This document shows positions 1-64,000 of a stretch of DNA of 64,000 bases, in pieces. Under the pieces are notes generated by a model. It saw only the letters and a program-made list of their open reading frames with translations. It did not search any database and was not told where the DNA came from. Source of the DNA: Roseibacillus ishigakijimensis (GTDB lineage: Bacteria > Verrucomicrobiota > Verrucomicrobiia > Verrucomicrobiales > Akkermansiaceae); contig NZ_JAENIO010000016.1 of assembly GCF_016595415.1 (NCBI RefSeq), forward strand, positions 1-64,000, written 5' to 3'. The position numbers and the translations under genes are program-made. Within the stretch, counting starts at the first letter, position 1, and each line of letters starts with the position of its first letter.

Positions 1-1
1 C

Positions 2-37
2 AGAAGCCTCAACACCAACCTTGAACTCGACGAATAA
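2..37 (+). CDS. Possible C-terminal end of an upstream gene (partial)
   Basis: One plus-strand frame is open from the window edge to a TAA at 35-37 and would end in the residues LNTNLELDE. The other two forward frames also stop before base 42, so the sequence alone cannot choose between them. A terminator hairpin about 85 bases downstream suggests that some plus-strand gene does end here. Bases 38-122 hold no gene that I recognise. Confidence 0.22.
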   Translation, partial: RSLNTNLELDE

Positions 38-122
38 ATAGCCAATCTCACGCCAACGACCACCGAGAGTTTTAACGACCTGTGGGACATCCCCCGAGCT
101 CGACAAGTTGGGGATTTCACAG

Positions 123-157
123 AAAAAAGCTCTGGCCGGGTTAGCCAGAGCTTTTTT
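123..157. terminator. Bidirectional intrinsic terminator
   Basis: A 14-bp perfect stem (A6-GCTCTGGC paired with GCCAGAGC-T6) surrounds a 7-base loop. It carries a T-run on both strands, so it can stop transcription of the truncated plus-strand gene at the window start and of the minus-strand barrel gene that ends at 206. Confidence 0.85.
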
Positions 158-205
158 AGTGGGGGGGGGATGGGTTTTTGTGAGGGGGGAGGTGTTCGGG
201 GAAAG

Positions 206-904
206 TTAGAAGCGGAAGCGTCCGCCCAGCTCGACGAGGACGTCGTCATTTTCATCGACATCGACGGTCGTGCCACTGTCGGTGGTCACCTCATAATCGT
301 CGATAAACATATAGCGGGCGCCCCCGAAGAGGGAAAAGTTCTCACTCAAGCGATATTCTGCTCCGGCAAAGGCTTGCGCGTAGAAGCTGGTCTCGCTGTC
401 GTTGCCGTCCTCGTTGATTTGGCTGGGGCTATCGTTGAAATCGCCGTCGATATCAAGGAGGGCAACGCCGGCTCCGGCTCCCGCAAAGATGCTGAAGCGG
501 TCGTTGAACATGTAGTCGACCTTATAGTTCAGGGTAATGGGGATGAAGGTGGCTTCGATGTCAGCATCTCCGGTGAAGCTATCGCCGGGGTCGAAGTTGA
601 AGGCGTCTTCCAGATCGAGTTCGTTACCGTCATTTTCCAAATCGGAGTAACCGACCTCAAGGTAAAGAGAGTGGGTGAAGTTGTTGCTGCGGTAGAATTC
701 CTTACCGAGATGGGCAGAGTAGAAGCCTTCCTCCGCGTCCATGAGGAAGCCGGCGCTGCCGCCAAAGAACCAGTCGAGGTCGGAATAGCTGTCGTAGACC
801 ACGGGGGTGGCGGGTTCTTGAGGCACAACCGGAGTGACGGTTTCGCCTGCCTGGAGGGAGGCGAAAGGAAGCAAAGCGGCGGTGGTCAATAGGTGTGTTT
901 TCAT
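206..904 (-). CDS. Outer-membrane beta-barrel protein
   Basis: A 232-residue secreted protein. The first 20 residues form a signal peptide (MKTHLL, a hydrophobic core, then Leu-Gln-Ala). The mature part alternates polar and aromatic stretches, is rich in Asp and Gly and ends in GGRFRF, the terminal-Phe signature recognised by the BAM complex. Family size and pattern fit small OmpA/OmpW-like or 'outer membrane beta-barrel' proteins. No substrate can be named. An in-frame TTG four codons upstream is possible, but the ATG at 904 gives the better signal peptide. It stands alone and is transcribed towards the terminator at 123-157. Confidence 0.72.
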   Translation of the reverse strand: MKTHLLTTAALLPFASLQAGETVTPVVPQEPATPVVYDSYSDLDWFFGGSAGFLMDAEEGFYSAHLGKEFYRSNNFTHSLYLEVGYSDLENDGNELDLEDAFNFDPGDSFTGDADIEATFIPITLNYKVDYMFNDRFSIFAGAGAGVALLDIDGDFNDSPSQINEDGNDSETSFYAQAFAGAEYRLSENFSLFGGARYMFIDDYEVTTDSGTTVDVDENDDVLVELGGRFRF

Positions 905-1157
905 TTGGATTTTCAATTCGGGTTCAGCGATTCATTCGCTGGCCCGGTTTTGAGCAATTGCTTCGCCAGTCGGTCGTAGGAAATGAAAGACTCTGACGAC
1001 GAGGGGATTTCATTTTGAGAGGTGAAATGTCAGGCTGGCCGAATCGTTCAAATTGAAAGGGAGGAAGTGCAATTTGCCCGCTGATTTTGCATGGAAAGGG
1101 AAGGCGGTAGCGGAGCTGGAGGTTGTCAGGAGGAAAGAAAACCGCTAGCTTGGCGGG

Positions 1158-2126
1158 GTGACGTTCCGGTTTTGCCTTCTCCTCGTGCTCGGGTTTCTCT
1201 CTACCTCTTGTGGCTTGCGTTCACGCTTCCAGTCGGAGGAGGAGAAAGACAAGTTTGGAAAAATCCCCGAGGTCCCCTCCCATTTGCGCGCCGGGGGAGG
1301 AGGCACGGTGCGGACGGGGGTGACCGAGGCGGAGCAGCGGGTCCTGGAGGCGGGCGAGGATCCGGCCTTGGCGGGAGGCATCGTGGGCCTGCCGACCGAA
1401 GAGGAAATGATTTTTACCGATCCGGATGATATCGCGGCCTCGGAAAAAGCGATCGAAGGTCTTTTCGGAGTCATCAAAAAAGATTGGCAGGAAAGCCACA
1501 CCGTGGCCAAGCAGCTCTCTTTGTCGGAGGGCAAGCCTTTGCTCATTCTCTTCACCAACACCCCGGGGCCACGGAGCGGGGGGAGCCCGGCCTCGGCTGG
1601 GCTGGAGCGCGAACTCTTGGCAAGACCGGACTTTTCGGAGTGGGCAGGCGAGCACTTCGTGCGTCTGCGGCTCGACTTCAACGTCAAGGATCGGAACGCG
1701 GCCGATAGGGACAAGCAGGCCCTGGCCCTGAAGAAGGAACGGTATCTTGAGTCGTTGAAATCGCGCTACAAGGTGAAAGGCTTTCCGACCATTATGGTGA
1801 TTGCCACTGATGGCTCGGTGGTGATGAATGAAAGGGGCTATCGGGCCGGGACTGATGAATATGTCTGGGGACTCTTGCGGACGGCGGCGATCAATAGTGC
1901 GGAGCGCCAGCGGGTTTTCGAGGAGCGCTTGGTCAAGGACGGTTATCGACGCTGGACAGGTAAAAATGATCTGCGCCTGCTGGCTCGCCTGGCGGCCTAT
2001 GACGAGGGAGAACTCCTTCTTATCGGGGCCAATGGCGAACGCTATCGCACCAAGGAAAGCCATCTCTCGAAAAAGGATCGAGCATGGATTGCCGAGCAAA
2101 AGGCCAAACGCGCTGAGAAGCGTTGA
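1158..2126 (+). CDS. Lipoprotein with cysteine-free thioredoxin fold and SHD1 domain
   Basis: A 322-residue protein starting at GTG; an in-frame TAG at 1146 excludes earlier starts. Residues 1-18 look like a lipoprotein signal (LSTSC). Residues about 110-250 resemble the thioredoxin-like (Thioredoxin_7) family: 'KPLLILFTN' strand, 'FVRLRLDFN' and the cis-Pro segment 'KGFPTIMVI'. The CxxC position is replaced by Pro/Gly/Ser, and after the lipobox there is no cysteine at all. The last 60 residues match an SHD1 (SLA1 homology 1) domain: RRWTG, an acidic turn, NGERYR, then the closing HLSKKDRAWI. SHD1 modules are common in Planctomycetota/Verrucomicrobiota exported proteins. A redox role is unlikely; a scaffold or binding role is inferred. 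Confidence 0.72.
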   Translation: MTFRFCLLLVLGFLSTSCGLRSRFQSEEEKDKFGKIPEVPSHLRAGGGGTVRTGVTEAEQRVLEAGEDPALAGGIVGLPTEEEMIFTDPDDIAASEKAIEGLFGVIKKDWQESHTVAKQLSLSEGKPLLILFTNTPGPRSGGSPASAGLERELLARPDFSEWAGEHFVRLRLDFNVKDRNAADRDKQALALKKERYLESLKSRYKVKGFPTIMVIATDGSVVMNERGYRAGTDEYVWGLLRTAAINSAERQRVFEERLVKDGYRRWTGKNDLRLLARLAAYDEGELLLIGANGERYRTKESHLSKKDRAWIAEQKAKRAEKR

Positions 2127-2458
2127 ACCGGAGGGGGAAAATCGTCTGGATTGGGGTTCTGGGGCGGAGAAACTGCCTGAGGAGGAAAAATCACCGTTTT
2201 TTTGCGTTTTTTCCAAAAAAAGACTTGATCGAAGGGTGTCACTGGTGAAGACATCTCGCCCCTCGCTTTCTTAAGATGGCAGGGAGACTGGTTTTGGCGG
2301 AGAAACTAAGAGATATTTTGAGACTTTCGAACGGATGCCGTGGGTTTTCGCAGCCCGCGGTTGTGCAGGGAATGGTCCCTAGTCGGGGCTCACGGCTGTG
2401 AGAACTGAAATGGATTGGAGGCTTCCAGTCCGCGACGACACCAACCAAAAACAAAAAA
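2127..2458 (+). other. Structured leader region upstream of rplL
   Basis: These 332 bases hold no credible gene. They contain three consecutive short hairpins: 2338-2344 with 2354-2360 (7 bp, one G-U), 2367-2371 with 2376-2380 (AGGGA/TCCCT) and 2389-2393 with 2398-2402 (CTCAC/GTGAG). The rplL start follows after an unstructured A-rich stretch. Upstream, around 2190-2225, there are several T- and A-runs that may end the preceding gene, without a convincing terminator stem. Such a leader could mediate autoregulation of ribosomal protein synthesis, but no known L10-leader consensus was recognised. Confidence 0.45.
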
Positions 2459-2842
2459 ATGGCTGATATTGATAGCATTGCAGAAGAATTGGGTAAGCTG
2501 ACCGTCCTCGAAGCGGCTGAGCTTGTGAAGAAATTGGAAGATGAGTGGGGCGTGAGCGCTGCTGCACCGGCTGCTGCCATGATGGCAATGCCTGCAGGCG
2601 GTGGCGAAGCTGCTGCTGAAGAAGAAAAATCTGAATTCGACGTCGTTCTCGCCGAAGCAGGTGGCAACAAAATCGCAGTCATTAAGGCTGTTCGTGGCGT
2701 TGTTTCCGGTCTCGGACTTGCAGACGCGAAGAAGATGGTCGAGAGTGCTCCCGTTGCTCTCCTCGAAGGCGTCGACAAGGAAGCTGCCGAAGCTGCCAAG
2801 AAGACTCTCGAAGAGGCTGGTGCCAAAATCGAACTCAAGTAA
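2459..2842 (+). CDS. rplL: 50S ribosomal protein L7/L12
   Basis: A 127-residue protein of normal length for L7/L12, the flexible stalk of the large ribosomal subunit that recruits translation factors. The N-terminal dimerisation domain (residues 1-33, [19 protein letters not shown]) is followed by an Ala/Gly/Met hinge (about 34-55). The C-terminal factor-binding domain carries the conserved [14 protein letters not shown] and [10 protein letters not shown] segments and ends in IELK. It heads rplL-rpoB-rpoC. The usual upstream partner rplJ (L10) is absent; the preceding gene is an unrelated lipoprotein. The ATG follows an A-rich leader and has no Shine-Dalgarno sequence at normal spacing. Confidence 0.97.
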
Positions 2843-2860
2843 TCAACGGATTTCTTATAA

Positions 2861-2887
2861 TCCGAGGGGGCTTCGTGCCTCCTCGGA
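2861..2887 (+). terminator. Attenuator-type hairpin between rplL and rpoB
   Basis: An 11-bp stem (2861-2871 with 2877-2887, one G-U pair) closes a 5-base TTCGT loop, followed by only a weak T-run (ACTTTTC). It lies 18 bases after rplL. In Escherichia coli a partial terminator between rplL and rpoB lowers RNA polymerase synthesis relative to L7/L12; this position and weakness fit the same job. Confidence 0.65.
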
Positions 2888-2892
2888 CTTTT

Positions 2893-2944
2893 CGGCTTCT
2901 GGTGTCAGGGATTTTTTCGAGGATTTTCCAGACGTCAGAAGCCG
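2893..2944 (+). other. Long stem-loop, candidate RNase III processing site
   Basis: Bases 2893-2906 pair with 2931-2944 over 14 uninterrupted base pairs in RNA (two of them G-U), closing a 24-base loop. It immediately follows the attenuator-like hairpin. A double-stranded element here parallels the RNase III site known in the E. coli rplL-rpoB spacer. A further small hairpin lies at 2967-2972/2979-2984. Confidence 0.5.
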
Positions 2945-3046
2945 CACAGTCCGAAATTTTGACATAGGGAAATTTTTGTTTCCCGCCCCTATTTAACCAG
3001 CCCGCGGTTCGCTCGCGCCACCGCCCAACAAAACTAACTACCTAAG

Positions 3047-6925
<3,879 letters not shown>

Positions 6926-6958
6926 CCCCCGAACGAAACCTAATACGAATTCCTATTT

Positions 6959-9900
6959 ATGAGCGTTGAAACCAATTTGCGTGACCTTTACGGGGTGGAT
7001 GAGAAGCCGGAGGCTTTCGATCACGTCGCCATCACCGTTGCCCATCCCGAGACCATTCGGAGCTGGAGTCATGGCGAGGTCAAGAACCCCGAGACGATCA
7101 ATTACCGGACTTTCAAGCCCGAGAAGGGCGGTCTTTTCTGTGAGCGAATCTTTGGTCCCACCCGGGACTGGGAGTGTGCCTGTGGCAAATACAAGCGCAT
7201 CAAGCACAAGGGTGTGATTTGCGACCGTTGTGGGGTGGAAGTGACCCTGAGCCGCGTCCGTCGCGAGCGCATGGGCCACATCGAGTTGGCCGTGCCGGTG
7301 AGCCACATCTGGTTCTACAAGTGCATGCCCAGCCGCATCGGTCTCGTCCTGGATATGGCCGCCCGTCAGCTCGAGCGCGTGATTTACTACGAGGACTACA
7401 TGGTCATCGATCCGGGCAAAACCCCGCTCGAACTCGGTCAGCTTTTGACTGAGACCGAGTTGCGCGATGCTGAGGATGACTACGGTGAGGACAACTTCCG
7501 GGCCGCGATGGGAGCGGAAGCTCTCCAAGAAGCTCTCAAGCAGGTGGATTTGCCCGCTTTGATTGCGGACCTGGAAGAGCAAATGGAGGCCACGCGCTCC
7601 AAGCAGAATCGGAAGAAGCTCGCCAAGCGTCTCAAGCTGGCCCAGGGCTTCCACGAGTCCAATACGCGTCCCGAGTGGATGGTCATGAATGTCCTGCCGG
7701 TCATTCCGCCTGATCTTCGTCCTCTCGTGCCTTTGGAAGGGGGCCGCTTTGCCACTTCCGACCTCAATGACCTTTACCGTCGCGTCATCAACCGGAACAA
7801 CCGTCTCCGCAACCTTCTGCAGTTGAAGACTCCCGAGGTCATCATCCGCAACGAGAAGCGCATGTTGCAGGAAGCGGTGGATGCCTTGTTCGACAATGGT
7901 CGGCATGGTCGTGCGGTGACCGGGGCGGGCAACCGTCCTCTCAAGTCGCTCTCCGATATGCTGAAGGGCAAGGGCGGTCGCTTCCGCCAGAACCTTCTCG
8001 GGAAGCGGGTGGACTACTCCGGTCGTTCCGTGATCGTGATTGGTCCCGAGCTCAAGCTGCACCAGTGCGGTCTGCCGAAGAAGATGGCTCTTACCTTGTT
8101 CGAGCCCTTCATCATTCGCCGTCTCAAGGAGTTGGGCTACTGCCACACCGTGCGTTCGGCCAAGAAGATGATCGATCGCAAGACCACCGAGGTTTGGGAT
8201 ATTCTCGCCGAGGTGACCAAGGGGCATCCGGTCCTCTTGAACCGGGCTCCCACTCTGCACCGTCTTTCCATCCAGGCCTTTGAGCCGGTCCTGATCGAGG
8301 GCTCGGCCATTCGTTTGCACGCATTGACTTGTTCGGCTTACAACGCCGACTTCGATGGCGACCAGATGGCGGTGCACGTGCCTCTTTCGGTGGAAGCACA
8401 GATGGAGGCCCGTCAGCTCATGCTGGCGCCCAACAACCTCTTCTCGCCCGCCAGTGGCCAACCCATTGCGACTCCTTCTCAGGACATCATTCTGGGAATT
8501 TACTACCTCACTTACGTTCGTTCGGCGGTCAAGCCGAGCAGCGAGGAGTCCCTGCCGTCCTTCTCGGACACCAACGAGGTGGAATACGCCATTTCCCAGC
8601 GCGGAGTGACTTATCACCAGTGGATCCGTCTGCGGAACCCCAACTATGGGCAGGACACCATCATGGGGGACAAAGAGTCCCGTCACATCATCACTACTCC
8701 TGGCCGCGTGCGGTTCAACGAAATCTGGCCCAAAAGCCTTGGTTTCGTGAATGAGACCGTGGGCAAGAAGCAGATTGGTAACATCATCTGGCGTTGTTTC
8801 CAGGCTGCTGGCCGCAGTGCCACCGTGGCCTCTCTCGACTTGCTCAAGGAGCTCGGCTTCAAGGAAGCTTCTCGTTCCGGTATCTCCATCGGCATCATCG
8901 ACATGGTGGTTCCGGAGGAGAAGAAGGTCGAGGTCGACAAGGCTTACGCCGAAATCGAGACCGTGACCAAGCACTACCGCAATGGTATCATCACCAATGG
9001 GGAACGTTACCAGAAAGTGGTCGACATCTGGACCCGGGCGACGGACCAGATTGCGAGTGCTCTTTACCGCAAGATCGAGTTCAATGAAGGCCGCACCCTC
9101 GCCAACCCTCTCTTCATGATGGTGGATTCCGGGGCCCGGGGTAACAAGAACCAGATCAAGCAGCTGTCCGGGATGCGCGGCCTCATGGCCAAACCTTCCG
9201 GTGAGATTATCGAACGCCCCATCACCTCGAACTTCCGCGAAGGTCTTTCGGTATTGGAGTTCTTCATTTCCACGCACGGTGCGCGGAAGGGTCTCGCTGA
9301 TACCGCTCTGAAGACTGCGGACTCCGGTTACATGACCCGGAAGCTTGTCGATGTTTCCCAGGACGTCATCGTCACCGAGGAAGATTGCGGCACCGTCAAC
9401 GGTCTCAGCCTCCACACCATCTACAGTGGTGATGAGGAGTCGACTTCGCTGGCCACCCGCATCTATGGTCGGGTTTCTCTGGAGAAAGTGACTGATCCGG
9501 TCACCAAGGAAGTCATTCTGAAGCCCGGTCAACTCATCGACGAGAAGACCGCCAACCGCGTGGAGACCGTTGGTCTGGAGCAACTCAAGGTGCGCTCGGC
9601 TCTTACTTGCGAAGCAGACCGTGGTTGCTGTGTGAAGTGCTACGGCCTGAATCTTGCGACCAATGCCATGGCCAAAATTGGGGAAGCGGTCGGGATTATC
9701 GCCGCCCAGTCCATTGGCGAGCCGGGAACCCAGCTCACCATGCGGACTTTCCACTCCGGTGGGGTGGCCTTTGGTGCTTCCAAGCAGCCCTTCATCGCAG
9801 CCAAGAACAACGGCTTCATCGCCTACATCGACCTCCGGGTGGTGGAAGATGTCGATGGCAACTTCGTCGTTCTCAACAAGAACGGAAAAGTTTCCATTCG

Positions 9901-11164
9901 CGACAAGGACGGCCTCGAGCTGGAGTCCCACAAGGTGGTCATCGGCTCCATCATTCAGGCTGCCGAAGGCTCCGAGGTCAAAAAAGGTTCCCAGATTCTG
10001 ACTTGGGATCCGCACTCCGTGCCGATTATTGCTGAGAAGCCCGGTAAGGTGGAGTTCCGCGACATGATCGTGGGCATCACCGTGCAGACCGAGACCGACA
10101 AGGAAACTGGCAAGAAGGGGATGACTGTCACCGAGCACAAGGAAGACCTTCACCCACAGGTGGTGATTGTGGATCCGAAGAGCAAGGAAGTGCTCGCCGC
10201 CTACTCCATTCCCGTCGGCGCCCACCTTTCGGTTAAGGAAGGCCAGAAAGTGGCTGGGGGAACGCAAGTGGCCCGGACTCCGCGGAAAGTGGCCAAGACC
10301 AAGGACATTACCGGTGGTCTTCCCCGGGTGGCCGAGCTCTTCGAGAGCCGTCGTCCGAAAGACGCCTGCGTCATCGCCAAAATCGACGGTGAAGTCTCCT
10401 TCGGCGGCACCGTGCGCGGGAAGAAGAAGGTCATCGTCACCGACGTGGAAAGCGGCGAGTCCGTCGACCACCTCGTGCCCATGGGGCGCCAGATCATCGT
10501 CACCGAGGGAGATATTCTCAAGCGCGGGGACCAAATCACGGAGGGTCCGGTGGCTCCCGAGGATCTCCTCGAAGCCTGCGGCACCCAGGCTCTGCAAGAG
10601 CACTTGGTCTCCGAGGTGCAGTCTGTTTACCGTGCCCAAGGGGTGGAGATTAATGACAAGCACATCGAGGTCGTGATTCGCCAGATGTTGCGCAAAGTCC
10701 GCATCACCGAGCCCGGTGACTCCGACTTCCTCTGGGGTGACCAGGTGGAGCGGGTGACCTTCAAGAAAGTGAACGAGCAACTCGCCGAGCAAGGTGGTAA
10801 GCCTGCTGAAGCGGAGCCCGTCCTGCTGGGGATCACCAAAGCGTCCTTGGAAACCGAGTCCTTCATTTCGGCAGCCTCCTTCCAGGACACCACCCGCGTG
10901 CTCACTGAAGCGGCGACCATGGGTAAGATTGACCGACTGACCGGATTCAAGGAAAACGTCATCATGGGTCACCTCATCCCGGCGGGCACCGGCTTCCAAA
11001 GCCACCGCTCGGTGGACATCGAGTTCACGGTGGAAGAGCCGGCTCCCCTTCCCAAGGCGAAGCCCGAGGGAGAAGGGGAAGAAGGCGAAGCTCCCGCTGG
11101 CGAACAAGCGGCTGACGAGCCGGAAGCTGATTCCACTCCCGAAGAGGTCAAGGAAAGCGCCTGA
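6959..11164 (+). CDS. rpoC: DNA-directed RNA polymerase subunit beta-prime
   Basis: A 1401-residue catalytic subunit. The first zinc site has cysteines at about residues 73-91 (CACGKYK...CDRC). The magnesium-binding loop [12 protein letters not shown] is near 462-473. The trigger-loop/bridge-helix region spans roughly residues 730-800 ([13 protein letters not shown], then [18 protein letters not shown]). The second zinc site uses a Cys near 810 and the CCVKC cluster near 890. The last about 40 residues are an acidic Glu/Pro/Ala tail rather than an extra domain. It shares a transcript with rplL and rpoB and ends at a strong terminator. Confidence 0.98.
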
Positions 11165-11190
11165 GCCTTTTCGTCATTCTTTTAGTGAAG

Positions 11191-11226
11191 AATCCGGTTC
11201 CTGCGAAGGGACCGGATTTTTTTTTT
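11191..11226 (+). terminator. Intrinsic terminator after rpoC
   Basis: An 11-bp stem (11191-11201 with 11208-11218, one G-U) closes a 6-base loop and is followed by ten T residues. It closes the rplL-rpoB-rpoC transcription unit. Confidence 0.9.
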
Positions 11227-11297
11227 GAATGGGAAAGCAGCCTTGGCGGGCTTCGTCATCGACAAAAAGTGGCATCCCGCTAGCCTCAACGGCGTTT

Positions 11298-13223
11298 ATG
11301 AGCGATTGGAAAACAGCGTTGGAAGAGGCGGTGAAAGAAGGAAAGGTTCTCGCCAGTTCACAGGACAATATCACCAGCTACTTGCGGGGCGCGGGCGATG
11401 GGGTGGCGGAAGCTGCGGTGGCCGAATTGGTCGCGCAAGGGCAATGGGAAGAGCTCAATGATCGCTTTTATCAGACCCTGGCCTTTGGGACCGGGGGCTT
11501 GCGGGGGCGCACCATCGGCAAGGTGGTGACCGCCGCCGAGCAGGGAGCGGGGGGACCTCTCGACCGTCCCGAGCATCCTTGCCAAGGGACTGCGACAATG
11601 AATTATCACAATGTCGGTCGGGCCATGCAGGGCTTCATCCGCTACGTGAAGGCCAACAGCAGTGAGGACAAGCCTCGCTTCGTGATCGGTCATGATACCC
11701 GCCACTTTTCCCGCGATTACGCGGAATATTGTGCCAAGCTCTGTGCGGATCTGGGCTGTGATGCCTACCTCTTCGAAGGTCCTCGGGCCACTCCGCAGAT
11801 TTCCTATCAGATTCGCAAAATCAATGCTGCCGGGGGGGTGATTCTTACCGCCAGTCACAATCCTTCCCACGACAATGGCTTCAAGGCTTACCTCGACGAC
11901 GGGGGGCAAATTGTCGAGCCCGCCGCGAGTGGAATCATTGGCGAGGTCAATGCCTTGGAAAGTGCGGCTTATGAAGCTCTGCCCGCGGATCAGCAAGGCA
12001 AGGTCACTGTTCTGGGAGCGGAGGCGGATGAGGTCTATATGCAGGAGACCCAGACTCTTCTCCTGCAACCCGAGCTTTTGGATGGCCGCTCGGCCAAAGT
12101 GGTCTTTACCAGCATTCACGGCACGGGCGGACACATCACCATTCCTTTGCTGAAGAAGCTTGGCTTCGAGGTGCTCACCGTGCCGGAGCAGGAAGTCCCC
12201 GATGGCCGTTTCCCCACCGTCAAGTCGCCCAATCCTGAGAATGCGGAAGCGCTGCAAATGGCGATCGATTTGGCCAAGAAGGAAGGGGCTGATGCCGTCA
12301 TTGGCACCGATCCGGATTGCGACCGTATGGGAGTGGCCGTGCGCAATGCGGCCGGTGAGATGGAGCTGCTGACCGGAAACCAAATCGGCTCCCTGATGGC
12401 CTGGTATCGCATCAAAACGATGTTCGAGAAGGGCTGGCTCACCGAATCCAACCGGAGCCGTGCCGTCCTGATTAAGACTCTCGTCACCAGCACTCTGCAA
12501 GACACCATTGCCCACCAGAACGGTATTTCGGTGGTCAACACCCTGACCGGATTCAAGTGGATCGCGGCCAAGCTGCGCAAATATGAAGAGGCGATTCCCA
12601 AGGACAAGGTGACCGACTATCGCTCTCTCAGTGAGGAGGAGAGCCGCAAGCTGCGCTTGGAATACTCTAAGTTCTTTGTCTTTGGGGGCGAGGAAAGCTA
12701 CGGCTATCTCGGCGCGGATTTCGTGCACGACAAGGACGGCAATGGGGCGGTGGTCATGTTCGCCGAACTGGTGGCCTATGCTGCGAGCAAGGGAGTCAAG
12801 GTCACCGACCTGCTGGACGAGGTCTATCAGGAATACGGCGTTCATCTCGAGATCGGGAAGTCCATCTACATGGAAGGGGCGGAGGGAGCGGCCAAGATCG
12901 CCAAATTGGCGAAGAGCTATTCCGAGAATCCGCCCACGGAAGTGGCTGGCGTGCCGGTGGTCAAGGTGCGGGATTTCAATACCGACACTATTTTTGACGA
13001 AGAAGGGGATGAGATTCCCGCGCAGGCCATGATCATCGTCGAGCTGGAGGATGGCCGGGTCTTCGCGGTGCGGCCCAGTGGCACCGAGCCCAAAATCAAG
13101 TATTACCTCTTTGGCAAGGATGCGCCCCAGCCAGCGGATTTGGCGGCTAGCAAGGTGGGCGTGCGGGAGTCGCTCGAGGCCATGTGGTCGGCTCTCGAGG
13201 CTGATATCGAGACCCGGATTTGA
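11298..13223 (+). CDS. Phospho-sugar mutase (phosphoglucomutase/phosphomannomutase family)
   Basis: A 641-residue alpha-D-phosphohexomutase, which moves a phosphate between C1 and C6 of hexose phosphates. Visible landmarks: GTGGLRGRTIG near residue 70, the phosphoserine loop TASHNPS near 185, the magnesium loop DPDCDRMG near 338, the sugar-binding GGEESYGY near 464 and the phosphate-binding RPSGTEPK near 592. The length fits the larger PgcA-type bacterial enzymes rather than GlmM (about 445). The open frame extends 23 codons upstream, but the ATG at 11298 begins a normal helix (MSDWKTALEEAVKEGK) and the upstream part overlaps the rpoC terminator. Glucose versus mannose specificity cannot be read from sequence. 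Confidence 0.93.
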   Translation: MSDWKTALEEAVKEGKVLASSQDNITSYLRGAGDGVAEAAVAELVAQGQWEELNDRFYQTLAFGTGGLRGRTIGKVVTAAEQGAGGPLDRPEHPCQGTATMNYHNVGRAMQGFIRYVKANSSEDKPRFVIGHDTRHFSRDYAEYCAKLCADLGCDAYLFEGPRATPQISYQIRKINAAGGVILTASHNPSHDNGFKAYLDDGGQIVEPAASGIIGEVNALESAAYEALPADQQGKVTVLGAEADEVYMQETQTLLLQPELLDGRSAKVVFTSIHGTGGHITIPLLKKLGFEVLTVPEQEVPDGRFPTVKSPNPENAEALQMAIDLAKKEGADAVIGTDPDCDRMGVAVRNAAGEMELLTGNQIGSLMAWYRIKTMFEKGWLTESNRSRAVLIKTLVTSTLQDTIAHQNGISVVNTLTGFKWIAAKLRKYEEAIPKDKVTDYRSLSEEESRKLRLEYSKFFVFGGEESYGYLGADFVHDKDGNGAVVMFAELVAYAASKGVKVTDLLDEVYQEYGVHLEIGKSIYMEGAEGAAKIAKLAKSYSENPPTEVAGVPVVKVRDFNTDTIFDEEGDEIPAQAMIIVELEDGRVFAVRPSGTEPKIKYYLFGKDAPQPADLAASKVGVRESLEAMWSALEADIETRI

Positions 13224-13246
13224 GCCGCGAGTGTTTTTTCTTTGAG

Positions 13247-13283
13247 TGCAGAGGCGGGCGATCCCCGTCTCTGCATTTTTTTT
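13247..13283 (+). terminator. Intrinsic terminator after the phosphohexomutase gene
   Basis: A 12-bp stem (13247-13258 with 13264-13275, one G-U) closes a 5-base loop, followed by eight T residues. Confidence 0.9.
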
Positions 13284-13320
13284 GCAACTTTTTCCGCGCC
13301 CGGCGGTTCAAGGGCCAGAT

Positions 13321-14682
13321 ATGAACAACTCTCTCATTGCAGTAGGTGTGGGTGGGCTTCTCTTAGGGGGAGTGGGCGGCTATGTGATTTCCGGGGGCGC
13401 CAGTTCGGGGGACAGCGACAATGGTGCTGCCGCCGCGACAAAGACCGAGCGGGCCCGGGTGGTGGCGGTCGAGACTTCCACCAGCCGGGATGTGATCCGG
13501 AAGATTACCGACATTCACGCTGTTCCCAGCCAATCCGAGCGAGTGCAGCTGATGCTGGATTTCTATGGTAATCTCGATCCGGCTGAATTTGCGGCCGAGG
13601 CCGAGCGTTTGGACGAATTGCCTTTTTCCGAGCGCATGTTGGCTTCTTATCTTCTCTTTTCCCAATGGGCGGAAGTGGATCCGCTGGGTGCCTTGGCCTT
13701 TTCCGAGGGAATGGGCCGGGAAGGATTTTTTGCCCGTCCCGCGATTTTGGCGGGTTGGGCTTCCAATGATCCACAGGCCGCAGCCCAATATCTGGCCGAA
13801 AATGGACAGGAGTTCCAGATGATGGGCGGACGCCGTGGTGGCGGGGCGGCGGGCACGATCGCCACCGAGTGGGCCCGTCAGGACCCGGAAGCTGCCATGG
13901 CTTGGGCCAAGACGCTGGAGGGGCGTGAGTCCAATGGCGCGGTGGAAAATATCATTCGCGAGGTGGCCTTGAAGGATCCGGCTGCGGCCCTCACCATGGC
14001 CAATGGTCTGGACGGCGAAGCCAAGGATGCTGCCTATGCCTCCCTCGCAGATGAGTGGGCGAAGCAAGACTGGGATGCGATGGAAAGCTGGGCCCGGGGC
14101 CTGCCTGCGGAGCAGATGGCCTCCGTGCTTGCCGAAGGGGTGCAGGGGCTTGCCGAGCGCGATGCCGAGATGGCGGCGGAAAAATGGAAGTTGCTGCCCG
14201 AGGGCGAGCAGCGCGACCGCATTCTTGACGATGTGATCGAGCCTTGGGCCAATGAAAACCCGGAAGAGGCGATGAGCTATCTCCTCGCCAATGGGAGTCC
14301 GGAAGCCCAGGCCGATGCCATGCGCGAGGCCATGGCTCCCTTGGCCCGCAACAATCCCGAGCAGGCCCTGGCTGTGATTGGCACCCTGCCGGACAACGAA
14401 GTGCGCGATCGTGCGGTGCAGACTTATGTCTTCTCCGCGCAAGATGCCGATCCCGAGCAAACCATCAATCTGGCGGCCAGTATCGGCGACGAGCGCGATC
14501 GGATGCGAGCTGTCGGTGGGGCCGCGATCAATTATCTGCGGGCGGATCAAGAAGCGGCGACCAGTTTTCTCCAATCCAGTGGAATTGTGGATCAAGAGTT
14601 CGTGGAGGGTCTCATTGAGCGGGCCCAAGGCGGTGGCGGCGATCGCGGCTGGGGGGGTGGCCCTCCCCGCCGGGGCCGCTAA
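13321..14682 (+). CDS. Membrane-anchored protein with 31-32-residue helical repeats
   Basis: A 453-residue protein not assigned to a named family. Residues 4-26 are a Gly-rich hydrophobic anchor or signal. From about residue 150 there are at least seven tandem units of 31-32 residues, each opening with a DP/NP-x-x-A motif (DPEAAMAWAKTL, DPAAALTMANGL, DWDAMESWARGL, NPEEAMSYLLAN, NPEQALAVIGTL and so on). Each unit looks like a helical hairpin, so the protein probably forms an alpha-solenoid in the periplasm, much as TPR proteins do. The tail is Gly/Arg-rich (GGGDRGWGGGPPRRGR). The ATG at 13321 was chosen because upstream sequence overlaps the terminator. It is monocistronic between two terminators. 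Confidence 0.7.
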   Translation: MNNSLIAVGVGGLLLGGVGGYVISGGASSGDSDNGAAAATKTERARVVAVETSTSRDVIRKITDIHAVPSQSERVQLMLDFYGNLDPAEFAAEAERLDELPFSERMLASYLLFSQWAEVDPLGALAFSEGMGREGFFARPAILAGWASNDPQAAAQYLAENGQEFQMMGGRRGGGAAGTIATEWARQDPEAAMAWAKTLEGRESNGAVENIIREVALKDPAAALTMANGLDGEAKDAAYASLADEWAKQDWDAMESWARGLPAEQMASVLAEGVQGLAERDAEMAAEKWKLLPEGEQRDRILDDVIEPWANENPEEAMSYLLANGSPEAQADAMREAMAPLARNNPEQALAVIGTLPDNEVRDRAVQTYVFSAQDADPEQTINLAASIGDERDRMRAVGGAAINYLRADQEAATSFLQSSGIVDQEFVEGLIERAQGGGGDRGWGGGPPRRGR

Positions 14683-14713
14683 GGGGCTCATCTTGCCAGC
14701 TGGTTTTTTCGCG

Positions 14714-14750
14714 ACAGCTTCCCCCGGACGATGGGGGAGGCTGTTTTTTT
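14714..14750 (+). terminator. Intrinsic terminator after the repeat protein
   Basis: A 12-bp stem (14714-14725 with 14732-14743 allowing one G-U) closes a short loop and is followed by seven T residues. Confidence 0.88.
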
Positions 14751-14805
14751 CGAGGGGCTTGAATTTTCCCGTTTTTCCCGCCGTTGAATGGCGGTAGAGT
14801 GTGAT

Positions 14806-15516
14806 ATGAACGCAAAGATTTCTCTTCTCGTCCACTTGCTTGTTCCGTTGCTGGCTCTGGCGGAGGACCGTTCTTCCGTGCGCCGATCTCTCATCGATAG
14901 CGATCCGGAGGTCGTGTATGTGGCGGACTTGTTTCCAGAAGGGGAGGAGGTCGAATTGACCGTGGCGTCCCCCGCCCATGTCTACGCCACCAAAACTGGA
15001 GGACGCAAATTGGGGGTGCTTACCGAGGGAAAGGTCAAGCTGATTGGATTTGATAACCGGGCCTGCAAGGTGCAGGGGCAGGGGCGCATCGGCTGGGTCA
15101 AGCCCTCACTCCTGCGAGCCCGGGAGGGCAATGTGCAGGAGCTCATGAAGGAGGTCTATGCCCGCGAGATGGAAGTGCGCGCGCTTATCGACAAGGGCGA
15201 GATCGCACTCGGCATGACTCGCGACGAGGTTTGCCGGGTGATGGGCGAGCCGACGAAAAAGACCCTGCGCCGGAGCAAAGAGGGGGTCAGCGGAACTCTG
15301 GAATTTGCCGAATATGAGGAGGTGAAGCACTATCAGCCCGTTGTCGATCCGTATACCGGAGCGGTCTATCGTCGCTACACCCACACCACCCAAGAGGAAA
15401 AATCCAAAGTGGTGGTTGAATTTGAGAACGGAGTGGCCACGGTGATTGAGGAAAATGAGCAGCAAAAAGGCGGAGACGTCAAAGTCGTGCTCCGCCCTGT
15501 CGTTTGGGTCTGGTGA
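14806..15516 (+). CDS. Exported protein with SH3-like and SmpA/BamE-like segments
   Basis: A 236-residue protein with an N-terminal signal peptide (MNAKISLLVHLLVPLLALA). Residues about 40-100 look like a bacterial SH3-like barrel (VELTVASPAHVYATKTGGRKLG, ending in RIGWVKPSLLRA). After a charged helix, GMTRDEVCRVMGEPTKK (about 135-150) and the later VVVEFENGVATVIEE resemble the SmpA/OmlA fold, a small domain that binds or assembles envelope proteins. The function is unknown. The ATG at 14806 is preferred to one six codons earlier because it starts the signal peptide directly. It is convergent with the next gene, with only 12 bases between them. Confidence 0.6.
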   Translation: MNAKISLLVHLLVPLLALAEDRSSVRRSLIDSDPEVVYVADLFPEGEEVELTVASPAHVYATKTGGRKLGVLTEGKVKLIGFDNRACKVQGQGRIGWVKPSLLRAREGNVQELMKEVYAREMEVRALIDKGEIALGMTRDEVCRVMGEPTKKTLRRSKEGVSGTLEFAEYEEVKHYQPVVDPYTGAVYRRYTHTTQEEKSKVVVEFENGVATVIEENEQQKGGDVKVVLRPVVWVW

Positions 15517-15528
15517 GGAGAGAATTCC

Positions 15529-16407
15529 TCAGCCCTGGTAGTCTTCGCGCACTTTTTCGAGGAGAGCCTTGGTCAGCTTGATGCCTTCGTCTTCGGAGTG
15601 CTTCCCGCCTTCGTATTCGACTCCCACATAGCCCCGGTATTTGGCATCGAGAACGATTTTCATCGCCTTTTGGAAGTCGGTCTGCACTTCGTTGCCCGCC
15701 TCATCAAACTCCCGGGATTTGGCCGAGACACCTTTGGCGAAAGGCATGAGATCGCGGATGCCCTGATAACGGTCGTAGCCGTGGAAATTGCCGAAGTCGG
15801 GCAAAGAGCCGCAGTTGGGAAGATTGACCGCACTGAGCACCCCGGAGAGCCATTCGCCATTCGAGGAATTTCCCCCGTGATTTTCCACGATCACGTTGAT
15901 GTCGTGATCGGCGGCGAAGGTGGCGAGCTTGTGAAGGCCGTCCGTGACTTGTTTGGCGGCTTCCTCGGGACTTCCGTCGCCATAGGCATTCACGCGGATG
16001 GAGTGGCAGCCGAGAGTTTTGGCCGCCGTGACCCAGCGCTTGTGCTGATCCACGGTCTTGTTGCGCCCTTCTTCGGTTTTCGCTCCGATGTGGCCTTCGC
16101 CATCGATCATGATGAGGACATTGCTCATGCCCAGGTCGCTGACCCGCTTGTTGAGTTCAGCGAGGTAGCTTTCGTCTTCGGCCTTATCCTTGAAGAATTG
16201 ATTGACGTATTCGAGAGCATGAATGTCGTAGGTCTTCCGGGTGTATTCCGGCCATTCCAGATTGCTGATTTTGCCTGCTTTGAGCATGCGGTGGTTGGAC
16301 CACTGGGCGAGCGAGATTTTGAAGAGAGGCTCGCTCTCTTCCTGGCCGAAGAGGTGGGGGACCAAGGCAGTCGCGGTGGCGGTAGCTAGAAAATGACGTC
16401 GATTCAT
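15529..16407 (-). CDS. Tat-exported sugar phosphate isomerase/epimerase-like protein
   Basis: A 292-residue xylose-isomerase-like TIM-barrel protein. The start MNRRHFLATATATALVPHLFG is a twin-arginine type signal, so the protein probably folds in the cytoplasm and is exported. Barrel landmarks are ISLAQWSNH, HALEYVNQFF, VLIMIDGEGHIG, SIRVNAYG, NVIVENHGG, CGSLPDFGNFH and GYVGVEYEGG, with the Glu, Asp and His residues used for metal binding in this superfamily. Such exported paralogues are frequent in Verrucomicrobiota and Planctomycetota; the substrate is not known. The upstream in-frame extension of 32 codons lacks a signal and was not used. It is transcribed away from the DUF1549 gene. Confidence 0.8.
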   Translation of the reverse strand: MNRRHFLATATATALVPHLFGQEESEPLFKISLAQWSNHRMLKAGKISNLEWPEYTRKTYDIHALEYVNQFFKDKAEDESYLAELNKRVSDLGMSNVLIMIDGEGHIGAKTEEGRNKTVDQHKRWVTAAKTLGCHSIRVNAYGDGSPEEAAKQVTDGLHKLATFAADHDINVIVENHGGNSSNGEWLSGVLSAVNLPNCGSLPDFGNFHGYDRYQGIRDLMPFAKGVSAKSREFDEAGNEVQTDFQKAMKIVLDAKYRGYVGVEYEGGKHSEDEGIKLTKALLEKVREDYQG

Positions 16408-16563
16408 AAGTCTGAGCCAGACTAAACGTCCGAAGCGGGTTCTTTCGAACGAAAAAAAGTCATTTTCTGAACAAATTGCGGCGAAGTTTACTGTTAATCG
16501 CAAAGATTTCGCGAGCCTTTGCCATTTTTTCTAAACTTTACTCGTGTGGCACGTAAGTTGTGG

Positions 16564-18486
16564 ATGATGAAACCCTCATTTCTATTGGGCAGTTTGTGCG
16601 CCCTCGTGCTTTTGCCCTGCCAGCTGGTGGCTCAGGGCCTGAGCTCCAAACCGAAAATCGATGACGAGTTCCTGCAGAAATCTGCGCTCATGGTGGACCG
16701 ACATGTGGCCAATCTTTATAAGGCCAAGAAGTTGGCCGTTCCCGGGGTGGTCGACGATGCCACTTTTCTGCGGCGCAGCTTCCTCGTGGCCGCAGGGCGG
16801 ATTCCCAATTTGGATGAGGCACGCGCCTTCTTGGAAATTGAGGATGAAAGCAAGCGCGATGCCTTGGTCGGCTATCTGATGAATTCCGATGGTTATCGCA
16901 GCCACATGACCAATTGGGTTCTCGATATTTTGCGGGCTCAAGAGAGTTTTGACGAGGGGCGGGTTTCCAGTTCCCCCTACTTGGAATACATTCACAAGTC
17001 GGTGGCGGAGAACAAGCCGTGGGACGAGATGGCTCAAGATTTACTGGCGTCCAAAGGCTCGCTTTGGTCGGAGGGCAATGGTGCGGTTGGCTACTTCATC
17101 CGAGACAAGGGCATGGAGCTGGACAATTTGGCCAATACTATGCGCATTTTCACTGGAACCCGGATGGAATGCGCCCAGTGCCATGATGATCCCTTCGGGG
17201 AGTATGAGCGCATGGACTTTTACCACTTGGCCGCCTTCGTGGCCGATCAGCATGAAGTCAACAGTGGTCCGTGGGACCAAGTCTGGCGCCAAGTGCGGGA
17301 TGCTAAGGAAGAACGCTCGGATTTCGGGCGCCTGGTGGATTGGCTGGGCGACAACATTCACTACCCGACCCTGGGTGGGGGTGGCCGCGGGCGGATTCCG
17401 TTGCCCAGTGATTATCAATACCGGGATGGGGACCCGGGAGAAATGATTGGAGGCAAGACGCCCTTTGGTGATCGGGTGCGCACCTCGGACCGCCGGGACG
17501 AGGGCGATGCCCGCGAGACTTTCGCCGAGTGGATTTCCAGCCCCGATAATCCGCGCTTCAATGCCACTATCGTCAACCGGATGTGGCATCGGGTCATGGG
17601 TCGCGGGATTTGGGAGCCCGTGGACGAGTTCAAGGATGTGGAAGACACCGTCTCTCCCGCTCTGGTGAAGGATCTCGTGCGCCTGATGAAGGACATCCAG
17701 TATGATTTGAAGACCTTCCAGCACATTTTGTTGCTGACGAAGACTTTCCAGTTCGAGGCAAATCCAGAGGCCTTTGATGCGGGTGTGCCGCAATCCTTTA
17801 ACGGGCGCCAGCTCGAGCGGATGACTGCCGAGCAGGTCTGGGATTCCCTGGTCACTCTCGTAAAGGGCAATCCCGACGACCTGCCCAAGCGCGAATTTGG
17901 CAATGTGGTGCGCTACAACGATCAGTCGGTTTTGGTGGGGGAGATGACCATGGAGAGCCTGACGGCTGACCTGCTCGCCATCCGGTCGGCGGAGGAATAC
18001 CGGTCCTACGTGGAGGATCTGCTGCAGAAAATTAAATACAAGGGAGGGGGCGAAGGTAAAATGGCCTCCATGGAAATGATGCGGGGCAGCACGCGCCCTG
18101 GACCGGCCAGCGGACTGGCGCGCGCCTCCGAGTTACCCTCGCCAGCTCCCAATAATCATTTCCTGCGCCAGTTTGGGCAGTCGGATCGCATCTTGCTCGA
18201 TTCCGGCACCAATGAAGCCAACATGGCTCAAGTCTTGTCCATTATGAACGGGCACGTGGAGAGCATGGTGGTGAGCAATTCCAATGCCGCCCTCTACAAA
18301 GCGCTGGAAGCCGGAAGTTCGGACCGCGACAAGGTCCGCTACCTCTACTATGCCATTCTCGGCCGGTCCCCCTCGGATGAGGAAATGAAGCTCCTTATGC
18401 GCGATGTCATCGACGGATCGCAAGAAAGTTACCGCAACTTGGCCTCGGCACTCTTGTCGACGCACGAGTTTTTGTTCGTTCAGTAA
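16564..18486 (+). CDS. DUF1549/DUF1553 domain protein
   Basis: A 640-residue exported protein with a signal peptide over residues 1-25. The DUF1549 region (about residues 35-235) includes LRRSFLVAAGRIPNLDEARA and a CAQCH (CxxCH) motif near residue 203, which could bind heme although the family is also called PSCyt2. The DUF1553 region (about 310-630) includes DNPRFNATIVNRMWHRVMGRG and ends with the conserved ILGRSPSDEEM and ALLSTHEFLFVQ. In Planctomycetota and Verrucomicrobiota this family is almost always paired with a DUF1501 protein, as here 26 bases downstream. Biochemical function is unproven; roles in breakdown of complex organics have been suggested. Two adjacent ATG codons make the start uncertain by one residue. 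Confidence 0.85.
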   Translation: MMKPSFLLGSLCALVLLPCQLVAQGLSSKPKIDDEFLQKSALMVDRHVANLYKAKKLAVPGVVDDATFLRRSFLVAAGRIPNLDEARAFLEIEDESKRDALVGYLMNSDGYRSHMTNWVLDILRAQESFDEGRVSSSPYLEYIHKSVAENKPWDEMAQDLLASKGSLWSEGNGAVGYFIRDKGMELDNLANTMRIFTGTRMECAQCHDDPFGEYERMDFYHLAAFVADQHEVNSGPWDQVWRQVRDAKEERSDFGRLVDWLGDNIHYPTLGGGGRGRIPLPSDYQYRDGDPGEMIGGKTPFGDRVRTSDRRDEGDARETFAEWISSPDNPRFNATIVNRMWHRVMGRGIWEPVDEFKDVEDTVSPALVKDLVRLMKDIQYDLKTFQHILLLTKTFQFEANPEAFDAGVPQSFNGRQLERMTAEQVWDSLVTLVKGNPDDLPKREFGNVVRYNDQSVLVGEMTMESLTADLLAIRSAEEYRSYVEDLLQKIKYKGGGEGKMASMEMMRGSTRPGPASGLARASELPSPAPNNHFLRQFGQSDRILLDSGTNEANMAQVLSIMNGHVESMVVSNSNAALYKALEAGSSDRDKVRYLYYAILGRSPSDEEMKLLMRDVIDGSQESYRNLASALLSTHEFLFVQ

Positions 18487-18512
18487 AACTAATTTGAGAA
18501 GGAAAGAAGACT

Positions 18513-19829
18513 ATGAAGCACAATGACTTTAATAAGGCCGACGAGCTTGGCCGCCGCCAGTTTATGATCAATGCCGCCCGCTCTTATCTGGGCGTGACGG
18601 TGGCTCCCATGCTGGGGGCGACTTTGGCCACTCCGGCCTTCGCGCAAGCAGCCAAAGGACGGGCCAAACCGGCCGAGCATGTGATCTTCCTCAACATGGC
18701 AGGTGGGATGAGCCATCTTGATACCTTTGACTTGAAGCCTGGCAAAGATGTCCAAGGCCCGGTGGAAGGAATCTCGACCAAGGGCGAGTTCGCGCTCTCG
18801 CAATACCTCCCCAAAATGGCGGGGGTGGCCGACAAGATGTGCGTGATCAATTCCATGACCTCGCAACAGGGGGCCCACGAGCAGGGGCAATACATGTTGC
18901 ACAGCTCCTATTCGCAACGGGGCACCATCACCCACCCTTCCATTGGTTCCTGGGTGGTGCGGCTCAAGGGGCGCAAGAATGCCACCCTGCCGGGTTTTGT
19001 TTCCGTCGGAGGAAGTCCTCGCATCGCCAGCTCCGGCTTCATGGGCGCGGAATACGCGGGGGTTCCTCTCGGCCGGGCCAACGAGGGCCTGAAAGATTCC
19101 AAGAGGGCTCACACCGTGAGCGAAGAAGACTTCGACAAGCGCTTGGCCATTGCCGATGCCCTCAATAAAAAATTCCACGAGAAATACAATGTCCCACAGG
19201 TGAAGGCTTACGAAAGCCTTTACGATGAGGCGGTCAAGCTGATGAAAAGTGCCGATTTGGAGGCTTTTGACATCAATCGCGAGTCCGGCCAGCTGCGGGA
19301 GGAATACGGATCAAACAACTTTGGACAGGGATGTTTGCTCGCCCGTCGATTGGTCGAAACGGGAGTCCGTTTCGTCGAAGTCACTCTCGGCGGCTGGGAT
19401 ACCCACTACGACAACTTCACTGCGGTGGAAGCGCGCGCCAATGTGCTCGACCAAGGATTTACGGCTTTGATCAAAGACCTCAGCAACAAAGGTCTTCTCG
19501 ATTCCACCCTTGTAGTCATCGCGACCGAGTTCGGTCGCTCTCCCAACATCGTTACCGAGCACAACAATGGTCGGGACCACCACCCGGCTTGCTTCAGCAC
19601 GGTTGTCGCGGGGGGAGGGGTCAAAGGCGGAACCACTTACGGAAAATCGGATAAAAATGGCAACCGGCCCGACGAGAATCCGGTGACCCTGCAGGATCTG
19701 AACGCCACCATCGGTTATGCCCTCGGACTTGACCACTCGCAGGTCATTTACTCGCCCAGCGGACGTCCCTTCCGCATGGGCGGTCCCGATGAAAGCCTGG
19801 GTTCCCCGGTGACCTCGATTTTTGCCTGA
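18513..19829 (+). CDS. DUF1501 domain protein, Tat-exported
   Basis: A 438-residue protein. A twin-arginine signal lies near the start (GRRQFMINAARSYLG, then a hydrophobic stretch ending TPAFAQA). The mature region has the DUF1501 pattern related to the alkaline-phosphatase/sulfatase fold: FLNMAGGMSHLDTFDLKPG, INSMTSQQGAHEQGQYMLH, RRLVETGVRFVEVTLGGWDTH, VVIATEFGRSP and GRDHHPACFSTVVAGGGVKGG. Its Asp and His residues could hold metals, but enzymatic activity has not been shown for the family. It is the second gene of a two-gene operon with the DUF1549/DUF1553 protein and ends at a strong terminator. A GGAAAG purine run lies about 8 bases before the ATG. Confidence 0.88.
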   Translation: MKHNDFNKADELGRRQFMINAARSYLGVTVAPMLGATLATPAFAQAAKGRAKPAEHVIFLNMAGGMSHLDTFDLKPGKDVQGPVEGISTKGEFALSQYLPKMAGVADKMCVINSMTSQQGAHEQGQYMLHSSYSQRGTITHPSIGSWVVRLKGRKNATLPGFVSVGGSPRIASSGFMGAEYAGVPLGRANEGLKDSKRAHTVSEEDFDKRLAIADALNKKFHEKYNVPQVKAYESLYDEAVKLMKSADLEAFDINRESGQLREEYGSNNFGQGCLLARRLVETGVRFVEVTLGGWDTHYDNFTAVEARANVLDQGFTALIKDLSNKGLLDSTLVVIATEFGRSPNIVTEHNNGRDHHPACFSTVVAGGGVKGGTTYGKSDKNGNRPDENPVTLQDLNATIGYALGLDHSQVIYSPSGRPFRMGGPDESLGSPVTSIFA

Positions 19830-19856
19830 GATCGGATTGACTTTCCTGGACATGTG

Positions 19857-19893
19857 AAAAAAAGGGCGGCTCGTGAGAGTCGCCCTTTTTTTT
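19857..19893 (+). terminator. Intrinsic terminator after the DUF1501 gene
   Basis: A stem of at least 12 bp (AAAGGGCGGCTC with GAGTCGCCCTTT, one G-U, extended by further A-T pairs) closes a 4-base loop and ends in eight T residues. It separates the DUF1549/DUF1501 unit from the phosphate island. Confidence 0.92.
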
Positions 19894-19973
19894 GGAGGTC
19901 GAGGCCCCGATCGCCAAGCGGGGTGACTTCATTTTTCGTCAGGTGGAGGTTTTCTTCGGAGGGAAGTCCGCTT

Positions 19974-19991
19974 TTGTGACTAAATCGTCAC
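19974..19991 (+). promoter_or_regulatory. Putative Pho box upstream of the TonB-type operon
   Basis: TTGTGAC-TAAA-TCGTCAC: two 7-base half-sites with an 11-base period, as in PhoB boxes (consensus CTGTCAT-N4-CTGTCAY). Seen the other way it is an inverted repeat GTGAC-N6-GTCAC. A third TTGTGAC at 20002-20008 could act as a -35 element, with TATTTC at 20025-20030 as -10 (16-base spacer), which would start transcription almost at the first ATG (20040). The same motif occurs twice before pstS and its divergent porin. Confidence 0.62.
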
Positions 19992-20039
19992 CTGAGCGCG
20001 ATTGTGACTTGCCTCGCTCTTCCCTATTTCCGCCGCTCA

Positions 20040-20849
20040 ATGCACACCATCTTTCCATCCGGCATGGCTCTCACCCTCTTGCTGGCGGGCATTCTACCCG
20101 CCGCCGCGCAATCGGTGGCGGAGCAACATGTGGAACTGCGGGCGGTCATTTCCCAATGGATGGGGACCGTGGAGAAGACTCACGAATTGGAGTCGGATTG
20201 GACGACCCGGCAACAGGAGCTGAAGAATTCCATCGAGGGCATGGAGGTGATGCTGCAGCAGGCCGAAGCCGACATTGCCAAAATGGAAGCTCGCCTGGCA
20301 CTGGCGGATGAGTCTTCCCAAGAAAAGCTGGCCCAGCAGAAAGAATTCAACGAGGCCCGCGAAGCCCTCCGCGCCGGTCTTCCCGCTGTCGAGGCCGCGG
20401 TGGCCCAGGTGGTCCCTTTGTTGCCGGAGTTTTATGTCAGTGGTGAGAGTGGCTCGCCCAAGCTGAAGGCAGCCATTGAATCGTTGGCCGAGCACCGCAC
20501 CGCCGAGCCGGATGAGAAGGAGAAGCTGGGATTGAATTCCCGCATCCAGCCCTTGGTCCATATTCTCACCGAGGGCGAGCGCTTCCACAGCAAGCTGTGG
20601 GCGGTCAGCCATCCCCTGCGGGTGGGCGAGGTGGAGAAACAAATGAACGTGCTCTATTTCGGTCTCGCAGTGGCCTACGCGGTGGATGATGCGGCTGAAG
20701 TGGCTCTCGTGGGCCGGAGCTCTGACGAGGGCTGGACCTTCGCGAAACTCAGTGGGGAAGGCCTTCCCGAGCGCGTGCAGGCCCTTTACCAGGCTGCCGA
20801 TCAATCTGGCGAATCCCAAATGGTGACCCTGCCTCTCACGGTCGACTGA
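20040..20849 (+). CDS. DUF3450-like coiled-coil exported protein of a TonB2-type system
   Basis: A 269-residue protein with a signal peptide (MALTLLLAGILPAAAQ) and a long coiled coil at about residues 30-110. After that, VEKQMNVLYFGLAVAYAVDDAAEVALVGRSSDEGW resembles the conserved C-terminal half of DUF3450 proteins. In gammaproteobacteria DUF3450 genes sit directly upstream of ttpC-exbB-exbD-tonB clusters, the position seen here. A periplasmic adaptor role for the energy transducer is inferred; no activity is known. The ATG at 20040 was preferred because an earlier frame opening lies inside the presumed promoter; another ATG at 20064 would also leave a signal peptide. It is the first gene of the operon behind a Pho-box-like site. 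Confidence 0.62.
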   Translation: MHTIFPSGMALTLLLAGILPAAAQSVAEQHVELRAVISQWMGTVEKTHELESDWTTRQQELKNSIEGMEVMLQQAEADIAKMEARLALADESSQEKLAQQKEFNEAREALRAGLPAVEAAVAQVVPLLPEFYVSGESGSPKLKAAIESLAEHRTAEPDEKEKLGLNSRIQPLVHILTEGERFHSKLWAVSHPLRVGEVEKQMNVLYFGLAVAYAVDDAAEVALVGRSSDEGWTFAKLSGEGLPERVQALYQAADQSGESQMVTLPLTVD

Positions 20850-20891
20850 GCAAGGCCCGCTAGTTTTCTAAATCGGCTAATTGAGAATTTC

Positions 20892-22340
20892 ATGACCAAG
20901 TTTTCCTTCTCTCTCTTCGTTTTCACCGTCTCGGCGGGCGCTGCTCTGGGGCAGGTCTCTTCCGGGGACGCGCTCGTCAAGGCGCGGCAAAATCTGGAAT
21001 CCGCTCAGCAGGGCTACCTGCGCATTGAGCAAGCCATCGCGGCGGAAGAAAGTCCCCTCGTCATCGAGGCGCAGACCTTGGAGGCGGAGCATCGTCAAAA
21101 GGAAAAAGAGCTGCGGGAGCTGACTGCGCAGGAACTACAGATTGCGGGCAAGGAAAAGCGCTTGGACGATGAGCTGGCCAGTCGGCGGGGTGAATTTGAC
21201 TACACCCGCAATGTCCTCGATGGCTACACCAAAGGCTTTCTCAATCGCGTGCACCCGGCCGAAGTGCAGTTGTATCAGGATGCGATCGAAGCGGCTCGCC
21301 AAGAGGCGAGTCATGAAAAGGACCTGGCGGCGGAAATGGTAGCCCGGCTGGAAGCTCTCCAGGTGGGCGCGCAGCGGCTGCAAGAGGCTGCCGGGGGGCG
21401 TCGCTTCGTCGGTCGGGGATTGGTGGGTTCTGATTTCGTTAATGGCGACTTCGCGGTGGTGGGGCCAGTGGGCTATTTTGCGGCCAAGGGCAAGGATTTG
21501 GCCGGGTTGACAGGATTGGGTAGCAATGGGTTTCCCCAGATTTCTCTTTTTGAAGGGGAGGAGGCCGTGCAGATGCGGACTCTCGTGGAGAGCGGGTCGG
21601 GGGACCTGCCCATCGATGCCACCAATGGGAAGGCCCTGAAGGCGAAGAATGAGACCCCGAGCCTGGGTGACCGGGCTAAAGACGGAGGCGTGGTGGGCTA
21701 TGCCATCTTGGCTCTCGGCGGAGTGGCCTTGCTCATCGCTCTCTTCAAGCTCATCGAGATCATCAATTTCACCATCCCTTCGCGAGCCAAGGTCAACGAG
21801 ATAGTCGACGCTCTCTTGGCGAGGGAGGTGGAGAGCGCCAAAGCCCAAGCTGAGGCGATCCGGGGGCTTTCCGGCAAAATGGTGGAAGCCGGAGTGGAGA
21901 ATTTTTATGGCAAGCGGAGGATTTTGGAAGATGCCCTTTTGGAGAAACTCAGTGCGGTGCAACCCCGCTTGGAGCGTTTCCTGCCTTTTCTGGCCCTCGT
22001 GGCGGCGGCGGCACCCATGATGGGGCTGCTGGGAACTGTCCTCGGCATCATGCAGACCTTCGATGCCATGGCGATTCATGGCACGGGCAATGCCCAGAAC
22101 TTTTCCAAAGGGATCGGGGCCGCCCTCGTGACCACGGCGGAGGGCCTTGTGGTTGCCATTCCCATCATCATCATCCACGGCATGCTCAAGAGCTATGCCC
22201 GCTCCCGCTTTGACACCGCGCAGGGGGTGGCTTTGGCGATTTTGAACGGAACCACAGAGCTCGAAGAGAAAGAGCCCCGGGATCCGGAAAATGGTCCCGG
22301 CGGTGAGGAGGATTTCGAGGAGAAGGAAATGGCTGCGTAG
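20892..22340 (+). CDS. Long ExbB/TolQ-family protein, TtpC-like
   Basis: A 482-residue proton-channel family protein roughly twice the usual ExbB length. Signal peptide over residues 1-21 (MTKFSFSLFVFTVSAGAALG), then a periplasmic coiled coil (about 25-155). The first ExbB-type membrane helix is at about 270-297 (GYAILALGGVALLIALFKLI), and the two-helix proton-channel region is at about 365-440 (LVAAAAPMMGLLGTVLGIM and GIGAALVTTAEGLVVAIPII). This layout matches TtpC, the fourth essential component of Vibrio TonB2 systems, which has an extra periplasmic domain. It is followed 11 bases later by a normal-size ExbB, so the pair is not a simple fusion. The tail is acidic (EEKEPRDPENGPGGEEDFEE). 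Confidence 0.82.
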   Translation: MTKFSFSLFVFTVSAGAALGQVSSGDALVKARQNLESAQQGYLRIEQAIAAEESPLVIEAQTLEAEHRQKEKELRELTAQELQIAGKEKRLDDELASRRGEFDYTRNVLDGYTKGFLNRVHPAEVQLYQDAIEAARQEASHEKDLAAEMVARLEALQVGAQRLQEAAGGRRFVGRGLVGSDFVNGDFAVVGPVGYFAAKGKDLAGLTGLGSNGFPQISLFEGEEAVQMRTLVESGSGDLPIDATNGKALKAKNETPSLGDRAKDGGVVGYAILALGGVALLIALFKLIEIINFTIPSRAKVNEIVDALLAREVESAKAQAEAIRGLSGKMVEAGVENFYGKRRILEDALLEKLSAVQPRLERFLPFLALVAAAAPMMGLLGTVLGIMQTFDAMAIHGTGNAQNFSKGIGAALVTTAEGLVVAIPIIIIHGMLKSYARSRFDTAQGVALAILNGTTELEEKEPRDPENGPGGEEDFEEKEMAA

Positions 22341-22351
22341 GGCGAACGACG

Positions 22352-22951
22352 ATGGGAGCGAATTTTCAGGAAGTCATCGACATTTTTCGGGAGGGCGGGC
22401 TGGTGATGGCCGCGCTCGCAGGGGTCGCGCTCTTGCTTTACATCACCTCCATCGCGGCTGTGATCTACGTGCAGAAAGGAAATCTCACCACTGCCCGGCG
22501 CGAAGAATGGGAGAGGTGGATCGCCTGTCCCGAAGAAGCGGAGGGCCGGGTGGGGGAGATCATCCGCTATGCGGTTCATGGTCCCAAGATTTCGGTGAAG
22601 CGGGTGCAGCGGCGGTTCGATGAGATGTTCGATGTTCTGGTGCGATCGATTGACCAGCGCTTGATCATCATCACCACCTTGGTGGCAGCCGCACCCATGA
22701 CGGGGCTGCTGGGCACGGTGATGGGTATGCTCGCGATGTTCGACGGCCTGGGAGCCGGGGGGGGCAAGCAAGGGATGGAGATGATTTCCGAGGGCATGAA
22801 GGAGGCTCTATTCACGACCCTGACCGGGCTGGTGGTGGCCTTGCCAGGAATGTTCTTTGCCCTGGTGGTGAGGGAAAAGCGCAATCAGATCGCGACCGTG
22901 CTCAGCCAATTGCAGGCCGCCGTGGTCACCACAAAATTTAAATCTCTCTGA
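22352..22951 (+). CDS. exbB: ExbB proton-channel protein
   Basis: A 199-residue inner-membrane protein of normal ExbB/TolQ size. Membrane helices are at about residues 13-38 (GGLVMAALAGVALLLYITSI), 108-130 (VAAAPMTGLLGTVMGMLAMF) and 153-180 (ALFTTLTGLVVALPGMFFALV), separated by a cytoplasmic loop. The APMTGLLGTV and LTGLVVALP motifs are diagnostic. ExbB and ExbD form the proton-driven motor that energises TonB. The start lies 11 bases after the TtpC-like gene, and the stop is followed 1 base later by exbD, so the genes are translationally linked. Confidence 0.9.
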   Translation: MGANFQEVIDIFREGGLVMAALAGVALLLYITSIAAVIYVQKGNLTTARREEWERWIACPEEAEGRVGEIIRYAVHGPKISVKRVQRRFDEMFDVLVRSIDQRLIIITTLVAAAPMTGLLGTVMGMLAMFDGLGAGGGKQGMEMISEGMKEALFTTLTGLVVALPGMFFALVVREKRNQIATVLSQLQAAVVTTKFKSL

Positions 22952-22952
22952 A

Positions 22953-23375
22953 ATGTTACGCGATGGTCCATCCCTGGCAGGCGGCGACGAAGAGGTCAAG
23001 CCCGACCTCTCTCCCATGATCGACTGTGTTTTCATCCTGTTGATCTTCTTCATCGTCACCACTGTGTTCGTCAAAGAGCCCAAGGTGCCGGTCAATGACC
23101 CCGATGCCCAGAGTGCGGAGCGGCTGGAGAAGAACAGCATCATTTTCGCCGTCACGGCGGACAACAAGGTTTTCTATGATGGGCAGAGCATAGGCTTGGC
23201 CGGAGTGCAGCAGGTGGTCACGCCTTTGCTCCTGGAGAAGTCGGACCCAGCGGAGGCCCACGTCATCATCAAGGGCGACGCGGTCGCGCACGCCGGACTG
23301 GTGGACGACGTCGGCAAGGAGTGCCTTGAGGCCGGGGTGGTGAAGCACCGGATCACTATTTCCACTGAAAGCTGA
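22953..23375 (+). CDS. exbD: ExbD/TolR family protein (first copy)
   Basis: A 140-residue protein with a short cytoplasmic start, one membrane helix at about 22-44 (SPMIDCVFILLIFFIVTTVF) holding the conserved proton-relay Asp, and a periplasmic ExbD/TolR domain. It works with ExbB to convert proton flow into TonB movement. The gene ends in TGATG, sharing one base with the second exbD. The two copies share the membrane helix closely but diverge in the periplasmic part. Confidence 0.9.
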   Translation: MLRDGPSLAGGDEEVKPDLSPMIDCVFILLIFFIVTTVFVKEPKVPVNDPDAQSAERLEKNSIIFAVTADNKVFYDGQSIGLAGVQQVVTPLLLEKSDPAEAHVIIKGDAVAHAGLVDDVGKECLEAGVVKHRITISTES

Positions 23376-23788
23376 TGTTTGGAAGAGGTCGACTGGGCTC
23401 AGGCAGCGAGGAGGGTGATCCGGAACCGGATTTGTCGCCTATGATCGACTGTGTCTTTATTCTGCTCATTTTCTTCATTGTGACGGCGGTTTTCGTGGAA
23501 GAGGACGGCGTGCCCTTGCCCTTGCCGGAGGATTCGGCGGCGGTCTCTGCCGTGCAGGAAAACAGCACCGTGGTGATCACGGTGGCCCAAGACAGTTCCC
23601 TGGGCCATGATGGCAAGGCCATCGCCATGGACACGGTGGGGACGCTGGTGCGCAACGCCATTTCGCAGGACGAGGAGACGCCCATCATCATTCAGGCCCA
23701 TCCGCAGGCTCCCCATGGGGTGCGCACCCGGGTCTATGATGAAGTGCGGCAGGCCGGAGGAGAGAAGGTGACCTTTACCCAAGGATAA
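23375..23788 (+). CDS. ExbD/TolR family protein (second copy)
   Basis: A 137-residue ExbD homologue directly after the first, with the same DLSPMIDCVFILLIFFIVT helix (about residues 18-36), then an acidic linker and a different periplasmic domain (AISQDEETPIIIQAHPQAPHG). Two adjacent exbD genes may give an ExbD heterodimer: the ExbD dimer inside the ExbB pentamer is normally made of identical chains. It overlaps the previous stop by one base and ends 4 bases before tonB. Confidence 0.88.
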   Translation: MFGRGRLGSGSEEGDPEPDLSPMIDCVFILLIFFIVTAVFVEEDGVPLPLPEDSAAVSAVQENSTVVITVAQDSSLGHDGKAIAMDTVGTLVRNAISQDEETPIIIQAHPQAPHGVRTRVYDEVRQAGGEKVTFTQG

Positions 23789-23792
23789 GACG

Positions 23793-24464
23793 ATGAGCCG
23801 ACTCGCCAGCCGCCATGTTTACCAGCCGCCCAGGGGAAACCGCCCCCTGAATATCGCTGCGGCCATCGTGGGTGGCCTCGTGTTCACCTTTCTCGTCTTT
23901 TACGTGATCCCGCTGATGCAAAAATTAGAGGGGAAGAAGGAGGAAGTCACCACCACCATGGAGGCGGCCTATGTGGAAGAGGCGCCGGAAGACTTCGAGC
24001 TGGAAGAGGAGCCGCCTCCCCCGGAGGAGGAGCCCGAGCCCGAGCCTGAGCTGAACCTGGAGACCGAGCCCATGGACATCGCCGACATCCCCTTCGACCT
24101 CGGTGCCGGAGTGGGTGGTAAAATGATGCTGAACTTGAAGCCCAATTTTGAAGTGGCCGACGATCCCAATGCTCTGGGGGGAGGCGATCTGGATACCCCG
24201 CCCCGACCCACCAGCAAGCCCCCACCGCGTTACCCGGGCGAGATGCTCAAGAAGAAGCAGGGTGGCAAGGTGCTCGTGCTGGTCACCGTCGATGAGCGCG
24301 GGGTGGTCACCAATGCTTCCGTCAAAGAATCCTCCGGCTTCCAGGCCTTGGACCAGGCGGCCCTCAATGCGGCCAAGCGCTGGAAATTCAAGCCGGGAAT
24401 CAAAGGCGGGCGCAAGGCGGTGATGACGGCCACCATTCCTTTCAATTTTCGGGTGAAGACATAA
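23793..24464 (+). CDS. tonB: Energy transducer TonB
   Basis: A 223-residue TonB. One membrane helix at about residues 21-44 (AAAIVGGLVFTFLVFYVI), a periplasmic Glu/Pro spacer (EEPPPPEEEPEPEPEL, about 70-88) in place of the usual Lys-Pro part, and a C-terminal TonB domain (about 140-223): RYPGEMLKKKQGGKVLVLV, VTNASVKESSGFQALDQAAL and AAKRWKFKPGI. It reaches across the periplasm to act on outer-membrane transporters using energy from ExbB/ExbD. The stop overlaps the start of the TPR gene by one base. No TonB-dependent receptor gene is present in the window, although the operon does carry a porin. Confidence 0.93.
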   Translation: MSRLASRHVYQPPRGNRPLNIAAAIVGGLVFTFLVFYVIPLMQKLEGKKEEVTTTMEAAYVEEAPEDFELEEEPPPPEEEPEPEPELNLETEPMDIADIPFDLGAGVGGKMMLNLKPNFEVADDPNALGGGDLDTPPRPTSKPPPRYPGEMLKKKQGGKVLVLVTVDERGVVTNASVKESSGFQALDQAALNAAKRWKFKPGIKGGRKAVMTATIPFNFRVKT

Positions 24465-25978
24465 TGAGAACGATACTTCTAGCAGCACTATTGGCGGGGC
24501 CCCTCGCCGCCGACCCCCTGCGGGTTCCCAAAGAGCAGTTTCGCAGCCCCGAGTTCCTCAAGGGCTTTGTGGGGGCGTATGGCTTTCTCTCGCCCGTGGA
24601 ACCCAAGGTGGACCGGGAGGAGAACGAGTTGCTGGCCGATTTGGCGGGACTGTTTTCCGATGCCCGTTTCCGGGAGGCTGAGGCTCGCATCGTGGATTTC
24701 ATCAAAAAGCGGAAAAATCCGGTGGAGGAAGGAGTCGCGCCCAAGGAGGTGAGCCCCGCGCTCATTTTCCAATTGGCCCAGCTCTATTTCATGAACGACC
24801 GCACGGAGGATGCCGAGCGGGCTTACAAGCTTGCCATCAAGGGGCATCCGGACTTCCGGCGGGCGCACAAGTATCTCGCCCTTCTCTACGCGGGACAGGA
24901 TCGGGTCGCCGAGGCCCTTCCCCATCTCAAGAAGGCCATCCAGTTGGGAGAAGCGGATCAGCTGGTTTATGGCTTGCTGGGCTATGCCTACACCCAGGAC
25001 AACAAACCTCTGGCGGCGGAAGCAGCTTACCGGCAGGCTTATCTCCTGAATCCCGATGAGACCCAATGGAGTTCGGGGCTGACGCTCTCGCTCTATCAGC
25101 AGGAGAAGTGGCCCGAGGCCGCCGCCATGCTGGGAGACCTTTTGGCGGTGAATCCGGAAGCGAGTGATTTCTGGAAAATGCAGGCCAATTGCTACTTGAA
25201 TATGGAGCAGCCCCTGCGTGCGGCGGAGAACTTTGAGGTCATGCGCTTGAAGGACCTGGCGGACGAGAGCACCCTCAACACCTTGGGGGACATCTACACA
25301 GACCAGAAGAAGCCGGTGCTGGCCTTGGGGGCTTATCTCGCCGCGCTCGCTAAGAGCGAAAGTCTTGATGTCGAGCGAAGCCTGCGCACGGCGAACATTC
25401 TCGCTGACTACGGCGCCCCCCGGGAGGCGGCCAAATACATTACCGCCGTGCGCGAGAAAAAAGGCGGGCAGCTCACCCGCAGCCAGCAAATCAGCTTTTA
25501 CCTCACCGAGGTGAAAATCGCCAAGAGTGAGGGTGACCCTCTGCAAGTGGGACGCTTGGTGCAGCAGATCCTGGAGCTGGACCCCTCCAACGGAGAAGCC
25601 TTGGTGGAAAACGGCATTTACCATGAGCAACTGGCAGAGAACGCTGCGGATGAAGAGGAAGCCATCCGCTTGATCGGTCTTGCCCGGGCCCAGTTCAAGC
25701 TGGCCATGAATAGCGCCGATGAGCAGACCCAGTATCTGGCCAACCGGAGCTTCGGGCAAATGCTGGTCCGGCAGCGCGAGTTCGTGGAAGCGATGCCCTA
25801 CATCGAGCGGGCTCTGGCGCTGAAGCCCAGCGACGGGCTCTCCCGCTTTGCCAAACAGGTCTCCATCTTTGCCGAGCGCCAGAAGGAAACCCGGGCTCGG
25901 GAGGAGGCCGAGCAAGCGGCCTTGCGAGCGGAGCAGGAGAAGAAGCGGGAAGCGGAAGCAAATGACGACGAAGACTAA
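24464..25978 (+). CDS. TPR-repeat exported protein of the TonB operon
   Basis: A 504-residue protein with a short signal peptide (MRTILLAALLAGPLAA). At least six TPR-like helical hairpins run from about residue 95 to 470, for example IFQLAQLYFMNDRTEDAERAY, RAHKYLALLYAGQDRVAEAL and LVYGLLGYAYTQDNKPLAAE. The last about 35 residues are a charged coiled coil (ERQKETRAREEAEQAAL). TPR proteins are also found at the end of TonB2-type loci in gammaproteobacteria, where they are thought to contact TonB or the outer-membrane partner. Its start overlaps tonB by one base and its stop lies just before the porin ATG. Confidence 0.8.
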   Translation: MRTILLAALLAGPLAADPLRVPKEQFRSPEFLKGFVGAYGFLSPVEPKVDREENELLADLAGLFSDARFREAEARIVDFIKKRKNPVEEGVAPKEVSPALIFQLAQLYFMNDRTEDAERAYKLAIKGHPDFRRAHKYLALLYAGQDRVAEALPHLKKAIQLGEADQLVYGLLGYAYTQDNKPLAAEAAYRQAYLLNPDETQWSSGLTLSLYQQEKWPEAAAMLGDLLAVNPEASDFWKMQANCYLNMEQPLRAAENFEVMRLKDLADESTLNTLGDIYTDQKKPVLALGAYLAALAKSESLDVERSLRTANILADYGAPREAAKYITAVREKKGGQLTRSQQISFYLTEVKIAKSEGDPLQVGRLVQQILELDPSNGEALVENGIYHEQLAENAADEEEAIRLIGLARAQFKLAMNSADEQTQYLANRSFGQMLVRQREFVEAMPYIERALALKPSDGLSRFAKQVSIFAERQKETRAREEAEQAALRAEQEKKREAEANDDED

Positions 25979-25979
25979 A

Positions 25980-27296
25980 ATGAGAACGAATTTTCTAAGA
26001 ACGGCCCGCATGGGGGTGGCTCTCGGCGGGGGACTGGCGGGCAGCCTTTCCGCTAATGAAGCCCTCGACCTGCTAGAAGGCAAAATCACGGCTGAAGAAG
26101 CGACCGTGGACGACATTCTGGCTGCGTCGCGGGCAGAGGAAGTCGGGGTGGGAGAAGCGGCCGAGAAGGAGGTCTTGCGAGACAACCGGGACTACTCTTC
26201 CCGCTGGAAAAATCGCCTCGCACCCACCGCGCTGGTTTACGATAATCCCAATGGACGGGTGGTGCAGGCTGTCGCCATCGATGGCCTGGCAGAGTGGGGG
26301 ATGGCCCAGGGCAGTCTTGAGCCCAAGGCGGGAAAAAGCGAGGACCTGGATGAGAGCCAGCTGAAGCGGGTGCGCCTCGGCGGGATGATGCGGGCCTTTT
26401 ACAACACCGATTTGGAAGGACGCGTGGTTGCCGACGGAGAAGGTTATCAGGGCGTCGATACCCTGAAGGCGACCGTGCAAGTGAACGAAGCTCTTCAAGT
26501 CGAGGGGGGAAAATTCCGTCCCCCCTTCAGTCAGGAATACAAGCAGGACCCGGCCGTGCGGATTGCACCCCGTCTTTCTCCGCTGGTGGAGCAGGTGGCC
26601 CCGGCCAATACCTTGGGCACCCGGGTCAGCGTGGTTGATGGCCCGTGGGAACTCGGCTTGGGCTGGTTCAGCGGGGCCCGCGACCGGAACCTGCCAGACT
26701 TCGAGGGCGGCGGCTTCGTGCTTGCCAATATGAGCTACACCTTTGACCGGGACAAAGTGGTGGCCGCCGGTGAGGAAGAAGGGGAGGCTCCTCCGGGGCA
26801 TCAGCGCTGGCATTTGGACTACCTATATAACACCAGCTCCGAGCGGGACGGCAGCGTGCCCCTGGGCTATCGCCATCTTCTCTCCACCGGGATCGAGGTG
26901 AGCAGCGGGGACTTCGACTTTGCCGGGGACTTCATCCTGGCCAATGGGGATATTGCCACCGCCTGGGGGATGACCCTCACCGGGCGCTACTGGCTCTTCG
27001 AGGATGCGCTGCGCTTTGTCGGTCGCTACAGCTATGCCGATACTGATGATGATGGCGCCCTTTCCATTGGCATCGGGGTGGCCGATGCCCGGGGCGACGC
27101 CACGCAACCGCTGGAAGGCTATTCCAAGGTTCTCGCCGCCGATGAGCTTCACTCCTTCTATGCCGGTCTCGATTGGCACTTTATCCAGGACTATCTCATT
27201 CTCTCTACCGGGCTGGAGTATCAGCTCCTCAAGAATGAGAGTGACGGCGACTTCAACAATCTGCTCTGGCACACTGGGGGCCGGGTGGCCTTCTAA
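25980..27296 (+). CDS. OprO/OprP-like porin encoded in the TonB operon
   Basis: A 438-residue outer-membrane protein. The N-terminus (MRTNFLRTARMGVALGGG, cleavage near Ser-Ala-Asn) is a signal peptide. The mature chain has the alternating barrel pattern and segments typical of the phosphate-selective porin O/P family: LQVEGGKFRPPFSQEYKQD, GTRVSVVDGPWELGLGWFSG, FYAGLDWHFIQDYLILSTG and a C-terminal GGRVAF with terminal Phe. Substrate is inferred from family and from the flanking Pho-box and pst genes. The ATG at 25980 follows the TPR stop by one base and starts the signal peptide; the longer open frame upstream is a shadow of the TPR gene. Confidence 0.75.
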   Translation: MRTNFLRTARMGVALGGGLAGSLSANEALDLLEGKITAEEATVDDILAASRAEEVGVGEAAEKEVLRDNRDYSSRWKNRLAPTALVYDNPNGRVVQAVAIDGLAEWGMAQGSLEPKAGKSEDLDESQLKRVRLGGMMRAFYNTDLEGRVVADGEGYQGVDTLKATVQVNEALQVEGGKFRPPFSQEYKQDPAVRIAPRLSPLVEQVAPANTLGTRVSVVDGPWELGLGWFSGARDRNLPDFEGGGFVLANMSYTFDRDKVVAAGEEEGEAPPGHQRWHLDYLYNTSSERDGSVPLGYRHLLSTGIEVSSGDFDFAGDFILANGDIATAWGMTLTGRYWLFEDALRFVGRYSYADTDDDGALSIGIGVADARGDATQPLEGYSKVLAADELHSFYAGLDWHFIQDYLILSTGLEYQLLKNESDGDFNNLLWHTGGRVAF

Positions 27297-27335
27297 TCCC
27301 AGCTCGTTGACAATCTATCAAATCACTTGAATACT

Positions 27336-27953
27336 ATGAAATTTGTAGCACTTCTGGCAGCCTTGGGACTTTCCAGCCTGGGTTCTGCCTTCGGGCTCGG
27401 CATTGATGTCGAGAGTCTGGGGACCAAGCTGAATGGCTGGTCGAAAAAGCGGACGGCGACCTATACCGTCGACAATCACACCTACCGCACCCACGTGCCG
27501 ACGGTGACGCGAAATCTTGATGGCGGCATTTTCGTCTCCATGCGGGTGGAGCATATCTCGGCCTTGCGGGCCGATGCGGTGGCCTATCTGGAGTTGACTT
27601 TCACCCCTGCCGGTTACGTGGGGGCTTCCCAGATTCGACTCACCATGAATGGCAATCGTTATGATACCGGTCAGGTTCTGCGCACCGAGGAGCAAGCGTT
27701 GCCGGAGGGCGAGATCGGCTCGGTGGATTGGCGATCCACCCACATGAAGATGGTTCTGGAGCTTTTCCGAAAGCTGGATGGCGAGTTCGCCAAGGCTGAA
27801 AAGGAGGAAGAAGCAGGGACGCGCGATCTCTGGGGACGCTTCCGGGGAAGCGAGCTGGAAGAAGCCGATGTCGCGGCTGCCTTGCGCCACAATCTCAACC
27901 TTCTTCTCGCTAACGTCGGTTACGGATTTTCCAGCGAGTATTCCGGTAAATAA
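27336..27953 (+). CDS. Small exported protein, end of the TonB operon
   Basis: A 205-residue protein that I do not recognise. It has a clean signal peptide (MKFVALLAALGLSSLGSAFG) and a soluble domain with beta-strand character (ATYTVDNHTYRTHVPTV, AYLELTFTPAGYVGASQIRL), then a charged helical stretch and a C-terminal segment NLLLANVGYGFSS. It may be a periplasmic partner of the system. It lies 39 bases after the porin with no terminator between, so it probably belongs to the same transcript. A TTG three codons upstream is a less likely start. Confidence 0.65.
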   Translation: MKFVALLAALGLSSLGSAFGLGIDVESLGTKLNGWSKKRTATYTVDNHTYRTHVPTVTRNLDGGIFVSMRVEHISALRADAVAYLELTFTPAGYVGASQIRLTMNGNRYDTGQVLRTEEQALPEGEIGSVDWRSTHMKMVLELFRKLDGEFAKAEKEEEAGTRDLWGRFRGSELEEADVAAALRHNLNLLLANVGYGFSSEYSGK

Positions 27954-28016
27954 AGGCCGGAGATTGGCTGGTCCGGATTGGGAAAGGCGGAAAGGACCGC
28001 CCCCCGGTTGTTTGTC

Positions 28017-28050
28017 AGGTCGCGGGATCGAATCTCCCGCGACCTTTTTT
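28017..28050 (+). terminator. Intrinsic terminator of the TonB operon
   Basis: A perfect 11-bp stem (28017-28027 with 28035-28045) closes a 7-base loop and is followed by six T residues. It closes the 8-kb unit that began behind the Pho-box-like site at 19974. Confidence 0.92.
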
Positions 28051-28180
28051 GTGAATGGATAAAGACCCACTCCAGATTCTCTTTCTGGTCAATTGAGGCC
28101 GTCTTTCCGGTTGGAAAAGGACGAGCCAAGCCTGCTTGCTTTGCTTTCAGGATTTGACCAGCAAGAACCTCGGACGGGCA

Positions 28181-29428
28181 TTAGAAGTAGCTGCGGAAGG
28201 CGAGCCACAAGGTCAGGGCGTCGACATCACCGGCAGGGGTGCTCAGGTCGTCGTATTCCACCCCGGCCATGATCTTGGCATTGTGGTCGCAGAGGTAGTA
28301 GTTGAGACCACCATAAATGCTGTGGTGCTCGTCACCCCGGCCCCCATTGATGGCAGCGTCGGTGTCGTCATTGCGACGCAGGTAGCGGCTATTCACCCGG
28401 ATTCCTTCGTCGGCGGAGGAGCCGGCATACTGGTAGCGGGCCACTGCTTGCAGGCGATCCTCCAGTAACCAGTAGTGGGGCATGATCACTACACCCCAGA
28501 AGTCGTCCTGGCGGTCGGGGTTATTCTGGCCCATGCCGGAGCTGCCATTGTCTCCGTAGATGAAGTCAGTCACCAGACCCCAGGGGCCGGATTCATAAAC
28601 CGCGCTCACGGAAGTGGCCCACTGGTAGCCCCAGAGGCTGTCATCCTCGGCGTCGGAATCGTTGTAGACAAAGTCCACCAGCACGCTGAAGTCGTCGCTG
28701 ACCTGATAGCCCAGCGAGGCCTGATAGACGAGGGCTTCTTCCCATCCTGCCACGAACTCGTCTTCTGGCTCGGTGGAGTAGACGCCAAGGAGCATGTCCC
28801 AGGGTCCCTGGCTGCCTGCCAGCTTCACCCCGGTGGGACGCAATGCGCCGTAGATCTTGTTGGAAATGGCGGAGCGCTCCACGGTGATGATCTTCTTGGA
28901 GGACTCGTTCGCTTCGTGGGAAATGGCGAACTTGTGGCGACCGTAGCTGAGGTGCAGGCTGTCCATGCCGAGGCCAAAGGCTTTCGCCAAATCAACCCCG
29001 AGGAGAGCTTCGTCAAAGCCCTCGTAACCCCAGTCCAAGTCGTCCCCACTGGGGCGGCCATCGGAAACCAGGTTGATGTTGCCCTTGAAGTCAAAGTAGT
29101 TGAGGAACTTGCCCTTCGCGCCCACCCGCACGCGGCGGAATTCGTTGTAGCTGTCGTTGAAATCATCGCCGTCGGCGTCTGTTCCATCGATCCAAGCGGT
29201 TTGGAACTGGAAGCGGCCGAAGACCGAGAAGTCCTGCACGAGCGGATTGAGCCAGTCGCTGGGCGTTTTTCCCACCGTCTGCAGGGCGTCGCACCAACTG
29301 GCGGGACTTTCGGCCACCGGGGTCTCCGGAAGGGGAGCCGGGGCAAGGGGGGCTTCGCCAGCCCAGGCCAACCCGCCGCAAGCGAGGGCAAGGCAATTGA
29401 GAGGAAGGATCGTGTTCTTCATGTGCAT
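28181..29428 (-). CDS. OprO/OprP-like porin divergent from pstS
   Basis: A 415-residue outer-membrane protein with a signal peptide (MKNTILPLNCLALACGGLAWAG). Typical porin O/P features follow: FSVFGRFQFQTAWIDGTD, NEFRRVRVGAKGKFLNYFDF, LSYGRHKFAISHEANESSKK, then barrel strands and a C-terminal LTLWLAFRSYF. The conserved FKGNINL/GRHK pattern near residues 130-190 is the most diagnostic part. OprP and OprO of Pseudomonas conduct phosphate and polyphosphate and are induced by phosphate starvation. The gene is transcribed away from pstS and shares an intergenic region holding two Pho-box-like sites. An alternative ATG two codons later exists. Confidence 0.82.
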   Translation of the reverse strand: MHMKNTILPLNCLALACGGLAWAGEAPLAPAPLPETPVAESPASWCDALQTVGKTPSDWLNPLVQDFSVFGRFQFQTAWIDGTDADGDDFNDSYNEFRRVRVGAKGKFLNYFDFKGNINLVSDGRPSGDDLDWGYEGFDEALLGVDLAKAFGLGMDSLHLSYGRHKFAISHEANESSKKIITVERSAISNKIYGALRPTGVKLAGSQGPWDMLLGVYSTEPEDEFVAGWEEALVYQASLGYQVSDDFSVLVDFVYNDSDAEDDSLWGYQWATSVSAVYESGPWGLVTDFIYGDNGSSGMGQNNPDRQDDFWGVVIMPHYWLLEDRLQAVARYQYAGSSADEGIRVNSRYLRRNDDTDAAINGGRGDEHHSIYGGLNYYLCDHNAKIMAGVEYDDLSTPAGDVDALTLWLAFRSYF

Positions 29429-29489
29429 GGTTTTTAACTAGGGTGCCACAAACTTAAACTCCGTTAGTTGAAAAAGCGTGGACGTGGAA

Positions 29490-29507
29490 TTGTGACGAAA
29501 TTGTCAC
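29490..29507. promoter_or_regulatory. Putative Pho box, porin side of the divergent region
   Basis: TTGTGAC-GAAA-TTGTCAC, the same 7+4+7 design as at 19974, located 62 bases upstream of the minus-strand porin start. Because the motif is also an inverted repeat, it could serve either gene; position suggests the porin. Confidence 0.62.
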
Positions 29508-29553
29508 GCGAGCCACAGAGCTAGCGCTTCGGTTGCAAAAAGGGGAGATTTTA

Positions 29554-29571
29554 ATGTGACAAAATCGTCAC
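29554..29571. promoter_or_regulatory. Putative Pho box, pstS side of the divergent region
   Basis: ATGTGAC-AAAA-TCGTCAC, spaced 64 bases from the preceding site and 86 bases upstream of pstS. I could not assign a confident -10 element downstream. Confidence 0.62.
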
Positions 29572-29656
29572 TTAAAAGAGAGCGCGCCGACTGGCATTCT
29601 GTCCATGTTTGCGCCGTCCCAACCATCACCGGGAGGGCCGAATTCCAAGTAACACT

Positions 29657-30466
29657 ATGAAAGTAAAAACTCTAATCGCCACTCTGGCCTCGGGTCTCAT
29701 CCTCGGCGGCACCGCTTTGGGTCAGTCCAAGGTGGTCATCAAAGGTTCCGATACTCTGGGTGCCAAGATGGTTCCCCAGTTGACTGCGGTCTACAAAGCC
29801 AAAGGCAATGCAGTCGATTTCGAGATTGCGGCCGAGGGTTCCTCCACTGCTTTCACTTCCTTGCTGGAAGGCACTGCTGACATCGGAATGAGCTCCCGTG
29901 ACGCCAAGGAAGGAGAGAAAGACTCCTTCACTGCGAAAGGCAAAGAGCTCGTCGAGCACGTCGCCGGGATTGACATGATCGCGGTGGTGGTGAACGAAGC
30001 CAATTCCGTCAAGAACCTCACCAAAAAGCAGGTGGAAGGTATTTTTACTGGTGAAATCACCGACTGGAGTGAGCTCGGTGGCAAGAAAGGTGCCATCTCA
30101 GTCTACACCCGCAACACCTCTTCCGGAACTTACAAGAGCTTCCAGGAGTTGGCGATGAACAAGCGCGACTACGGGTCCTCCACCCAGAAAATGGCAGGCA
30201 ACGAAGCCATCGCTTCCGAAGTCGGTCGCAATCCCAATGGCATCGGTTACGTCGGTTTGGCTTACGCGGAAAATGAAGGTCTCGTGCCCGTGACGGTCGA
30301 TGGCAAAGGCCTGGAAAAGCCCTCCGAGTATCCTCTTTCCCGCAAGCTTTACTACTACACTGTTGGCGAGCCCAGCGGTGAAACTGCCAAGTTCCTCGAG
30401 TGGGCCATGACTGATGAGATCGCCAAGAAGGTGATCGAAAAAGTCGGTTTCGTGGCCGCTGAGTAA
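29657..30466 (+). CDS. pstS: Phosphate ABC transporter substrate-binding protein
   Basis: A 269-residue periplasmic binding protein with a signal peptide (MKVKTLIATLASGLILGGTALG). The phosphate-binding signatures of PstS are visible: KGSDTLGAKMVPQL, EGSSTAFTSLLEGTADIGMSSR and TRNTSSGTYKSFQELAM. It captures phosphate after it crosses the outer membrane and passes it to PstC/PstA. The ATG at 29657 was chosen because it starts the signal peptide; the 16 upstream codons are not signal-like. It heads pstS-pstC-pstA-pstB-phoU behind two Pho-box-like sites. Confidence 0.95.
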   Translation: MKVKTLIATLASGLILGGTALGQSKVVIKGSDTLGAKMVPQLTAVYKAKGNAVDFEIAAEGSSTAFTSLLEGTADIGMSSRDAKEGEKDSFTAKGKELVEHVAGIDMIAVVVNEANSVKNLTKKQVEGIFTGEITDWSELGGKKGAISVYTRNTSSGTYKSFQELAMNKRDYGSSTQKMAGNEAIASEVGRNPNGIGYVGLAYAENEGLVPVTVDGKGLEKPSEYPLSRKLYYYTVGEPSGETAKFLEWAMTDEIAKKVIEKVGFVAAE

Positions 30467-30491
30467 GCTTCCACCCAAGAAATTTTTCTCC

Positions 30492-30519
30492 ACGCCTCTC
30501 CTCCCCGGGGGAGGCGTTT
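30492..30519 (+). terminator. Intercistronic stem-loop between pstS and pstC
   Basis: ACGCCTC pairs with GAGGCGT around a C/G-rich centre that can extend the helix, followed by only TTTCT. A weak terminator or RNA-stabilising stem here would give more PstS than permease, a common arrangement for binding-protein genes. Confidence 0.55.
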
Positions 30520-30656
30520 CTATTGCCAAAGAGCTGATTCTTCTCCCTTTGGCGGGTGGTCGAGGATTCCCCAGGGAGGGCGCGATCGCTAAAAAATGAC
30601 CGGGTGGCCGTTCCCGGGTTGAACAAACGGCTCTGACAACCTAGCACAAGACTTCA

Positions 30657-32621
30657 ATGTCCGAACAATCCGCGCAGGGTGAGGCGAAAGCCTTCCGCAA
30701 GAAAGCAGGCTTCCGTTTCATGGGGCTGGGTCTGCAGGATATGATCCGCTACTTTTTCGGCGGCAATGCCATGGTGGCGATTATCGTCCTCTTGTTGATT
30801 TCCGCCTTTCTGGCAAAAGAAGCCTTTTTCTTTTTTCCCCGTCATTTGGAAGAATTGCGGGCCTATCGCGAGACTGGGCAAGAGTATGTCGGCTACATGG
30901 ATGCCGAGCTCAAGGCTCATCGCAAGATCACCTCCGCTGCCACCCAAGCTTACAATCTCCAACTGCGCAGTGTGGTGCGCGATGAACTCGCGCTTCTGGA
31001 AGTGGGTCGCGAGGTGAAGACCCTTCTGCGGGAAGAAGTCGAACGTGAGCGCGATGCCCTCGCGGCGGCCGAGGAGCAAGTCGGGGTGCTCGAATTTATC
31101 GGGGGTGAGGCCTATGAGGTGGCCAAGGCGGAGGTCGAGGAAAAGCGCCAGGCCTTGCAGGAAGCGGTGGCCCGGGCGGCTGGGGACCTGAGTGTGACGG
31201 ACCTGACATTCAGCGAAGTCACTCCCGAGGAAAAGCAGTTCAATCGCATCAAGCAAGCCATGGTGCGCGATCTGACGGGGGAGGATTCTCCCTGGCTCGC
31301 CGAGTTGGAAGCGCGTATTGCAGAAAAGCAGGCTGCCGCTGAAGCCGAGTATGAGCAATTCGGCACTGCCGTCACCGAGCTGGTGGCTGCCCAAGCTCCG
31401 CTTGAGGAGTTGTGGAGCAAACTACGCACCATCACCTCCGAGAACCGCGACGAGGTGGAGAAAGCGCGCACCGCTCCCCGGCGCAAGAAGGCCCTCGAAG
31501 ATGGGGCCAAGCTCACTGATGACCCCGAACGCAAGGCCGAGATGCTGGCGCAAGCTGCCGAGGTCGATCTTTCCACCCCCGAGCCGGAGGAGATGACCCG
31601 GCCCGTCTATGACCACCGGGACGAGCACCAGGCCCTGCGCCAGGAGCTGCTTCAGACGACCCGGCGCTTGGTCAAAGCCATTCCAGACGAGGTTGCGGCC
31701 AAACAATCCAATGCCATTCTCGAAGACTTGCCCAAGGTGCGTGAGGGGTTTGAAAAGCAGTTCAAGCGCCTGGGCAAAAAAGCGGAGGAGTGGTCCCACG
31801 ACGAGAAAATTGGCATGGGTGGTTCCATTCTGACCTTTTTCCTCGGCACCGAGTGGGTGACCAATTCCAGCTGGAATGATGTCTACGGCCTCCTGCCGCT
31901 TTTCTCCGGCTCCTGCATTATCGCGATCATCGCCATTGTGATTGCCGTGCCCTTTTCCGTCGCGTCGGCGATCTACGTCAATCAGATTGCCAGCCCCCTG
32001 GAGCAGAATCTCATCAAGCCCACCATCGAATTTATCCAGGCCATTCCTTCCATCGTGCTGGGCTTCTTCGGCATTGTCGTGCTGGGTGATTTTCTCCGGG
32101 AGATGAGCCAGTGGGAGTTTCTGGCCTGGCTTCCGGGCTTTCCCATGCAGGAGCGCTTGAACGCCCTCAATGCCGGACTTCTGCTGGCCTTCATGTCCAT
32201 TCCGACCATTTTCACCCTGGCGGAGGATGCTCTCAACAACGTGCCCAAGGCCTATCGGGATGCCTCTCTGGCTCTCGGCAGCACCCGCTTGCAAACCATT
32301 TTCAAGGTCGTGGTGCCCACCGCTCTCTCCGGGATCGTGGCGGCCGTTCTCCTCGGCTTCGGCCGCATCATTGGCGAGACCATGGTGGTTCTCCTCGTGG
32401 CGGGAAATAAGATTGCCATGCCTGAGTGGGGAGAGGGCCTGGGTGTCCTCACCGACCCCACCCACACCATGACCGGTATCATCGCGCAGGAGACCGGAGA
32501 GGTGGAGCAGGGTTCCCTGCACTGGCGCGCCCTCTTCATGGTCGGGATGGTGCTCTTCACCATCTCGCTAGTCTTGAACTCCCTTTCCCAGGAAATCCTC
32601 AAACGTTTCGGTAACAAATGA
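30657..32621 (+). CDS. pstC: Phosphate ABC transporter permease PstC, long form
   Basis: A 654-residue inner-membrane permease. The first membrane helix is at about residues 38-56 ([20 protein letters not shown]). Residues about 60-390 form a charged, coiled-coil-rich domain outside the membrane. The usual PstC transport core follows (about 400-650) with [34 protein letters not shown] and the EAA-like loop [20 protein letters not shown]. Ordinary PstC has about 320 residues; Pseudomonas-type PstC is also long, so this is a known variant. It overlaps pstA by four bases (ATGA). Confidence 0.93.
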
Positions 32622-34264
32622 CCACGGACGACAACAATTCGCAAAGCGACTCTGCGAACTCGAATCCCTTCGCGCATCACGAGAGTTCGCTGCAAAAGGT
32701 GGAAAAACTGCAGCGGGTCCTTCTCTGGTCCGCCACCTGGTTCGTCCTCCTCATCGCGGGCATCATCTTCGGGACCATTCTCATGCGCGGGGCTCCCGTC
32801 CTGGCCAAGTATGGCACCAGCTTTCTGACCAATAGTCCGGAAACCCTCTTTGTGCTCAAAATCAACGAGGGCACGACCTTGGAGCTTCCCCCCAAGGATT
32901 ACGAGCTCGTCGAACGCTCCAATCCCCAGCTTGACTTTGCTGGGGTGACTCCTTTGGAGGTGCCGCGGGAACGGGTTTCCTTTGTCGTTCCCCCGGGCCA
33001 TCACCGCCTCTCTCTGGGCAAACTGCGGGACCTGGAGATGGCGACTGGCAAGACCTTTGCTTTCGAGAAAAAACATGAAGCGGGCGAGGTGACCGTGGCG
33101 GTCGACAAAGAGGTGGTAGGCTTGATGGACAAAGGCGTCTTCGAGGAATTTACCGCTGGCTTGGAAGGAATGGCCTTGCGGGACCAGCGCCCGGTGACTG
33201 TGACCGATCAACGCATCCGCTTCACCTTACAAGAGCGGGGGCAGGTCGAGATGCCTTCCACCATCGCTTTCAAAATCAAGGAACTGAACCCGGAGGCCCT
33301 CAAGGGCGTGCAGGAGGAGACTCATTCCTACTCGGCGGGCGGGGTGCTTGGCCCTCTGGCTGGCACCGCTCTGCTGGTCATCATCTGTATGGTGGTGGCT
33401 CTCTTCGTGGGGGTTTCGGCCAGTGTTTATTTGAGCGAATATGCCAAGCAGGGCTCGATGATGAATTCCATCCGCCTCGCCATTCTCAACCTCGCCGGGG
33501 TTCCTTCCATCGTGTTCGGCCTCTTTGGCCTCATGCTCTTCGTTTTCCTCGCTCCCAAGGTGACCAATGTGGTGGCCGTGCGGGATTCCGTGCGCGTGCC
33601 TCTCTGGCCTTCCTTCTCGGAGCCTCCCGTCCGCCAGCAGGTGGAGCGCGAAATCCATATCGCAAAAGGCACCCCAATCAAGGAGGCTGTCCGGGAGGCC
33701 AACGCTACCCGTTCCAAAGCGGTCTGGAACGGCCGCTGGTATCTCAGCTTCGAGGGGTGGGGGACTTGTATGCTCGCCGGGGGCTTCACTCTCGCGGTCA
33801 TGGTTTTGCCCGTCATCATCACCGCTTGTGAAGAGTCGCTGCGGGCGGTGCCCAAAGGATACCGGGAGGCCTCCCTCGCCCTGGGGGCCACCAAGTGGGA
33901 GTCCATCCGCACGGCGGTGCTCCCCTATGCCTTGCCGGGAATTCTCACCGCCTCCGTGCTCGGGATCACCCGGGTAGCGGGGGAGACCGCACCCATCATG
34001 TTCACTGCAGCCTTGGCGGAACGCTCCCTCCTTCCCTGGGAGGGCATCAATCGCTCCGGCTTGGGCTGGCTTTTCGACTTCCTTTCGCAATCGGTGCAGG
34101 CCCTGCCTTACCACATCTACACCGTTGCGGCGCGCATTCCGCAATCGGAATACACCCGCCCCATGCAGGATGGCGCGGTCCTCGTTTTCATGCTATTCGT
34201 GATGTCCTTCGCCGGTCTTTCGGTGTGGTTGCGCATCCGCATGCGGAGTAAATTGAAATGGTAA
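32618..34264 (+). CDS. pstA: Phosphate ABC transporter permease PstA, long form
   Basis: A 548-residue permease. A hydrophilic Asn/Ser-rich start precedes membrane helix 1 (about residues 36-56, [20 protein letters not shown]), then a roughly 180-residue extracytoplasmic insertion rich in beta-strands. The core begins near residue 243 ([20 protein letters not shown]) and carries [18 protein letters not shown] and the ATPase-contact loop [21 protein letters not shown] smaller loop of about 60 residues sits inside the core (about 320-380). Together with PstC it forms the phosphate channel. It overlaps both pstC and pstB, indicating translational coupling. Confidence 0.93.
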
Positions 34265-35103
34265 TCAAGATGAATCAAGATACTGCAACTTTGGGTGAAG
34301 AGACGCCCGCCAAACCCGCGGTGGGCGAGATTGAAGGACGCCGCACCATGATCGAGTGCACGGACGTCAGCTTCAGCTACGATGGTGGCAAGACCAACAC
34401 TCTCGACCACATCTCGCTCGATATCCCTGAGAAAAAGGTGACCGCCTTCATCGGGCCTTCCGGTTGTGGCAAGTCTACCTTTCTGCGCTGTTTCAACCGC
34501 ATGAACGACCTCATTGATACCGCCCGCATCACCAGTGGCGCTATCAAAATCATGGGGCAGGATATCCATGCTCCTGAAGTGGACGTCATCGAGTTGCGCA
34601 AGCAAGTGGGCATGGTCTTCCAGAAATACAATCCCTTTCCCAAGTCCATCTTCGAGAACGTGTCCTATGGGCCGCGCATCCAGGGCAATAACGACAAAAA
34701 GAAGCTGGAGGAAATCGTGGAGAAAAGTCTTCGGGGAGCCGCGCTCTGGGATGAGGTCAAGGACCGGCTTCACAGCAGTGCCTTTGGCCTCTCCGGCGGG
34801 CAGCAGCAGCGCCTGTGCATCGCCCGGGCCATCGCCGTGCAACCACGGGTCATTCTGATGGACGAGCCTTGTTCGGCCCTCGATCCCATTGCCACCGCCA
34901 AGGTGGAGGAGCTCATCACCGAATTGCGGGAAAAATACACCATCGTGATCGTGACCCACAGCATGCAACAGGCTTCACGAATCTCCGACAACACCGCCTT
35001 TTTCTATCTGGGCAAATTGATCGAATACGATGCCACTTCCACTTTGTTCAGCACGCCCACCCAGAAGCAGACAGAAGATTACATCAGTGGACGCTTCGGT
35101 TAA
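34258..35103 (+). CDS. pstB: Phosphate ABC transporter ATP-binding protein
   Basis: A 281-residue ATPase with Walker [11 protein letters not shown] (about residues 65-74), the PstB-specific FNRMNDLI segment, the signature [14 protein letters not shown] (about 179-192), Walker [14 protein letters not shown] (about 200-212) and the switch [14 protein letters not shown] hydrolysis powers phosphate import through PstC/PstA. The gene begins seven bases inside the end of pstA; a second ATG four codons later would also work. The N-terminal 25 residues are longer than usual. Confidence 0.97.
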
Positions 35104-35150
35104 TGCTAGACAGGCGAACATTATTTTTATTAGGTTAGGGGTTTTCCCCC

Positions 35151-35816
35151 ATGACGACAACGACTCAACGCAAATCATCCATGCCCGGTAAACACATTTT
35201 GGCCAGTTTCGACGAAGCTCTCGTGGCTTTGAAAGAAGACGTCCTCGAACTTGGCGTTCTCTGCCGCACCAATCTCAGTCACTCCGTCAATGCTCTTCTC
35301 AAGAGGGAGCTGGACCAGGTGGCCCGGGTGCTTTCCAATCAGGATGAGATGCAAAACCTGGCCCACCGGATTGATGAGGATGCCATGAATCTCATCGTGC
35401 GGTTCCATCCCGTGGCTTCCGATTTGCGCTTCGTGCTCAGCTCCATGAAGGTGGGGGCCAACCTGGAGCGCGTCTCCAATCACGTGGTCAAGATTGCCAA
35501 GCGCACGCCCAAGATTTTGGCCATCGGCGAAGTGGTGGAGGTCAATTTGCTGGAGCCTCTCTATCTCCGCTCGGACCAAGCTCTCGGGCAAGCCATTGTG
35601 GCTTATAGTGATAACAATCCCGACCTGGTGGCGGAGTTGAACGAAGATGATGACGAGATCGACAAGCTCTACAAAAAAGCGCGTCGCACCTTCACCTCGG
35701 CCATCGAGGATAATCCCGCCAATTACCGCGAACTGATTCATCTCATGTTCGTGGCCCGCTCCCTTGAACGCATCGGCGACCATGCGGTGCACATTGCCGA
35801 GAACTTGCTCGAATAG
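35151..35816 (+). CDS. phoU: Phosphate signalling protein PhoU
   Basis: A 221-residue, fully helical protein with two PhoU repeats, including the metal-binding EDAMNLIVRFHPVASDLRFVLSSMK (around residues 75-100) and the matching second-repeat motif LIHLMFVARSLERIGDHAVHIAENLLE at the C-terminus. PhoU links the Pst transporter to the PhoR kinase and turns the Pho response off when phosphate is plentiful. It lies 47 bases after pstB; a small GGGG/CCCC hairpin ends directly at the ATG. No phoB or phoR gene occurs in the window. Confidence 0.94.
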   Translation: MTTTTQRKSSMPGKHILASFDEALVALKEDVLELGVLCRTNLSHSVNALLKRELDQVARVLSNQDEMQNLAHRIDEDAMNLIVRFHPVASDLRFVLSSMKVGANLERVSNHVVKIAKRTPKILAIGEVVEVNLLEPLYLRSDQALGQAIVAYSDNNPDLVAELNEDDDEIDKLYKKARRTFTSAIEDNPANYRELIHLMFVARSLERIGDHAVHIAENLLE

Positions 35817-35970
35817 GCGCCCTGTTCCCTTTCCGGCGTCTTCCTGGGGAGGGAAGGGCCTCCGTTTTCCCCGGCGAGCTTGCCTTTTCGGGAATTTCTT
35901 GCGAGGCGGTTCTTGAAAAGTTCTTTCTCGTCGTGCACATTCCCGCCCCGCGCGAAGCGGTTTCAAGAAG

Positions 35971-37374
35971 ATGGCGAAGACCTTGTATCAGAAAGTTTGG
36001 GATGCTCACACCGTGGGCAAGTTGGGTGACGGACGGACTCAGTTGTTCATTGGCACCCATCTCATTCACGAGGTCACTTCGCCCCAGGCCTTTGGCATGC
36101 TGCGCGATCTGGGCCTGAAAGTGAAATTTCCCCACCGCACCTTCGCGACCATCGATCACATCGTCCCGACCGAGAATCAGGACCAGCCCGCTGATCCTCT
36201 GGCGGCCAAGATGATCGATGCCATCCGCGCGAACTGTGATGACTTCGGGGTCACCTATTTCGACCTGCAGTCCGGCAAACAGGGCATTGTCCACGTGGTG
36301 GGGCCCGAGCAGGGGATCACCCAGCCGGGCACAACCATTGCCTGTGGTGATTCCCACACCGCCACCCACGGAGCTTTCGGAGCCATCGCTTTCGGCATCG
36401 GCACCACCCAGGTGCGCGACGTGCTCGCCACCCAGACTCTCGCCATGGAGTCCCTCAAGGTCCGCCGCATCGAGGTCAATGGCGAGTTGCCTCCCGGGGT
36501 TTACGCCAAGGACGTCACTCTGCACATCATCAAGCTCCTCGGGGCCAAGGGCGGTATTGGCTATGCCTACGAGTATGCCGGCAGCACCTTCGACAACTTC
36601 ACCATGGAAGAGCGCATGACAGTGTGCAACATGGCCATCGAGGGCGGCGCGCGCTGCGGCTACGTTAATCCCGATGAGAAAACCTTCGAGTTCCTCAAGG
36701 GCAAGCCCTACGCCCCCAAGGAGGAAGAATGGGATGCGGCCGTGGAGCGCTGGAAGTCCTTCGCCTCCGATGCCGATGCCGAATACGACGATGTCGTGGT
36801 CATCGATGCCGCTGATATCGAGCCCACCGTGACTTGGGGCATCTCTCCGGACCACGCTCTCTTTGTTTCGGAAAATGTGCCTGAGCGCAACGAGTCCACC
36901 GCCGAAGCCCTCGACTACATGAAGCTGGAGCCCGGCGCGCCCATCAAGGGCACCAAGATTGACGTGGCCTTCATGGGATCGTGCACCAACGGGCGTCTTT
37001 CCGATTTTCGCGAAGCGGCCAAATACCTCAAGGGCCGCAAGGTGGCAGAAGGAGTGAAGGCCATCGCGGTGCCCGGCTCCCAAATCACGGCTGTTCTCTG
37101 CGAGCAGGAAGGGCTTGATAAAATCTTCGAGGAAGCGGGCTTCGAGTGGCGCGCCGCCGGTTGCTCCATGTGCCTGGCCATGAATCCCGACAAACTGGTG
37201 GGAGACCAAATCTGTGCCTCTTCCTCCAACCGCAACTTCAAGGGTCGCCAAGGCTCTCCCATTGGTCGCACCATTCTCATGTCGCCCGTGATGGTGGCTG
37301 CGGCAGCGGTGGAAGGCCATGTCGCCGATGCCCGCGAGACTTTTGCCTTCACCCAGGCGGAAGCAGTTGCGTGA
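35971..37374 (+). CDS. leuC: 3-isopropylmalate dehydratase large subunit
   Basis: A 467-residue aconitase-family enzyme of normal LeuC length, which interconverts 2- and 3-isopropylmalate in leucine synthesis. The iron-sulfur cysteines are in [11 protein letters not shown] (near residue 333) and [10 protein letters not shown] (near 394-397). Other conserved blocks are [34 protein letters not shown] and [11 protein letters not shown]. The small subunit leuD, normally adjacent, is not in the window. It is followed 27 bases later by a DUF3820 gene. Confidence 0.96.
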
Positions 37375-37401
37375 CGGCCCTTGCCACCCGATGCTCCCGA
37401 G

Positions 37402-37659
37402 ATGATGGAATTCGGGGACATCGATCAAGAGGAATGGCGGCAGATCTACGAGGACCTCTGTGTTTACCGCATGCCTTTCGGTCGCTATCAGGACCGTCTC
37501 CTCGTCTCGCTGCCGGACGAATACCTGATGTGGTTTCAGCGCCAGGGCTTCCCAACGGGACGTCTTGGCGAGCTCATGGCCTTTGTCTATGAGGTTAAAA
37601 TGGCGGGCGCGGAAGAGGTCTTTGTCCCCATCCTGCGACGGGAAAGGAGAGGCTCGTGA
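37402..37659 (+). CDS. DUF3820 family protein
   Basis: A protein of about 85 residues. The core MPFGRYQDRLLVSLPDEYLMWFQRQG followed by FPTGRLGELMAFVYEVK matches DUF3820 (also called putative quorum-sensing-regulated virulence factor), a small conserved fold of unproven function. Two adjacent ATG codons and a TTG seven codons upstream leave the start uncertain. The stop overlaps the GTG start of the methyltransferase (GTGA), which suggests co-translation. Confidence 0.75.
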   Translation: MMEFGDIDQEEWRQIYEDLCVYRMPFGRYQDRLLVSLPDEYLMWFQRQGFPTGRLGELMAFVYEVKMAGAEEVFVPILRRERRGS

Positions 37660-38297
37660 AGCGGGTGATCGAGCCGGAAATCCTGGATGATTTGCCCGCC
37701 AGCGACCCGCGCGCGCAACGCAGTCGACGCGATTTGCGCCTCATCAATGCTCTCATGGGCAATGAGCGCTGGATTTTGCGCGAGCTGCGCCGCCGGGCTC
37801 GGGGTCAAGCGGTCTGCGAGCTCGGGGCAGGGGACGGCGAACTTCTCCGTGCCCTCGCACGCCAGGGTCACCCCGGCTGCGGCTTTGATTTCCAGCCCGC
37901 CCCGGCCGACCTCGCCCCGGGGGCGGAGTGGCAGCAGGGCGATTTTCTGCAAACTCTGCCCCGGCAAGACCAGCCTGCGCGCGTGGTGGTGGGCAGTCTC
38001 ATTCTTCACCACCTATCTTCACCCCAATTGGCGGAACTCGGTCGTTTGCTGTCCCGTAGCCGTCTCCTGCTTTTTGCCGAACCCCTGCGCTCGCCCTGGG
38101 CGCTGGTGGAAGGCCGCACGCTCTTTCCCTTCGTGAACGACGTCACCCGACACGACATGATGGTGAGTATTCGGGCGGGCTTCCGTCGCGGGGAACTGCG
38201 GGAGCTGCTCGCTTTGGAGGGCGATTGGCAATGGCGCGAGAGGACGACTCTGCGCGGGGGACTGCGCTCCCTTGCTTGGCGGGAAGAAGCGAATTGA
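37656..38297 (+). CDS. SAM-dependent class I methyltransferase
   Basis: A 213-residue methyltransferase. Motif I is VCELGAGDGELLRALARQG (about residues 53-71) and is followed by CGFDFQPA and QQGDFLQTLP; the post-motif VVVGSLILHHLSS resembles small-molecule methyltransferases of the UbiE type. The GTG start overlaps the previous stop. Its position just before a flavoprotein and a type III polyketide synthase suggests that it methylates the polyketide product or an intermediate; this is inferred from context only. Confidence 0.78.
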   Translation: MKRVIEPEILDDLPASDPRAQRSRRDLRLINALMGNERWILRELRRRARGQAVCELGAGDGELLRALARQGHPGCGFDFQPAPADLAPGAEWQQGDFLQTLPRQDQPARVVVGSLILHHLSSPQLAELGRLLSRSRLLLFAEPLRSPWALVEGRTLFPFVNDVTRHDMMVSIRAGFRRGELRELLALEGDWQWRERTTLRGGLRSLAWREEAN

Positions 38298-38336
38298 TTT
38301 GACCTGATAGGAAACGGGGGGAGGGTCGCAGGGAAT

Positions 38337-39359
38337 TTGAAGGCGCGGACCATTGAGATAGCAGGCGGAGGAATCGCCGGACTGGCCTTGGCCGGGGCCT
38401 TGGCCCGTCGGGGAGTGGCGGTGTGCCTGCACGAGGCCGGCAGCTATCCTCGCCACCGGCTTTGCGGCGAGTTTCTCAATGGAGTGGGGGAGTCCACCCT
38501 GCACGCCCTCGGGCTTAGCACCTTGTTTTCCGATGCGCTCTGCCACCGCGAGATGGTTTGGTTTATCGGGGAAAAAAAGGTGGCGCAATCGGCCTTGGGC
38601 CGTCCCGTGCGCGCGCTTTCCCGCTGGGAGATGGACCGCCGTCTCGTGGCATGGGCCCGGGAGCAAGGGGCGGAGGTTCATGAGCGCTCGCGCCTGGTTG
38701 CAGAGCCTCGCGAAGGCTTGGTCTGGGCCGCTGGTCGCTTCTTGCAGAAGGACAGCTCCTGGCTGGGGCTGAAGGCTCATTACCAGGGTCTCAAGTTGTC
38801 TGCTGGGCTGGAGATGCATCTCGGGTCTGCCGGCTACCTTGGCCTGACCCCGGTGGAGGATGGGCGCGTCAATGTCTGCGGGCTTTTTCACCGTCAACGA
38901 GGGGTGCAAGGCAAGGGTTCCGCCTTGCTGGAAAATTATCTGCAGGTCAACGGACTGACGGGGCTCGGGCAGCGCTTGCAAGCGGCCGAGGCCGACGAAT
39001 CTTCGCTGACCGGGGTTTCTGGTCTGCGCTTCGGCAGCCAGTCCCATCCCCCCGATTTGCTCACTCTTGGGGATAGCGAGCGCATCGTGCCGCCCTTCAC
39101 TGGCAATGGCATGTCTATGGCTCTGGAGGCCGCCGAGTCCGCGCTGGGTCCTCTGTCGCGCTATGCTGGGGGGGATTGCTCGTGGGCCGAGGCCCGGCAG
39201 GCAGTCCGCAGCCTCCTCGCCAAGCGTTTTTCCCACCGTCTCACTCTGGCCCGGGGTCTTCACTCCGTGCTTTTGCATCCTCTCGGCCGTTGCTCTCTGG
39301 CTTGGGCCGCCCGGAGTCGTTGCCTTCCCATTGCCACTCTTAACCAACTCTTGACCTGA
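38337..39359 (+). CDS. FAD-dependent oxidoreductase of the type III PKS cluster
   Basis: A 340-residue flavoprotein of the geranylgeranyl-reductase/monooxygenase superfamily. The dinucleotide-binding motif IAGGGIAGLALAGALARRG is at residues 8-26, the conserved arginine/FAD region is YPRHRLCGEFLNG (about 40-52), and the second FAD motif is LLTLGDSERIVPPFTGNGMSMALEA near 240-264. It starts at TTG with an AGGGA purine run just upstream. It probably hydroxylates or oxidises the polyketide product. It shares a stop/start junction (TGATG) with the polyketide synthase gene. Confidence 0.78.
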   Translation: MKARTIEIAGGGIAGLALAGALARRGVAVCLHEAGSYPRHRLCGEFLNGVGESTLHALGLSTLFSDALCHREMVWFIGEKKVAQSALGRPVRALSRWEMDRRLVAWAREQGAEVHERSRLVAEPREGLVWAAGRFLQKDSSWLGLKAHYQGLKLSAGLEMHLGSAGYLGLTPVEDGRVNVCGLFHRQRGVQGKGSALLENYLQVNGLTGLGQRLQAAEADESSLTGVSGLRFGSQSHPPDLLTLGDSERIVPPFTGNGMSMALEAAESALGPLSRYAGGDCSWAEARQAVRSLLAKRFSHRLTLARGLHSVLLHPLGRCSLAWAARSRCLPIATLNQLLT

Positions 39360-40390
39360 TGTTTCTGCAATCCCTCGCCAGTGCCACTCCGCCCCATGTT
39401 TTTTCTCAATCCGAGGTCTGGCAACGGATTGCGGAGTCTTCCCGGGTGCGTGCGCTGGCTCCCCGCTCCCGTGCTCTTTTGGAAAAAGTGCTCACTGGCG
39501 ACTCTGGGATCGCCCGGCGCGCTTTTGTCCTGCCTGACCCCCTGGACCTCTTTGCTCTCGGACCGGAAGAACTTAATCGACATTACGAGCGGGAGGCCCC
39601 CCGGCTGGCCTTGGCCAGTTTGCAAAAGGCTCTCGACGGAGCCGCGTTGGGAGCGGGGGAGCTCGACGCTCTCTTTGTCTCCTCCTGCACTGGTTATCTT
39701 TGCCCCGGATTGGCCAGCCACCTCGCCGAGCTTGCCGGAGTGCGGGGCGAAGCCTTCTTGCAAGATGTCAATGGTTTCGGCTGTGGGGCTGCGGTGCCGC
39801 TCTGGCGGGCTGCGCAGGGTTTTCTCGCCGTCCATCCGCAGGCCCGCGTGGCCACGGTGGCGGTGGAGGCTTGCTCCCTGGCTTTTTATCTCAATGACGA
39901 GCCCGGAGTGCTCATCAGTGCCGCCCTCTTCGGCGATGCTGCCGCCAGTGCCATCTGGGCTGGAGAGGAGCGGGCGAGCGCCGGGCAGTGGCAGGCTGGA
40001 GCATTCGCCACTCGTCATTTGCCTCAAGAGCGGGAGAAAATTCGCTTCGTCAATAGCGGGGGGTTTCTCAAGAACCAGCTTCATCGCAGCGTCCCCACCC
40101 TGGCCGGACAAGCGGTGGGCGAGCTATGGGCCGCGCGCAGTGGCGAGCCCGATGCCGTGCTCTCTCATTCCGGTGGACGCGAGGTGGTGCTGGCGGTGGA
40201 GGAAGCCACCGGGCGGGACTTGCCCGAAACGAGGCAAGTGATGCGCGACTTCGGCAACTGCAGCAGCCCCAGCGTGATGATGGCCTTGGAGCAACGCCTG
40301 AATGAGGGCGCTTCGGAGGGAGACCGCCACTACTGGCTCACCGCCTTTGGGGCCGGGTTCGCCGCCCATTGTTGTGAGCTGCGGCGGTGA
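39359..40390 (+). CDS. Type III polyketide synthase
   Basis: A 343-residue chalcone-synthase-fold enzyme. The catalytic triad is recognisable: Cys142 in DVNGFGCGAAVP, His270 in LSHSGGREVV and Asn300 in DFGNCSSPSVMMALE. It extends a starter acyl-CoA with malonyl-CoA and cyclises the chain to a resorcinol, pyrone or phloroglucinol. Adjacent methyltransferase and flavoprotein genes recall the Streptomyces srsABC alkylresorcinol cluster, in which the PKS product is methylated and hydroxylated. The starter unit cannot be read from sequence. Its ATG overlaps the stop of the flavoprotein gene. Confidence 0.85.
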   Translation: MFLQSLASATPPHVFSQSEVWQRIAESSRVRALAPRSRALLEKVLTGDSGIARRAFVLPDPLDLFALGPEELNRHYEREAPRLALASLQKALDGAALGAGELDALFVSSCTGYLCPGLASHLAELAGVRGEAFLQDVNGFGCGAAVPLWRAAQGFLAVHPQARVATVAVEACSLAFYLNDEPGVLISAALFGDAAASAIWAGEERASAGQWQAGAFATRHLPQEREKIRFVNSGGFLKNQLHRSVPTLAGQAVGELWAARSGEPDAVLSHSGGREVVLAVEEATGRDLPETRQVMRDFGNCSSPSVMMALEQRLNEGASEGDRHYWLTAFGAGFAAHCCELRR

Positions 40391-40413
40391 GAGGCTTTTG
40401 CGCAAGCTCGGCC

Positions 40414-41796
40414 TCAGGGACGGATGCCCTTGCGCTCGGCGGAAAACACGGCCCCGCTGGGTGCGGTGGGGAGGGTCTTTTTCCATTCCTCGAGCAGCCT
40501 CAGGAGGCGCTGGGCTTCCCCGGGGTGTTTGCTCCGCAAGTCCTCCCTTTCGTAGGGATCGCTACCGAGACGGTAGAGTTCGTAATGGCTGCTGTTTTTG
40601 TTGCTTAGGAGCTTCCACTCATCCTGAACGACCGCATGGGAGGCCCACTTGGCTTGGGGCGGGGAACCCCGGCCCTCCATTTTCCAAAACAAAGGCTTCT
40701 CGCGCCGGGGGGCCTTCCCTCCCTTCAGCACCGACAGCTGGCTCACCCCGTCGGGACGGTAGTTCTCGGGCAGATTGACCCCGGCCACCTCACAAAAGGT
40801 GGGTAGCAAGTCGACCGCCGAGAGCAGGGATTCCTTGTCGACCCGCCCCTTCGGCACCACCCCGGGCCAGCGGACGAGGAAGGGAACCCCGATGCCGCCT
40901 TCGAGGAGGGAGCCTTTGCGCCCTTGCCGACCACCCGTCGTGCCCACCGCCGCCCCGAGTCCCCATCCCGCCCCCGTCGCGGTGTCATATTGCAGCTCCA
41001 GCTCTCCACCGGCTCCACTGCCGGCCGGGCCATTGTCGGAGCTGAAAACAACCAGGGTATTGTCTGCAACTTGGAGGCGATCGAGGGCCGCGAGCACTTC
41101 GCCAATGCGGTCATCGGCATGGGAAATCACGGAGGCATAGATGCGCTCCGCTTCGTTCTCCCACTCACGGAAACGCCACTCATACTTTGGCACGGTGTGA
41201 AAGGGGGTGTGGGGCTCGTGGACCCAGAGATTGATGAAGAATGGGGTCTCTTTTGACACCGCTTTTTCCATGAAGGTCACCGCTCGCCGGGAGTCCTCGT
41301 GCACGGGCATTTGTTCTCCCGCACAGTTGAAGGCGCCGTAATCGTCGTAGCCATACGCACTGGGCAGAGGTGAGTCCGGAATCATATTGTTGGAAAGGTG
41401 CCACTTGCCATAGTGGGCCGTCGCGTAGCCCGCCTCCTGGAGAAGACGGGGCAGAAGGGTGACCTCGGGATCCAGCCAATCCGGCATGCCCCGCTTGGCA
41501 TTGCTCGGCACCCAAGCAAAGTGCCCGTCGATGTGATAGCGTGCGGGAAAATGTCCGGTCAGGACGGCCGCTCGACTGGGTGAACACACTCCGCTGGCCA
41601 CCGTGAAACGATGGAAATCGGAACCCTCCGCCGCCAGGCGATCGAGATGGGGAGTGCGGAGGAAGGGATGGCCATGGCAGCCGAGATCTCCCCAACCCCA
41701 ATCATCGGCAAAGATAAAAACGATATTGGGACGAGCCTCCACAGAATGGATGGTGCCGAGGAGGCAAGCGAGGAACGCGAGGATGGATTTCATCAC
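40414..41796 (-). CDS. Exported sulfatase
   Basis: A 460-residue arylsulfatase-family protein with a signal peptide (MMKSILAFLACLLGTIHSVEA). Metal ligands are in FIFADDWGWGDLG (about residues 28-39). The formylglycine motif is CSPSRAAVLTG with Cys71, a cysteine-type site needing an FGE-like activator. Later blocks LVVFSSDNGPAG and HYGKWHL fit the family. It probably removes sulfate from polysaccharides or other esters outside the cytoplasm. It is convergent with the polyketide gene, with 23 bases between the ends. Confidence 0.93.
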   Translation of the reverse strand: MMKSILAFLACLLGTIHSVEARPNIVFIFADDWGWGDLGCHGHPFLRTPHLDRLAAEGSDFHRFTVASGVCSPSRAAVLTGHFPARYHIDGHFAWVPSNAKRGMPDWLDPEVTLLPRLLQEAGYATAHYGKWHLSNNMIPDSPLPSAYGYDDYGAFNCAGEQMPVHEDSRRAVTFMEKAVSKETPFFINLWVHEPHTPFHTVPKYEWRFREWENEAERIYASVISHADDRIGEVLAALDRLQVADNTLVVFSSDNGPAGSGAGGELELQYDTATGAGWGLGAAVGTTGGRQGRKGSLLEGGIGVPFLVRWPGVVPKGRVDKESLLSAVDLLPTFCEVAGVNLPENYRPDGVSQLSVLKGGKAPRREKPLFWKMEGRGSPPQAKWASHAVVQDEWKLLSNKNSSHYELYRLGSDPYEREDLRSKHPGEAQRLLRLLEEWKKTLPTAPSGAVFSAERKGIRP

Positions 41797-41974
41797 AACA
41801 GGAAAGATGGGAGAAGAGAGGGCCTGATTGCCTTCTCAGAACGAGGATACGCTTGCCCCCTGTCCAATCTTGGCTTCTTTGCGCGATTTTTGAGAAAAGA
41901 AAGGAAGGAGACTGGACCGCAGCTGCAAAAGATTGCAGACCGGAAGGAACCGGTGACAAGCACCGGGGAGGGCA

Positions 41975-42439
41975 ATGAGCAAAGTAGCGATTTATACCGA
42001 TGGCGCCTGCCGGGGCAATCCCGGGCGGGGAGGATATGGCACCATTCTAACAAGCGGATCCTTCCGCAAGGAACTGAGCCAAGGCTACCGTCTCACCACC
42101 AATAATCGCATGGAAATTCGGGCTGCCATGGCTGGTCTCGCCGCCCTCACCCGGCCCTGCGAAGTGGAAATTTACTCCGACTCCAAATACCTCGTTGATG
42201 CTAACAATAAAAAGTGGATCGAGGGTTGGAAGAAAAGGGGCTGGAAGCGGGGCAAAGGCGAGAAACTGGCCAATGTCGATCTCTGGCAGGAATTGGACCG
42301 GCTTCGTAGCAAACACCAGGTCATCTGGCATTGGGTCAAAGGCCATGCCGGGCACGCCGAGAATGAACGTTGTGACGAACTCGCCACCACCGCCGCCGAT
42401 GGTGGCGAACTCATCGAGGACTTTGGATTCGAAGGTTAA
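41975..42439 (+). CDS. rnhA: Ribonuclease HI
   Basis: A 154-residue RNase H that removes RNA from RNA-DNA hybrids. The catalytic residues D9, E47, D69 and D134, plus His124, are all present (IYTDGACRGNPG, NRMEIRAAM, IYSDSKYLV, ENERCDELA). The basic 'handle' segment (WIEGWKKRGWKRGKG) is typical of the E. coli-type enzyme. A strong Shine-Dalgarno run (GGGGAGGG) precedes the ATG, next to a 6-bp hairpin at 41950-41966. Confidence 0.96.
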   Translation: MSKVAIYTDGACRGNPGRGGYGTILTSGSFRKELSQGYRLTTNNRMEIRAAMAGLAALTRPCEVEIYSDSKYLVDANNKKWIEGWKKRGWKRGKGEKLANVDLWQELDRLRSKHQVIWHWVKGHAGHAENERCDELATTAADGGELIEDFGFEG

Positions 42440-42572
42440 CGGTCGGAGGTAGCGGGGGAGCTGGCCAAGGACAACCATGGTGCGGATATCCGTCGGGCTT
42501 TCCCGTCAATTGCGATGGAGACTTGCTGGCCAGTAATTGTCATTAGTCATATCTAATCATATGTCTTTTCCG

Positions 42573-42672
42573 TTCTGTCCTATCCCAGCACCGCTGCGTC
42601 AATCCTGCCAAATTCTGCTCATCCTGTCAGAAACCAACAGAGGCCACGTCTTCCCCAAGGAGCGTCAAAACC
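42573..42672. repeat. Intergenic direct repeat, copy A
   Basis: A 100-base unit that recurs at 42706-42805 with nine mismatches by my alignment and no gaps. Inside are words such as AATCCTG, CATCCTGTCAGAA and GGAGCGTCAAAACC. Confidence 0.85.
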
Positions 42673-42705
42673 TCCCCTAAAAAGAATTCTGTCCCATTCT
42701 GTTAA

Positions 42706-42805
42706 TTCTGTCCCATCCAAGCACAGCTGCGTCAATCCTGCTAAATCCTATTCATCCTGTCAGAAACCAACAGATGCCACGTCTTCCCCTAGGAGCGTCA
42801 AAACC
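42706..42805. repeat. Intergenic direct repeat, copy B
   Basis: Second copy of the 100-base unit, 33 bases after copy A and also without gaps. The 33-base spacer itself contains AATTCTGTCCCATT, related to the start of each unit. Confidence 0.85.
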
Positions 42806-42880
42806 GCCAAAGTTCCAGTCTTTCCTTGAAATTCCCTGCCGAATTCCCCGGCTGTGCTATCCTGTCCGCCCGCTGAAACC

Positions 42881-44431
42881 ATGGCCGTCGATCTGAAAGC
42901 CCAATTGCGCGAAGTGCCCCACAAGCCCGGAGTCTACCTCATGAAGGACCGCCTCGGTTCCATCATCTACGTGGGCAAGGCCCGCGATTTGCGCAAGCGT
43001 CTTTCCAGCTATTTCATGCCTTCCAAGAAAATGCGCGCCGACCTCAAGACCCGGGCGCTCATCGACTCCATCTGTGACTTCGAGATTCACGTCGTGCGCA
43101 ACGAGCCCGAATCCCTGCTGCTGGAGGGCAAGCTCATCAAGCAGTATCGGCCGCGCTACAACGTCGCCTTTCGCGATGACAAGCGCTTCCTCCTCGTTCG
43201 CATTAATCCCGACGAGCCCTGGCCCAAGTTCACCACCACGCGGCTGAAGAAAGACGATGGCGCGCGCTACTTCGGCCCCTTTGCCCATTCCGGAGCTCTG
43301 CGGGGCACGCTAGCCTGGCTGCATCGCGAGTTTGGCTTGCGCACCTGTGCTCCCCGCGTGCCGGGCGAGACCGATTACCGTCATTGCAACGCTGACGTCA
43401 TCCGCAACTGCACCGCCCCTTGTGTGGGCAAAATTGAGCGAGCCGATTACCTCGCCCGAGTCGAAGAGGCCTGCACTCTGCTGGAAGGTAAGGGACGTCG
43501 CGAGCGGCTCAAGGGACTGAAGGAGGAGATGGAAAAAGCGGCGGCCCGCATGGACTTCGAGCGCGCGGCCAAGCTGCGCGACATTATGCAGAATCTCGAG
43601 AAAACCCTCAGCCCCACCCGGCAATTCACCCGCGGGCGTGGGGTGCCCACCACGGTGAAGCCCACCGAAGACCTCGCCGAGCTCGGCGAACTCATGGGGC
43701 TGCCGGGCCCGCCGGAAATCATGGAGTGCTTCGATATTTCCAACATCTCCGACACCCACATCGTGGCCAGTATGGTTCGCTTTCGCGGGGGAGCACCCGA
43801 CAACCAGAACTATCGCCGCTATCGCATCAAGGGCGTCACGGGGCAGGACGATTTTGCCAGTATGGCCGAGGTCGTGCGTCGCCGCTATGCCCGCATCCTG
43901 GCGGAGAATAGCGAGGCCAATCCCGAGGTCGCCGAGAGTCAGGAGCGCCCGTTGGAAGCCTTGCGGCGCTTGGCCCGCGAGGGAAAAAGCCCTATCACCA
44001 TTCCCGACCTGGTCATTGTCGATGGCGGCAAGGGCCAGCTTTCGGCGGCGGTGGAGGAGCTCAATCGGCTGGGCTTGGGGGAGTTGACCGTGGTCGGGCT
44101 GGCCAAGCAACGGGAGGAGATTTTCTTTCCCGGGGAGAGCGAGCCCCTTTTGCTGTCGCACGAGACCGGGGCTCTCAAGCTCATGCAGCGCATCCGGGAC
44201 GAAGCCCACCGCTTTGCCAACGGCTACAACGAGTTGCTCTTGCGCAAACGGATGAAGGAGAGTCTGCTCGACGATTGTCCGGGGGTCTCGCCCCGGCGCA
44301 AGGCGGCTTTGCTCAAGAAGTTTGGCAGCGTGGCGCGGGTGCGGGAGGCGACGGTGGAAGAGATCGCCGCGCTACCGGGATTCTCCGAGAAGACCGCGGA
44401 AAGCATTCTCGAGTGGCTGGTGAATTTGTGA
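42881..44431 (+). CDS. uvrC: Excinuclease ABC subunit C
   Basis: A 516-residue nucleotide-excision-repair nuclease that makes the two cuts around damaged bases. The GIY-YIG domain is at the N-terminus (GVYLMKDRLGSIIYVGKARDL, residues about 16-36), a UVR motif is at about 215-245 and the RNase H-like endonuclease domain includes ECFDISNISDTH (near 284) and LVIVDGGKGQLSAA (near 380). The C-terminus has a helix-hairpin-helix pair (LLDDCPGVSPRRKAALLKKFG, then IAALPGFSEKTA). It is shorter than E. coli UvrC (about 610) but keeps all domains. The ATG at 42881 is preferred over one nine codons upstream. Confidence 0.95.
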   Translation: MAVDLKAQLREVPHKPGVYLMKDRLGSIIYVGKARDLRKRLSSYFMPSKKMRADLKTRALIDSICDFEIHVVRNEPESLLLEGKLIKQYRPRYNVAFRDDKRFLLVRINPDEPWPKFTTTRLKKDDGARYFGPFAHSGALRGTLAWLHREFGLRTCAPRVPGETDYRHCNADVIRNCTAPCVGKIERADYLARVEEACTLLEGKGRRERLKGLKEEMEKAAARMDFERAAKLRDIMQNLEKTLSPTRQFTRGRGVPTTVKPTEDLAELGELMGLPGPPEIMECFDISNISDTHIVASMVRFRGGAPDNQNYRRYRIKGVTGQDDFASMAEVVRRRYARILAENSEANPEVAESQERPLEALRRLAREGKSPITIPDLVIVDGGKGQLSAAVEELNRLGLGELTVVGLAKQREEIFFPGESEPLLLSHETGALKLMQRIRDEAHRFANGYNELLLRKRMKESLLDDCPGVSPRRKAALLKKFGSVARVREATVEEIAALPGFSEKTAESILEWLVNL

Positions 44432-44477
44432 GAAAAATCACATTGTCGGCAGGAGGCCTTCTCGTTATCTCGGAGTG

Positions 44478-45401
44478 ATGCCCGTTTTGTGCTTGTTGGT
44501 ATTCTTTGGCCTGCTCTCCGTTGGGGGCGGGCAGGGTGAGGTTTTCCGGATTTCCCGGGTGGTCGCGGTTGCGGGGGAGGGCGTGGAGCGTCACTCTCTG
44601 ATCGTCGACGAGCGAGAAGAAGTGCTTTTGGTGGCAGCGGAGGCCATCGTGACCGAGAAGGATGTTCGGCAGGTCACACCTGATTATGCGCGCCCCGGTG
44701 TTCTCATGTTTGACCTCTATGAGGAGGGAGGGGAGCGTCTGCGCAAAGCAACAGCTGCCCTGGAGCCGGGTCGGGAGCGTTTGGCTTATTTTTACCAGGG
44801 TCGGTTGCTAGCCGCGCCTTGGCTGCAAGGAAAAACTGGGGCTCAATTCATGGTGACCGGTCTCGCGGAGATGACCTTATCCGAACTCATGGCGATGGCT
44901 GATACCATTTGCCAACGCGAAGTTTCGTCTGCTGCCGAGGGAGCTACAGACGGGCCAGGTGTCGAACGGCCTGTCGACGACGATGAACTGCGGGCCGGGG
45001 AAGAGGAGACGCGTTTGGAAATCATTTTTCCGGAGGGAGAGCTGGCTGCCTTCACGACGGTGGAAGAAGTCGTTGCCTTCTTCGAGGCGGCAAAGATTGT
45101 GGACTCTGGTCAAGGCTTGAGCCCTGCCGATTTGCGGCTTCTGACGGCTATGGCTTTGAATTTGGCAAATCTGGCAGAGGGCAAGGGGCGGGGGGAAATC
45201 CGGATAGATTGTGATTTGCTGCGTTGCCTGGCTCATCAGCTTCCCGACATGGGGCTGCTTTGCCGCAAAGCGATGGGGGAACGTGTTAGTTTGTTGCAGG
45301 TAAGGACGGTGCTGTGGCCCTATGGATTCGAGGGAAAGGCCTTACCCGCTCCCAGTGAAACTCTGTTCCCACGGCTCGGGCCGGGGGCCGGAGAGCAGTA
45401 A
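44478..45401 (+). CDS. Exported protein with SecD P1-head-like domain
   Basis: A 307-residue protein with a signal peptide (MPVLCLLVFFGLLSVGGG). Residues about 60-145 resemble the periplasmic P1 head of SecD: RPGVLMFDLYEEGGERLRKAT, LAYFYQGRLLAAPWLQGKTG and QFMVTGLAEMTLSELMAMA. None of the SecD membrane helices is present, so it cannot work as a translocon motor alone. The C-terminal half is acidic and of no known family. It may be a domesticated fragment or an accessory factor. A GTG one codon upstream is an alternative start. It is convergent with the Mrp gene. Confidence 0.55.
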   Translation: MPVLCLLVFFGLLSVGGGQGEVFRISRVVAVAGEGVERHSLIVDEREEVLLVAAEAIVTEKDVRQVTPDYARPGVLMFDLYEEGGERLRKATAALEPGRERLAYFYQGRLLAAPWLQGKTGAQFMVTGLAEMTLSELMAMADTICQREVSSAAEGATDGPGVERPVDDDELRAGEEETRLEIIFPEGELAAFTTVEEVVAFFEAAKIVDSGQGLSPADLRLLTAMALNLANLAEGKGRGEIRIDCDLLRCLAHQLPDMGLLCRKAMGERVSLLQVRTVLWPYGFEGKALPAPSETLFPRLGPGAGEQ

Positions 45402-45479
45402 GAGTGGGGAGGAGGCAAATGGAGGCCGCTGGGGGGAGAAGGACTGCTCTTCGGACCGGGGTAGTCGGGCGGATTTGTC

Positions 45480-46520
45480 CTAAACGCCTTGGAGCTTGTC
45501 CAGACGTGCCTGCAGGCCTTGCGCGGCTTGATGGTAGGGCGTATCCGTGCTCTGCAAGGCTACGGGTTGGCCGGCGTCGGCTCCTTGGCAGGTTTCCGGT
45601 TGCAAGGGGATTTGGGCGAGGAGAGGGACCTTCAGACGGGCCGCTTCGCGTTCGCCGCCGCCGGAGCCGAAGAGGGGATAGCGCTTGCCGTGGTCGCATT
45701 CAAACCAGGACATGTTCTCGATCAGGCCCAGGATGGGGACATTGACCTTGGCAAACATGGTCACGGCCTTGCGGGCATCGATGAGGGCGATCTCCTGCGG
45801 AGTGGTCACGATGACGGAACCGGTGAGCGCGACCGATTGCACGATGGTGAGCTGGATATCGCCCGTGCCGGGAGGGAGATCGAGGACGAGGACGTCGAGT
45901 TCGCCCCAGGCTACTTGCTTGAGGAATTGCTGGGTGTAGCGGTTGGCGAGCGGGCCGCGCACAATCACCGGCGAGCTGTCGGAGAGGAGAAAGCCCATGG
46001 ACATGAGCTTGATGCCGTGGGCTTCGATGGGAATGATGTTCTCGTTCTCGTCCGAGGTCAGGTCGTGGTGGGAGACGCCGAACATGTGGGCGATGGAGGG
46101 TCCGTAGAGGTCGCAGTCACAGAGCCCGACCTTGAGCCCCTGGCTGGCGAGGGAGACCGCGAGATTGGCCGAGACAGTGGACTTGCCCACGCCGCCCTTG
46201 CCGGAGGCGACCGCGATGATGTGCTTCACCCCGGGAAGGCTCTGCTTGACTGCGCCGGAGTCGCCTTGGGCGGGGGGATCCTTGATGTCGATGCCGACCT
46301 TGACCTTTTCCGGCCCACCGAGCTGGGAGTCGAGCAGGGCGTGGATGTCGTTGAAAATCTTGCGGGGGATCTCGGCGTCGCGGGTTTGGATTTGGAGGTG
46401 GATATCAGCCACGTCGTCAACCATTTCGGCCAGTTTGACGAGGCCGAAGGAGACGATGTCGCGGGAGAATCCGGGGTATTTGATGGTGGCGAGCTGGGCC
46501 CGCAGGTCGTCGGTGGTCAT
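45480..46520 (-). CDS. Mrp/NBP35-family P-loop ATPase (ApbC)
   Basis: A 346-residue iron-sulfur-cluster carrier protein. The N-terminal MIP18/DUF59 domain (residues about 1-85) is followed by the deviant Walker A ASGKGGVGKST (about 105-115), CDCDLYGPSIAHMFG and LVLDLPPGTGD. The segment that normally carries a CxxC motif reads FECDHGKRYPLFG: one cysteine remains and the second is missing. Some bacterial Mrp proteins lack this motif too. The open frame extends upstream, but the ATG at 46520 starts the conserved domain and the rest overlaps a divergent gene. Confidence 0.9.
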   Translation of the reverse strand: MTTDDLRAQLATIKYPGFSRDIVSFGLVKLAEMVDDVADIHLQIQTRDAEIPRKIFNDIHALLDSQLGGPEKVKVGIDIKDPPAQGDSGAVKQSLPGVKHIIAVASGKGGVGKSTVSANLAVSLASQGLKVGLCDCDLYGPSIAHMFGVSHHDLTSDENENIIPIEAHGIKLMSMGFLLSDSSPVIVRGPLANRYTQQFLKQVAWGELDVLVLDLPPGTGDIQLTIVQSVALTGSVIVTTPQEIALIDARKAVTMFAKVNVPILGLIENMSWFECDHGKRYPLFGSGGGEREAARLKVPLLAQIPLQPETCQGADAGQPVALQSTDTPYHQAAQGLQARLDKLQGV

Positions 46521-46667
46521 GGGATGCGTGTGGGGGAGAGAGTATCGCGGGATGGCGACAGGTAAACCACGAGTGCGCACTTTCTGAGTCCTCTCCGGCG
46601 GGGGCGCGATCCGTGGCATGATGGGCTTGCCATTCGGGCCAGAACTCGCACACTGGCGATCAATTTC

Positions 46668-47561
46668 ATGAATGATTCCGACGAATTGGTATGCAAGCCC
46701 ACCCAGTGGTTCATTTGGCGAGCGGCAGCGATGGCGGTGATGTTTGCGGTGGGGGCCTTCATGTTCTTCAAAGACTGGAAGTGGGGCTACCCGGAGAAGA
46801 ATGTGCAGCGCTTTTACTACCTGGCCTTCGAGCAAGCCAAGGAGGACTTTGCGGAGCATGAGCAGCTCGGAAAAAGTGCTGCCGAATGGGAGGCCTATGC
46901 CAGCGCGCAAAAGGTCTTTCAACCCATCGACAAGAATGGGGAAAAGGTGGAAAAAGTGGCTCCCGTGGTGCCGGCCGAGACGGACCTAGCGACCACTTGG
47001 CCGGAAATCTTGGCCGACTACGAAACCTATCAGCCACTCTACGAAGCGGGCAAAAACATCGCCGCTCCTCCCGGTTGGAAGAAATTTACGAACTCCGGGG
47101 GACGGGCCTGGGAAGACAAGGCCCCCGATGAACTGAAGAGTGAACGAAAAATCAAGGAACAGCTCTACATCGGCATTCTTTGCACCATTCTCCTCCTGGT
47201 GGCCATTTTCTTCCTCCTGCGCACCCTGGGGCGCACCATGCGGGTGACCGGTGAAGGCTATATTCCCCCAGGAGGGAAGCTGATTCCCTTTTCCGCCATC
47301 AAGCGCATCGATGCTCGCAAATGGGACACCAAGGGTCTGGCCACCCTGTATTACGAGCGGGATGGTAAAGAGCAGAAGAGCAAGGTCGACGGGATGGTCT
47401 ACGGGCAGTTCAAGAAGGAGGAAGGCGAGCCTGCCCAGCGTCTGTATGAACGCATTTTGGAGAATTTCGACGGCGAGTTGATCGAATTGGCTCCCGATGA
47501 GGAGGACGAGGAGACAAGGCCGGAAGGAAAGCAGGAGGCGACAAATGACAGCGAGGATTGA
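46668..47561 (+). CDS. Two-helix membrane protein of unknown function
   Basis: A 297-residue protein that I do not recognise. Membrane helices are at about residues 17-37 (WRAAAMAVMFAVGAFMFF) and 166-186 (LYIGILCTILLLVAIFFLL). Between them is a Glu/Lys/Trp-rich domain facing the periplasm. After the second helix a cytoplasmic beta-rich module (VTGEGYIPPGGKLIPFSAI, IDARKWDTKGLATLYYERDG) resembles bacterial PH-like domains. The acidic tail ends in EEDEETRPEGKQEATNDSED. It stands upstream of acpP, with 73 bases between them. Confidence 0.6.
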   Translation: MNDSDELVCKPTQWFIWRAAAMAVMFAVGAFMFFKDWKWGYPEKNVQRFYYLAFEQAKEDFAEHEQLGKSAAEWEAYASAQKVFQPIDKNGEKVEKVAPVVPAETDLATTWPEILADYETYQPLYEAGKNIAAPPGWKKFTNSGGRAWEDKAPDELKSERKIKEQLYIGILCTILLLVAIFFLLRTLGRTMRVTGEGYIPPGGKLIPFSAIKRIDARKWDTKGLATLYYERDGKEQKSKVDGMVYGQFKKEEGEPAQRLYERILENFDGELIELAPDEEDEETRPEGKQEATNDSED

Positions 47562-47634
47562 TTTTCGCCATTGCCAAGCTTCTCCCCGCCAAGTAATCCT
47601 CTCTCTCCACACCATTAACCACTAAAGAGACCCC

Positions 47635-47877
47635 ATGTCCGACAAAACGAACGAAGCACGAATCAAGGATATCATCGTCGAGCAACTCGGCGTGAACGAA
47701 GATCAGGTGACTAAGGATGCCAAATTGATGGAAGACCTCGGTGCAGACTCTCTCGACGCCGTTGAGTTGGTCATGGCCATTGAGGAAGAATTCGGTATCG
47801 AAGTGCCCGACGACGAAGCGGAAAAACTCACGAGCATGGGTGAGATTCTCGCGTATGTTGAAGGCGCGACCGAGTAA
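47635..47877 (+). CDS. acpP: Acyl carrier protein
   Basis: An 80-residue acyl carrier protein that holds growing fatty acids on a 4-phosphopantetheine arm. The attachment serine is Ser39 in [19 protein letters not shown], and the third-helix region [21 protein letters not shown] is standard. Its leader (CCACTAAAGAGACCCC) has only a weak purine run. The usual neighbours fabD, fabG and fabF are absent. Confidence 0.97.
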
Positions 47878-47909
47878 GATTCACACAACCTGAAACCCAG
47901 TTTTCAAGA

Positions 47910-47940
47910 GGTGGATCCCAACCGGGTCCGCCTTTTCTGT
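47910..47940 (+). terminator. Intrinsic terminator after acpP
   Basis: A 9-bp stem (47910-47918 with 47924-47932, two G-U pairs) closes a 5-base loop, followed by TTTTCTGTTCTT. Confidence 0.72.
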
Positions 47941-48003
47941 TCTTGAGAAGAAGGGCGTCCTTCTTCGCGGGAGACGGATTGATACCCAACAAGCAACGAA
48001 CTC

Positions 48004-48534
48004 TTGAGCTCTCATTCCCCTGACAGTGTGCAGTATGCCTTGGAGACGACCAAGGTGCTCTACGAACCGGATCGGCGAATCGATACCTTTGGTTCTACTC
48101 GCTTCGAGTTCCAGCTCATCTCCGAGCTGATGGATTCGGTGGGGCAGGTGAGGGTGCGCACGGGGGAGTTCGAGGCCTCACAGCCCCAGATTATCCGACC
48201 CGAGGGCTATCAAGAGATTGCCACCGAGGGATTTGGCGAGAATGCCAAGAAGTTTTTCGACTGGATGGAGCAAGAGGGGCAGATGCCCAAGATTCTTCAA
48301 TACGGCTTCCACTTCAAGCGCAGTGACGTGCGGTCCGACCTGGTGCACGAACCCTTGGAGTCGGTGCGCGGCCGTCTCTTGGACAGTGCCCGGGAAGAGG
48401 GGCGGCCCATGCTGGCGGTCCTGGAAGGGGTGGATGACGCTTGGGAGATTTGCCTTTTGCGCTTTGCCATGGAGATGATTACGAAGTCGCAGGGGATCAA
48501 CCTTTTCGATTTCAAAAGAAAAGGTCTCCTTTGA
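48004..48534 (+). CDS. Conserved hypothetical protein
   Basis: A 176-residue soluble protein that I do not recognise, starting at TTG (no in-frame ATG or GTG upstream). It is mixed alpha/beta, with RFEFQLISELMDSVGQVRVR, a central acidic helix (GENAKKFFDWMEQEG) and a C-terminal FAMEMITKSQGINLFDFKRKGLL. There is no signal or membrane segment. It heads a tightly spaced group with the LysM protein (21 bases on), accA and a LolD-type ATPase, so it is probably co-transcribed with them. Confidence 0.6.
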   Translation: MSSHSPDSVQYALETTKVLYEPDRRIDTFGSTRFEFQLISELMDSVGQVRVRTGEFEASQPQIIRPEGYQEIATEGFGENAKKFFDWMEQEGQMPKILQYGFHFKRSDVRSDLVHEPLESVRGRLLDSAREEGRPMLAVLEGVDDAWEICLLRFAMEMITKSQGINLFDFKRKGLL

Positions 48535-48555
48535 GAGTAGAAGAAGAAGCGCGTT

Positions 48556-49446
48556 ATGAGAATCTCCGTTATTTTCAAAAGTCTGGCGGCCCTCCTGGTG
48601 CTCAGCGTTTTCGCTCTTCTTTTTTTTGGATTGGACTGGGCCCGGAGTCATTATTACGAACCCGAGCTGAACCGGCAGGAGACTTTGCTGGGCTTGCAGG
48701 CAGCCGAGCTCCCCGATGTCGAGCCCGGGGATCGTGCCTTTCAGCGGGCGGCGGAGCTGCTGGCTACTGGGCAGCTCGAGGACGCCAAGGAGAAGCTTCA
48801 CTTCATCATCAATTTCAGTCCCGGTTCGGCCGCCGCCTCGGAAGCGCGGCGCATTCTGGGGGAAATTTACCTCGATGAGATTTTTGCTCCCGGGGAAAAT
48901 GCTTGGAAGGTGAAGCACACTGTGACGCGGGGCGAGTTTCCCCTCAATATCGCCAAAAAATACGAGACCACGCTCGATTGTATGATGGTGATCAACAATT
49001 TGCATCGCCTCCAGCTCCATCCCGGAGACGAACTCTATCTGGTGGCGCTCAATTTCAATCTCCGCATCGACCTCAAGCGCCAGGCGCTGACCGTTCGACG
49101 CCAGATTTCCGAGGATCCTCGCCGTGATGAGTTTGTGAAGGAGTATGCCATCGAGCGCTTTCGATTGCCCTCACAGGAAAAAGCGGTCATCAAAACCTCG
49201 GTCAAGGACAAGAAGGGGATGGTGGGAACGCAAAGTGTGACCACCAGCGCCGACTCCTACCGTGAGTCTCAAAAAATCATTTGGCTCAATCACAAGGGGT
49301 GGCAGATTCGGGCCGTGCCGGAGATGGCGGATGAATTGCCGGAGGGAAACGGCTTTTTTCTCAAGCGAGCGGATATCGAAGAGCTGGCCCTCCTTTTGCG
49401 GGTAGGGAACGAAGTTGAGATCTTGATGGATAAAAACGAGCAGTAA
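48556..49446 (+). CDS. LysM protein with degenerate L,D-transpeptidase domain
   Basis: A 296-residue envelope protein. Residues 7-26 are an uncleaved anchor or signal. A short TPR-like region follows (about 55-105), then a LysM peptidoglycan-binding module (about 118-162, KHTVTRGEFPLNIAKKY to LHPGDELYLV). The C-terminal part (about 168-292) follows the YkuD transpeptidase pattern: LRIDLKRQALTVRR, FVKEYAIERF, KIIWLNHKGWQIR, then GNGFFLKRADIEELALLLRVG. At the catalytic SHGCIR position it reads GNGFFL, so the essential Cys is lost; the conserved His (usual IHG) is IRA. It is therefore probably a non-catalytic binding protein. It ends 15 bases before accA. Confidence 0.72.
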   Translation: MRISVIFKSLAALLVLSVFALLFFGLDWARSHYYEPELNRQETLLGLQAAELPDVEPGDRAFQRAAELLATGQLEDAKEKLHFIINFSPGSAAASEARRILGEIYLDEIFAPGENAWKVKHTVTRGEFPLNIAKKYETTLDCMMVINNLHRLQLHPGDELYLVALNFNLRIDLKRQALTVRRQISEDPRRDEFVKEYAIERFRLPSQEKAVIKTSVKDKKGMVGTQSVTTSADSYRESQKIIWLNHKGWQIRAVPEMADELPEGNGFFLKRADIEELALLLRVGNEVEILMDKNEQ

Positions 49447-49461
49447 CAGAAACTTTTGGGG

Positions 49462-50427
49462 ATGGAAAAACCACTGGAATTCGAAAAACCGATCGTCGAG
49501 CTCGAAGCTGAGCTGGCGGCACTGAGAGTGAAGGCCGAAGAGCAAAATTTGGACCTTGGGGATGAAATGCAGGCCCTGCAAGAGAAGCTGGCAGGGACGC
49601 GGAAACGGATTTACGAGAATCTGAGCCCTTGGCAGCGGGTGCAGATTGCCCGGCACATCAACCGGCCTTTCTTCCTCGATTACTTGGGGAAAGCCTTTGA
49701 CGAGTTTTGCGAGCTTCATGGCGATCGTCTGGTGGGAGACGATCGGGCCATGCCGGCGGGTTTGGCCCGGATCGGCGATTATCGTTGCGTGGTGGTGGGT
49801 CATCAGAAGGGGCGCAACACCAAGGAGAATCTCGAACACAACTTCGGCAGCGCCCATCCTGAAGGTTACCGCAAAGCGATGCGCCTGATGAGAATGGCGG
49901 AGCGCTTCAAGCTTCCCATCGTAGCCATGATTGATACCCCGGGAGCCTTCCCTGGCATCGGGGCCGAGGAGCGCAATATTGCGGAAGCGATCGCCGCCAA
50001 TCTGCGCGATATGATGGCCTTGACGGTTCCCATCATTGCCGTGGTCCTGGGAGAAGGGGGCTCAGGAGGAGCCCTGGGCATCGGCATCGCCAACCGGGTG
50101 CTGATGATGGAAAACTCCTATTACTCCGTGATTAGCCCGGAAGGCTGTGCAGCCATTCTCTGGAAGCACCGCAAGCATGCCCCCGAGGCGGCGGAGGCCA
50201 TGAAATTGGCCGCTCCCGACCTGAACGAGCTGGGCCTCATCGATGGGGTCATCGAAGAGCCGGAAGGCGGAGCGCATCATGATCACGCCGCCACTGCCGA
50301 AAGCCTGCGGCGTGTGCTTTTGCAACACCTTAAGGAGCTGAGCGCGATGAGCAAGGAAGAGCTGCGCGAAGAACGCTACCGCAAATTCCGTAATTTCGGC
50401 GTTTGGCAAGGCGAGGAGCTGGCCTAG
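49462..50427 (+). CDS. accA: Acetyl-CoA carboxylase carboxyltransferase subunit alpha
   Basis: A 321-residue subunit of the enzyme making malonyl-CoA for fatty-acid (and polyketide) synthesis. Recognisable blocks are EFEKPIVELEAEL at the start, HQKGRNTKENLEHNFG, MIDTPGAFPGIGAEERNIAEAI and VLGEGGSGGALGIGIANRV, then SPEGCAAILWK. Length and order match AccA. The start ATG at 49462 follows a GGGG purine run; a GTG-like opening two codons earlier is less likely. accD is not in the window. Confidence 0.97.
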   Translation: MEKPLEFEKPIVELEAELAALRVKAEEQNLDLGDEMQALQEKLAGTRKRIYENLSPWQRVQIARHINRPFFLDYLGKAFDEFCELHGDRLVGDDRAMPAGLARIGDYRCVVVGHQKGRNTKENLEHNFGSAHPEGYRKAMRLMRMAERFKLPIVAMIDTPGAFPGIGAEERNIAEAIAANLRDMMALTVPIIAVVLGEGGSGGALGIGIANRVLMMENSYYSVISPEGCAAILWKHRKHAPEAAEAMKLAAPDLNELGLIDGVIEEPEGGAHHDHAATAESLRRVLLQHLKELSAMSKEELREERYRKFRNFGVWQGEELA

Positions 50428-50449
50428 AAACGCTTATCGGGCATCACTC

Positions 50450-51112
50450 ATGGCACTCATCGAAGCTCACGATCTTCACCGCTCCTACCTGCTGGGAAAA
50501 AAATCCCTCGAAGTTCTGCGGGGGGTCAATCTCCAGGTGGAGGCTGGCGAAAAGGTTTTTCTCTGCGGTCCTTCCGGGGCGGGCAAGACGACCCTGATGT
50601 ATACCCTGGCTGGTCTGGAACGCCCGGAACAAGGCGCGGTGACCATTGCCGGGCAAAATATCTACACGTTGCCCGGCAAGGAACAGGCGCGCTTCCGCAA
50701 CGAGACCCTGGGCTACATTTTCCAGAGCTTCTTTCTCTTGCCCGAACTGAGCGCCCTCGAAAACGTCATGATCCCCGCCCTTATCGGTGGGGCCGATGCG
50801 CGCGAGCGCGCCACTGAACTCCTCACCCAAGTGGGGCTGGGCGAGCGCCTCGACCACCTGCCGGCCGAGTTGAGTGGCGGTGAGCAACAGCGGGTGGCCA
50901 TCGCCCGCGCGTTGGCCAACGAGCCAAAAATCATCTTCGCCGATGAGCCTACCGGAAATCTCGATTCTCGCAATGGGGCGGAGGTGATGAAGCATCTCTT
51001 CGGCCTCTCCGATCGGATCGGAGCCACTTTGGTAGTGGTCACCCATGATCGGGAGTTGGCGAAAACCGGTGACCGCACCCTCGTGGTGGCCGATGGCCGG
51101 ATCGAAGTTTGA
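50450..51112 (+). CDS. LolD/MacB-type ABC transporter ATP-binding protein
   Basis: A 220-residue ATPase with Walker [11 protein letters not shown] (about residues 41-50), the LolD/MacB-family [17 protein letters not shown], signature [15 protein letters not shown] (about 143-157), Walker [14 protein letters not shown] and switch [10 protein letters not shown]. The family powers lipoprotein release (LolCDE) or MacB/FtsE-like transport. No cognate permease lies beside it: the next gene is a phosphatase with its own putative promoter. The partner must be encoded elsewhere. Confidence 0.88.
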
Positions 51113-51128
51113 GAATGTGTTGACCCAG

Positions 51129-51156
51129 TTGAGACAAATTGTGTTTTTTGTCTAAT
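51129..51156 (+). promoter_or_regulatory. Candidate promoter of the HAD phosphatase gene
   Basis: TTGAGA (51129-51134) and TCTAAT (51151-51156) are separated by 16 bases in an AT-rich patch 28 bases before the ATG. An AGACAA/TTGTCT inverted repeat overlaps both elements. Confidence 0.4.
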
Positions 51157-51183
51157 TTTTGTTAAAAGCGCCTAAAGAGTGGC

Positions 51184-52008
51184 ATGGCTCGTGCAATCCT
51201 GTCTGGTGTGAAACCAGTCGGATTTCTTTTGGATATGGATGGGGTTGTCTATCGTGGCAACCGACTCATTGAGGGCACGAAGGACTTTTTGGCCAAGCTG
51301 GATCGTCTTTCCATCCCTTATCTATTTCTCACCAATAACAGTCAGCGGACCCGGCGTGATGTCGTGATGAAGCTGCATCGGCTCGGCATCGAGGTTACGG
51401 TGGAACAGATCTTCACCTGTGCGGTGGCTACGGCCCGCTTTCTGGCCCAGCAAAAGCCCCGGGGCACCGCGTTCGTCATCGGCGAAAATGGCTTGGCCAA
51501 TGCCCTGCATCACAATGGGTATTCCATTGTCGACGATGATCCCGATTACGTGGTCATCGGGGAGGGACGGAACTTGAACTTTGAACTCGTGGAGCAGGCG
51601 GTGCGCCTCGTTGAAAAAGGAGCCAAGCTGGTCGCGACCAATATGGACTACACTTGTCCCACCGAGAAGGGGATTCGGCCCGGTTGCGGGGCCATGGTGG
51701 CTATGATCGAGAAAGCGACCGGGCGTGAAGCCTTCAGCGTGGGCAAGCCCAGCCCGATTATGATGCGCATGGCCCGGAAAGAATTGGGCTTGCGCACGGA
51801 CGAAACCATCATGGTGGGCGACACCATGTATACTGATGTCCTGGGAGGCGTGCAGATGGGCTATCGCACCGCTCTGGTCCTCAGCGGTCACACTACACGG
51901 GAAGAACTGGCGAACTACGCCTATCAACCCGACTGCGTGGTGGATCGGCTTTCCCTGCTGCCGGACAGCTGGATTTTTGAAAATTCCACGATGGAAGTGG
52001 CCGCCTAG
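51184..52008 (+). CDS. HAD-IIA family phosphatase (NagD-like)
   Basis: A 274-residue HAD-superfamily hydrolase. Motif I is FLLDMDGVVYRGN (nucleophile Asp near residue 17), motif II is FLTNNSQRTRRD, and the C-terminal GKPSPIMMRMARKELG and VGDTMYTDVLGGVQMGYRTALVLSG supply motifs III and IV. A type IIA cap lies between. The family dephosphorylates small metabolites such as nucleoside monophosphates or sugar phosphates; the substrate here is unknown. It is convergent with rho. Confidence 0.9.
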   Translation: MARAILSGVKPVGFLLDMDGVVYRGNRLIEGTKDFLAKLDRLSIPYLFLTNNSQRTRRDVVMKLHRLGIEVTVEQIFTCAVATARFLAQQKPRGTAFVIGENGLANALHHNGYSIVDDDPDYVVIGEGRNLNFELVEQAVRLVEKGAKLVATNMDYTCPTEKGIRPGCGAMVAMIEKATGREAFSVGKPSPIMMRMARKELGLRTDETIMVGDTMYTDVLGGVQMGYRTALVLSGHTTREELANYAYQPDCVVDRLSLLPDSWIFENSTMEVAA

Positions 52009-52044
52009 CGGCCCAAGGGTTGGCCTCCGTGAGCGGTTCGGAGG

Positions 52045-53835
52045 TCAGCCTTTGATTTCCATGAGCATCTGGGCATTGTTGGGGAATTTTTTCAGGAAGA
52101 AGAGCAAACGTTCCATGGCCTCGATGGGACGATGACCGGCCAAGCCCCGGCGGATGAGGTTGATTTTGTGCAAGGTGTGCTCGGGTAAGAGCAGTTCCTC
52201 GCGTCGCGTGCCCGACTTGAACAGGTCAACCGCGGGGTAGACAAAGTGCTCGGCGATGCGGCGGTCGAGGACCAGTTCCATATTGCCGGTGCCTTTGAAT
52301 TCCATGAAAATCGCTTCATCAGCCTTGGAATTGGTCTGCACCAGGGCGGTGCCGAGAATGGTCAGCGAGCCGGCTTCCCGGGTGTTGCGGGCGGCGGCGA
52401 AAAGGCGGCGCGGTTGCTCGAGGGCCCCGGCCATGATGCCTCCGGACTGGATGCCCCGGCCGCCCCGTTTCTTTTTATTTCCCCCCATGGTGTTGTTGTA
52501 GGCTCGGGCGAGACGGGTGATGGAATCCATCACGAGGAAGACGTGCTGTCCGGCCTCGACCAAGCGCTTGGCTCGCTCAATGCAGAGTTCCGCCAAGCGG
52601 CAGTGATTGCGGGCGGGCTCGTCATTGGAGGAGGCGTAGATCTCGGCATCGGGTAGCTGGCGGCGAAATTCGGTCACCTCTTCCGGTCGCTCGTCCACCA
52701 GGCAAACCATCAGGTGGAGCGTCTCGGAGTGGAGTTCTTGCACCGCCTCCGCGATGTGCAGCAGGAGGGTGGTCTTGCCTGCCCGTGGGGGGGAAACGAT
52801 AAGGCCCCGCTGACCCCGTCCCACGGGAGCGAGGATATCGAGGACCCGGGTGGTGAAGCGTTCGGGCGTGGTTTCCAAGCCGATCCGCTTTTCGGGAAAA
52901 ATCGCTTTCAATTCATCAAAGTGGGGAAAGGCTTTGGCCGCTTCGGGATCATGGCCATTGATCGTGCGGATGCTGACCAGTTGGGGGCCGCGCGCGCCCT
53001 GCTGGGCTTCACCGGTGATCACTTGGCCCGCGCGCAAGGCGTGAGTCTGCACCAGGTCCGGGGGCACGAAGACATCGGATTTCGATTGCTCGTAATTGCC
53101 GCCGGGTTCCCGCAAGAAGCCAAAACCTTTGGGGGTCGTTTCGAGCAAACCGGAAACGGAAAAAGTGTCTTTAGCGGCGGGTTTTTCTTTCTTTTCTCCA
53201 GCGGACTTCTCCGGCTCAGCGGAGGCCTTGGCTTCTTCGCGCACTTTCTCGGCGGCCTTGCCCACCGGACCGCCCTTTACCCGACCCATCGGGCGGCCAT
53301 CGCGGCGCGGGATTTCCTCTTTCTTTTCTTCCGGAACCGGAGGGGTTTCAGCGGCGGCGGGTTCCTTTTCCTTCCGCGCTTTCATGTCCTCTGGAACGGC
53401 GAGGATTTTACGGGCGGCTGCCTTCTTGGCCGCTTTTTTGGCGGGAGGAGAAGATTGTTCGCTCGCTTTCTCCGCGCGCGCGGGGGTGGCAATGGCCTTG
53501 CGGGCTGGGGAGGCTTTCTTTTTTGGAGGGGCCGCCTCCACCGCTTTTTCGGTCGCTTTGGGAGCGGTCGCTTTTTCCTCGGGAACTTCCGCTGGATTTT
53601 TTTCGCTAGCCTTCTTGGTCGCTTTTTTGCGGGCTCCTTTCTTAGCCGCAGCTTTCTTGGCCGCTGTCTTCTTCGTTGCTTTTTTGGCCGTTTTCTTCGT
53701 TGCCTTCTTGGTCACCTTGCGGGCGGTGGTCGCTTTTTTCTTGCCCGTCGCAGTCTTCTTGGCAGGGGAGGCTTCGTTGTCAAAAGCTTCCGTGCTGCTG
53801 TCGCTCGGAAAAAGTTCGCGGATTTCGTCGGCCAT
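52045..53835 (-). CDS. rho: Transcription termination factor Rho with long basic N-terminal extension
   Basis: A 596-residue Rho, about 180 residues longer than the E. coli protein. Residues about 30-220 are low-complexity Lys/Ala/Glu/Pro repeats (KKATKKTAKKATKKTA and similar), like histone H1 tails. The RNA-binding domain starts near residue 221 (TFSVSGLLETTPKGFGFLRE). The ATPase has Walker A SPPRAGKTTL, VCLVDERPEEVTEF, FLVMDSITRLARAYN and the secondary RNA-binding loop GNKKKRGGRGIQSGG. It ends transcription of untranslated RNA. The ATG at 53835 was chosen because MADEIRELFP starts the conserved N-terminus; the upstream frame is not conserved-looking. Confidence 0.96.
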   Translation of the reverse strand: MADEIRELFPSDSSTEAFDNEASPAKKTATGKKKATTARKVTKKATKKTAKKATKKTAAKKAAAKKGARKKATKKASEKNPAEVPEEKATAPKATEKAVEAAPPKKKASPARKAIATPARAEKASEQSSPPAKKAAKKAAARKILAVPEDMKARKEKEPAAAETPPVPEEKKEEIPRRDGRPMGRVKGGPVGKAAEKVREEAKASAEPEKSAGEKKEKPAAKDTFSVSGLLETTPKGFGFLREPGGNYEQSKSDVFVPPDLVQTHALRAGQVITGEAQQGARGPQLVSIRTINGHDPEAAKAFPHFDELKAIFPEKRIGLETTPERFTTRVLDILAPVGRGQRGLIVSPPRAGKTTLLLHIAEAVQELHSETLHLMVCLVDERPEEVTEFRRQLPDAEIYASSNDEPARNHCRLAELCIERAKRLVEAGQHVFLVMDSITRLARAYNNTMGGNKKKRGGRGIQSGGIMAGALEQPRRLFAAARNTREAGSLTILGTALVQTNSKADEAIFMEFKGTGNMELVLDRRIAEHFVYPAVDLFKSGTRREELLLPEHTLHKINLIRRGLAGHRPIEAMERLLFFLKKFPNNAQMLMEIKG

Positions 53836-54184
53836 AAGTTTGAGAAATAGAAAGTGGGGAGGTCGTTTGAGGGGGGCGGGGCGCTCAATGGGCTCCACGC
53901 CAAGAGGGTAGATTCCGAAATTGTGAGTTGGGGAGGTGCAGGCCGGAGCCGCAGGGTGCGTTCATAGAAACGGAGGAGTGAGGTCCAGAGGAGTTCAGGA
54001 AAGTGGACCAAAATCGTCAAACGGACGGGTCGAACAGAGCTGAACGAGGTGGAAGAAGCCGGTAAGCGATGGACTTTCTCCCTCGGACGAAAGAAAGATG
54101 CCTGAGAATGCCCCTGCTGTCGAACCCTTTTTCGTGCCTCGCTTTTGAGCTGAAAAAAGAGGGGGGCGGTGTAAGCTTGCGGCC
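53836..54184. other. Divergent intergenic region between rho and the NfeD-type gene
   Basis: About 350 bases without a believable gene. On the minus strand a TTGACG element (around 54020) could be part of the rho promoter, but I could not pair it with a good -10. No strong hairpin, repeat or operator was seen. Confidence 0.5.
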
Positions 54185-55618
54185 ATGAAGTGCATTTCTT
54201 GCTTCGCATTCGTCCTTTTTGCCCTCCTCATGACCGCATGGTCACAGGGGAAAAACAATGCCTTGGGCCGCTCCTCGGAAGAGAGCTATCAGGGTAAGGT
54301 CGTGGTCATCAAAATTGGGGAGAAGGATTTGGTTAACACGCAGGCTTTCAAATTCTTCCGTCGCACTTTGGAGCGGGTCAACCAAGAGAAAGCCCGGGCG
54401 GTGGTTTTCGAACTCAATACCCCCGGGGGGCTCGCCCATCAGACTACCGAACTGATGATGCGTGACCTGGGCCGGCTCAAGGTGCCCTCCTATGCTTTCG
54501 TCAATATCGAGGCCAGTTCGGCGGGTGCCTTCATCGCTGTTTCTACTGACACAATTTACATGGCACCCTTGTCCACGATTGGCTCGGCAGCGGTTGTCGC
54601 CGGGGGCGGAATGGAAATTGAGGAGACCATGCGGGCCAAGATCGAAGGCAAACTCATCTCGGTGGTGCGCACTCTGGCTGAGAAAAAGGGGCACAACTTC
54701 GCGGTGGTGGAGGCCATGATGATCGTGAAAAAAGAGGCCCGCTTCGGCGACGTGGTGGTGGGTGAGGGCGAATTGCTGAACCTCACGGCCCAACAGGCGA
54801 CGAGCGATTTCAATGGCAAGCCGCTACTGGCCAAAGGAATCGCGGAGTCGGTCGATGATCTCTTGCGCCAGGAAGGGTTGACGGGAGCTACCGTGGTGGA
54901 GGCTCGGATGACTGGCTTCGAGCGCTTTGCCTACTGGATCGGGGCTTTTGGCGGTGTGCTCATTCTCATTGGGCTCGGAGCGGGCTACCTGGAGATGAAA
55001 ACTCCTGGTTTCGGTCTCGGGGCCGTCATTGCCATCATTGCCTTTGGGGTCTTCTTTTTCGGCAACTATGTGGCCGGGAACCTTTCGGGCTACGAGACGG
55101 CTGCGGTCTTTGCAGTGGGAGTGCTGCTCATCATCGTCGATATTTTTCTTCTCCCGGGGACCTTTGTGCTCGGGTTCACCGGTCTTTTGATGGCTCTTGG
55201 AGCTCTCTTTTTCTCCATGGTGGATCGCTTCCAATGGAAGGATTGGCAGGGTGGCAGAGGGGTGGTAGACGGTTGGGATCTCTTTGCCGGACCCGCGCTT
55301 TCCCTTTCCCTCGGAGTGCTTGGCTCCATCGTTCTCTTTGCCATCCTGATGCGCTTTCTTCCCAATATCCCTTGGTTGGAGAAGCATTTCCTTCCCGCTA
55401 CGGTGGGTGGGGAAAAGGGCCCGGAGGAATCTCACCTCGCCGAGTCGCGCGTTGGCTGGACCGGGGAGACGAGCACCGACCTTCGTCCGGCCGGGAAGGC
55501 TGTCTTTCAGGGGGAGACTCTGGATGTCACTGCCGAAAGTCACTTTCTGCCAGTGGGCACTCCCGTCCGCATCGTGAGCGAGGACGGCATGCGGGTGGTG
55601 GTGAAAAAAATCGGCTGA
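54185..55618 (+). CDS. NfeD/ClpP-class membrane serine protease
   Basis: A 477-residue long-form NfeD protein. Signal peptide at residues 1-20. A ClpP-like protease domain (about 38-230) contains FELNTPGGLAHQT, the catalytic-serine loop VNIEASSAGAFIAVS (Ser near 117) and a Lys-rich EAMMIVKKEARFGD segment. Then four to five membrane helices (about 245-400, e.g. GAFGGVLILIGLGAGYLEMK and VFAVGVLLIIVDIFLLPGT) and a C-terminal OB-fold (GKAVFQGETLDVTAESHFLP to VRIVSEDGMRVVVKKI). Such proteins act in membrane protein quality control with stomatin partners; no stomatin gene is adjacent. Its last bases form part of an opposite-strand terminator. Confidence 0.88.
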   Translation: MKCISCFAFVLFALLMTAWSQGKNNALGRSSEESYQGKVVVIKIGEKDLVNTQAFKFFRRTLERVNQEKARAVVFELNTPGGLAHQTTELMMRDLGRLKVPSYAFVNIEASSAGAFIAVSTDTIYMAPLSTIGSAAVVAGGGMEIEETMRAKIEGKLISVVRTLAEKKGHNFAVVEAMMIVKKEARFGDVVVGEGELLNLTAQQATSDFNGKPLLAKGIAESVDDLLRQEGLTGATVVEARMTGFERFAYWIGAFGGVLILIGLGAGYLEMKTPGFGLGAVIAIIAFGVFFFGNYVAGNLSGYETAAVFAVGVLLIIVDIFLLPGTFVLGFTGLLMALGALFFSMVDRFQWKDWQGGRGVVDGWDLFAGPALSLSLGVLGSIVLFAILMRFLPNIPWLEKHFLPATVGGEKGPEESHLAESRVGWTGETSTDLRPAGKAVFQGETLDVTAESHFLPVGTPVRIVSEDGMRVVVKKIG

Positions 55619-55644
55619 TCCTCCGGAAGGGCGAGTCAGCCGAT
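55604..55644 (-). terminator. Minus-strand terminator overlapping the end of the NfeD gene
   Basis: A perfect 9-bp stem (55610-55618 with 55636-55644) closes a 17-base loop. On the minus strand it is followed by seven T residues (A-run 55604-55610), so it terminates the uxaC/SGNH unit. One arm and the T-run lie inside the last codons of the plus-strand gene. Confidence 0.75.
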
Positions 55645-55734
55645 GGTGAAAAATCCTTTGCGCCCCGTGGCGTGGGGACTAATCCCGAGCCCATTCGGAG
55701 GAGGGAGTTCTGAGGGAGGGGGGGGTGGAACCAG

Positions 55735-56487
55735 CTAGCGGGTCGCTTCTTGCGCGCTTTCCTTCGGGGTTCTTTCGGCGAGGCCTTCGCGGATGGCTTT
55801 GGTGACCTGGCGGGCCAGCTTCCGCGAGCCTGCGGGGGTGTAATGGACGTCGCCCGGGCCCGCGAAAAGATCGGGGGTGAAGCTGCGGGTGAGGGCGTTG
55901 AGCTCATTGATGGCAATGCCTTTTTCTTCCATCACCTCGCGGGCGACGGCATTGTAACGGAGCTCGTCGCCGAGTTTGCGGCCGGCTTCGCCGGGAGGCA
56001 CATAGGTGGTCTCCGCCCAGATGAGGGTGGCTCCAGTGTCCTTGAGCCGTTCAACGAGCTGGCTGAGGTTTTCGCGATAGCGGTCCAAGGGGGTGGTCAG
56101 GGTGCCGGACTCCTTGTCCCGTCGACCCTGTTCTTTGGACTCGGGATGGCGGTAGCACAGGTCCCAGAGGCCCCAGTTGAAGTGGATGACTGCCCAGTCG
56201 GTGTCACCCAGCCAGTCGTCGAGCTTGCGCAGACCGGTGCCGGTGTGCTGGGCATTGCCCGGATGATGGCGCACCGCTGCTTCCTTAGCCATGAGCTCCT
56301 GAACGAAGGGAGTGTAGCCGAGCGAGATGGAATCGCCGATGAGGAGCACGGGCGGGAGCGCCTCGCGGGCTGCCGGGGTGGGCTCGTCTTGGGCGGGGAG
56401 GGGCAACACGAAGGCGAGGCTAAGGAGGAGAGCCAAGGCCTGGCGGCCTTGCCGGAGGCGGTGGGAGGGGCGGAAAACGTGGTTCAT
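55735..56487 (-). CDS. Exported SGNH/GDSL-type hydrolase
   Basis: A 250-residue secreted esterase-like protein. It has a signal peptide (RQALALLLSLAFVLPLPAQ). Block I is VLLIGDSISLGYTP with the nucleophile Ser near residue 51. Block III appears as HFNWGLWDL and block V as DVHYTPAGSRKLA with the catalytic His near 230. The family deacylates sugars and lipids; in this context it could act on plant or algal polysaccharides alongside uronate catabolism by UxaC, which is an inference. It lies 98 bases downstream of uxaC on the same strand. Confidence 0.82.
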   Translation of the reverse strand: MNHVFRPSHRLRQGRQALALLLSLAFVLPLPAQDEPTPAAREALPPVLLIGDSISLGYTPFVQELMAKEAAVRHHPGNAQHTGTGLRKLDDWLGDTDWAVIHFNWGLWDLCYRHPESKEQGRRDKESGTLTTPLDRYRENLSQLVERLKDTGATLIWAETTYVPPGEAGRKLGDELRYNAVAREVMEEKGIAINELNALTRSFTPDLFAGPGDVHYTPAGSRKLARQVTKAIREGLAERTPKESAQEATR

Positions 56488-56585
56488 CGGTGGCATCCAT
56501 TACGTTGCGGAGGACGTGGCCTTTCGCATACTTCCGTAGGGGATCCGGGGCCACGGCTCGCCCTCTTCCCCGCCGAGGCACGCTT

Positions 56586-57992
56586 TCAGGGTTGGGGCAA
56601 GTTGAGATACTTGGCGCAATTGGTGTAGCTGAGTCCCTGGATGAGGGGCTCCAGCAGTGAGAGATCGCTCGGAATCTCGCCGGCCTCAGCTTCACTGCCG
56701 ATGAGGTTGCACAAAATGCGGCGGAAGTATTCGTGGCGGGGATAGGACAGAAAGCTCCGGCTGTCGGTGAGGAAGCCGACGAAGTGGGAGAGGAGGCCCA
56801 GGGAGGAGAGGGCGTCGAGGTGGGCGAGGATTCCCTGCTTGGTATCGTTGAACCACCAAGCGGCCCCAAATTGGATTTTTCCGGGAGTGGGCGCTTCGCA
56901 AAAGGAGCCGGTGGCGGCGGCAAAGAAGGGGTTCTCGCGCGGGTTGAGCGTATAGAGGATGGTTTTGGGCAGCTCTTCCCGCTGATCCAGGAGGTCGAGA
57001 AACTCCAAAATGCCTCCCTGGGAAACATCGCCGATGGTGTCGAAGCCACTGTCCGGCCCCAATTCGGCAAAACGCCGCGAGTTCGGGTTTCGATGGGGAT
57101 TGAGGTGCAGCTGCATGGTCCAGTTGCGTTTTGCATTCCAGCGGCCCGCATTTTGCATGATGAGGGCGGCGAAGGCCGCTTGCTCCTCCGGGCTGGCGGC
57201 GACCCCGGCGAGAGAATTTTGAAAAATTCGCTCGGCCTCATTCAGGCTGCAAGGCTGGCCGTGGAGGGCACTGAGACCGTGGTCAGAGAGTCGGCAGTTG
57301 GCTTCGTGAAATTCCCCGTGACGCTGTTCCAAGAGGGGCAAGAGGTCCTGGACGTGAGCGACTTCCTTGCCCATGAGCTCTCCGAAGGATTGCACCCAGG
57401 CGCTGAAAAAGTCGGGTCGATCCACCGCCAGCGCCTTGTCGGGCCGGAAAGTGGGGTAAATTTTTGTCCGGTGGTCGCTGGCGTTGTGGGCTCCATGGTG
57501 GTCCAAACCGTCAGTGGGATCATCCGTGGTGCCCACAGCGGCGACGTCGAATTTTTCCAAGAGGCCCTGGGCGGAGAAGTCCGCCGCAGCCAGGCGCTCA
57601 TTGGCCTGCTCCCAGACCTCGTCAGCGGTCTCGGGGGAGAGCAGGAGGTCGATACCGAAAGCGCGTTTCAACTCCAAATGAGTCCAGTCATACAGGGGGT
57701 TGCGAAGGGTGTGGGGGACGGTTGCCGCCCAGGCATCAAATTTCTCGCGGTCACTTGCCGAGCCGGTGATGTGGCTCTCCGGAATACCATTGGCCCGCAT
57801 GGCCCGCCATTTGTAGTGGTCGTGTTTTAACCAGATTTCGGTCAGGTTGCTCCAGCGGTGATTGTGGTGAATTTCCGCCGGGGGAAGGTGGGTGTGGTAG
57901 TCCAGAATGGGCTCCTTGGCGGCCACCTCATGGTAGAGGTGGCGGGCTGTTTCGTTGCTGAGCAAAAAGTCGTCGTCGAGGTAGTTCGCCAT
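56586..57992 (-). CDS. uxaC: Glucuronate isomerase
   Basis: A 468-residue uronate isomerase of standard length that converts D-glucuronate to D-fructuronate (and galacturonate to tagaturonate). The N-terminal metal motif DYHTHLPP is near residue 30; other conserved blocks are NLTEIWLKHDHYKWRAMR, GTTDDPTDGLDHH, SDHGLSALHGQPC, WTMQLHLNPHRN and VGFLTDSRSFLSYPRHEYFRR. No other uronate genes lie beside it. The ATG at 57992 starts the usual N-terminus. A CGGGACA/TGTCCCG inverted repeat lies about 90 bases upstream. Confidence 0.94.
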   Translation of the reverse strand: MANYLDDDFLLSNETARHLYHEVAAKEPILDYHTHLPPAEIHHNHRWSNLTEIWLKHDHYKWRAMRANGIPESHITGSASDREKFDAWAATVPHTLRNPLYDWTHLELKRAFGIDLLLSPETADEVWEQANERLAAADFSAQGLLEKFDVAAVGTTDDPTDGLDHHGAHNASDHRTKIYPTFRPDKALAVDRPDFFSAWVQSFGELMGKEVAHVQDLLPLLEQRHGEFHEANCRLSDHGLSALHGQPCSLNEAERIFQNSLAGVAASPEEQAAFAALIMQNAGRWNAKRNWTMQLHLNPHRNPNSRRFAELGPDSGFDTIGDVSQGGILEFLDLLDQREELPKTILYTLNPRENPFFAAATGSFCEAPTPGKIQFGAAWWFNDTKQGILAHLDALSSLGLLSHFVGFLTDSRSFLSYPRHEYFRRILCNLIGSEAEAGEIPSDLSLLEPLIQGLSYTNCAKYLNLPQP

Positions 57993-58077
57993 GGCCTTCA
58001 GGAGAGAGATTCCTGCCCTTAGTGACAAGCTTTTGCTGCCCGAAAGAGACATTTTGCCGAGTCAAAATCGCCCACAG

Positions 58078-58094
58078 CGGGACAAAGTGTCCCG
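58078..58094. promoter_or_regulatory. Inverted repeat upstream of uxaC
   Basis: CGGGACA-AAG-TGTCCCG, a perfect 7-bp inverted repeat with a 3-base spacer, 86 bases before uxaC in the divergent region with the sigma factor gene. It could be an operator; a purely structural hairpin is also possible. Confidence 0.4.
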
Positions 58095-58166
58095 GCCCCC
58101 GTTCGTCGCCATCAAGCGATTTTTTAGAATTTTAGCCCGCAATCACTGATAGTTTCGTTCTTTTCG

Positions 58167-58195
58167 TTGATAATTGGAATCATTCCAATTCTAAT
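58167..58195 (+). promoter_or_regulatory. Candidate sigma-factor promoter with palindromic spacer
   Basis: TTGATA (58167-58172) and TCTAAT (58190-58195) are 17 bases apart. A perfect 19-base palindrome AATTGGAATCATTCCAATT (58172-58190) fills the spacer and touches both elements. This geometry suits a repressor or an activator that acts within the spacer. It would give a leader of about 95 bases before the sigma factor ATG. Confidence 0.55.
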
Positions 58196-58296
58196 CTTGA
58201 GTTTGGAACAGAACCTGCGAAAATGGCGTCAACCTGAAAAATGAGAAAAATCGTGATTGAGGGGAATAAGGACGGGGAAGCGACGTCCAACCTGAA

Positions 58297-59175
58297 ATGA
58301 ACGAGTTTTCTCGCCGAAAGAACAATCACATGTCCAACTACGATTCAGATAGCAGTCTGCGCGTTTACATGCGCGAGATTTCCAAGACTCCCTTGCTGAC
58401 GCCCGAAGAGGAGGTGGAGCTGGCGGAACGCATCAAGAAAGGGGACAAGGCCGCCCGCACCCAGATGATCAAGGCCAACCTTCGCCTGGTGGTGAAGATT
58501 GCGCAGGATTACTCCGGTTACGGTCTTCCTTTGTCCGACCTCATTTCGGAGGGAAACATCGGTCTCATGAAAGCGGTCGAGCGTTTTGACCCGAACAAGG
58601 GTGGCAAGCTGAGCACCTACGGCTCTTGGTGGATCAAGCAGTCCATCAAGCGCGCCCTCGCCAACCAGTCCAAAACCATTCGCCTTCCGGTCCATATGGT
58701 GGACAAGATTGCCCGCATGCGTCGCATCTCGGCCATGTTGGCGGAGGCCCTCGGTCGCGAACCGACTGATGAGGAATTGGCTGAAGAGTTGGGCTTGCCC
58801 CGTCGCAAACTGGCCATGCTGAAGCGGGCCGCGCAACGTCCCACCTCTCTCGACGAGCCCTTTGGCGAAGAGGATCGCGGTAGCTACGGCGACGTCATCG
58901 GCGACGAGCGGGCGGTGAATCCCTTCGATGCTCTGGCCGACAAAAACATGCACGGTCACCTCGATGATTTGCTGGAAGTGCTCGACGAGCGCGAGTCCAA
59001 GATCATCGACGCTCGCTTCGGACTCAACGGTCGCAAGCCAATGACTTTGGAAGAAGTGGGCCGCGAATTCGGAGTGACCCGCGAGCGTATCCGCCAGCTG
59101 CAGAATGTGGCGCTGCAGAAGATGCGCCGGGCCCTCAGCAAGAAGGAGGAGCCCATCCCCAAGGCGGTGGTGTGA
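58297..59175 (+). CDS. Sigma-70 family RNA polymerase sigma factor, short RpoD/RpoS type
   Basis: A 292-residue sigma factor with all core regions: 1.2 (SLRVYMREISKTPLLTPEEEV), 2 (LISEGNIGLMKAVERFDPNKG and STYGSWWIKQSIKRAL), 3 (REPTDEELAEELGLP) and 4.2 (MTLEEVGREFGVTRERIRQLQ). Region 1.1 and the large non-conserved region of E. coli RpoD are absent, so it is a group 1 or group 2 factor; which one cannot be told without the rest of the genome. A second ATG at 58330 (MSNYDSDSSLR) may be the true start. Transcription probably comes from the palindromic promoter upstream, and a hairpin follows. Confidence 0.9.
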   Translation: MNEFSRRKNNHMSNYDSDSSLRVYMREISKTPLLTPEEEVELAERIKKGDKAARTQMIKANLRLVVKIAQDYSGYGLPLSDLISEGNIGLMKAVERFDPNKGGKLSTYGSWWIKQSIKRALANQSKTIRLPVHMVDKIARMRRISAMLAEALGREPTDEELAEELGLPRRKLAMLKRAAQRPTSLDEPFGEEDRGSYGDVIGDERAVNPFDALADKNMHGHLDDLLEVLDERESKIIDARFGLNGRKPMTLEEVGREFGVTRERIRQLQNVALQKMRRALSKKEEPIPKAVV

Positions 59176-59214
59176 GGACAGTCTTCCCAGCCTTCTTAAA
59201 AGTCTGATTTTCCC

Positions 59215-59245
59215 AACAGGGCGGTCTGCGGGCCGCCCTGTTTAC
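59215..59245 (+). terminator. Terminator hairpin after the sigma factor gene
   Basis: A 12-bp stem (59215-59226 with 59231-59242, one G-U) closes a TGCG loop; the T-tail is short (TTTAC), so termination may be partial. Confidence 0.6.
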
Positions 59246-59301
59246 TTGGGTGCGCACACTTGCGACTCGTTCTCGTCCCGGTGACCTGCTAGATCGGAGG
59301 G

Positions 59302-60708
59302 GTGAAGTCCGCTGCTCTCTTTCTTCTTTTTTTCTCCCTCTCTTGTTTGGCAAAGCCGCCCCTGCCCACCCCGCTGGAAACTCCCGTCATTGGGGAATGG
59401 GATCAGTATTTCCTGGATCGACTCTATCCCGCGCAAGAAAAGGATTTGGCGCTCGCCGCGATTGTCGAGGAAGAGCGTTTCCGCCACTTGGTCGCCAAGC
59501 ACGAACTCAAGCTTCTGGGAGGTCCCCTCGTGGGCTGCCTGAGTGCGACCGGGGCCTCGATCTGGGTGCGCACGCCGGGCCCGGCCAAGGTGCAGGTCAT
59601 CGCTGGTGATCATCGCAGCGAGATCCGCGAAACTGGGCCCGCCGGGGATTTCGCGACCATTCTCAGCTTGGAGGGGCTGCAGCCCTTTCAACGGTATTCC
59701 TACGATGTGCTGGTCGAGGGCGAGAGCGTTTTCGGCTCCGATTTGCCGAGTTTCCGCACCTATCCGGAGGCTGGCAGCAGGGAGCGATATGCTCTCGGTT
59801 TCGGGGGCTGTGCCCGCTACAATCCCCCCAAAGAGAAGATGTGGAGCCTGATTGCGGACCATGAGTTGGCCGCTTTTTTACTCCTGGGGGACAATGTTTA
59901 CATCGACCAGCCCCACTCGCGCACCAAGCAGCGGGTGCATTATTACCGGCGGCAGTTGAGCCCGGATTTCAGCCGCTTCACCCGCTCGACAGGAGTTTAT
60001 GCCATCTACGATGACCATGATTTGGGAAAAGACGATTCCGTGGGTGGCCCGGAAAAGTTCACGCCGGCCTGGAAGTGGAAAGCATGGCAGGTTTTTCGGG
60101 AGAATTGGAACAATCCGGCTTACGGTGGAGGCGAGAAATTACCGGGATGCTGGTTCAACTTTTCTCTCGGGAAGGTCGAGGTCTTCATGCTCGACAACCG
60201 CTATTACCGCGACTTCGAGAACGGGACCATGCTGGGGCCCGAGCAGAAGCAGTGGCTTTTGCGGGAGCTGAAGGAATCGACCGCAACCTTCAAGATTCTC
60301 GCCTCCGGCACGCTCTGGACCGAGCATGCGGACAAGGGCGGGCGCGATTCCTGGTGGGGGGTGCCAGAGGAACGGGAGGAGATTTTCCGTTTCTTGGAAG
60401 ACGAAAAAATCGGAGGCGTGATCTTGCTCTCCTCAGACCGCCATCGTTCGGATGTTTACCGCATCGAGCGCCCGGAGAGCTACGATCTCTATGAGTTTGA
60501 AAGTGGAAAAATCACCAACGAGCACACCCACGATCGCAACGAAAAGGCGCTGTTCTCTTACAATGAGGGCAATTTCTTCGGGAAGCTGAACTTTGACTTT
60601 GAGAAGGAGGATCCCGAAGTCACCTTCCAGATCGTGACCTTGGAGGACAAGGTCGCCTACGAGATGACCCTGCGGGCGAGCGAACTGCAGGCTGGGCGGC
60701 AACGGTGA
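59302..60708 (+). CDS. PhoD-like alkaline phosphatase/phosphodiesterase family protein
   Basis: A 468-residue exported metallophosphatase. GTG start, signal peptide KSAALFLLFFSLSCLA (a possible lipobox at SLSC). An N-terminal Fn3-like region (about 70-155) contains GCLSATGASIWVRTPGPA. The catalytic domain carries the PhoD motifs ALGFGGCARYN, LLLGDNVYID, YAIYDDHDLGKDDS, VFMLDNRYYRD and ILLSSDRHRSDVYR, which supply Asp, Asn and His metal ligands. Such enzymes release phosphate from organic esters. No Pho-box-like motif was found upstream, unlike the phosphate island. It is convergent with folK. Confidence 0.88.
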   Translation: MKSAALFLLFFSLSCLAKPPLPTPLETPVIGEWDQYFLDRLYPAQEKDLALAAIVEEERFRHLVAKHELKLLGGPLVGCLSATGASIWVRTPGPAKVQVIAGDHRSEIRETGPAGDFATILSLEGLQPFQRYSYDVLVEGESVFGSDLPSFRTYPEAGSRERYALGFGGCARYNPPKEKMWSLIADHELAAFLLLGDNVYIDQPHSRTKQRVHYYRRQLSPDFSRFTRSTGVYAIYDDHDLGKDDSVGGPEKFTPAWKWKAWQVFRENWNNPAYGGGEKLPGCWFNFSLGKVEVFMLDNRYYRDFENGTMLGPEQKQWLLRELKESTATFKILASGTLWTEHADKGGRDSWWGVPEEREEIFRFLEDEKIGGVILLSSDRHRSDVYRIERPESYDLYEFESGKITNEHTHDRNEKALFSYNEGNFFGKLNFDFEKEDPEVTFQIVTLEDKVAYEMTLRASELQAGRQR

Positions 60709-60709
60709 G

Positions 60710-61213
60710 TCACCATTGTTCGGCGATTCGCACCGGAGGCGTTTCGGGCGAAGGGCAGATCTCCAGCAAAATGGAGACGGGATTGGCGTGGGTGGGAGGC
60801 ACTAGGGCGGGCGCCAGGTCGCGGAGGGGGGCGAGGACAAAGCGCCGTTCGTGCAAGCGGGGATGGGGTAGGGTGAGCTCCGCGCTGTCCTGCACCTGAT
60901 CGCCGCAAACCAGCAGATCGAGGTCCACTGGACGCGGGGCATTGACCGCACGCGCTTCCCGGGCGGCCCGGCCCAGGTCGCTTTCGATTTGCTGTGTCTC
61001 CCGTAGCAACGCGAGCGGGGCAAGCCCGGTCTCGAAGGCCACCACGGTATTGAGGAAGGGCGGCGACCCGGCGGGACAGTCCACCGGATCGGTTTCGTAA
61101 AGGGCCGCCGAGGCGATCTCCGACTGGGCGAGTCTCTGCAACCGACGGCGTGCCTCCCGCAGGTTCTCCAGACGATCTCCCAGATTCGAGCCAAGGGCGA
61201 GATAGGTTGTCAT
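60710..61213 (-). CDS. folK: 2-amino-4-hydroxy-6-hydroxymethyldihydropteridine diphosphokinase
   Basis: A 167-residue folate-pathway kinase. Conserved segments are YLALGSNLGDRLENL at the start, ALYETDPVDCPAGSPPFLNTVV (about 37-58) and the metal/pterin motif NAPRPVDLDLL (about 95-105), then LTLPHPRLHERRFVLAPL. It transfers pyrophosphate from ATP to the pterin. The ATG at 61213 was chosen over an opening 32 codons upstream that overlaps dapB. It is the last gene of alr-dapB-folK. Confidence 0.93.
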   Translation of the reverse strand: MTTYLALGSNLGDRLENLREARRRLQRLAQSEIASAALYETDPVDCPAGSPPFLNTVVAFETGLAPLALLRETQQIESDLGRAAREARAVNAPRPVDLDLLVCGDQVQDSAELTLPHPRLHERRFVLAPLRDLAPALVPPTHANPVSILLEICPSPETPPVRIAEQW

Positions 61214-61248
61214 GGGAGAGATAGATTGCGAATTGGTGTAGGGAGGCT

Positions 61249-61983
61249 TCACTTCAGCCCCAGCACATCCTGCATGTCGTAGAGGCCGGCGGGCTTGTCG
61301 GCGAGCCAAAGGGCGGCGCGGACCGCTCCGGTGGCGAAGGTCATGCGGGAGGAGGCCTTGTGAGTGAGCTCCACGCGCTCGCCTTCGGCGGCGAACATGA
61401 CGGTGTGGTCGCCGACGACGTCGCCACCGCGCAGGGTGTGCATGCCGATGCGTCCCTGGGGGCGAGGGCCGGTTTCGCCCAGGCGGCCGTGGTCGATGTC
61501 GTCCTGGTAGGAGGTGCCGGTTTCTTCATTAAGAATTTCCAGCAGGGTGCGGGCGGTGCCGGAGGGGGCGTCGACCTTGTGGCGGTGGTGCATCTCGGTG
61601 ACCTCGATGTCGAAGGTCTCGTTGCCGAGGATGCGGGCGGCGTGGCGGGTGAGCCAGAAGAGGGTATTGACCCCAACCGAGAAGTTGGAGGCGTAGACGA
61701 TGGGCAGGCTTTCGGCGGCCTTGGCAATGGCGGCTCGTTGGGTGTCGCTATGACCGGTGGTGCCGATGACGAGGGGAACCTTCGCGACGAGGGCTTTTTC
61801 CAAGAGGTCGTCAGTGAGCGAGGGCAGGGTGAAGTCGATGATGCCCTGTGAGCCGGCGAGAGCGGCGGCGAGGTCTTCGCCCTTGTCGTGGGAGGAGTGG
61901 AACTCGGCCTTGGCTTCCGCTTCGATGGCGTTGACAACAGCTTGGCCCATGCGGCCGGAACGTCCGGTGACAGTCAGTTTCAT
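61249..61983 (-). CDS. dapB: 4-hydroxy-tetrahydrodipicolinate reductase
   Basis: A 244-residue enzyme of lysine and diaminopimelate synthesis. The nucleotide-binding motif is VTGRSGRMGQAV (residues 4-15), followed by IDFTLPSL, VIGTTGHSDTQ, ASNFSVGVNTLFWL and the catalytic/substrate motif EMHHRHKVDAPSGTA (about 130-144) with HTLRGGDVVGDHTVMFAAEGE near the end. Length is near the family norm. The ATG at 61983 starts the Rossmann strand directly. It sits between alr and folK, so wall-precursor genes cluster here. Confidence 0.96.
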   Translation of the reverse strand: MKLTVTGRSGRMGQAVVNAIEAEAKAEFHSSHDKGEDLAAALAGSQGIIDFTLPSLTDDLLEKALVAKVPLVIGTTGHSDTQRAAIAKAAESLPIVYASNFSVGVNTLFWLTRHAARILGNETFDIEVTEMHHRHKVDAPSGTARTLLEILNEETGTSYQDDIDHGRLGETGPRPQGRIGMHTLRGGDVVGDHTVMFAAEGERVELTHKASSRMTFATGAVRAALWLADKPAGLYDMQDVLGLK

Positions 61984-62028
61984 GGCGATCTGTTTGGCCC
62001 AACTTGGCCTCCTTGGCAATGCGCAATC

Positions 62029-63156
62029 TCACTCCACCGGCGGGTCGTGGTCGTGGCGGTAGAGGCGGGTGACGCGGGGGGTGATGCGGGTGAGGACTTC
62101 CCAGGAAATGGTGTCGGCCCACTGTGCCACTTGGGTCACGGGTAGATTGGGCCCAAAGAGTTCCACCTGATCGCCGGGTTGGGCGCCGTCGATTTCGCTC
62201 ACGTCGACCATGATCTGGTCCATGGTCACGCGGCCGAGGAGGGGGGCCCGTTGCCCGCGGATGAGGACGTAGGCGTCTTTGCCCGAGAGATTGCGGGGCA
62301 GGCCATCGCCGTAACCGGCTCCGATGGTGCCGACGAGGGTGTCTTTGGGCAAAATATGGGTGCGGCCGTAGCTCACCCCGTGGCCGGCCGGGAGGGGGCG
62401 AATGAGGGAGAGGCGTGACTTGAGGGTCATGACCGGGCGCACTTTTTCCTGCCAGGCCGGGAGGGGAGCAATGCCGTAGAGAAGCAAGCCGGGGCGGACG
62501 AGATTGGTGGTCGCGGATTGGTAGGCGAGGAGGCCCGCGCTATTGGCGAGGTGGAGGCGGAAGCCCTTCTCCCCTCGGGAAAAATGGGTCTGGGCGAGAT
62601 CATCAAAAGTCGCGAACTGGTCCCGGGTAAAGGCCTCGTCTTCGTCGGCGGAAGGCAGGTGGGAGCCCGCGCCGGTGAGGTGGAGGCGGCGGCAGGCGGG
62701 GCGCGCGAGGTAGGCGAGGGCTTCGCCCACTTGGTCGGGGAGAAAGCCGCCGCGCCCCATGCCGGTATCGATGACGAGGTGGGCGGTGAGGTCGCGATCG
62801 AGTTTTTCGCAGAGGGCGACATAGTGGTCGATCTCGGCCAAGGTGGAAAAGCAGGGGATCCAGCCGCGGGCGACGACTTCCTCCCGTTCGGCGGGGAAGG
62901 TTGCTCCGAGAAGGTAGATGGGGGTGCGGATGCCGGCCTCGTGCAGCTTGCGGGCCTCGTAGACATTGGCCACTCCGAAGAAGGGTAGTTCCCGATGGTC
63001 GAGGTGGCGGGCGAGGTCGACCAAGCCGTGTCCGTAGGCTCCCGCCTTTAGGATGGCCATGACTTCCTGACCCGAATGCTGGCGGATGAAGGAGAGGTTC
63101 TCGTCGAGAGCGGTGAGATTGATTTCGGCCCAGGCGCGGGGAGGAGAGGTCGTCAT
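62029..63156 (-). CDS. alr: Alanine racemase
   Basis: A 375-residue PLP enzyme making D-alanine for peptidoglycan. The PLP lysine is Lys37 in AILKAGAYGHG; the second catalytic residue, Tyr, is in GTIGAGYGDGLPR near 265. Other blocks are VIDTGMGRGGF, HLANSAGLLAYQ, LVRPGLLLYGIAP and RVTMDQIMVDVSE. The usual KADAYG has Gly in place of Asp, as in some homologues. The ATG at 63156 was chosen; an in-frame ATG 19 codons upstream is possible. It leads the minus-strand group alr-dapB-folK. Confidence 0.95.
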   Translation of the reverse strand: MTTSPPRAWAEINLTALDENLSFIRQHSGQEVMAILKAGAYGHGLVDLARHLDHRELPFFGVANVYEARKLHEAGIRTPIYLLGATFPAEREEVVARGWIPCFSTLAEIDHYVALCEKLDRDLTAHLVIDTGMGRGGFLPDQVGEALAYLARPACRRLHLTGAGSHLPSADEDEAFTRDQFATFDDLAQTHFSRGEKGFRLHLANSAGLLAYQSATTNLVRPGLLLYGIAPLPAWQEKVRPVMTLKSRLSLIRPLPAGHGVSYGRTHILPKDTLVGTIGAGYGDGLPRNLSGKDAYVLIRGQRAPLLGRVTMDQIMVDVSEIDGAQPGDQVELFGPNLPVTQVAQWADTISWEVLTRITPRVTRLYRHDHDPPVE

Positions 63157-63312
63157 CGGTGAATCCGCCTCAGGCGGGGCTGGTGAAGTAGAGGAGAATT
63201 GTGGAGGGGTCACGGCGGAATGTCGCGGGTGACGGGATTTCTTTGCTTGGGAAAATCGATTTTTTTGAAAATCGGGGGGCAGAAGCTGCGGTGGCTCTCT
63301 CGTTGTTTTGTT

Positions 63313-64000
63313 ATGAAAGCCAATTCTTTGTTCTCAATCCCCCTTGGTGCTGCCGCTGTTTTTGCCAGCTTCTTTCCTCTTTCTTCTGCCCGGGCCGATT
63401 TCGAGCCTGATGATGTCCACTGGTATTATGATGTCGGTGGACCTTCCCCCGAGCCCTTCGACTTTGCCTTGTCCGGTCGCTATCTCTACACCGGAGGGCT
63501 TTTCTTGAGCACTTCCGGGGTGGGATTTGGGGAGGTTGGCAAGAATCTGGTGCGTTACGACACCGTTCTTGAGCAATGGGAGGCGCTTCCGGGCTTGAAT
63601 GCCGAATTCAATGGCGGGGTGTTCGCGCTCCATGCGGCGGGAGGGAAGATCTACATTGGAGGGAATTTTTCCAACATGGGCGGGGCGGTCAACACGCGGG
63701 TGGCGGTCTATGATCCTGCCACCGCGACTTTCAGCGGACTCTTGGGCGGAGGACTGGTGTCCGAGGGCCAGGAAAATGGTCCCACCAACGGGGACGTGCG
63801 CGCGATTTTGAAGAAGGACCACTTGGTCTATGTGGGGGGCTTCTACACGGGACCCTCGGGTTCGCCGGAGAACGAGAAATACATTCGCGTCTACAATCTC
63901 AACACCCAGACTTGGTCGCGCCTGGGCAATGGTCTCGACGGCCGGGTGGAGGCTCTCGCGCTCTTGCCCGATGGCACCCTTCTGGCCGGGGGAGGGTTTA
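63313..64000 (+). CDS. Exported beta-propeller-like protein (partial, runs off the window)
   Basis: The first 229 codons of a protein that continues beyond the window. A signal peptide (MKANSLFSIPLGAAVFASFF, ending SSARA) precedes a mature part of repeated four-stranded blade-like units: GRYLYTGGLFLSTSG, VRYDTVLEQWEALPG, GGKIYIGGNFSNMGG, VAVYDPATATFSGLL, DHLVYVGGFYTGPSG, RVYNLNTQTWSRLG and GTLLAGGGF. This matches Kelch/delta-60-like propellers common in Verrucomicrobiota surface proteins, many of which end in a PEP-CTERM sorting tag; that end is outside the window. A perfect CGATTTT/AAAATCG hairpin at 63257-63274 lies just upstream. Confidence 0.72.
   Translation, partial: MKANSLFSIPLGAAAVFASFFPLSSARADFEPDDVHWYYDVGGPSPEPFDFALSGRYLYTGGLFLSTSGVGFGEVGKNLVRYDTVLEQWEALPGLNAEFNGGVFALHAAGGKIYIGGNFSNMGGAVNTRVAVYDPATATFSGLLGGGLVSEGQENGPTNGDVRAILKKDHLVYVGGFYTGPSGSPENEKYIRVYNLNTQTWSRLGNGLDGRVEALALLPDGTLLAGGGF

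Follow-up and report, generated by a model that had tools for sequence, protein, structure and literature searches.

In Vibrio vulnificus, the TonB2 system includes a DUF3450 protein (TtpB2) and a TPR protein (TtpD2) that are essential along with TtpC2, and low iron induces this TtpB2/C2/D2 system, whose function is the uptake of siderophores (PMC6957404). TonB genes under the control of PhoB also have a precedent, the exbB2-exbD2-tonB4-PA0696 genes of Pseudomonas aeruginosa, in which a TonB system is followed by a putative porin within a PhoB-controlled locus (PMC7035377). Phosphate starvation is further linked to pairs of a TonB-dependent receptor (TBDT) and a large exoprotein. Caulobacter produces the exoprotein ElpS (CC0170) under phosphate starvation: cc0170 (elpS) and cc0171, the gene of the TBDT, adjoin T2SS genes, ElpS gets across the outer membrane independently of the T2SS, in a manner as yet unexplained, and its production continues upon deletion of cc0171 (PMC2996285). 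In case of Flavobacterium johnsoniae, the PhoBR cluster Fjoh_0542-0546 encodes an OprP-family porin, PhoR, PhoB, a TBDT (pf07715, pf13715, pf14905) and the lipoprotein FII, which is called homologous to the Caulobacter protein; at low phosphate the TBDT rises by 8.0 log2 and FII by 9.9 log2, whereas Fjoh_0542 itself is not induced (PMC8115612).

Gene content of the operon

We analysed a stretch of 64,000 nucleotides from Roseibacillus ishigakijimensis (contig NZ_JAENIO010000016.1, positions 1 to 64,000; hereafter the window), in which the following features make up one operon on the plus strand (20040-27953):

19976-19991, plus strand: Pho-box-like operator GTGACTAAATCGTCAC, 48 bp ahead of the ttpB start, enriched genome-wide
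20040-20849, plus strand: ttpB, exported DUF3450 protein, 269 aa (PF11932, 54.8 bits, E 1.1e-14, cut-off 32.6)
20892-22340, plus strand: ttpC, long ExbB with an N-terminal periplasmic coiled-coil extension, 482 aa (PF01618, MotA_ExbB, 96.5 bits, residues 328-438)
22352-22951, plus strand: short exbB, 199 aa (PF01618, 77.1 bits)
22953-23375, plus strand: exbD1, 140 aa (PF02472, ExbD, 76.8 bits)
23375-23788, plus strand: exbD2, 137 aa (PF02472, 85.7 bits)
23793-24464, plus strand: tonB, 223 aa, with an acidic and proline-rich linker (PF03544, TonB_C, 75.7 bits; TIGR01352, 77.4 bits)
24464-25978, plus strand: ttpD, exported TPR protein, 504 aa (several TPR models; position as Vibrio TtpD)
25980-27296, plus strand: OprO/OprP-like porin, 16 strands in the predicted fold, N-terminal extension, 438 aa (PF07396, 19.6 bits)
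27336-27953, plus strand: small exported protein, 205 aa, in several relatives also adjoining a porin
28017-28045, plus strand: strong intrinsic terminator closing the operon (11-pair stem and T run)

A first-pass annotation, made from the letters of the window, had described a tightly spaced run of nine genes with a terminator only at its end, and this description is borne out: all nine genes are present, the gaps from ttpB to the last gene amount to 42, 11, 1, -1, 4, -1, 1 and 39 bp and thus all lie below 45 bp, and a promoter-like site ahead of the last gene (27307-27335) does not rise above chance expectation. The DUF3450 protein stands first, the long TtpC lies alongside a short ExbB, and ExbD, TonB and the TPR protein follow in the Vibrio order, such that the operon can be assigned from its sequence to the TtpB/C/D-type TonB2 energizers, of which it holds the complete set of parts; an additional ExbD gene and two further genes at the end extend this set. 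The DUF3450 and TtpC matches that the annotation had proposed hold both by Pfam and by comparison with a locus of Vibrio campbellii, whose order (TBDT-TtpB-TtpC-ExbB-ExbD-TonB-TtpD) agrees with that of the window operon and whose TtpC (177.6 bits), ExbD, TonB and TtpD are matched by profiles of the verrucomicrobial families. Sequence searches of the PDB returned no credible relative for TtpB and the ExbB/TolQ domain only for TtpC. The protein set and gene order are hence common to the window operon and to the TonB2 system of Vibrio (PMC6957404); the differences lie in the second ExbD, in the appended porin and exported protein, in a Pho-like box in place of iron control and in a probable client pair of ElpS type. 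The Pseudomonas locus differs in turn, as TtpB, TtpC and TtpD are not listed for it, its control (sigmaVreI/PhoB) involves an ECF sigma factor and a two-partner secretion system is adjacent.

Concerning the appended genes, the porin scores slightly below the PF07396 cut-off (20.9 bits), whereas its orthologues lie above it (32.2 and 32.9 bits). Its AlphaFold model is a 16-strand porin (pLDDT 78) with OprP and OprO among the best structural matches (OprP, 2o4v: Foldseek E 2.5e-11). This porin was considered as a client of the TonB protein and rejected as unlikely, since it lacks a plug. The small exported protein matched no Pfam or NCBIfam model.

A Pho-box-like operator and its targets

The region downstream of the operon contains a second porin and the pst genes:

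28181-29428, minus strand: second OprO/OprP-family porin, divergent from pstS (PF07396, 45.4 bits, above the cut-off)
29492-29507, plus strand: Pho-box-like site between the second porin and pstS, GTGACGAAATTGTCAC, one mismatch
29556-29571, plus strand: Pho-box-like site ahead of pstS, GTGACAAAATCGTCAC, exact
29609-35816, plus strand: pstS, pstC, pstA, pstB and phoU (PBP_like_2, BPD_transp_1 twice, ABC_tran, PhoU)

The local form of the box is GTGAC-N6-GTCAC with a spacing of 11 bp; an additional GTGAC half-site is found at 20004, after the operator ahead of ttpB. Searching the genome (4.1 Mb) for GTGACNAAATCGTCAC with up to two mismatches gave 27 sites, compared with 3 for the reversed control pattern, and with up to one mismatch the window contains three sites only, namely that of the ttpB operon and the two between the PF07396 porin and pstS. 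Further high-quality sites lie ahead of phoB, between the genes of PPK2 and an Na/Pi cotransporter and ahead of the gene of a DUF5690 transporter, while the site ahead of a PhoD-like phosphatase gene shows two mismatches. Owing to this placement at pst, phoB, PhoD phosphatase and PPK2/Na-Pi genes, the motif is very probably a Pho box, to which PhoB would bind, and the operator of the ttpB operon is thus one that pst, phoB and phosphatase genes have in common. The PhoB-box-like motif that had been noted ahead of the operon is accordingly real. The PhoB protein of the genome has TIGR02154 as its best NCBIfam match, which at 232.8 bits does not reach its cut-off (296.2), and a search for the direct repeat of the E. 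coli PhoB type ahead of ttpB in Verrucomicrobiota found almost nothing. A search for Fur boxes gave none ahead of the window operon and only a weak site upstream of a second TtpBCD operon of this genome (contig C99).

Similar boxes precede the operon in most close relatives, and the conservation of the box thereby stands as well: ahead of the TBDT and ttpB genes of relatives we counted 21 forward sites against 0 for the mirror pattern, some of them counted twice in overlapping loci. A clear box ahead of ttpB is missing in two close relatives (L088 and L090).

The receptor and beta-helix protein pair

In relatives from the same family of Verrucomicrobiota, the operon directly follows a gene for a large TonB-dependent receptor and one for an exported beta-helix protein of giant size. 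Another genome of the genus (G241) shows the full order TBDT-helix-ttpB-ttpC-exbB-exbD-exbD-tonB-ttpD-porin-exported protein-porin-porin-pst, with boxes ahead of the TBDT gene, ahead of ttpB and near the helix gene. In R. ishigakijimensis, the receptor and helix genes are found on a different contig (C103), apart from the window operon, and for this reason the pair could not be seen in the first-pass annotation. The flavin reductase, MoeA and glycosidase-like genes that adjoin them on C103 are also their neighbours in G241, and the cluster has thus been split between the helix gene and ttpB; Pho-like boxes are present ahead of the helix gene (CTGACGAAAACGTCAC) and ahead of the receptor gene (GTGACAATAATGTCAC). 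Relative to the copies from the same genus, sequence identity is only 31% for the receptor and 38% for the helix protein, compared with 60-86% for the surrounding genes. This low identity and the location on another contig count against the pairing of the receptor with the TonB protein of the window, which is therefore put forward as an inference.

The C103 receptor exhibits CarboxypepD_reg, Plug and OMP_b-brl_3 domains. A genome search with PF00593 yielded 11 receptors and failed to detect this one, as the barrel corresponds to OMP_b-brl_3; linkage in relatives is what revealed it. A Plug-containing TBDT here adjoins a large secreted beta-helix protein, as in the ElpS/CC0171 type, and the C103 pair appears to resemble CC0171/ElpS and Fjoh_0545/0546, with the likeness to ElpS drawn from synteny with gspD/gspE in relatives and from the published statement of homology (PMC8115612). 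For a relative of the helix protein a beta-helix is predicted (pLDDT 63), and a sequence search of the PDB returned no relative of the helix protein. Likeness to Caulobacter consists in a receptor and a large exoprotein linked to phosphate starvation, whilst the neighbours of the pair differ: T2SS genes in Caulobacter, the TtpBCD energizer here. In case of F. johnsoniae, ExbB and ExbD are not named in the text of the paper (PMC8115612).

In a quick tree of TtpC, the window protein falls into a clade of 17 with 98% support, all 17 members of which are linked to the helix gene, and the helix label requires 8 changes over the tree as against a mean of 19 when shuffled. The second TtpBCD operon (C99), which lies beside a siderophore-like TBDT, is placed elsewhere in this tree. 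Other TtpBCD operons of Verrucomicrobiota adjoin other TBDTs or none, and the machine is thus not inherently specific for phosphate.

Distribution beyond Verrucomicrobiota

Scanning genome contigs with the helix alignment identified 564 relatives; in the fetched flanks of the best 80 of these loci, 68 exhibit a receptor, 19 a TtpC and 18 a PhoB-like or pst gene. The receptor/helix pair recurs in many phyla, often adjoining phoBR or pst: phoB or pst neighbours are found at L189, L206, L175, L216 and L171. The PhoB proteins of L151, L175 and L189 exceed the NCBIfam cut-off, as does PhoR of L151. In Alteromonadales the energizer cluster includes phoBR and a PstS-family gene, and plasmid pBGP9 of Alteromonas macleodii carries phoB-phoR-PstS-2OG oxygenase-helix-TBDT-DUF3450-ExbB-ExbB-ExbD-TonB-TPR in one run (gene names from the annotation of the record, in which the helix protein, identified as such here, is a hypothetical protein). 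T2SS genes come after the pair in two loci from Alphaproteobacteria, giving the order helix-TBDT-gspD-gspE, an arrangement like that of cc0170 (elpS)-cc0171 in Caulobacter (PMC2996285). Canonical PhoB boxes ahead of the helix gene in Proteobacteria reached at least the 99th percentile in 9 regions, compared with 1.4 expected. The helix proteins differ in their signals, with an ordinary signal peptide in Verrucomicrobiota and a lipobox in Proteobacteria. The link of a TtpC-type motor with phosphate, which had been noted as not well described in Verrucomicrobiota, stands, but is not special to that phylum as it is shared by Alteromonadales.

Direct adjacency to pst, the conservation of which had been proposed as a check, was found in one other genome of the genus (G241) and was not seen elsewhere in the family: it is limited to the genus, and the conserved link is that of the Pho box and the receptor/beta-helix pair. 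Of the proposal that a TtpC-type machine is tied to phosphate acquisition, the tie to phosphate is therefore retained, on the basis of the DUF3450/TtpC matches, the targets of the Pho box and the boxes of relatives, whilst the part built on pst adjacency is not.

A probable dedicated energizer in the Pho regulon

Taken together, we consider it likely that the operon encodes a dedicated TtpB/C/D energizer of the Pho regulon, the client of which is most likely the ElpS-type receptor and not a siderophore receptor. TtpC, ExbB and the two ExbD proteins would form a proton-driven motor in the inner membrane, the energy of which TonB, aided by periplasmic TtpB and TtpD, would hand to the outer membrane; outside the cell, the helix protein of ElpS/FII type may capture or process a phosphorus-containing substrate that the TBDT would import. 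OprP-like porins would let in small phosphate species, and PstSCAB would carry phosphate across the inner membrane. As porins would let free phosphate through, a phosphorus compound of organic or polymeric nature is the probable substrate. Induction at low phosphate is known from papers for related pairs, and phosphate starvation probably switches on the window operon.

TonB proteins are often promiscuous, and the energizer could simply be boosted during phosphate starvation in order to serve all TBDTs of the cell, as the separation of receptor and energizer in R. ishigakijimensis would allow; we regard this as improbable, given that the two are kept together in the closest relatives and that a second energizer is available in the genome, on C99. 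Little weight is likewise given to the view that this is a usual TonB2 system of the TtpBCD type, serving iron or siderophores, whose place next to pst is accidental: the ahead-lying Pho-like box with no Fur-like site, the C99 operon beside its siderophore-like TBDT as a better candidate for iron and the linkage of the close TtpC clade to the ElpS-like pair instead all oppose it, although the characterised Vibrio system acts in siderophore uptake under low iron (PMC6957404) and a genome with 11 PF00593 receptors is in keeping with such a role.

The TonB machine might also act through the partner TBDT to export the beta-helix protein or display it on the surface, in the manner of Oar and PopC in Myxococcus (PMC6434023), and its role in phosphate would then be indirect, through the exoprotein. 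Such a phosphate-starvation secretion device, in which TtpBCD/TonB and an Oar-like receptor drive a beta-helix protein of ElpS type across the outer membrane, would account for the T2SS-independent surface delivery of ElpS, for which the route is unexplained (PMC2996285); the verrucomicrobial TBDT carries the Oar-type N-terminal CarboxypepD_reg together with Plug (PMC6434023), and receptor and exoprotein genes are adjacent in many phyla. Most TBDTs import, however; in Proteobacteria the receptor of the pair is without the Oar-type domain, and ElpS is still produced after deletion of cc0171 (production, not surface display, being reported), and we hold secretion to be an unlikely function.

With the dedicated Pho-regulon energizer as the preferred reading, two lines of work come into contact. 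TtpB/C/D-type TonB systems have so far been known from iron uptake, and of the known ElpS/FII receptor-exoprotein pairs neither the function nor the energizer has been established; the linkage found in Verrucomicrobiota and Alteromonadales joins this type of energizer to these pairs. Our literature searches found no paper linking DUF3450 or TtpC to phosphate, and both the phosphate role of the TtpB/C/D type and its tie to an ElpS-type pair appear to be undescribed in the literature searched. The finding offers a testable function beyond iron for DUF3450, TtpC and TtpD, as well as one for the ElpS family, and suggests that marine bacteria perform active, energy-driven scavenging of phosphorus across the outer membrane.

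Receptor, energizer and Pho-like box loci

Loci on other contigs of the R. ishigakijimensis genome
L128 (contig C103), 5987-14287: genes for the TonB-dependent receptor and giant secreted beta-helix protein
L032 (C99), 3712-11875: second TtpBCD operon
L035 (C129), 1985-3757: 571-aa protein without a Pfam family, Pho-like box with 2 mismatches
L028 (C142), 2576-3956: DUF5690 membrane transporter, Pho-like box in front
L027 (C115), 5921-6769: LolA-like protein, Pho-like box in front

Compared with the same-genus counterparts at the equivalent syntenic position, identity is just 31% for the C103 receptor and 38% for the beta-helix protein, whilst the neighbouring genes reach 60–86%; judged from these identities, the pair would either have evolved rapidly or else have been replaced. 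The second TtpBCD operon adjoins a siderophore-like TonB-dependent receptor, and a Pho-like box is absent at this operon. In TtpC, the periplasmic N-terminal part resembles DUF3450, i.e. TtpB (L151, 17652-19022; L224, 6992-9127), which suggests an ancestral domain common to both proteins.

Since Pho-like boxes precede their genes, the DUF5690 transporter and the LolA-like protein are putative additions to the phosphate regulon. A protein resembling the 571-aa protein is encoded in another genus two genes 3' of the porin gene (L090, 4921-6627). PstC (654 aa) and PstA (548 aa) of the window (30657-34264) are long, with large N-terminal regions ahead of the permease domain.

In Alteromonas macleodii, the entire phoBR-PstS-helix-receptor-TtpBCD cluster is located on plasmid pBGP9 (L223, 1970-18303), and it may therefore be transmissible as one unit.
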